Program-made: the position numbers and the translations under genes
IMG/VR virus record: IMGVR_UViG_3300030107_007962
Span: 1 to 26,463 of that record
From: a virus
Reading direction: 5' to 3' (one strand)
Length of the DNA stretch: 26,463 nucleotides
The notes under the pieces: model-generated
Databases searched by the model: none
Told to the model about the DNA's origin: nothing
Seen by the model: the letters and a program-made list of their open reading frames with translations, nothing else
Shown here: positions 1 through 26,463 of the stretch, piece after piece
How the letters are laid out: each line of letters begins with the position of its first letter
How positions within the stretch are numbered: position 1 is the first letter of the stretch

Positions 1-10
1 AAAAGTGTAA

Positions 11-16
11 TATAAT
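11..16 (+). promoter_or_regulatory. possible -10 promoter element
   Basis: TATAAT matches the bacterial sigma-70 -10 hexamer exactly and lies 29 bases before the first start codon. The matching -35 would fall outside the window and there is no TG extension, so it may be chance in AT-rich DNA. The T4 late motif TATAAATA is not present here. Confidence 0.3.
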
Positions 17-45
17 GTTCTTATTACAATTTTAAAGGAGCTATT

Positions 46-285
46 ATGAGCGAAACTGAAAACGCGATCTGGACACTGGTCTTATCAGTGATATTGATCG
101 CCAGTCTTGTCCAGGAAGCAGTCCTCGTGACTGTTGTCAGTTGTTTTATGCTGTCATATGTCAAATTTGACGCCTGGAGAACATTTGAAGAACGGAAGCG
201 CTGGAATAAATTTTACTTTGTATCGTATTTGACCCTTGGTGTCGCCTACATACTAATGTATGTTTATTTCGGAGCGCTAACATGA
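46..285 (+). CDS. small integral membrane protein, unknown function
   Basis: A 79-residue protein I do not recognise. It has a long hydrophobic stretch at about residues 8-39, a charged loop (about 42-54, with several Arg, Lys and Glu) and a second membrane segment at about 56-78, so at least two transmembrane helices are expected. The start is supported by AAAGGAG at 34-40, five bases before ATG. Its stop overlaps the next start as ATGA, which suggests translational coupling to the ClpP-like protease. A small two-helix phage membrane protein could be holin-like or a membrane anchor, but nothing specific shows this. Confidence 0.75.
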   Translation: MSETENAIWTLVLSVILIASLVQEAVLVTVVSCFMLSYVKFDAWRTFEERKRWNKFYFVSYLTLGVAYILMYVYFGALT

Positions 286-947
286 AAGATATATTTTGGC
301 TAGGCGGGCAAGACCCCACACAAAAAAAAGAAGAACTAGATAAAGCAGCAGAATTAGCTGGAGCCCTCTCGTGGCTCGGATTTCCCACAGCAGGGAATAA
401 AGACGATGATAATGTCGTTGAGGCCAAGAATAACGATATATATTTTTATTCTGAGGTAACTCGACCCAAAATCCTATTATTAAACAAGAATTTGCTAGAA
501 TTAGGCAAAAACCTTGTAAATCAGGCAAATTTGCTGTCTCTCTCAGAACCAGCAAAGATTCAGTTAAGAATTAACAGCTACGGAGGCAGCGTTTTCGCCG
601 GCCTAGCAGCCGTTGACTATATCAAGGAGTCCCCAGTGCCGGTTACGAGCATTATAGAGGGTTGTGCTGCCTCTGCAGCCACCATCATGAGCGTGACAGC
701 CCACCATCGGCAAATGAAGCCGAACTCCTTTATGCTTATCCACCAGCTTTCAGCTGGAATGTGGGGCAAATATGAAGAAATGAAAGATCAAATGGATAAC
801 AATGATCGCCTAATGAGGCTCATTAAAGATATCTATATTGAGCACACTAAGATACCTCGAAAGAAACTTAATGAGATTCTTAAAAAAGATCTATGGTTTG
901 ATGCCGAGACTTGCTTAGAATACGGACTCATAGACGAGATTGTGTAA
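282..947 (+). CDS. ClpP-like serine protease (peptidase family S14)
   Basis: A 221-residue ClpP-fold peptidase. The S14 signatures are clear: INSYGGSVFAG at about 97-107, the nucleophile region EGCAASAATIM with Ser131, and MLIHQ with His154. Asp203 in KKDLWFDAE sits where the third triad member of ClpP is found, just before the YGLIDEI signature. The catalytic triad therefore appears intact. The N-terminal 85 residues are more charged and less typical than in bacterial ClpP. In phages, S14 enzymes act as head-maturation proteases or as stand-alone ClpP homologues. No major capsid or portal gene is adjacent, so the role is open. It overlaps the gene before by 4 bases and the zinc-ribbon gene after by 1 base. 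Confidence 0.93.
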   Translation: MKDIFWLGGQDPTQKKEELDKAAELAGALSWLGFPTAGNKDDDNVVEAKNNDIYFYSEVTRPKILLLNKNLLELGKNLVNQANLLSLSEPAKIQLRINSYGGSVFAGLAAVDYIKESPVPVTSIIEGCAASAATIMSVTAHHRQMKPNSFMLIHQLSAGMWGKYEEMKDQMDNNDRLMRLIKDIYIEHTKIPRKKLNEILKKDLWFDAETCLEYGLIDEIV

Positions 948-1156
948 TGCCCATTTATGAGTATTATTGTGAGAGGTGTGATTGTCTTGTTGAGCGCCTT
1001 CAGAAGCTAGGAGAGGGAACCCCAGGTTGTCCCACTAATAGAAACAAAACGGAGCCCTGTGGCCTCCTCAAAATCATGTCCAAGACGTCTTTCAGACTCA
1101 ACGGAGATGGTTGGTATAAAGACGGATATCAAAAAAGGGAGAAAGGGAAAAGTTAG
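947..1156 (+). CDS. FmdB-like zinc-ribbon protein
   Basis: A 69-residue protein beginning MPIYEYYCERC, the hallmark N terminus of FmdB-type regulatory zinc ribbons. Cys8 and Cys11 form the first CxxC. The second knuckle is abnormal: Cys28 and Cys38 are separated by nine residues instead of two. The C-terminal FRLNGDGWYKDGY resembles the FmdB FxLxGxGWYxxxY tail. The start at 947 is chosen over an in-frame upstream ATG at 911 because homologues begin at MPxYEY and because this gives a TAATG junction with the protease stop. Small zinc ribbons of this family are frequent in T4-like marine phages, with unknown function. A second copy lies at 25948-26205. Confidence 0.85.
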   Translation: MPIYEYYCERCDCLVERLQKLGEGTPGCPTNRNKTEPCGLLKIMSKTSFRLNGDGWYKDGYQKREKGKS

Positions 1157-1166
1157 GACTATATAT

Positions 1167-1179
1167 TCCTTAAAAAGGA
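1167..1179 (+). promoter_or_regulatory. short hairpin over the micro-ORF ribosome-binding site
   Basis: TCCTT, a three-base AAA loop, then AAGGA form a perfect five-base-pair stem, extendable by a T-G wobble. The right arm is the Shine-Dalgarno sequence (AAGGAG, 1175-1180) of the ORF starting at 1188. It could limit translation, but the stem is short and may be accidental. Confidence 0.3.
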
Positions 1180-1187
1180 GAAAAGTC

Positions 1188-1262
1188 ATGCTTGAAAGCC
1201 ACCCTATTCTACAGAATGTTTTAGTGTCTTTTTGTTTAGCAATTGCTTTAGTTTGTCTTTAA
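1188..1262 (+). CDS. 24-residue hydrophobic micro-protein
   Basis: A very short ORF, MLESHPILQN then an uninterrupted hydrophobic stretch to the end (residues 11-24, ending AIALVCL), so it could span or dip into a membrane. Support is mainly the strong AAAAAGGAG ribosome-binding site seven bases before ATG, in an otherwise unexplained 90-base gap. The same reading frame is open upstream from 1059, but that extension overlaps the FmdB gene and has no ribosome-binding site. The 3' end overlaps the convergent protease gene by 15 bases. No homology recognised. Confidence 0.45.
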   Translation: MLESHPILQNVLVSFCLAIALVCL

Positions 1263-2027
1263 TTTAACGTATTTTCTCGCCAAATCTCGGATCTCTCTTA
1301 GTGTTGGAGAGAATGTGAGGAATTGGAACCTGGTGTGAACAGAGTGAATCATCCCGATCACCTCACCATCGGAGTTAAATACAGGGCTTCCACTGCTTCC
1401 GCCAACAGCGGGAACAGAATAAGAGGCATAACGACTAAACTTACCATTGTAATAGCCATCTAGTGTCGGAATAACTCCGGCAGCAAAAAAACCAACAGGA
1501 GCAGCGAGGTTATAAGCTTTATCACCCGGAAGAGGGTTGGTGTCGGCAATTATCGCTGGCTTTCCCTGAAGGCCATGGACAAAAGCGGCACATAGGTCAG
1601 ACTCTTTGTCCATTTCTAAAATAACCGCCGCGTATTGAGCCCCCTTCTCATCATAAACGAAGAATTCGTCCCCTGTGTGTTTGATGTGGGGGCTTTCGAT
1701 ATATTTAACCATATCGGATACATCACACACATGAGCAGCGGTTATCATAAACGCCCCATAGGGGACGGTTCCAATTAAGAAACCAGACCCGCTCGATCTC
1801 ATTTTCCTGTTAATGCATTCATCGGGCTTTTTGAGATTGGGACAGTATTTTAATTTTACATTTCTATCAATTTTTAGAAATGATTGTCTTGGGAGGATTT
1901 TGGTGGTGGCCTCGGTCAACGTGTTGGGAACTATATTCGTTCCATCTAAATCTGAACACGAGACTGTAGCACACGAAAAAAGCCCCAAAGAAAAGAGAAT
2001 AAGTAAAGTTTGTAAGTATTTCATCAT
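1248..2027 (-). CDS. trypsin-like serine protease with lipoprotein-type N terminus
   Basis: A 259-residue chymotrypsin-fold peptidase, the only minus-strand gene. The triad is visible: His99 in ITAAHV, Asp144 in ESDLCA, and Ser212 in GGSSGSP. An N-terminal hydrophobic segment ends LGLFSC (Cys19), suggesting a lipoprotein signal peptide, although Phe at -2 departs from the consensus lipobox. Cys24 follows, and Cys62, Cys71, Cys101 and Cys146 could form disulfides, fitting an exported protein. The start ATGATG is preceded by AAGGG on the minus strand. It probably acts in the host envelope or periplasm. Its opposite orientation and independent upstream region suggest an autonomously expressed accessory gene (a moron). 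Confidence 0.85.
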   Translation of the reverse strand: MMKYLQTLLILFSLGLFSCATVSCSDLDGTNIVPNTLTEATTKILPRQSFLKIDRNVKLKYCPNLKKPDECINRKMRSSGSGFLIGTVPYGAFMITAAHVCDVSDMVKYIESPHIKHTGDEFFVYDEKGAQYAAVILEMDKESDLCAAFVHGLQGKPAIIADTNPLPGDKAYNLAAPVGFFAAGVIPTLDGYYNGKFSRYASYSVPAVGGSSGSPVFNSDGEVIGMIHSVHTRFQFLTFSPTLREIRDLARKYVKLKTN

Positions 2028-2098
2028 AGCACCCTTAAAATAACTAGGCGTTATTCCACGAAAAAACTAATTACTATTAATTAAACGGTGATAAACCC
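2028..2098. promoter_or_regulatory. AT-rich divergent intergenic region
   Basis: This 71-base gap separates the minus-strand protease from the plus-strand lipoprotein gene, so it must carry a promoter for the protease and perhaps one for the genes to the right. It is AT-rich (for example ACTAATTACTATTAATTAAA), but I cannot pick convincing -35/-10 pairs on either strand. Confidence 0.4.
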
Positions 2099-2410
2099 AT
2101 GAAAATACACACTATCTTCCTCCTCTTGTTAGCTTTGGCAGCGCTTTTAACAGCCTCTTGCGGAGTCCTATCTTTTTCAACAACCCACGTCTCTTACAAA
2201 CCATTTCCGGCACCAGACCAGGAAAGCAGAGTAAAGTATCCTTGTGTGGTTGATCTAGAAGAATCGGAAGCAGGCGCGGATATTATGATATGCCCTCAGT
2301 CCGAAGGCGAATTTGATCGACTTTATGCTATTGACTCTTATATTACAAATGATGTCAGCACTAAAGACGGACATGTTCTCTCTCGAATGCCCGAATACGA
2401 TATTGAATAA
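2099..2410 (+). CDS. small putative lipoprotein, unknown function
   Basis: A 103-residue protein with a typical export signal: Lys2, a leucine/alanine-rich core (residues 6-18) and a lipobox-like TASC with Cys21, though Thr at -3 is not ideal. The mature part is acidic, with two further cysteines (in KYPCVVD and MICPQ) and no recognised domain. It could be an outer-membrane-anchored phage lipoprotein such as an o-spanin. It lacks the proline-rich stretch of classical Rz1 and no i-spanin partner is seen, so I leave the function open. It is divergent from the secreted-type protease, so two envelope-directed genes face each other. Confidence 0.65.
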   Translation: MKIHTIFLLLLALAALLTASCGVLSFSTTHVSYKPFPAPDQESRVKYPCVVDLEESEAGADIMICPQSEGEFDRLYAIDSYITNDVSTKDGHVLSRMPEYDIE

Positions 2411-2422
2411 AATAGGTTGGTA

Positions 2423-3739
2423 ATGACTACAAAAAAGTATGTTCTCGATACATGTGTTTGTCTCACAGACGCTAATTCTTTATTTTCTTATGAAGATAAC
2501 GATATTATAATACCTTTTAAGGTTTTAGAAGAAATTGACAAGCACAAGAAAAGACAGGATAGTGTGGGAGTAAATGCCCGAGAGACTATTCGGACCCTTG
2601 ATGAGTTAAGGCTCGCCGGAACTTTAAAAAATGGAGTTAGTTTAGGAGAAGGAAAAGGTATCTTGACAGTTAATACAGGATCCTTGGATAAACTAAACTC
2701 CAGCTTCGAAAAAACCGATCCTGATAATGAGATTATTAGTGTGGCTTTGGCCGCTCAAGAAGAATATGAAGATTCCGAGGTGATTTTGGTTTCTCGTGAC
2801 ATTAACATGAGGATTAAGTGTGATTCAATTGGGATGGAGACTCAAGATTATGTGGAAGGGGAGACAATTAAACGAAGTGAGGGTCTTTATACTGGGTTTA
2901 CCACCTATCTTGTTGACGATGAGATCGTAGACCGCTTTTATGAAGGGAATGATATCTACGCAGTAGAAGAAGAAGTAGAACTTTTTTCAAATGAGTTGGT
3001 GATGTTGGTATCTAATGCTAACGAAAAGAAAACGGCTTTAAGTCGATTTTATGATTACAACACTCCTTTGAAGAATTTAGTTAAATATGATGAGATATGG
3101 GGAATCCGCCCCCGAAATAAGGAACAGACTTTTGCTCTGGAACTCTTGATGGACCGAAATGTGCCGGTAGTTACTCTGATTGGCCGAGCAGGAAGTGGAA
3201 AAACACTTTGTGCCATTGCCGCGGCCCTCCAACAGACATTAGAATATGGCCCGGACGAATCTCCATACAAACGAGTGATCGTCTCTCGACCGGTAGAACC
3301 AATGGGGAAGGATATCGGCTATCTTCCTGGAACTCTTGAAGAAAAAATGCTTCCTTGGCTCTCTCCGATAAAAGATAACTTGGAATATTTAATGGGAGAC
3401 CGAAAGAACATGGATCTATATATGGATGAGGGAATGATCGAAATCGAAGCCCTCACTTATATCCGAGGTCGATCCATCTCTAATGCCTTTATTATCATTG
3501 ACGAAGCTCAACAGTTAACAAAACATGAAATAAAGACTATACTTACAAGAGTCGGAGAAGGAACAAAGATTGTGTTTACTGGAGATATTGAGCAAATTGA
3601 CAATGTATATGTTAACGAGACAACTAACGGACTCACATATGTCGTGGAGAGATTCAAAAACCACGATATTTCCGGCCACATAACGTTGAAAAAAGGCGAA
3701 CGTTCCAAAGTCGCCACCATATCAGCAGATATATTATAA
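2423..3739 (+). CDS. PIN-PhoH fusion ATPase (PhoH-like protein)
   Basis: A 438-residue two-domain protein. The N-terminal PIN-type RNase domain (about 5-150) shows YVLDTC with Asp9, Glu36/Glu37, Asp99/Asp101 and LVSRDINMR with Asp126, the expected acidic cluster. The C-terminal PhoH P-loop domain (about 225-435) has Walker A GRAGSGKT (254-261), Walker B IIIDEAQQ (Asp360, Glu361) and IVFTGDIEQID as sensor region. This PhoH2/YlaK-like architecture is known from bacteria, where PIN-PhoH proteins act on RNA as helicase/RNase. Single-domain PhoH is more common in marine phages. The start is ATG at 2423, six bases after AGG; an upstream in-frame TTG at 2417 is less likely. Confidence 0.95.
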   Translation: MTTKKYVLDTCVCLTDANSLFSYEDNDIIIPFKVLEEIDKHKKRQDSVGVNARETIRTLDELRLAGTLKNGVSLGEGKGILTVNTGSLDKLNSSFEKTDPDNEIISVALAAQEEYEDSEVILVSRDINMRIKCDSIGMETQDYVEGETIKRSEGLYTGFTTYLVDDEIVDRFYEGNDIYAVEEEVELFSNELVMLVSNANEKKTALSRFYDYNTPLKNLVKYDEIWGIRPRNKEQTFALELLMDRNVPVVTLIGRAGSGKTLCAIAAALQQTLEYGPDESPYKRVIVSRPVEPMGKDIGYLPGTLEEKMLPWLSPIKDNLEYLMGDRKNMDLYMDEGMIEIEALTYIRGRSISNAFIIIDEAQQLTKHEIKTILTRVGEGTKIVFTGDIEQIDNVYVNETTNGLTYVVERFKNHDISGHITLKKGERSKVATISADIL

Positions 3740-3749
3740 GGAGTAAAAC

Positions 3750-4046
3750 ATGGCTGAAATAGAATTTAATAATAAAGAAGAAGTAGTTAACACCGATCTT
3801 GAAAAGGTAGTAGTTGAAGATTCACCAGTTAAGGAGTGGCTCGTTAATTACGTGGGAGAGAAGATTAATCCCGAGGATGGGAACGTAACCGTTGGAATGG
3901 TCGTCGAGACATTAGCGGAGGAGTTTCCTGAATTCCTGCTGGTCTTAGCAGAAGAAAACTTCATTCGTGGTTATGAGCAGGCATTGACGGATGTTGAGGT
4001 TGGTCAATCAATGGCAGAAACCGAAGCCATGATTAATAATGACTAA
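3750..4046 (+). CDS. acidic hypothetical protein
   Basis: A 98-residue, strongly acidic protein starting MAEIEFNNKEEV after a good AAGGAG ribosome-binding site. The central region (about residues 29-80: VNYVGEKINPEDGNVTVGM, then an acidic amphipathic helix and FIRGYEQAL) is reminiscent from memory of a conserved small protein of T4-like marine phages. I cannot name a function. There is no signal peptide, membrane segment or cysteine. It overlaps the metalloprotein gene by 8 bases and lies 10 bases after phoH, so the three are probably co-transcribed. Confidence 0.75.
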   Translation: MAEIEFNNKEEVVNTDLEKVVVEDSPVKEWLVNYVGEKINPEDGNVTVGMVVETLAEEFPEFLLVLAEENFIRGYEQALTDVEVGQSMAETEAMINND

Positions 4047-4719
4047 ATTTAGAGAATATATTATCGAAAAAGAAAAGAACACTCGTAAAAATTATATCTA
4101 TTTTTATGGGAATATTCCCGTTTATATCAAAGACTCTTTACCAAAGGGAATTAACATCGAAAGAGTGCTCTCGAAAGTCGAAAAGGCCGTACCCAGACCT
4201 CTTATTTGGGATTTGGACATGGTAGTGGTGGGACACATCCCAGAATTTGAAGAGCGCCAGATTAACGCCTTATATAAAGACAGCGCTATCTATGTGACCA
4301 ACGCCCAGTCCTCAAATGAGGATATGGTGGATGATATTGTCCATGAAATGGCTCACTGTTTCGAGGAGCGCCACGCCCACGACATCTATGGAGATATGGC
4401 GGTTGAAAACGAATTTATAGAAAAGAGAAAAAGAGTTTTTGATCTGTTAAGTGACGGGGGCTATGATGTTCCGGCAAAGTATTTTCTAGATCCTGAATAT
4501 GATGAAGACTTCGATATGTTTTTGTACACTGTAGTTGGATATCCGACTCTCTTAACAATGACATATGATTTGTTCACAAGCCCTTATGCCATCACCTCCT
4601 TAAGGGAGTATTTTGCTAAAGGCTTCGAAGAATATTTCATTGGAAATGAAAAAAATCTTAAAGAAATAAGTCCAGTGTTATATAATAGACTCATAAAGGT
4701 GACAGCAGATGAAAATTAA
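4039..4719 (+). CDS. putative zinc metallopeptidase (HExxH)
   Basis: A 226-residue protein with a clear zincin motif IVHEMAHCFEE (His102, Glu103, His106). A plausible third ligand is Glu197 or Glu198 in FAKGFEEYFIG, matching the (F)xExF helix seen in gluzincin-like peptidases of the lethal-factor-like type. It has no signal peptide, so it should act in the host cytoplasm or be packaged. The N-terminal 90 residues resemble no family I know. Many phage HExxH proteins of this size are structural or host-directed proteases; no substrate can be deduced. It overlaps its neighbours by 8 and 11 bases, placing it in one translationally linked group with PhoH and the nuclease. Confidence 0.75.
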   Translation: MTKFREYIIEKEKNTRKNYIYFYGNIPVYIKDSLPKGINIERVLSKVEKAVPRPLIWDLDMVVVGHIPEFEERQINALYKDSAIYVTNAQSSNEDMVDDIVHEMAHCFEERHAHDIYGDMAVENEFIEKRKRVFDLLSDGGYDVPAKYFLDPEYDEDFDMFLYTVVGYPTLLTMTYDLFTSPYAITSLREYFAKGFEEYFIGNEKNLKEISPVLYNRLIKVTADEN

Positions 4720-5065
4720 TATTAAAATCAAAAATGATCAAATTATTTGTGAGGTGGAGTTGGTGGAATCGACACCGCTCTATAAACATCCCGGTAATAC
4801 TGGGCGCCTTATCGATTATGAAAATTTTGAAAAAATCAAGTTAGCTCAAGTCCAAGAGCGGGCTCAAGAGAGTCTCGGATCCAAAGGAATTATCGAGTCC
4901 TGTGAGTCAGGACCGTGGATGATTCATAATAAAGATAACTCGAACCGCTCTGCAACGTGGGTTTTTAAAATTAAATCCTTGACTTCTAATAAGAAAAGTG
5001 GTAATGTGACTAAACAGGCTTCTTCCACCAAAAGAAAGAAGACCACAACCAAATCCCACAAGTAA
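4709..5065 (+). CDS. hypothetical protein with Lys-rich C-terminal tail
   Basis: A 118-residue protein I do not recognise. It opens with alternating beta-type residues (MKINIKIKNDQIICEVEL), has a mixed middle containing ESGPWMIHNK, and ends in a 25-residue tail rich in Lys, Thr and Ser (from about residue 93). Such tails usually bind nucleic acid or are disordered. It overlaps the metallopeptidase gene by 11 bases and precedes the nuclease by 5 bases, so a nucleic-acid accessory role is conceivable but unproven. Confidence 0.7.
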   Translation: MKINIKIKNDQIICEVELVESTPLYKHPGNTGRLIDYENFEKIKLAQVQERAQESLGSKGIIESCESGPWMIHNKDNSNRSATWVFKIKSLTSNKKSGNVTKQASSTKRKKTTTKSHK

Positions 5066-5070
5066 ATAAC

Positions 5071-5829
5071 ATGAGTCATATATCCTTTTCCGAAATTAAA
5101 AACTGGAGCAAGTGCCCCTTTTATCATAAACTCTCTTACATCGACAAGATTAAGCTCTTCCAGGGGAACCTACACACTGCCTTCGGGACCGCTATTCATG
5201 CTGCCTGTGAAAAGGTTTCCGAAAAAGAAGTGGGAGAGCTTATAGAGATCTTCCGTACACAATTTGAGGAAGAAGTACAAAAACTGGAAGAATGTGAGGA
5301 GATTCTTCATGACGAAATGAAAGAACAAGGTCCAAAGATCCTTCGCCACTTAAAAGGGGCGATGAATGAGTATTTTGGCGAGTTCGAGGTTCTTTCTGTG
5401 GAGGAGCCTCTTTATGAGAACATTTGGAATTCTAAAGATCTTCTAAATTTTAAAGGATTTATAGACATGGTGATAGCTTCTAACGAAAAGATTCATATTA
5501 TTGATTGGAAAACTTCCACCAAAGGTTGGTCCCCTCGACAACGAAATAATGAAGTGACCCAGTATCAACTTCTTTATTACAAATATTATTATGCTCAAAA
5601 ATATGGCATAAACCCTGACGATGTGAAGGTTCATTTCGGCCTCCTTAAACGAAAATATGGAGGCAAGAGTCGGGTCGAGTTGTTCGAAATTGACAGTGAT
5701 AGAAAAAAAATTACAGAATCGCTTAACTATATGGAAAAGTTTCTATATAATGTAAAAAGAGAAAAATTTATTAAGAATCGGTTAGCTTGTACTTATTGTG
5801 AATTCAAGGGAACCGAACATTGTCCATAA
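5071..5829 (+). CDS. PD-(D/E)XK nuclease, RecB/Cas4-like, with Fe-S cysteines
   Basis: A 252-residue RecB-type nuclease. The fold is marked by ISFSEIKNWSKCP at the N terminus, GTAIHAACE (His43), GFIDMV (Asp132), IIDWKTS (Asp145, Lys147) and a QYQLLYY motif (about 164-170). Cys15 with Cys240, Cys243 and Cys251 reproduces the 1+3 cysteine arrangement that binds a 4Fe-4S cluster in Cas4, AddB and related exonucleases. It probably processes DNA ends during phage recombination or degrades host DNA. No cas1, cas2 or CRISPR repeats are near, so a CRISPR role is not indicated. It is the last gene before the sugar island. Confidence 0.92.
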   Translation: MSHISFSEIKNWSKCPFYHKLSYIDKIKLFQGNLHTAFGTAIHAACEKVSEKEVGELIEIFRTQFEEEVQKLEECEEILHDEMKEQGPKILRHLKGAMNEYFGEFEVLSVEEPLYENIWNSKDLLNFKGFIDMVIASNEKIHIIDWKTSTKGWSPRQRNNEVTQYQLLYYKYYYAQKYGINPDDVKVHFGLLKRKYGGKSRVELFEIDSDRKKITESLNYMEKFLYNVKREKFIKNRLACTYCEFKGTEHCP

Positions 5830-5844
5830 TATTGTGAGGTTCAA

Positions 5845-7116
5845 GTGACAAAGAAAATTAAAGTTCTCACTCTCAGTGATCACCCGATGTCGCCATCAGG
5901 AGTTGGAACTCAAACTAAGTATATGATCGAGGCCCTATTGGCAACAGGGGAATTTCAGGTTTATTCCTTCGGAGGAGCCATACAGCACAACAACTATGAT
6001 GCTTCAGCAGTTGACGGTTATGGAAACGACTGGATTATCCAGCCCGTTGACGGCTACGGGAATAAAAATCAAATTAGGGAATTCCTTCATCGCTGGAAGC
6101 CGGATATTTTATGGTTCATGACCGATCCCCGCTTTTACCCCTGGCTGTGGGATATGGAAAATGAAGTTCGAAGTCACACACCGATGGTCTATTATCATGT
6201 GTGGGACAATTATCCCGCGCCACAATTTAATCGAAATTTTTACCTTTCTAATGATTTTATCGCCACCATTTCGAAGGTGACAGATGACATCGTAAAGACA
6301 GTAGCTCCAGAGGTTGAGAGTATGTATCTTCCTCACGCTGTATCCGATGGTGTGTTTAGAAAGCTCGATGATAAAGAAATTGAGGAATATAAAGCAAACA
6401 CATTGCCACCCAACGCCAAAGACAAGTTTGTCTTTTTCTGGAATAATAGAAATGCCAAACGAAAGATGTCGGGATCGATTCTTCATTGGTTCAACGACTT
6501 TCTACATGAAGTAGGTCATGATAAGGCAATGTTGATTATGCACACGGACCCAAAAGATCCCCACGGACAAGACCTACAGGCAATCATTGGCCACCTGGGC
6601 CTAGCGGATCCATCTCATAGTAATGTTTTATTATCAGTAGAAAAGTATCCTCCCGAAGTTCTTGCCCAAATTTATAATTTAGCTGACTGTACAATAAATA
6701 TTTCAGATGCTGAAGGGTTTGGCTTGGCTACTTTAGAGTCTCTTTCTTGTGAAACCCCGATTATCGTCAACATGACAGGAGGTCTTCAGGAACAGGTTAC
6801 TGATGGCGATAACTGGTTCGGTATTGGAATTGAGCCGGCCTCTAAGGCAATCATTGGGTCCCAGGATGTACCCTGGATCTATGAAGACAGGGTGGCTAAA
6901 GAGGATTTTATTAATGCCCTGAAAACAATGTTTGAAATGGACCCGGAAGAGAGAAAGAAGATGGGTCAACTCGGTCGTGCTCATGTGGAGAAGAACTATA
7001 GTTTTAAACAATTTTGTGACCGCTGGAAGGTTGTTATGAGAGATATTCATGAAAGATTTGGATCGTGGGATACTCGAAAAGGCTATGACACTTGGCACAT
7101 GAAGGAGATGGAATGA
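5845..7116 (+). CDS. GT4-family glycosyltransferase
   Basis: A 423-residue GT-B fold glycosyltransferase. The N-terminal half has the GT4-type glycine loop LSDHPMSPSGVGTQTKYM. The C-terminal half has the nucleotide-sugar motif EGFGLATLE (Glu290 and Glu298, the E-x7-E pair) followed by TGGLQEQV. It is a retaining enzyme by family; donor and acceptor are unknown. The start is GTG with GAGG at 5835-5838. There is no membrane segment. A short tandem motif, VDGYGN, appears twice 12 residues apart (DNA 6010-6027 and 6046-6063). It starts the sugar island, 15 bases after the nuclease, and overlaps the next GT4 gene by 4 bases. Confidence 0.92.
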   Translation: MTKKIKVLTLSDHPMSPSGVGTQTKYMIEALLATGEFQVYSFGGAIQHNNYDASAVDGYGNDWIIQPVDGYGNKNQIREFLHRWKPDILWFMTDPRFYPWLWDMENEVRSHTPMVYYHVWDNYPAPQFNRNFYLSNDFIATISKVTDDIVKTVAPEVESMYLPHAVSDGVFRKLDDKEIEEYKANTLPPNAKDKFVFFWNNRNAKRKMSGSILHWFNDFLHEVGHDKAMLIMHTDPKDPHGQDLQAIIGHLGLADPSHSNVLLSVEKYPPEVLAQIYNLADCTINISDAEGFGLATLESLSCETPIIVNMTGGLQEQVTDGDNWFGIGIEPASKAIIGSQDVPWIYEDRVAKEDFINALKTMFEMDPEERKKMGQLGRAHVEKNYSFKQFCDRWKVVMRDIHERFGSWDTRKGYDTWHMKEME

Positions 7117-8363
7117 GAAAAAAAGTATTAATCAAAGGCCCGCTTTTAAGCATGTCGGGATATGGAGTTCAGGCTAGGTTTGCTTTAAACTGTCTGAAGA
7201 GCCGAGAAGACGTGTTTGACATTTATGCTATTAATATCCCCTGGGGTGATACAGGTTTTATTACCGAGGACACCTCAGAGAAAAGAAATATTGATTTCTT
7301 GTTGGGAAAAACGATTGCCCATGTTCAACAGGGTGGAACATTTGATATATCTCTTCAGGTTACCATTCCTGCCGAATTCGAACGAATCGCCCCTTATAAC
7401 GTTGGGTATACCGCTGGAGCAGAAACCAGTTTAGTTTCTGGACCGTGGCTTCAGAAAATCAATACGATGGATCGGATTATAACCACGTCCGAGCACACAA
7501 AAAATAGTATCATCAGCACTGTTTATGATGTGAGCGACACCGCCACAGGCGCCCCCAAGGGCGAATTATCTGCTCGACCTCCAGTGGAGGCTGTGAATTA
7601 TGCCGTAAGAGATGTGGAATCTCAAGAATTGGATATCGATTTTTCCACACCATTTAACTTTCTCGTGGTGGCCCAATGGTGTACAAGAAAGAATCTGGAA
7701 AATACGATTGCCTGGTTTGTGGAAGAGTTCAAGTTAAATGGAGATGTCGGACTTGTGGTGAAAACCAACACTGTTAAAAACTCTCTTATGGATCGAGAAT
7801 ATACCACAGCCCGACTGCAGAGTTTGTTGGATTCTCTAGGGCCTCGGGATTGTAAGGTCTATCTGTTACATGGGGATCTGAAGGAAGGGCAATTAACAAC
7901 TCTTTATAATCATAAGAAAATTAAAGCCCTTGTGAGTCTAGCTCATGGTGAGGGGTTTGGGTTGCCACTATTTGAGGCTGCTTATAATGGCCTCCCAATT
8001 GTGGCCCCCGCTTGGAGCGGCCATGTTGACTTTTTGAATGCCCCTGAGAAGGGCAAACTTAAGCCTCATTACAGCATTGTAAGTCATCAGTTGGATAAGA
8101 TTCAGCCCGAGGCAGTATGGCCAGGGGTGCTGGAGGCAGACTCCCAATGGTGTTATCCTCAGAAAAATTCTTATCGAAACGTTCTTCGTTCCCTTATAAC
8201 GGATTATGGTGCTGTTAAAAAGAAGGCTAAAAAGCTCCAAAAGCATGTCTTGAAAAACTGGGCGCCGGAAATCATTCATAAGCAATTTGTTGATGCCATG
8301 GGAGTGGACCTAGCCGTCACAGAAGAGGGCTCTTCCAGTGAGGACGTTGTAGTTTTTGACTGA
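7113..8363 (+). CDS. GT4-family glycosyltransferase
   Basis: A 416-residue GT-B enzyme of the GT4 type. It has an N-terminal GPLLSMSGYGVQARFAL loop and the C-terminal motif HGEGFGLPLFEAA (E-x7-E: Glu280, Glu288), then APAWSGHVDFL. The start is ATG at 7113 with AAGGAG at 7102-7107; an upstream TTG at 7092 only adds a non-homologous seven residues. It joins the preceding gene as ATGA and the following one as TGATG. The last 20 residues are Ser/Glu/Asp-rich. It belongs to the same family as the preceding enzyme but the two are clearly divergent, so they likely add different sugars or use different acceptors. Confidence 0.92.
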   Translation: MRKKVLIKGPLLSMSGYGVQARFALNCLKSREDVFDIYAINIPWGDTGFITEDTSEKRNIDFLLGKTIAHVQQGGTFDISLQVTIPAEFERIAPYNVGYTAGAETSLVSGPWLQKINTMDRIITTSEHTKNSIISTVYDVSDTATGAPKGELSARPPVEAVNYAVRDVESQELDIDFSTPFNFLVVAQWCTRKNLENTIAWFVEEFKLNGDVGLVVKTNTVKNSLMDREYTTARLQSLLDSLGPRDCKVYLLHGDLKEGQLTTLYNHKKIKALVSLAHGEGFGLPLFEAAYNGLPIVAPAWSGHVDFLNAPEKGKLKPHYSIVSHQLDKIQPEAVWPGVLEADSQWCYPQKNSYRNVLRSLITDYGAVKKKAKKLQKHVLKNWAPEIIHKQFVDAMGVDLAVTEEGSSSEDVVVFD

Positions 8364-9967
8364 TGAGGGAGATAGTTTGGATAGCCGACTTCTCAGTTCA
8401 TGAGATCAGGGGCGGAGGCGAGATTGTTGATGCCCACCTCATGGACCTTCTGAGTCAAAATGGGTATAGCGTTTTATTTGCTAAAGCATCCACTATTCAG
8501 GCCGCCCAAATCAAAGCCAATTTAGACAAGCTTTACATTGTTTCCAATTTTGTCTCTTTGAGACAAGAGGTTAAAAAGATTTTGGAGCTGGCAGATTATT
8601 ATATTGTCGAGCACGATCATAAGTATTTGAGAACGAGAGATCCCTCTCCCTTCCCCAACTTAAAGGCACCCCCCAATCAGATAATCAATAAATCATTTTA
8701 CAAGAAAGCCAAAAGAGTATTTTGCCAGAGCACCAAGCACGGAGAGGTGGTGAGAGAAAATCTTGGCTTAACAAATATCACCTCTTTTGGTTGCACGTTT
8801 TGGAGTAATGAAGAGAAGAAGATTCTTAAAGACAAGATTATTAAAGATAAAACAGGTAAAGTGGGAGTGCTGGAGAGTCAAAATTCCGTTAAAGGTCAAT
8901 TACAAGCAGAGATTTATTGCCGAAACAACGACCTAGAGTACGAGTTGTTCTCAGACCCTGATTATAATAAATTTATCGATAAATTAGCTGGCTATCAAAA
9001 GCTTGTATTTTTTCCTCAAGTTTTTGAAACATTCAGTAGATTAGCAGTGGAAGCTCGAATTCTCAATTGTGAGTTGGTCGGAAATAAGAACATAAGCGCC
9101 GCTCACGAGCCGTGGTTCAAATTAAAGGGCCTAGACCTTCTAGAAGCCGTTAACGAGCATCAGACGAGCGCTGAGGCCCTTTTTATCGACACAATTGGAG
9201 AACTTGCCGAAGATAATCGCCAAGTAGCGGATATTACAGTGATTTTAAACATGTATAGACGCCCCAACAACATGCCACTGCAGGTAAAGGCGGTGAAAGG
9301 TCAGAGCGTTAAACCCAAACAGGTTTGGACGTGGGTAAATGCTCATGAAGATAATGAAAATTACGATAAAGAGAGTCTGGATGTAGACAGGCTGTTTGAT
9401 AACGATCATAACTGGAAGTTTTATGGCCGTTTTGCTGCCGCCCTTTTGGCCGACACGGAGTATGTGGCTATCTTTGATGACGACACAATTCCTGGCGAAA
9501 GGTGGTTTGAAAATTGCTTAGAGACGATGAAAAAGAACGAAGGAATTTTAGGGTCTGCCGGTGTCATTCTTAATCAAAAACATTATGTGGATCACTTACG
9601 TTGTGGTTGGCCAATTTCTAACCCTGAAACGACCGAGGTGGATCTTGTTGGTCATGCCTGGTTTTTCAAGCGAGAATGGTTACAGTATTTGTGGAAAGAA
9701 AAGCCCCCAACGTGGGATAATGGTGAAGATATACAGTTCTCTTTTCTAGCACAGAAATATGGAAATATAAAAACCTATTGCCCTCCTCACCCTCCGGAGG
9801 ATCGTTCGTTACACGGCTCAATATTGGGTAACGAACTGGGTATCGATAGTAAGGCTACGTCAAACAACAACGAAACCTCTCATCAACAATTTTTTTCGGA
9901 GAGAGATGGTGTTGTTCACAACGCTTTAGAAAACGGATGGAAAACAGTTAAGGAAGTGAAATTATGA
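8363..9967 (+). CDS. bifunctional-type glycosyltransferase: GT-B-like N domain + GT2 C domain
   Basis: A 534-residue protein that appears to be a fusion. Residues 1 to about 275 look like a GT4/GT-B domain (IADFSVHEIRGGGEIVDAHL with the glycine-rich loop; later VFETFSRLAVEARIL resembles the donor-site helix, but the first Glu of E-x7-E is shifted). Residues about 290-534 are a GT2 (GT-A) domain: DITVILNMYRRPNNM at the start, the metal-binding DDD at 372-374 (FDDDTIPG), and NGEDIQFSFL with Glu455/Asp456 as probable catalytic region. Two transferases in one chain would allow consecutive sugar additions. The N domain may instead serve only for acceptor binding. Confidence 0.85.
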   Translation: MREIVWIADFSVHEIRGGGEIVDAHLMDLLSQNGYSVLFAKASTIQAAQIKANLDKLYIVSNFVSLRQEVKKILELADYYIVEHDHKYLRTRDPSPFPNLKAPPNQIINKSFYKKAKRVFCQSTKHGEVVRENLGLTNITSFGCTFWSNEEKKILKDKIIKDKTGKVGVLESQNSVKGQLQAEIYCRNNDLEYELFSDPDYNKFIDKLAGYQKLVFFPQVFETFSRLAVEARILNCELVGNKNISAAHEPWFKLKGLDLLEAVNEHQTSAEALFIDTIGELAEDNRQVADITVILNMYRRPNNMPLQVKAVKGQSVKPKQVWTWVNAHEDNENYDKESLDVDRLFDNDHNWKFYGRFAAALLADTEYVAIFDDDTIPGERWFENCLETMKKNEGILGSAGVILNQKHYVDHLRCGWPISNPETTEVDLVGHAWFFKREWLQYLWKEKPPTWDNGEDIQFSFLAQKYGNIKTYCPPHPPEDRSLHGSILGNELGIDSKATSNNNETSHQQFFSERDGVVHNALENGWKTVKEVKL

Positions 9968-10992
9968 TTTTATTATGTTATGGAACAAGGCCGGAGTACA
10001 TTAAAATTCTCCCCCTGATGGATGAATTTGAAGATAACGGCATTCAATACAAGGTGTTGTTTACAGGACAACACATGGACCTGTTACCGCTTGAGGCAAC
10101 TCGGAGGCTGGACCACACTCTTGATATCAAAGACGGGGATAATCGGCTAGACAGTATTGTCGAGTCAGTTATGAACGCCACCCGTGTGTGGGAGGAAGAA
10201 TATGAGTTCTTGTTAGTCCAGGGAGATACAACCACGGCGTTTGCCTGTGCCTTGGCAGCCTTTCACCGAAACATCCCAGTGATACACCTGGAAGCCGGCC
10301 TAAGAACTTATGACAACCAGAATCCTTATCCAGAGGAATTCAACCGTCAAGCTATTTCACGATTAGCTGCTGTTCACTTGTGTCCCACCAATCAAGACGC
10401 CCAAAATCTCAGAACCGAGAGAGTTCAGGGAAACATTTATGTGGTGGGCAATACCGTGTTAGATAATTTAAGAAAGAAAAACTTAGGGATAGGTTATTCT
10501 AATAAAGTTTTGATAACCATGCATCGTCGAGAGAACCATGAGATAATCCCCGAATGGTTCGAGCAGTTTGACAGAGTTGCCAAGGCATTTGACGAACTGG
10601 AGTTTGTATATTACGCTCACCCCAACCCCAATGTTCAGAAACACCTGGATAAACTCCAACATGTAACGGTGTTGCCCGCTCTTGCCTATGACAGCTTTAT
10701 CGAAGAGGTGGCCACATGCCAGTTTATTATCACAGATTCTGGTGGCCTACAGGAAGAATCTTCATTTTTGAGGAAAAAGAGCATTGTATGTCGAAAAAAG
10801 ACAGAAAGAGTAGCGGGTCTGGGAGAATATTCAGCTTTATGCTTATATCCGGAGCAATTATATGCTATAGTTAATGAAGTTTCAAAAAACCATCGAGTTT
10901 CTGAAGAATCTATTTGTCCGTATGGTAATGGATACTCAGCGAGAAACATCTTAACTATATTGGAGAATTTCGAAAATGAGCAAGGGGTTTAA
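9964..10992 (+). CDS. wecB: UDP-N-acetylglucosamine 2-epimerase (WecB/NeuC family)
   Basis: A 342-residue enzyme with every family hallmark: GTRPE (7-11), VQGDTT (85-90), HLEAGLR (108-114, Glu110), PEEFNRQ (123-129), MHRREN (186-191, His187), and TDSGGLQEES (257-266) for UDP binding. It interconverts UDP-GlcNAc and UDP-ManNAc (WecB) or releases ManNAc (NeuC); WecB is more likely as no NeuA/NeuB lies nearby. It is somewhat short (about 370 in WecB), the loss being spread over loops. The start joins the fusion glycosyltransferase by ATGA, and it overlaps the next gene by 17 bases. Confidence 0.93.
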   Translation: MILLCYGTRPEYIKILPLMDEFEDNGIQYKVLFTGQHMDLLPLEATRRLDHTLDIKDGDNRLDSIVESVMNATRVWEEEYEFLLVQGDTTTAFACALAAFHRNIPVIHLEAGLRTYDNQNPYPEEFNRQAISRLAAVHLCPTNQDAQNLRTERVQGNIYVVGNTVLDNLRKKNLGIGYSNKVLITMHRRENHEIIPEWFEQFDRVAKAFDELEFVYYAHPNPNVQKHLDKLQHVTVLPALAYDSFIEEVATCQFIITDSGGLQEESSFLRKKSIVCRKKTERVAGLGEYSALCLYPEQLYAIVNEVSKNHRVSEESICPYGNGYSARNILTILENFENEQGV

Positions 10993-11758
10993 AGAGGATT
11001 TCTTTCATCTTTTAAAGATGCTTAAAGATGGAGAACATTTTGCTTTCACAAGGTTTTCCGATGGGGAAACTTGTATTATGAGAAACGAGAAGCTCGTTCT
11101 TGGAAGTGAACAAGTCCAAGTGGGCGAGACCATTCATGATTTTGGATATTCAGAAGACGATCATAAAGAATTTATTCCCGAAGAGCACTCTTTTGTGAGA
11201 GAGGCTTTAATTGACTCATTCAAATTTAAAAAAAAGAACTATTTTGTTGGAGCGGGCTGTGGAAACTGTACTTGCTTGATCCGAGAAGATATCCCGATGC
11301 TCAAGGAAATGCGTCCCGACGACGAAGAACACTGGACGAGCCCCAACCTTTTGGTGAACTCGAATTATCCTTTATTCCTCAATCACTTTTTACCTCAATT
11401 TAAGAAGAGTAAAGTCGTTATGATCTGTAGTAAGGATGCTAGTTTTGATAAGCTTCCTTTTGAAGTTATCAAAGACTTTCGAGTGGGGAGAAATTGTATT
11501 GTTAATGATCATGAGCTAGAGGGGGAAATAAAGGCATGGATGACAGAAAACAAAATCAAAGATCACGTCTTTTTATTTTCTGCCAGCAGCTTGAGTGAGA
11601 TTTTAATTCATAAATTATTTGAGCACGACGAGCAGAATACATACATTGACATTGGGACAACTCTTCACTGGCACCTGAACCTCGGCATCGAGAGAGATTA
11701 TCTTCGAGGATATTGGAATAATATTCCTTTTCCTGATTTGTACAAGGACTGTAATTAA
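10976..11758 (+). CDS. probable GT-D fold glycosyltransferase (DUF1792-like)
   Basis: A 260-residue protein. FAFTRFSDGETCIM near the N terminus (Arg26, Asp29, Glu31) matches the R-F/Y-G-D-G-E signature of DUF1792 enzymes, whose DxE motif binds the metal in the GT-D fold. Near the C terminus, VFLFSASSLSEILIHKL followed by TYIDIGTTLHW resembles their conserved Asp-Ile-Gly end. The middle carries three nearby cysteines (GAGCGNCTCL), not expected in the family and possibly metal-binding. The start is supported by GGAG at 10962-10965 and it ends in a TAATG junction with the GNAT gene. The assignment rests on motif recognition only. Confidence 0.65.
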   Translation: MSKGFKEDFFHLLKMLKDGEHFAFTRFSDGETCIMRNEKLVLGSEQVQVGETIHDFGYSEDDHKEFIPEEHSFVREALIDSFKFKKKNYFVGAGCGNCTCLIREDIPMLKEMRPDDEEHWTSPNLLVNSNYPLFLNHFLPQFKKSKVVMICSKDASFDKLPFEVIKDFRVGRNCIVNDHELEGEIKAWMTENKIKDHVFLFSASSLSEILIHKLFEHDEQNTYIDIGTTLHWHLNLGIERDYLRGYWNNIPFPDLYKDCN

Positions 11759-12153
11759 TGAAACTCGTCAGAAATAGTTTTAAATATTGGGAGTTTATTA
11801 GGAATTTGAGAAATAATGAAGAAGTCAAAGAAGGTTTTGTACAACAATCTCACATCACTAAGTTTCAACATTTAAAGTTTATGTTCAAACATGGAAAAGA
11901 TTATTATATTTGTTTGAATAAAAGAAATACAAAGCCCCTCGGTTTTGTGGGGCAGATCAACGGAGATATTCGAGTGGCCGTAGCCCCAGAACATCAAGGA
12001 AAGGGGATTGGCAAGTTTATGATAAATGAGTTAATGAAGAAGCACCCACAAAGCTTTGCCAAGGTTAAGATAGAGAACTCATCAAGTTTATGGTTATTTA
12101 AAAAATGTGGGTTTAAAGAGAAGTATTATATTTTGGAGAGAGATGCTTCATAA
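11758..12153 (+). CDS. GNAT-family N-acetyltransferase
   Basis: A 131-residue GNAT. Motif A is VAVAPEHQGKGIGKFMI (73-89), with the Q-x-x-G-x-G acetyl-CoA pyrophosphate loop at 80-85. Motif B follows as NSSSLWLFKKCGFKE (107-121). Placed directly upstream of, and overlapping by 11 bases, a DegT-type sugar aminotransferase, it most likely N-acetylates the amino sugar made by that enzyme, as PseH and similar GNATs do in other glycan pathways. That pairing is inference from context. Protein N-terminal acetylation is the alternative. Confidence 0.85.
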   Translation: MKLVRNSFKYWEFIRNLRNNEEVKEGFVQQSHITKFQHLKFMFKHGKDYYICLNKRNTKPLGFVGQINGDIRVAVAPEHQGKGIGKFMINELMKKHPQSFAKVKIENSSSLWLFKKCGFKEKYYILERDAS

Positions 12154-12766
12154 TCCATATAAAATAGTTAAAATGTTTGAAGAAGAAGTGGCATACTATA
12201 CCGGAGCCCCTTATGCCGTCTCCACCAATAGTTGTACAAATGCTATCTTTTTAGCTTGTAAATTCGAAGAGGTGAACGGAAAAGAGGTTATTATTCCTAA
12301 AAGAACGTATTTGTCTCCACCCCAGTCTATTTTACAAGCTGGTGGAAATCTAGTGTTTGAGGAAGTTGAGTGGCAAGGAATATATCAACTCAAACCATTC
12401 CCCATATATGATGCCGCTAAGCGTTTAACTTCGGGAATGTACATTCCTGGCACCCATATGTGCCTCTCTTTTCACATTAAGAAACATTTGAAGATCGGAA
12501 AGGGCGGCATGATCTTGACAGATAATCTACAAGCCGTTGAATACTTCCGAAAAGCACGATATGAAGGCAGGGGAGAGGTTAAATATCACGAAGATATAAT
12601 AGACGAAGAGGGGTGGAATATGTATATGACACCAGAACAGGCAGCACGGGGATTGATGCTAATGCAGAATTACCCCGAACATATGCCAGACATCCCAGAG
12701 GACCCTCCCTATAAAGACCTGACTGAATTTGAAATATTTAAGGAGATAAAAATCAAATGCCCATAA
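12143..12766 (+). CDS. short DegT/DnrJ/EryC1/StrS-type sugar aminotransferase
   Basis: A 207-residue PLP enzyme of the DegT family, where about 370 is usual. Visible blocks: YYTGAPYAVSTNSCTNAIFL (cofactor-phosphate region), VIIPKRTYLSPPQSI, YDAAKRL with Asp90 (family D-A-A-Q/H), SFHIKKHLKIGKGGM with Lys114 as the likely PLP lysine, and MTPEQAARGL matching the MTELQAALG block. The protein ends about 35 residues after that, so the C-terminal small domain is missing. No leftover C-terminal ORF is found downstream; FkbM begins within its 3' end. It may be a natural mini form or a decayed enzyme. The start is ATG at 12143 with GGAG at 12135-12138. Confidence 0.8.
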   Translation: MLHNPYKIVKMFEEEVAYYTGAPYAVSTNSCTNAIFLACKFEEVNGKEVIIPKRTYLSPPQSILQAGGNLVFEEVEWQGIYQLKPFPIYDAAKRLTSGMYIPGTHMCLSFHIKKHLKIGKGGMILTDNLQAVEYFRKARYEGRGEVKYHEDIIDEEGWNMYMTPEQAARGLMLMQNYPEHMPDIPEDPPYKDLTEFEIFKEIKIKCP

Positions 12767-13515
12767 ATCTAGATCACATAGATCTCGCCACAATAGACAA
12801 AAGAATAGACAAAAGCAACATCAAAATCGATGTTGGCTTAGCCATTGATGCTCCACATTCTGCCCATTGGTTGTTAACAGAGCCCACCTCTTTGGTTATT
12901 GGAGTCGAGCCACATCCAGGAAATGTAGAAACACTCAGAAGAGGCCGAACCACCCCCGAACTGGATTTCCCATATTTAATAATGGACGAAAACGCCATTT
13001 GTAAGCAGGGGCTAAAAATAGGAACTTATGATCCTTCACGATTTGTGCTTATTGAGGGCGCTGTGGATAACGTAGGGAACACACCCACCACGATGGATTT
13101 TTATTGTACTGCTGCCACTAACTCTGGGTGTTCCAGTCTCCTTAAACCCACACCACTGCTTCGTCACAAAATCGAAAGCAAGATTAAAGTGGATGTTTAT
13201 TCATTAGAATATATTCTTGATCAATTGGGCTTTCAGGATGTAGAGGGCATCCGATTTGTAAAAACAGACACCCAGGGAAAGGATTTTGATGTTGTGAAGA
13301 GTCTGGGAAAATATCTTCCCCGAGTTTTGGCCCTAAAGTGTGAACACAACATAGCGGATCAGTATGAAGGTGCCAACTCCTTTGAGGAATTTCAGGAATA
13401 TATGACTCAAAATAGATTTCAACTAGTTTATAATAATGGGTGGGACGCCCACTTCTTTAATCTTAGATATAGAATTACGGGAGGAAGCCCGTTTAACTTG
13501 CCAAGCGGGATATAA
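12757..13515 (+). CDS. FkbM-like SAM-dependent methyltransferase
   Basis: A 252-residue class I methyltransferase of the FkbM type. Motif I is IKIDVGLAIDAPHSAHW (22-38), the acidic SAM-ribose position lies in VIGVEPHP (Glu51), and the FkbM signature appears as VKTDTQGKDFDVVKSLG (168-184; usual form K-I-D-V-E-G-x-E). Family members O-methylate sugar hydroxyls in lipids and polysaccharides. The Glu of V-E-G is replaced by Gln (TQG), a small departure. AGGAG at 12741-12745 supports the start. It is one of three FkbM-like genes in the island, so methylation is probably a major tailoring step. Confidence 0.82.
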   Translation: MPINLDHIDLATIDKRIDKSNIKIDVGLAIDAPHSAHWLLTEPTSLVIGVEPHPGNVETLRRGRTTPELDFPYLIMDENAICKQGLKIGTYDPSRFVLIEGAVDNVGNTPTTMDFYCTAATNSGCSSLLKPTPLLRHKIESKIKVDVYSLEYILDQLGFQDVEGIRFVKTDTQGKDFDVVKSLGKYLPRVLALKCEHNIADQYEGANSFEEFQEYMTQNRFQLVYNNGWDAHFFNLRYRITGGSPFNLPSGI

Positions 13516-13517
13516 AA

Positions 13518-14114
13518 ATGGGTTTGTACAAGATTGATCAGACAACTAGAAGAACTTTAGTAGAAAGTTTAAATTTAGAACAATTTAAAGCTGCTGTCGA
13601 GGTTGGCGTTCGAACTGGATGGTTCAGTAAATATATACTAGACAACACTCAGATGAAGGTTTATGCCATTGATCCGTGGGAAGACAACAGCGAACTTACG
13701 GAGTCCGAGGATGTGTTTGCCGAATGTCAGGAACGACTGGCCCCATATGGAGAGCGAGCGGAAATGATCAAGGGGTATAGTCCTGCCGCGGCAGACTTAT
13801 TTAGTGACGAAAGTGTGGACTTTGTGTACATTGATGCCCTCCACGATTATGAATCGGTTAAAAAAGATATAGAGGCATGGTGGCCTAAAGTTAAAAGAGG
13901 AGGGGTTATCTCAGGTCATGATTATAATCGACTAAAGTGGCCAGGAGTGGTGAAGGCTGTCAAAGAATTTTGTAAAGAAAAGGGTGTGACATTCTCCTTA
14001 ACAGGCGTCTTGGATAATGGGAGAACATCCAGGCGCGGCGACTTTGAAGAATTCGACGGCGACGAAGCAAGTTGGTTCGCTATAAAGGACATAGCTCCGG
14101 GAGCGGAACAATAG
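13518..14114 (+). CDS. class I SAM methyltransferase (Methyltransf_24 type)
   Basis: A 198-residue methyltransferase. It shows AVEVGVRTGWFSKYIL (motif I, 26-41), VYAIDPWED (acidic ribose-binding Asp52) and DFVYIDALHDYESVKKDIE (101-119) followed by RGGVISGHDYN. The Y-I-D-x-x-H-x-Y block is typical of cephalosporin-hydroxylase-like and macrocin-O-methyltransferase-like sugar methyltransferases, where the Asp/His cluster can bind a metal. It therefore probably methylates a sugar hydroxyl. It lies 2 bases after the FkbM-like gene and 1 base before the fucosyltransferase-like gene, suggesting that methyl and fucosyl additions act on one glycan. Confidence 0.85.
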   Translation: MGLYKIDQTTRRTLVESLNLEQFKAAVEVGVRTGWFSKYILDNTQMKVYAIDPWEDNSELTESEDVFAECQERLAPYGERAEMIKGYSPAAADLFSDESVDFVYIDALHDYESVKKDIEAWWPKVKRGGVISGHDYNRLKWPGVVKAVKEFCKEKGVTFSLTGVLDNGRTSRRGDFEEFDGDEASWFAIKDIAPGAEQ

Positions 14115-14115
14115 G

Positions 14116-15003
14116 ATGATTACTTTTTATCAACTTGGCCAGCTTGGGCGATTGGGGAATCAACTTTTTCAGTATGCTGCCCTGAGAGGTCTCAGTTTAG
14201 AAAGAGGATATGTTGCCAAAATTCCACATCCCGACACGAGAGTGTGGCACGGCCAATCGTGTTTGCTTGGAAATTTTAATATTGAGGCGGAGTATTATGA
14301 AGAAGTTGAACTACTTGAGGTCAAGCAAGCATATAACGAACCGGATTATATGAAATATGACACTCGATTTTATCAAATTCCAGACAACACCAATTTGACT
14401 GGTTTTTTTCAAAGCACACTTTATTTCAAAGGCCACGAGGAACAAATCAAGAAAGAACTCACCCCACGGCAAACGCTAATGAACACCGCGGAAGAAACAA
14501 TGAATGAAATCAAAAGAAAACACCCTGGCTATAAAATTGTTTCTCTTCACTTAAGACGAGGAGACAACACAGATAATACTGATTCGGGACAAGTGGAACT
14601 TAATAATTCATATGGGGGAGAAGCCCTGACCAAAGATAGTTTTTATTATCAATATTATAAAAGAGCCACTGATATTTTCAAAAAAGAAAAGGTGAAATAC
14701 CTAATCTTTTCAGGGGGAAAAAGAGACTCAGATGATAATAGTGATGACATGGAGTGGTGTAAAAGAAATTTTATGGGAGATGAATTTTTATTTTCGGAAG
14801 GAAGAAACACAATAGAAGATTTTTGCTTAATAATGTCGTGTGATTATAATATAATAAGTCATGTCAGTAGTTTTGGGTGGTGGGCAGCATATTTGAATCC
14901 AAGTGAAAACAAAAAAGTGGTCGCCCCTTTACAATACCACCCTGATAGATTAGATATAAATTACCGAGAAGGATTTTACCCAGAGGAGTGGACGTTAGTA
15001 TGA
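14116..15003 (+). CDS. GT11 alpha-1,2-fucosyltransferase-like glycosyltransferase
   Basis: A 295-residue enzyme with the GT11 motifs: GRLGNQLFQYAALRG at the N terminus (11-25), the GDP-fucose-binding HLRRGD (145-150), and SSFGWWAAYLN (251-261). Its length is normal for bacterial GT11 enzymes. It should transfer L-fucose from GDP-fucose, inverting, to a galactose-like acceptor. Two GDP-fucose-synthase-like genes a few kb downstream (16629-18518) would supply the donor, although the GDP-mannose 4,6-dehydratase needed before them is not in the window. It is linked to the next gene by an ATGA overlap. Confidence 0.92.
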   Translation: MITFYQLGQLGRLGNQLFQYAALRGLSLERGYVAKIPHPDTRVWHGQSCLLGNFNIEAEYYEEVELLEVKQAYNEPDYMKYDTRFYQIPDNTNLTGFFQSTLYFKGHEEQIKKELTPRQTLMNTAEETMNEIKRKHPGYKIVSLHLRRGDNTDNTDSGQVELNNSYGGEALTKDSFYYQYYKRATDIFKKEKVKYLIFSGGKRDSDDNSDDMEWCKRNFMGDEFLFSEGRNTIEDFCLIMSCDYNIISHVSSFGWWAAYLNPSENKKVVAPLQYHPDRLDINYREGFYPEEWTLV

Positions 15004-15695
15004 ATTTAGTTTTTGATATAGGATTTAATAGAGGTGAGTTTACTCACGAATGTTTGAGAAAATATCCTGATTGTAGAATTGTTGGAATCGAAGCCAACCC
15101 TATTTTGTGTGAAGATGCTCCTCGCCACCCTAATCTTACGATAGTTCATGCCGTTGCCTCTGACCGGGCTGACGAAAAAGTAGAATTTTTTATTGAGCCT
15201 GCTCAAGACGGGATATCAACAGCTTCTAAGACATTTATGGAGAACTCACGGTTTACGAAAGGAAGCCCGAAGATCCAGCCCAATTCGGCTCGTTGGCTTC
15301 CTCCCATTGAGATTGATTCTACGACTATCGACAGTGTTATAGAGCAGTTCGGTATGCCGGCGCTCATCAAAATAGATGTAGAAGGATATGAATATAACGT
15401 GGTGAAAGGGCTTAATCAAAAGAGTGGCCAAATTTGTTTTGAGTGGCACGAGGAGGAATATGATAATTTGTTAAAAATCGTCGAGCATCTCCAAACCATA
15501 GGCTACAAAGAATTTGGAATGATTGGGTATTTGGAAGAGGGGGACATCTTCGAAAAAATAACCTATTCGTTTAAGGGCGATCCGTATTTGGAGGAACCAA
15601 AAGAATATTTTTCTTGGGAAGAGCTTAAAGAAGAGATAGATAAATTCTGTAAACCAGAAAGACGAGTGGATTACGGAATGATGTGGTGTAAATAA
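15000..15695 (+). CDS. FkbM-family methyltransferase
   Basis: A 231-residue FkbM methyltransferase: FDIGFNRGEFTHEC (motif I, 5-18), VGIEANP (Glu31), and the signature LIKIDVEGYEYNVVKGL (122-138 with Lys124, Asp126, Glu128). The start is taken as ATG at 15000, which overlaps the fucosyltransferase stop as ATGA; an in-frame GTG at 14988 is possible because GAGGAG lies at 14983-14988. Lying directly behind a GT11 gene, it may O-methylate the fucose or its neighbour. That substrate is inferred. The C-terminal 45 residues are extra, acidic, and not part of the domain. Confidence 0.92.
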   Translation: MNLVFDIGFNRGEFTHECLRKYPDCRIVGIEANPILCEDAPRHPNLTIVHAVASDRADEKVEFFIEPAQDGISTASKTFMENSRFTKGSPKIQPNSARWLPPIEIDSTTIDSVIEQFGMPALIKIDVEGYEYNVVKGLNQKSGQICFEWHEEEYDNLLKIVEHLQTIGYKEFGMIGYLEEGDIFEKITYSFKGDPYLEEPKEYFSWEELKEEIDKFCKPERRVDYGMMWCK

Positions 15696-16636
15696 TGAAG
15701 ATAATATCAGACATGTCTGGAGACTACGCCGATGGTGTCCCGGCTCATTTAAAGTTGGAAGAATATTCCTTAGAGAGTGATAAGGAGGTTCTATTTTATG
15801 GATATGGTTCGGTGGAAAATGGTTCTATTCAAGAAAGCCACAAGTCATTTGAGAGAAAAACTCTGTTAAATTTATGGACTCCGTGTGAATACATGAATCA
15901 GGGGGATAGCCATGGTCGCCATGGTTTGAGTCAAGTTAATTTTTTCGATGAAATTTATACTATATGCCCCCATACTATACAGTGGCATAAAGACCATTTT
16001 CAGGGACCTGATTATAAGTACATCTTCCACCCTTTTGACGGGAGTTATTCTCCGACAGACTTCGAAAAAGATGCTGAGGTTTGTTATTTTGGAGGCATCC
16101 ACGGAAAAAATCATGTAGAGATGGCTAAGTCAATGGTTCAGTTTGATTATAGGCTGATATCGATGACGCACAACCGCCTGGTGACTCACCATAACGTACC
16201 TCACCGAACAAAGCTTGATCTAGTGGCAAAAACAAAAATTAGCTTGTGTTCCAACCTCCTTCCTCTTACGGACGACATCATACATTATATTAAGCAATAT
16301 CCTTCCTGGGAAAAGAATCAGGCATTTTCTCACCTAGATGAATATATCGCCCCTCAATATAAGTGCCGAGCAGCGGAGGCTGCTTTTTGCCGAAGCTTGT
16401 TGATGGTGAAGAGAGACCCTTGGAATCTTATTGAACATTATTTCGTGCCTGACGAGGAATTTATCTATTTTGATAATGAAGAGGATCTAACTGAAAAAAT
16501 AACAGAAGTATTGGCAAACTATGACAAATACCAAGGCATGATTGAAAAAGCATATCAACGATCTTTGAACTATACATCCAAGCCATTAGTTGATATAATA
16601 CGGAGTAAACAGGAGTGGAAACATTTAAATGTATAA
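15695..16636 (+). CDS. CgeB-like glycosyltransferase (GT1/GT4-type C domain)
   Basis: A 313-residue protein. The C-terminal third has the pattern of CgeB-like glycosyltransferases: CRAAEAAFCRSLLMVKRDPW (from Arg225 region), then LIEHYFVPDEEFIYFDNEEDL, corresponding to the conserved block in which an acidic residue contacts the donor ribose and the protein marks the 'D..EL' end. CYFGGIHGKNH in the middle fits the start of the nucleotide-binding half. The N-terminal half is weakly conserved and His-rich. Donor unknown. It is joined to the FkbM gene by TAATG and overlaps the SDR gene by 8 bases. Confidence 0.7.
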   Translation: MKIISDMSGDYADGVPAHLKLEEYSLESDKEVLFYGYGSVENGSIQESHKSFERKTLLNLWTPCEYMNQGDSHGRHGLSQVNFFDEIYTICPHTIQWHKDHFQGPDYKYIFHPFDGSYSPTDFEKDAEVCYFGGIHGKNHVEMAKSMVQFDYRLISMTHNRLVTHHNVPHRTKLDLVAKTKISLCSNLLPLTDDIIHYIKQYPSWEKNQAFSHLDEYIAPQYKCRAAEAAFCRSLLMVKRDPWNLIEHYFVPDEEFIYFDNEEDLTEKITEVLANYDKYQGMIEKAYQRSLNYTSKPLVDIIRSKQEWKHLNV

Positions 16637-17576
16637 CGTTAAAAATAAAAGTATTTTAATTACAGGAGGAACAGGGTTCCTCGGAAAGAATATCGTCCCC
16701 CTCTTGGAAGAAAGGGGGGCAACCGTCACAGCCACAGGAAGAAATTATGACCTTTCAGACTATTCTAAGGCAGAGGAATTGTTCACCTTAAAAAAGTATG
16801 ACCTAATCATTCACGGAGCAGCCTTTCAGGGAGCCGGAGATTTTCCTCTTCGATACCCAGCCGACCAGTTTATGATTAATAATCTGATTCACACTCATGC
16901 CCTACATATGTGGAAAGAGCATCAACCTCAAGCTCGATTTATAGGCATTGGGAGCACCTGCTCATATCCGGGCAATCTCACGGTGTTAGCTGAGGACGAC
17001 TATTTTACCGGACCACTCCATGAATCAGTCGAAACCTACGGTTTGACCAAGTGCGTTTTACAAAAGGGAATTGAAGCTTATAAGAAACAATATAAACTTC
17101 AGGGAACTACAGTGGTTTTTGCTACTTTATATGGCCCCCATGATGAGTTTGATCTCGAAAAGAGTCATGTTGTGTCAGCTTTGGTGAAAAAGTTTTGTGA
17201 TGCAAAAGAGAATAATATCCCTGAAGTGGAAATCTGGGGGGACGGAACTCAAACGAGGGAGTTGATCTATATTGAGGACCAAATAAGCGGACTGCTTACG
17301 ACGTGTGAGTATGATGGTGGCCTAATCAATATTGGCACAGGCATAGAAACTTCTATTCGGCACTTAGCGGAGACTATTAATGAACTTACAGGCTATGAGG
17401 GAAGGGTCTATTATAACACCGACCGCTTTGTCGGCGTAAAGAGAAAAGTGTTGGATATTTCCCTGGCCCAGGAGCTTTATGGTTGGACTGTGAACGAGGA
17501 AACAAAACTAACCTCTCTCCGAGAGGGGTTAAAAAGAACGATTGATTGGTATAGAACCACATATTTGGGGAAATAA
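16629..17576 (+). CDS. GDP-L-fucose synthase-like SDR (epimerase/reductase)
   Basis: A 315-residue extended SDR. It has the NAD(P) motif TGGTGFLG (12-19), IGSTCSYPG with Ser109 and Cys111, YGLTK (Tyr137, Lys141), and LYGPHDEFDLEKSHVV with His180. The S-x-C-x-Y-P block and the G-P-H/N-D-x-F-D-L-x-x-S-H block are characteristic of GDP-4-keto-6-deoxymannose 3,5-epimerase/4-reductase (Fcl), and Ser, Tyr, Lys, Cys and His all appear present. Its expected product is GDP-L-fucose or a closely related GDP-6-deoxyhexose. It lies directly upstream of a second, less complete paralogue. Confidence 0.85.
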   Translation: MYNVKNKSILITGGTGFLGKNIVPLLEERGATVTATGRNYDLSDYSKAEELFTLKKYDLIIHGAAFQGAGDFPLRYPADQFMINNLIHTHALHMWKEHQPQARFIGIGSTCSYPGNLTVLAEDDYFTGPLHESVETYGLTKCVLQKGIEAYKKQYKLQGTTVVFATLYGPHDEFDLEKSHVVSALVKKFCDAKENNIPEVEIWGDGTQTRELIYIEDQISGLLTTCEYDGGLINIGTGIETSIRHLAETINELTGYEGRVYYNTDRFVGVKRKVLDISLAQELYGWTVNEETKLTSLREGLKRTIDWYRTTYLGK

Positions 17577-18518
17577 ATGAATTCAGACTTTTGGAAAAAT
17601 AAACGGGTTTTAGTCACCGGAGGGAATGGATTTGTTGGCAAAAACTTGATGACCAGACTTCAAACAGTGGGGGCAGAAAAGATATACGCCCCTCGAAGCA
17701 CAGAGTGTGATTTGACGGACAAAGAAAACGTCGATCTGCTTTTTGAAGCTTACCGCCCTCACATCACCATCCATTTAGCTGGCAAAGTGGGGGGCATTTA
17801 TGCCAACAAAACATTACCGGGAGAATTCTTTTATAAAAATATCGTAATGGGAACCTTGGTATTAGACGCCGCTTATAACTACGGTTGTGAAAAAACAGTA
17901 GCTCTCGCCGCCGGATGTGGATATCCTAAGAGTATAGAAGTTCCCTATTCAGAAGAAGATTTTTGGAAGGGCCTCCCAGACGAAAATACCAGGGCCTATT
18001 CTATGGCTAAGAAAAATTTAATTATTCAATCTTGGGCTTATCGAGAACAATACGATTTTAATTCAACAATCTTGTTGCCAGCCAACTTATATGGACCTCA
18101 TGATAACTTTGATTTAGAAATGTCCCATGTTGTTCCTGCTCTTATTCGAAAATTTGTTGAAGCCAAGGAACGAGGAGACAACCATGTGGTTGTCTGGGGG
18201 ACCGGAGTAGCAACTAGAGAATTTCTATATGTTGAAGATACAGTCCAGGCCATATTAGATATAACTGAGAAGTGTGATGAGAGCGGCCCCTTCAACCTCG
18301 GGACGGGAAAGGAAACCTCTATCAAGGAGTTGGTTGAGACCATTTCTCGACTGGTGGAGTTCGACGGGGATATTGTGTGGGATACCACAAAACCAAACGG
18401 GCAGTTGAGAAGGTTTTATGACATGTCAAAGTTTGAAGAAGCGGTAGGTTACGTCCCTGGCACTACGCTTGAAGAGGGACTAAGACAGACAATCGACTGG
18501 TATAAAATTAATAAATGA
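17577..18518 (+). CDS. GDP-L-fucose synthase-like SDR paralogue lacking the usual catalytic Ser
   Basis: A 313-residue paralogue of the preceding gene. It has TGGNGFVG (14-21), HLAGKVGGI (Fcl-like), YSMAKK (Tyr141, Lys145), LYGPHDNFDLEMSHVVPAL (His184) and WGTGVATREFLYVED. In the Fcl G-S-S-C-I-Y-P block this protein reads LAAGCGYPK: Cys114 is kept, but Ala112/Gly113 replace the active-site serines. It is either an Fcl variant using another group, or a related GDP-sugar SDR acting only as epimerase or reductase. It follows its paralogue without a gap (TAA then ATG) and joins the next gene by ATGA. Confidence 0.85.
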   Translation: MNSDFWKNKRVLVTGGNGFVGKNLMTRLQTVGAEKIYAPRSTECDLTDKENVDLLFEAYRPHITIHLAGKVGGIYANKTLPGEFFYKNIVMGTLVLDAAYNYGCEKTVALAAGCGYPKSIEVPYSEEDFWKGLPDENTRAYSMAKKNLIIQSWAYREQYDFNSTILLPANLYGPHDNFDLEMSHVVPALIRKFVEAKERGDNHVVVWGTGVATREFLYVEDTVQAILDITEKCDESGPFNLGTGKETSIKELVETISRLVEFDGDIVWDTTKPNGQLRRFYDMSKFEEAVGYVPGTTLEEGLRQTIDWYKINK

Positions 18519-19516
18519 GTTTTTGGCACAATAAGGAAGTCCTCATTACAGGGGGGGCAGGATTCATTGGCTCTAACTTAGCAGAGGACCTGGTGGAAGA
18601 AGGCGCCCGCCTAACCTTGGTTGATAATCTGGAAAGAGGAAAGGTCGAATATATTGAACCTATTTTAGGGAAGGTGAATTTTATTGTTGAAGACCTCAGA
18701 AGTGAAGAGTTCTGTAATAAAATATGTGAGGGAAAAGATATCGTTATTCACCTGGCATCGAAAGTGGGCGGGATTGGATACTACACATCCAAACCATATC
18801 AGGTTATTAACACCAACACTCAGATTGATTCCAACGTTTTAAATGCAGTCATTGCTAATGGAGTAAACTATTATTGTTATGCTAGTAGTGCCCATGTTTA
18901 CCCTATTGAGTTACAGGGCGCCGCCGATTCCCCTCTTATCTTAGAGGGGGAGGCATATCCGGCAAATCCCGAACTTTCTTATGGGTGGGCAAAGTTGGTG
19001 GCGGAGAAGCAGATAGAGTATGCCTGTGTGGAGAATCCTAATTTAAATGTGGCAATTGCTCGGTATATTGGGATATATGGCAAAAACCAAGACTATGGAC
19101 TGGATACTGGATCGGTTATCCCCGTTTTCTGTAATAGAGCTATAACTTATCCAGATGTTAACTTTAATGTGTGGGGCACCGGCCAAGAGACTCGCTCCTA
19201 TTGCTATATACAGGATGCGGTTGATGGAACAAAACTGATGATCGAAAATTTGCTTAACAAACAGATGGTGGGGCCGTATAATGTAGGACAACAGTCGAGA
19301 GTAACAATAGAGGATATTGCTCATATGGTTATTGGCACATCGGGCAAAGATATCCCTATTGAATTTGACAAAGCAAAAGAAACTCTCATTTGGGGACAAT
19401 GGTGTGATTGTTCAAAGATAAAGGATGAGATTGGGTGGGAAGCCACCACCCCATTGGCCGAGGGCCTCTTGAGTGTATATTCGGATGTTGAACGGAGATT
19501 AAAAAATGAAAAATAG
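18515..19516 (+). CDS. NAD-dependent sugar epimerase/dehydratase, GME-like
   Basis: A 333-residue extended SDR with TGGAGFIG (12-19), Asp37 for NAD ribose, YASSAHVYP (Ser124/Ser125) and YGWAK (Tyr156, Lys160). The N-terminal half, including ASKVGGIGYYTSKPYQV, recalls GDP-mannose 3,5-epimerase (GME). However, the GME catalytic Cys in S-A-C-x-Y-P is His here (Ser-Ala-His), and I see no equivalent of the second acid/base Lys. The substrate is therefore likely a GDP-hexose by context, but GME activity is doubtful. It may be a 4-epimerase or dehydratase. It overlaps the following gene by 11 bases. Confidence 0.82.
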   Translation: MSFWHNKEVLITGGAGFIGSNLAEDLVEEGARLTLVDNLERGKVEYIEPILGKVNFIVEDLRSEEFCNKICEGKDIVIHLASKVGGIGYYTSKPYQVINTNTQIDSNVLNAVIANGVNYYCYASSAHVYPIELQGAADSPLILEGEAYPANPELSYGWAKLVAEKQIEYACVENPNLNVAIARYIGIYGKNQDYGLDTGSVIPVFCNRAITYPDVNFNVWGTGQETRSYCYIQDAVDGTKLMIENLLNKQMVGPYNVGQQSRVTIEDIAHMVIGTSGKDIPIEFDKAKETLIWGQWCDCSKIKDEIGWEATTPLAEGLLSVYSDVERRLKNEK

Positions 19517-19928
19517 AAAATACTTACCCACCTTATCTGAGCTTGTGGATAGGTTATCAATCGCTCAACTTAAAGAAGTCTTTATTGCCGAGCACAAAGA
19601 AGAGTACGCTCAGGAAATACAAGATATTGTCCATGATATCCAACTTTGCTTGGACGAACATAAAGGAAATATTACAGCCGACACAATCAGAGCGATTGTT
19701 GTCCTCTCACAGATGAACCTTCATATCTGGCATAATGAATCAAATTACCGTAAAGGAATAAAAGATGGGAATAATCTTGAATTAACTCACGGACTTAACG
19801 GGATTAGGAATACAGCCAAAAACAAAATTCAAGAGATTGTTGGAGGACGAAAAGATTATAAGATTGATTGCCTAGCTGCCGACTTTAAGGATTGGGAAAT
19901 TAGTTGGAGGAAAGCCAATGACAACTAA
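19506..19928 (+). CDS. conserved-looking helical protein of unknown function in the sugar island
   Basis: A 140-residue, mostly helical, soluble protein. It starts RKYLPTLSELVDRLSIAQLK, has IVHDIQLCLDE in the middle, and ends with IWHNESNYRKG and LTHGLNGIRNTAKNKI. I recall similar small proteins next to sugar-nucleotide genes in marine phages and bacteria but know no function. The well-spaced conserved-type residues (His, Asn, Arg) suggest a ligand-binding site rather than a scaffold. CGGAG at 19493-19497 supports the start, and it overlaps both neighbours by 11 bases, so it is made together with them. Confidence 0.75.
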   Translation: MKNRKYLPTLSELVDRLSIAQLKEVFIAEHKEEYAQEIQDIVHDIQLCLDEHKGNITADTIRAIVVLSQMNLHIWHNESNYRKGIKDGNNLELTHGLNGIRNTAKNKIQEIVGGRKDYKIDCLAADFKDWEISWRKANDN

Positions 19929-20799
19929 GTATCAACAAACAAACAAGGAGAATACCGGAATTGATCCATCAGGCGTTTTTCCGGGATATAACCACGACGA
20001 TGGGCTAAACTTTGATGAGAATAGTATAGACCACCGACTGAATGAGGTTATTATTCCTTTGTTGATGAACACATATAATAAAACTCTTTCGAAGCCACTG
20101 AAGCGTATCTTGGATGTGGGCTCTGGAGCGGGCAATCTTGCTTATTTTTTAAGAAACAGCCCACTCATCCCCCCTGATGTAGAGGTGTTTACTTTAGATG
20201 GGAACAGGGAGACTATCAACAGCCCTTTCATAGATAAAGAGCGCCACTTCGTAGTAAGAACTGACGAAGAATATGGGCTAGTAGATGATCAAGGGGAAGC
20301 CGTAAAGTTCGACTTCATTATTAGTTTCGATCATTTAGGACATATTCAACCTCACAAGTTACCAACCTTCTTTGAAAACATTCGGGATCATTCTCATCGT
20401 CAGACTATATTTCTGGGAACCACACCAAGCTGGATAGCTCATGGGGAGGAAAAAGAGGATGTATATCCTAGTCTGGCGACTGGCCGGGAATGGGCCGTGT
20501 TTCTAGCCGGATTACAGACGACCAGCATCGGTGATTACTTGGTACTACCCCTACCACTGGTTATACAAAATATCAATTCTCTTATGACCCCAACCCGCGG
20601 CCAACCGTGGGTGACCGAAGACGCCGCCACAGAGTCCGTTATAGAAAGCTTACCTCACAAGGGCCAACAACTTCTTATGAGAGAAATTATCTTCAGCCTG
20701 TGTCAATCGGGCGACCCACGGTTCACTGCTTGGCAACACCGCCTCGTCTCGTCTCACCTGTTGATGACTACTTTACTTGCCGATATAGAAGAGAAATGA
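19918..20799 (+). CDS. class I SAM-dependent methyltransferase
   Basis: A 293-residue protein. Motif I is RILDVGSGAGNLAYFL (63-78), with Asp94 in FTLDGN as the expected SAM-ribose acid, then KFDFIISFDHLGHI (motif IV/post-IV area). The 55 residues before motif I and the long C-terminal part (from about 180: GREWAVFLAGLQTTSIGDY onward) resemble no family I know, so the substrate is unknown; sugar O- or N-methylation is inferred from context. GGAGG at 19906-19910 gives a strong start. The next gene begins in its last codons (ATGA). The 3' part is GC-richer than its neighbours. Confidence 0.8.
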   Translation: MTTKYQQTNKENTGIDPSGVFPGYNHDDGLNFDENSIDHRLNEVIIPLLMNTYNKTLSKPLKRILDVGSGAGNLAYFLRNSPLIPPDVEVFTLDGNRETINSPFIDKERHFVVRTDEEYGLVDDQGEAVKFDFIISFDHLGHIQPHKLPTFFENIRDHSHRQTIFLGTTPSWIAHGEEKEDVYPSLATGREWAVFLAGLQTTSIGDYLVLPLPLVIQNINSLMTPTRGQPWVTEDAATESVIESLPHKGQQLLMREIIFSLCQSGDPRFTAWQHRLVSSHLLMTTLLADIEEK

Positions 20800-21548
20800 A
20801 AGTTCTTGTGATGGGAGATGCCTGTGAGGATGTTTATGTTTACGGAAAATGTAACAGATTGGCACCTGAAGCTCCGGTCCCTGTGTTTATAAAAACTCAT
20901 GAAAAAAGAAACGGAGGGATGGCTCTTAATGTATTCAACAACCTGAGAGCCCTCGGGGTTGAATGTAAAATACTTCATAATAATGAAAATATTGAGAAGA
21001 CAAGATATGTGGACACTCAAACTAACCACATCTTTATCCGAATTGATTCTGATGAAAACAACATTCAACGAATCGATAAAAAGTTCCTTACGAAGGAGTT
21101 TCTGAGTCAGTACGATGCTGTTGTGATATCTGACTATAATAAAGGTTTTTTATCCGAGGAAGACATAGAGAAAATTTGCTTTTATCACCCTCTCACTTTT
21201 ATGGACACCAAAAAAAAGCTGGGGAGATGGGCCGAAGACTGTAGATGGATAAAGATTAATGAACCTGAATATGAGGCCACCCGAGATTTGATCCAAAGTA
21301 GAATGTATGTGTTCGATGAGAAACTGATAGTCACTTTGGGATCAAAAGGGTGTAAATACAAAGAAAAGATATATCCAGTTGATAAGGTGGAAATTAAAGA
21401 TTTGGTGGGCGCGGGTGATACATTCCTTGCCGGTTTTGTGTCAAAATATTTGGAAAATAAAGATGTGGATGAGTCATTAAAATTTGCCAATGATTGTGCT
21501 ACAATAGTGGTTCAGCAAAAAGGAGTCAATATTGTTAAAAGAACTTAA
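20796..21548 (+). CDS. HldE/RfaE-type PfkB sugar kinase (heptose-7-phosphate kinase-like)
   Basis: A 250-residue ribokinase-fold kinase. VMGDACEDVYVYGKCNRLAPEAPVPVF (5-31) contains the PEAPVPV signature of the HldE/RfaE kinase domain; GG at 40-41 and NVFNNLRALG match its sugar-binding region, VVISDYNKGFLS the middle block, and DLVGAGDTFLAGF (202-214, catalytic Asp208) the PfkB motif. It is about 65 residues shorter than HldE kinase domains. The role by homology is phosphorylation of heptose 7-phosphate at C1. A long in-frame extension upstream to 20607 overlaps the methyltransferase and is rejected. The matching nucleotidyltransferase is at 22758. Confidence 0.87.
   Translation: MKVLVMGDACEDVYVYGKCNRLAPEAPVPVFIKTHEKRNGGMALNVFNNLRALGVECKILHNNENIEKTRYVDTQTNHIFIRIDSDENNIQRIDKKFLTKEFLSQYDAVVISDYNKGFLSEEDIEKICFYHPLTFMDTKKKLGRWAEDCRWIKINEPEYEATRDLIQSRMYVFDEKLIVTLGSKGCKYKEKIYPVDKVEIKDLVGAGDTFLAGFVSKYLENKDVDESLKFANDCATIVVQQKGVNIVKRT
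21521..21525 (+). promoter_or_regulatory. ribosome-binding site deciding a TTG start
   Basis: AGGAG, extended to AAAAAGGAG, lies six bases before TTG at 21532 and inside the end of the kinase gene. It is the main reason to accept the rare TTG start of the DUF962-like gene, since the first in-frame ATG is far inside the domain. Confidence 0.65.
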
Positions 21549-21825
21549 AGAATATTATGAGTACTATCTTACACTCCACCAGAATAAGTGGAATAGGAGA
21601 CTTCATGCTTTAGGGCAAGTTTGTACGATTGTGTTCGTCATGTGGTGTTTGAACAATTCATTGTTATTTCTTCTTTTAGCTCCGTTTGTTGTTTATCCTT
21701 TTGCTTGGACAGGACACATTGTTTTTGAAAAAAATAAACCAGCAGCATGGAGCAAGCCCTTGTTTGCTAAACTGTGTGATTGGATTATGTTAAAAGACAT
21801 GATAATAGGAAGACTTGAGAGATGA
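21532..21825 (+). CDS. Mpo1/DUF962-like small membrane protein
   Basis: A 97-residue protein with the DUF962 layout: YYEYYLTLHQNKWNRRLHALG at the N terminus, a hydrophobic hairpin (about 29-60), then WTGHIVFEKNKPAAW. His16, His25 and His62 are the conserved histidines; in yeast Mpo1, a relative, they hold iron for alpha-oxidation of 2-hydroxy fatty acids. Bacterial members are uncharacterised. The start is TTG at 21532. It overlaps the kinase by 17 bases and the SDR by 4. It is the only clear integral membrane protein in the sugar island, so it could tie the pathway to a lipid, but that is inference. Confidence 0.83.
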   Translation: MLKELKEYYEYYLTLHQNKWNRRLHALGQVCTIVFVMWCLNNSLLFLLLAPFVVYPFAWTGHIVFEKNKPAAWSKPLFAKLCDWIMLKDMIIGRLER

Positions 21826-22748
21826 AAGTATTAATTACCGGAGGAGCCGGATATATCGGGAGCGAACTAATCAACTACTTGATTCCAGAACATGAAGTTT
21901 TTGTTGTGGACAATCTTATGTATGATAAAACATCGCTTCTTCGTTATGTGGGAAAATGTAACTTTCATTTCGAGAAAGGCGATGTGAGAAACCAGGGGCT
22001 GATGAGGAAGTACATGGCAAAATGTGATGTGATCATTCCCCTTGCTGCTCTGGTGGGGTTCCCTCTTTGTGATCGGATGCCGAAAGATGCCATAGAGATT
22101 AATTACGAAGCAAATAAATGGATTGCTGAAAATAAGTCGAAGGAACAGAGGATCATTTATCCCTGTACAAATTCAGGATATGGTAAAAGCCTCGACGGAG
22201 AGCCGATTACGGAATCGGCGCCTTTAAACCCTATTTCCCTTTATGGAAAGACTAAGGTCGACGCGGAAACAGTGTATAGAAACACAGATAATGCCTGTAC
22301 TTACCGTTTGGCAACTGTTTACGGACCATCCTCTAGACCGAGAACTGACTTGCTCGTAAACAACTTTGTTCTTAAAGCTTTGAAGGATCGAGTTCTTGTT
22401 CTTTATGAATGTGAGTTCATGAGAAATTATGTTCATATTTGGGATATTTGTCGGTCATTTAAATATGCTATTGACTGGTGGGATATGTTTAAGAACGAGA
22501 CGTTCAATGTCGGAAATGATGAGATTAATATGAACAAGCTTCAGTTAGCGGAAAAGATCGCCGACCATCTCCCATTAGAGATTATAAAGGCAGAGTTTAC
22601 TTCCGACCCCGATAAGAGGGATTACATCGTGAGTAGCGAGAAAATGTATGAAACCGGCTTTGGCTGTGCTTATGACTTGGATATTGGTATTGAGCAGCTA
22701 ATTCAGGTGTATTCGATGCTTGATGGGCCTTGGTATGCCAATTATTAG
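21822..22748 (+). CDS. NAD-dependent nucleotide-sugar epimerase/dehydratase
   Basis: A 308-residue extended SDR with TGGAGYIG (6-13), Asp30 for NAD ribose, YPCTNSGYG (Thr116/Ser118) and YGKTK (Tyr141, Lys145). ATVYGPSSRPRTDLLVN and MRNYVHIWDICR are the C-terminal substrate-domain blocks of this superfamily. The sequence does not tell whether it is a 4-epimerase, a 6-epimerase or a dehydratase. It sits between the HldE-like kinase and nucleotidyltransferase, where HldD (6-epimerase) would fit functionally, but HldD-specific residues are not obvious. It is preceded by an ATGA junction and followed by a 9-base gap. Confidence 0.85.
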   Translation: MKVLITGGAGYIGSELINYLIPEHEVFVVDNLMYDKTSLLRYVGKCNFHFEKGDVRNQGLMRKYMAKCDVIIPLAALVGFPLCDRMPKDAIEINYEANKWIAENKSKEQRIIYPCTNSGYGKSLDGEPITESAPLNPISLYGKTKVDAETVYRNTDNACTYRLATVYGPSSRPRTDLLVNNFVLKALKDRVLVLYECEFMRNYVHIWDICRSFKYAIDWWDMFKNETFNVGNDEINMNKLQLAEKIADHLPLEIIKAEFTSDPDKRDYIVSSEKMYETGFGCAYDLDIGIEQLIQVYSMLDGPWYANY

Positions 22749-22757
22749 GAGTGATAG

Positions 22758-23150
22758 ATGACAAAAGTATGGGTAAACGGATGTTTTGATATACTACATC
22801 GTGGACACATTGAAATGCTTCAGTATGCTAAGTCATTGGGAGATAAACTAGTTGTTGGTCTCGACTCCGACAGAAGAGTTCGTGAAGCCAAAGGGCTTGA
22901 TCGACCATATAACACCCTTCAAGACAGAGAGTATATGATCAGTTCTTTAGAGTGTGTTGACAGGGTGGTTTCATTTGGTTCCGACGAGCAGTTGAAGCAA
23001 CACTTAAGAAATTATGATATTGATATCATGGTCGTGGGGTCCGACTGGGCGGGCAAACCGGTGGTCGGCTCCGATGTGGTGGCTCATATTCATTATTTTC
23101 GAAGGATTGGTAATTTTTCGACGACAAATATTTTGGAGAATAGAAAATGA
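22758..23150 (+). CDS. HldE C-domain/HldC-like sugar-phosphate nucleotidyltransferase
   Basis: A 130-residue cytidylyltransferase-fold enzyme. VNGCFDILHRGHIEML (6-21) holds the HxGH motif (His14, His17), then VVGLDSDRRVREAKG and GNFSTTNIL (118-126), the terminal S-T-T-x-I nucleotide-binding motif of the HldE adenylyltransferase domain. By homology it would load AMP onto a sugar 1-phosphate, giving ADP-heptose or a similar sugar. The companion kinase domain is a separate gene at 20796, as in HldA/HldC systems. AGGAG at 22747-22751 is a strong ribosome-binding site. Glycerol-phosphate or other substrates cannot be excluded. Confidence 0.88.
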   Translation: MTKVWVNGCFDILHRGHIEMLQYAKSLGDKLVVGLDSDRRVREAKGLDRPYNTLQDREYMISSLECVDRVVSFGSDEQLKQHLRNYDIDIMVVGSDWAGKPVVGSDVVAHIHYFRRIGNFSTTNILENRK

Positions 23151-23479
23151 TTTATGTAGTGGATATAGATGGCACAATTTGTACAGCAGCAAAAAATAAT
23201 GATTATAAAAACTGTGATCCCCTTGTAGACCGAATTAAAAAGATCAATGAGCTTTACGATGAGGGCAACACAATTATTTACCAAACAGCCAGGGGAATGG
23301 GGCGTCATAGCAACAATCCCCTTCTGGCAATACAAGAGTTTTACAAGATGACAGTAGAACAACTAGAGTCCTGGGGGGTTAGATATCACCAATTGGTTCT
23401 TGGTAAGCCCGCCGGAGATGTCTATATTGATGACAAGGGAATTAACGATACTATTTTTTTCGAACAGGAGCAAAGATGA
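23147..23479 (+). CDS. small HAD-superfamily phosphatase
   Basis: A 110-residue HAD enzyme: VVDIDGTIC with nucleophile Asp6 and Asp8, YQTARGMGR with Thr47, VLGKPAGD with Lys87, and YIDDKGIND with Asp95/Asp96. The set is complete although the protein is small and has no cap domain. Related small HADs occur in capsule loci and are thought to remove phosphate from sugar intermediates. Overlapping the HldC-like gene by 4 bases, it could act as the phosphatase step (as GmhB does) in an activated-heptose route; it lacks the extra zinc site of GmhB, so that is only a functional analogy. Confidence 0.85.
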   Translation: MIYVVDIDGTICTAAKNNDYKNCDPLVDRIKKINELYDEGNTIIYQTARGMGRHSNNPLLAIQEFYKMTVEQLESWGVRYHQLVLGKPAGDVYIDDKGINDTIFFEQEQR

Positions 23480-24261
23480 AAAAAGCGTTAATATGTAAAA
23501 GCGATCTAGATAATGAAGATCGATTTAAACTTTTTGAAAAACAGGCCACCGGAGCCATAGACCAGGGAATATGGCCTCCTCCGGCAGCCTTTAAAAGTTT
23601 TGTAGATGTTGGAGTACATTATGGGGGCTATCTATATGCTGGCAGGTATCGAGGCGCCAGTGAAGTTTATGGATTTGAGGCTTCTTGGTCAAACTGTTGT
23701 ATAGCGGAAGAAATGATTCAAAAATGTAGTCTTTCTAACGTGAGGGTTTTTAATTTGGCAGCCTCATCAAAAAGCGGAGAGATAGTTCAGTTAACAAAGG
23801 TGAAAAGTGAGGACGCCTCTTCCTGGAAAAGTGGTAATTACTCGATCACTGATTCCGACACATTGCCCGATAATATGGAGAAATCACATGAACACGAGAA
23901 CGTCCTGACTATTGATTTGGAAAATATTTTTAAGCTATGTGAACTGGACACTATTGATGTGTTGAAGGTGGATATTGAGGGTGCGGAATATGACTTTCTC
24001 AACAACAAAGACTTGTCTAATATTAATTATATTAATATAGAGTTTCATGGGAAGCCACATGATACTAAAGCACTGTGTGAACACATGTGTAAAACTCATA
24101 ATCTAATGATGGGATACACATCAAAAGACGACACTCGTCTCATCCCAGTCGCCAATAACCGCTCAGTTCCTATCGACCGAATAGACTTTTCTAAAGACCT
24201 CCATTTCGCTTTGTTCCAGCATAAAAGCTTGAATCAGCCAATCGAGATTGAAATAAAATAA
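23476..24261 (+). CDS. FkbM-family methyltransferase
   Basis: A 261-residue FkbM methyltransferase. It has FVDVGVHYGGYLYAG (motif I, 42-56), VYGFEASW (Glu68 in the SAM acidic position) and the signature IDVLKVDIEGAEYDFLNN (160-177, with Lys164, Asp166, Glu168), then INIEFHG. It has a 40-residue N-terminal extension and two cysteine-containing spots (NCC at 73-75). It is the third FkbM-like gene of the island, and the one with the best-kept signature. GGAG at 23467-23470 supports the start, overlapping the HAD gene by 4 bases. Sugar O-methylation is the expected role. Confidence 0.92.
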   Translation: MKKALICKSDLDNEDRFKLFEKQATGAIDQGIWPPPAAFKSFVDVGVHYGGYLYAGRYRGASEVYGFEASWSNCCIAEEMIQKCSLSNVRVFNLAASSKSGEIVQLTKVKSEDASSWKSGNYSITDSDTLPDNMEKSHEHENVLTIDLENIFKLCELDTIDVLKVDIEGAEYDFLNNKDLSNINYINIEFHGKPHDTKALCEHMCKTHNLMMGYTSKDDTRLIPVANNRSVPIDRIDFSKDLHFALFQHKSLNQPIEIEIK

Positions 24262-24287
24262 AGTTAATAATAGCCAGGAGAAATGAA

Positions 24288-24683
24288 ATGAAGAATAAAA
24301 GTGAAAACAAGCATAACCCGACAGTAAACCGAACACCAGAAATGAAGTTTGTAAAGAAGGGGTGGGGTCACGAACTGTGGATCGTAAACAAAGAAGAGTA
24401 TTGTGGAAAGCTCCTCTTTTTTGAAGAGGGTAAGAGGTGTTCTTGGCACCATCACAAGATTAAAGATGAAGTATTCTATCTACAATCAGGAAAACTCCTA
24501 GTGAAGTTTTCAGAATATGACGATATAGATTTGGCAGAAGAGATAATTTTAGAGCCAGGGCAAAATTTTTATATTTATCCAGGACTAAGACATCAAATGA
24601 TTGCCCTGGAAGACTCGGAATTGTTTGAGTTTTCCACCGAACACTTCGATTCGGACTCTCACAGGGTTGTAAAGGGGGACTGA
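24288..24683 (+). CDS. cupin-fold sugar-phosphate isomerase-like protein
   Basis: A 131-residue single-domain cupin. KKGWGHELWIVN at the N terminus and CSWHHHKIKDEVFYLQSGKL (51-70) match the C-terminal cupin of type II phosphomannose isomerases. His54, His55 or His56, Glu61 and His102 (GLRHQMIA) are the likely metal ligands. Full-length PMI/GMP enzymes carry an extra guanylyltransferase domain not present here. Alternatives are a 3,5-epimerase-like or WbuC-like cupin. A stand-alone mannose-6-phosphate isomerase activity would feed GDP-mannose and hence fucose. CCAGGAG at 24274-24280 marks the start; the following gene is joined by TGATG. Confidence 0.83.
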   Translation: MKNKSENKHNPTVNRTPEMKFVKKGWGHELWIVNKEEYCGKLLFFEEGKRCSWHHHKIKDEVFYLQSGKLLVKFSEYDDIDLAEEIILEPGQNFYIYPGLRHQMIALEDSELFEFSTEHFDSDSHRVVKGD

Positions 24684-25648
24684 TGAAGCTCGTGGTCGTT
24701 ACAGGCTGCCTGGGCCTTATTGGGAACTACGTGACTCGAAAATGCCTGGAGAAAGGGTGGAGAGTTTACGGAGTGGATTCGCTCACTTATGCTTCTACGC
24801 CGGATTTTCTTTATGACTTTCGAGGACACAACACCCTAGAGAATGAGAACTTTACTTTTGTCAACCAAGACATTTGTGATATGAAGTTCCTTCCCGATTG
24901 TGACTATGTGATCAACGTGGCAGCTGAATCCCATGTGGGGAATAGCATTATCGACAGCACGGACTTTCTTAAATCCAATGTTGAAGGGGTTAGAAACTTG
25001 TTGGACCTGATCCGCCGTAAGCCCAGCAATATAGCGAACAAGCCTATCTTTTTTCATTTTAGCACCGATGAGGTTTACGGGGATATTGAAGAGGGGGAGT
25101 TCGTTGAAACAGACCTGTTAAACCCAAGCAATCCTTACTCTGCCTCTAAGGCGGCTGCAGATATGCTTATTTTAGCTTGGGCAAGAACATACGGCATTCA
25201 ATATAATATAATTCGCCCCACTAACAATTATGGAATTGGCCAATATCCCGAGAAGTTAATTCCTGTTTCTGTAAAGTTGCTTCAGCGAGGGAAAAAGATA
25301 CGTCTTCACAATGAAGGTGAACCAGTAAGAAACTGGTTACATGCCGACGACACCGCTTCGGCGGTCATATCTATAATAGAGAATGGTCAGATTAACGAAA
25401 TCTATAATGTTGCCGGGAACTTACAACAAAAGAATAAAGATGCTGTGAGAAAAATCATTAACATTTTTCACAATAATGAGTATAATTGGGAAGAGTTTGT
25501 AGATTTGTCATATGTGAGAGAAGGACAGGATGTTCGATACGCTCTTAATGATAACAAACTACGAGCACTTGGTTGGGATAATCAAAAAAGCTTTGATGAA
25601 GAACTACCAAGATTAGTTGAATATTACAAACATAATTTTAAATGGTAA
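24683..25648 (+). CDS. rmlB: dTDP-glucose 4,6-dehydratase-like SDR (RmlB family)
   Basis: A 321-residue RmlB-like enzyme. The RmlB hallmarks are HFSTDEVYGD (125-134, with the Thr-Asp-Glu triad at 128-130), PYSASKAAADML (Tyr152, Lys156) and RPTNNYGIGQYPEKLIP (178-194, the nucleotide/sugar block). The Gly loop reads TGCLGLIG instead of TGGAGFIG, and AAESHVGNSI replaces the usual AAESHVDRSI. The reaction would be dehydration of an NDP-glucose to the 4-keto-6-deoxy sugar. No RmlA, RmlC or RmlD is in view, so it may use host dTDP-glucose and feed the DegT aminotransferase instead of making rhamnose. Confidence 0.9.
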   Translation: MKLVVVTGCLGLIGNYVTRKCLEKGWRVYGVDSLTYASTPDFLYDFRGHNTLENENFTFVNQDICDMKFLPDCDYVINVAAESHVGNSIIDSTDFLKSNVEGVRNLLDLIRRKPSNIANKPIFFHFSTDEVYGDIEEGEFVETDLLNPSNPYSASKAAADMLILAWARTYGIQYNIIRPTNNYGIGQYPEKLIPVSVKLLQRGKKIRLHNEGEPVRNWLHADDTASAVISIIENGQINEIYNVAGNLQQKNKDAVRKIINIFHNNEYNWEEFVDLSYVREGQDVRYALNDNKLRALGWDNQKSFDEELPRLVEYYKHNFKW

Positions 25649-25660
25649 AAGGAGAAAACA

Positions 25661-25939
25661 ATGACAACTACTGAAACAACAACTGATGGGATCGAAAGCT
25701 ACACGCTTACGGATCAAGCACTGGGAGCAGTGATGATGGCACTTCAAAAGTCGCTACTGGAGCAGAGTGATATTGTTCCCGTTCTTAAGGGCTTTAAATT
25801 TTCGGATGATGGAACTGGCAACTTGGTTGTTCTTAACCCACCTTTGGTTAAGATGGCTCATGAAGATGCAGCGGTGCTTACAGGCGGCGGAGACGCTCTC
25901 GGGTCTACCACGACCGACACCACCGATACGGGCTCTTAA
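25661..25939 (+). CDS. hypothetical phage protein with Thr-rich ends
   Basis: A 92-residue protein preceded by a strong AAAGGAG. Both ends are low-complexity: the start has MTTTETTTDG and the end has STTTDTTDTGS. The middle (about 13-65) reads as helix LTDQALGAVMMALQKSLLEQ followed by beta-type GFKFSDDGTGNLVVLNPPLV. It looks like a small structural or assembly accessory protein of a tailed phage, but I do not recognise it. It marks the end of the sugar genes: everything after it is phage-type again. Confidence 0.72.
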   Translation: MTTTETTTDGIESYTLTDQALGAVMMALQKSLLEQSDIVPVLKGFKFSDDGTGNLVVLNPPLVKMAHEDAAVLTGGGDALGSTTTDTTDTGS

Positions 25940-25947
25940 ACCTTTTT

Positions 25948-26205
25948 ATGCCTCGATACGACTATAGATGCTTGGGATGTGAAGCTGAATTTACTGTTGT
26001 TCACCTAATGTGTGAGACTCTGGACAAGTGTCCGGAGTGTGATACAGAGGGTGAGGTCCAAAAGGTCTATTCTACACTTCGAAAAACTGGACGAGGTAAA
26101 AACAAGAAAAAGGTTGGAGAGGTTGTAAATGAATTTATTGAGGAAACCAAGAAAACGGTGAAACAAGAAAAACAAAAATTAAAAAAGAAGGAATATAAAG
26201 CATAA
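25948..26205 (+). CDS. FmdB-like zinc-ribbon protein with basic tail
   Basis: An 85-residue protein: MPRYDYRCLGCEAEF and DKCPECDTEGEVQKVYS give a complete zinc ribbon with Cys8/Cys11 and Cys28/Cys31, as in FmdB-type proteins. From about residue 45 it changes to a Lys/Glu-rich, probably helical tail (TGRGKNKKKVGE onward), which could bind nucleic acid or a partner. It differs from the other FmdB-like protein at 947, which has a stretched second knuckle and keeps the GDGWY tail. The ribosome-binding site is weak. Its stop overlaps the next start as TAATG. Confidence 0.85.
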   Translation: MPRYDYRCLGCEAEFTVVHLMCETLDKCPECDTEGEVQKVYSTLRKTGRGKNKKKVGEVVNEFIEETKKTVKQEKQKLKKKEYKA

Positions 26206-26463
26206 TGTGGATAGCCTTAACATTGTCTATTTTACTGAATGTTTTTTGCTTATGGTATGTTCGAAACCTTCTCAGAGATTATTTCTATGTTTTAGATAAT
26301 ATGGAAGAGCTTTTTGATTCTGTCGATAGCTTTTCGTCCCATCTTGAAAGCGTTCACTCACTAGAGACATTTTATGGAGAGCCTACTTTACAACGATTGA
26401 TAGACCACTCGAAATCAGTGGTGGAGGATATCGGGGTTTATAGACAGGCTTTATCGGTGGGTA
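26205..26463 (+). CDS. membrane-anchored phage protein, 3' end beyond the window
   Basis: Open reading frame running off the window, 86 codons visible, starting with ATG in the TAATG overlap of the zinc-ribbon stop. It begins MWIALTLSILLNVFCLWYVR, an N-terminal transmembrane anchor of about 17 residues, followed by a charged helical region (DNMEELFDSVDSFSSHLES) and TFYGEPTLQRLIDHSKSVVED. From memory this type of small N-anchored helical protein often sits next to an FmdB-like gene in T4-like marine phages; its function is unknown. The completeness of the protein cannot be judged. Confidence 0.75.
   Translation, partial: MWIALTLSILLNVFCLWYVRNLLRDYFYVLDNMEELFDSVDSFSSHLESVHSLETFYGEPTLQRLIDHSKSVVEDIGVYRQALSVG

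Follow-up and report, generated by a model that had tools for sequence, protein, structure and literature searches.

Comparison of a single opposite-strand gene with its relatives in viral contigs identifies it as a long-kept gene that belongs to the core of a lineage of uncultured T4-like phages, and its predicted product is a trypsin-fold protease that is probably exported and lipid-anchored. The window, by which we mean the whole stretch of DNA analysed, is a virus record of 26,463 bases. Consistent with the original prediction of a gene standing alone on the minus strand, the ORF (Table 1), intact from ATG to stop, was the sole minus-strand member among the 30 greedy non-overlapping ORFs of at least 100 aa in the window. 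Because its homologues share the reading frame and dN lies far below dS, the ORF is far beyond chance. Pfam Trypsin_2 (PF13365) was the protein's own best Pfam match and was covered over its whole length (model positions 1-144 of 144; E = 2.6e-14, 54.6 bits against a cut-off of 27.6), and PHROG 9683, annotated as 'protease', also matched (E 2.6e-7). The three catalytic residues, His99, Asp144 and Ser212, were unchanged in 38/38 rows of an alignment (A4) whose rows are 29-82% identical to the window protease. A second alignment of 40 rows retained Asp and Ser in all rows and His in 38, the two rows without His being contig-cut fragments, and the H.C, D.C and GSSGS patterns were present in 59 of 61 further contigs. 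The trypsin-like protease with a full His/Asp/Ser triad that had been proposed was therefore borne out.

Table 1. Positions of the protease gene, its parts, its neighbours and the second protease family (window coordinates unless a locus is named).
Feature	Position	Strand	Basis
Trypsin-fold (S1, Trypsin_2/HtrA-like) predicted lipoprotein protease, 259 aa	1248..2027	-	ORF, PF13365, AlphaFold, DegP/HtrA1-like fold
Catalytic His99	1731..1733	-	Invariant in A4; codon read
Catalytic Asp144	1596..1598	-	Invariant in A4
Catalytic Ser212 in GGSSGSP	1392..1394	-	Invariant in A4; codon read
Predicted signal peptide, residues 1-18 (MMKYLQTLLILFSLGLFS)	1974..2027	-	Home-made lipobox rule
Probable lipid-attachment Cys19 (Cys24 second candidate)	1971..1973	-	Lipobox LFSC, then AT; Cys column filled in 38/38 rows
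Divergent 103-aa lipoprotein-like ORF	2099..2410	+	phmmer matches only L002, weakly L007; no Pfam match
PIN-PhoH gene, constant divergent neighbour	2417..3739	+	PF02562, E 1.3e-51; synteny
ClpP-like gene, convergent side	282..947	+	PF00574, E 1.7e-29
CTAGTTAT element, promoter or operator candidate	2040..2047	-	20 nt ahead of start codon; CTAGTTA conserved in family
CTAATTA, related element	2067..2073	+	Faces 2099-2410, 32 nt before start
Second protease family loci	L093:4503-6262, L094:4784-6654, L096:4748-6500		Contigs G013, G024, G025

An AlphaFold2 model of the monomer built on A4 reached a mean pLDDT of 90.1 and a pTM of 0.79, residues 28-40 falling below 50. The best solved structures were the protease domains of DegP, DegQ, HtrA1 and DegS at Z 23-24 (DegP 3otp_C, Z 23.9, rmsd 2.5 over 185 residues at 20% identity; HtrA1, Z 23.8). 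HtrA1 was also the top Foldseek match (E 9.8e-13), a profile search of PDB sequences agreed with the HtrA-type structure matches, and among predicted viral structures the best match was A0A516MAS3 (27% identity, E 4.8e-15). The S1 fold and the triad are thus common to the window protease and the HtrA/Do proteases (DegP, DegQ, DegS and human HtrA1); the bacterial members work in the periplasm, where the window protease would also be placed, and DegS is likewise membrane-anchored. By contrast, the window protease has a predicted lipid anchor where HtrA proteins are soluble or transmembrane, it has invariant cysteines, and no PDZ domain was detected in it: none appeared among the Pfam matches to E 0.1, and past the last strand the model holds a single helix (residues 243-254) before the chain ends at residue 259. 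Identity to the DegP, DegQ, DegS and HtrA1 structures was only 15-22%, and NCBIfam TIGR02037 (degP_htrA_DO) scored 20.5 bits against a cut-off of 416.2. On the model and these scores, the protein has an HtrA-shaped protease domain, yet it should not be classed as a member of the HtrA family. With DegP, DegQ, DegS and HtrA1 as its nearest folds, it could be envisaged as an HtrA-like protease of the phage that stands in for host DegP/DegS during host transcription shut-off, clearing misfolded envelope proteins and so keeping the cell alive until lysis. Such a quality-control role is rather improbable, however, as the usual HtrA substrate recognition and regulation would be missing along with the PDZ domain and the element upstream of the gene resembles one found before late genes.

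The protease begins with MMKYLQTLLILFSLGLFSC followed by AT, which constitutes a signal peptide and lipobox under a home-made rule; this rule, not SignalP, underlies the signal and lipobox calls given here. A signal peptide and a lipobox were found in 39 of 41 family members, the other two being contig-cut fragments that lack the N-terminus, so that the lipoprotein-like signal noted originally was recovered in 39/39 members with an N-terminus. When a stricter lipobox rule was applied to 61 further loci, 56 passed, and the remaining five have Thr preceding the Cys. As a measure of specificity, a similar rule was positive for 2 of 154 ORFs in a 159-kb relative (G002), whose own protease it missed since the start lies beyond the searched range, and for 2 of 36 ORFs in the window, namely the protease and its divergent neighbour 2099-2410. 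Where several cysteines had been remarked upon, six were found (residues 19, 24, 62, 71, 101 and 146), and the four outside the signal region never vary across the 38 rows of A4. The invariance of Cys62, Cys71, Cys101 and Cys146, taken without coordinate distances, suggests two disulfides, 62-71 and 101-146, and fits an oxidising compartment. At the end of the signal peptide, MAFFT aligned Cys24 of the window, not Cys19, with the single Cys column of A4; the lipidated residue would be one of these two, probably Cys19. According to the E. coli +2 rule, the lack of an Asp after the lipidated Cys favours the outer membrane, and since Ala-Thr follow Cys19, with no Asp, the outer membrane would be favoured here. 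The particle might instead carry the protease, for instance on its tail, and such a virion-associated enzyme would be in keeping with an upstream element that resembles one ahead of tail genes (described below). However, all members whose N-terminus is present have a signal peptide and a lipobox, which would direct export from the cytoplasm, the site of tailed-phage assembly; the lipoprotein signal speaks against a virion part, though not absolutely, and we consider this alternative very unlikely.

The gene had been regarded as uncommon phage cargo. Among named phages, a trypsin-like serine protease is reported for the T4-supercluster phages Rhizobium P10VF and Sinorhizobium phiM9 in PMC10783043. 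These phages, PHROG 9683 and Rhizobium phage AF3, whose protein was matched in the fold search, resemble the window in having a trypsin-like protease in a phage; the P10VF, phiM9 and AF3 genes differ in that the window protein gave no tblastn match at E<=0.01 in 50,697 records of named phages. Further tblastn searches of named phages gave only three matches (E 0.5-1) with the protease of locus L045 and none with those of L096 and L111, the annotation of phage Cr30 listed no trypsin-like gene in the first 50 kb of its 156 kb, no title or abstract opening describing the protease family was found among the open-licence PMC papers listed, and the passages considered from PMC3037559 contain nothing about the protease gene. 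By contrast with the supposed rarity, a pattern scan with A4 revealed relatives encoded in 342 viral contigs; the top 80 of these were taken further. Among the 79 best loci, the stretch retrieved included phoH in 73, and in 73/73 of these the protease gene is divergent from phoH across no more than 600 bp; within the stretches retrieved, all 79 loci showed a single protease copy. Related phages are thus characterised by a widespread gene in the same orientation, which, leaving aside the question of a virion component, is the distribution that had been named as evidence against cargo. In IMG/VR, a close relative (82%) occupied the identical place and orientation in a 123-kb contig.

Related phages were also gathered via the neighbouring clpP, the best 80 of 141 contigs being kept; a phmmer search of their ORFs recovered the protease from many, and iterating the profile led to a stable set of 43 ORFs. 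This clpP-selected set contained one exception to the arrangement, L034, with the protease on the strand of phoH, while in L018 and L019 the protease shares the strand of clpP and is still divergent from phoH. Tandem double copies lie ahead of phoH in six loci (L027, L028, L029, L030, L033 and L036), and there we observed that the clpP-proximal copy has a C-terminal extension with several cysteines. A Trypsin_2 gene was present in 40 of the 80 clpP-selected contigs (23/31 + 16/48 + 1/1), many of which are fragments; left out of this count were L007, picked via the protease itself, and L005, a negative picked otherwise, which is a more distant relative with clpP and phoH but no protease. Among contigs of at least 140 kb, Trypsin_2 occurred in 10 of 14 and was absent from L069, L071, L076 and L085, whose clpP is 47-53% identical; three of the ten positive contigs (G013, G024 and G025) carry a different protease family. 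As far as these contigs go, the gene is core in only part of the clpP-selected group.

The second family, on related T4-like contigs, likewise has a Trypsin_2 domain, is lipoprotein-like by eye and retains His/Asp/Ser in 3/3 members, but it is distant from the window family (E 3e-10, 7e-9 and 4e-4 with the profile of the first family). Whereas the window family is divergent from phoH, the second family is co-directional with a gene for a VWA-like domain. In the three large contigs, which have no phoH-linked protease, the second protease directly precedes this lipoprotein-like gene, for which the Pfam VWA model was below cut-off in two and absent in one. The link to a VWA-like lipoprotein was confined to the second family: A5 matched 7 of 44 contigs, three strongly and four weakly.

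To describe how the protease has evolved, we compared its pairwise divergence with that of phoH at 32 loci (one of 33 was dropped, its phoH being too short, and one copy per tandem pair was used). The two were closely correlated (Mantel r 0.873, a value reached by 0 of 999 permutations). Protease divergence also followed that of a metallopeptidase-like neighbour (0.756), to a degree similar to that between phoH and this neighbour (0.78). Three usable pairs gave Nei-Gojobori dN/dS values of 0.0034/0.122, 0.138/1.34 and 0.116/1.88 (ratios ~0.03-0.10); for the window and L002, dS was saturated (4.5) where dN was 0.112, and dS was unusable in two further pairs. On these sequence comparisons the protease is under purifying selection. 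With regard to a bacterial donor, a first scan of genome contigs gave no confirmed relative among the contigs covered, whereas a second scan returned at least 48 loci with generic trypsin-like homologues; among the matches listed, only L111 and L112 scored as family-like (E 1.7e-33; next, 3.9e-14). A tree, for which the top 24 bacterial-scan matches of at least 120 residues were considered and 22 kept, separated the 33 phage rows from all others by a modestly supported branch (94/43; present in 92% of 200 bootstrap trees); outside it stood 20 bacterial rows and, nearest to the phage rows, two viral-looking contigs of a Halobacteriovorax MAG. The phylogeny that had been proposed as a way of finding bacterial donors thus showed none, either in the tree or among the scan matches listed.

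These results bear on the earlier description of the gene as a moron. A recently acquired bacterial gene that gives the infected host a surface change might well lie on the opposite strand with its own upstream element, generic trypsin-like homologues do exist in bacteria, and the gene is missing from part of the clpP-selected contigs. Against this, the gene is widespread, syntenic with phoH in 73/73 loci and co-divergent with it, and the 33 phage rows group on one side of a tree branch, albeit one of modest support. On synteny and co-divergence we rejected the moron reading, and a recent acquisition appears extremely unlikely.

The lineage is T4-like by its gene content, because T4-type Gp23 was present in 10 of 12 related contigs and a gp21-type S77 protease in 11 of 11 searched; the terminase model PF17289 found nothing in the 12 contigs. 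With a separate gp21-type S77 gene in these 11 contigs, and given its Trypsin_2 domain and signal peptide, the window protease is not a prohead protease of the gp21/S77 or ClpP type. As a separate observation, the ClpP-like neighbour scored best with PHROG head-maturation proteases, although a gp21-type S77 gene is present in 11/11 contigs. The gp23 sequences are 43-50% identical over 59-64% of their length to those of Flavobacterium, Microcystis and Rhodothermus phages, a match that fixes no host, while the surface-sugar genes of the window suggest a Gram-negative host. These lie at 5845-25648, where a run of glycosyltransferase-like genes (by eye) is accompanied by sugar epimerases/dehydratases, an FkbM-type methyltransferase, a PfkB-type kinase and a cytidylyltransferase; the kinase and the cytidylyltransferase recall the ADP-heptose pathway. 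The distant protease relatives L111 and L112 (PBIO01000025 and PBIO01000016) are contigs of the 'Halobacteriovorax' MAG, and their neighbours look viral by eye; elsewhere in the MAG or on one of these two, contig C13 encodes a T4-type Gp23. In view of the viral-looking neighbours and the Gp23 gene, L111 and L112 name no donor; they could be mis-binned phage, or they weakly hint at Bdellovibrionota hosts.

Behind phoH, the window encodes a 226-aa metallopeptidase-like protein (4039-4719) with an HEMAH motif and a sub-threshold match to PF07737 (26.0 against 27.4 bits), and this gene is syntenic behind phoH throughout the group. Its N-terminus, MTKFREYIIEKE, has what we take to be a resemblance to the capsid targeting sequences of T4. 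N-termini of the form W-K-x-F-I/L-x-E occurred at 8 of 255 ORF starts in six stretches, compared with 9 of 2070 internal windows, and at 0 of 19 in L111; such ORFs were seen in L093, L094 and L096 and at 144329-147004 and 155125-155904 of G002. By analogy with T4 capsid targeting, it is possible that they mark head-packaged, injected proteins.

We then analysed the region ahead of the protease, for which a promoter region of its own and a convergent end had been predicted. In line with this, a promoter-like element lies upstream, the gene converges at its 3′ end with zinc-ribbon/clpP genes, and at its 5′ end it is divergently arranged. In 25 of the 33 family members, CTAGTTA lies 11-46 nt upstream of the start codon, whereas the commonest 7-mer in 50 mononucleotide shuffles, which preserve single-base content only, reached 9 of 33. 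For an independent check, 18 of the 79 loci were excluded beforehand, their contigs being already in the discovery set, and 61 remained; the five without a strict lipobox are not in the 56 that were scored. Of these 56 genes, 24 had CTAGTTA ahead of them, where the background rate is 0.0016 per upstream window; the counts are not independent events, some of the 61 loci being near-identical (e.g. L189/L191). The motif occurs once in the entire window, ahead of the protease, and ten times in the 159 kb of G002. The broader pattern CTA[TGA]TTA has just two sites in the window, both in the 71-bp gap between the protease and 2099-2410 and one per gene, which suggests that this gap holds a divergent pair of phage promoters.

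Analysis of G002 pointed to a possible class for these promoters. No 8-mer other than ACTATTTA occurred in 8 or more of its 129 upstream regions; ACTATTTA was present in 10 and enriched 10.3-fold, and 10 of its 12 same-strand occurrences lie 11-48 nt upstream of an ORF start. Ten genes behind CTATTTA, mostly as ACTATTTA, were compared with PHROGs; six had no match, and the four that matched were tail tube (behind TCTATTTA), tail sheath, head-tail adaptor and an endolysin-like gene, the best PHROG of which is of unknown function, with an endolysin PHROG second. CTATTTA/ACTATTTA is therefore a late-promoter candidate for these phages, unlike the TATAAATA of T4, which was present in just 5 of 33 upstream regions and was rejected as the promoter of the protease. 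A single core position separates CTAGTTAT from ACTATTTA, and by this motif resemblance, which is not proof, the two promoters in the gap perhaps belong to the late-gene class. Since six of the ten CTATTTA genes were unmatched and the 'endolysin' gene fits a PHROG of unknown function better, the hint of late expression of the protease is weak. A lipobox together with a promoter-like element resembling one before tail and endolysin-like genes could also point to a proteolytic lysis helper, that is, a late outer-membrane lipoprotein protease which cuts the ties between outer membrane and wall and replaces or aids the spanins. By contrast, no recognised lysis genes adjoin the protease in the loci read and its constant neighbour is phoH; we hold this alternative to be unlikely.

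Of the roles originally suggested, alteration of the host envelope is still the most plausible, and the explanation we prefer, at somewhat better than even odds, is that an exported lipoprotein protease inactivates receptors or other envelope proteins late in infection. Its starting points can be read from the DNA, namely the protease domain, the triad, the signal and lipobox given by rule, the conservation and the upstream element; lipidation, membrane side, timing, substrate and benefit are conditional, and periplasmic biology is assumed for whatever host is infected. The infected cell would transcribe the protease from the phage's own promoter, possibly late, Sec would export it, and the signal would be cleaved and the lipobox Cys lipidated. 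The lipid would then tether the enzyme to the periplasmic face of the outer (or inner) membrane, where the two predicted disulfides could form, and the anchored protease would cut host envelope proteins. The most likely purpose would be the late inactivation mentioned above, from which the phage may gain both less re-adsorption of its own kind to infected cells and debris and an envelope weakened for release. A more specific version, in which a PDZ-less, lipid-anchored HtrA-like protease, perhaps under a late phage promoter, destroys surface receptors or wall-tethering proteins, is put forward only tentatively.

Phage-made lipoproteins at the envelope have precedents. T5 Llp is described in PMC9586334 as a superinfection-exclusion lipoprotein that acts on FhuA from the periplasmic side, and the Llp/Cor lipoproteins are there called small and said to bind or jam the receptor. 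The predicted site of the window protease is like that of T5 Llp and Cor, but at 259 aa and with a whole protease domain it is neither small nor enzyme-free. Rz1-type o-spanins are also small. An o-spanin of the Rz1 type is an outer-membrane lipoprotein, according to the abstract of PMC6139136. The window protein, as a 259-aa protease, differs from such small lipoproteins. To our knowledge, the envelope-acting phage lipoproteins described so far, of the Llp type or spanins, work by binding or membrane disruption and not by proteolysis, and we know of no earlier enzymatic superinfection-exclusion lipoprotein; proteolysis would thus differ in principle from what these proteins do. If the proposed role is true, the protease would be the first superinfection-exclusion lipoprotein known to us to act as an enzyme, or else a counterpart of the spanins that works by proteolysis, kept across a large uncultured T4-like group. 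If its inferred place and action hold, an envelope protease of the phage's own would be a standing part of the infection programme in this group.
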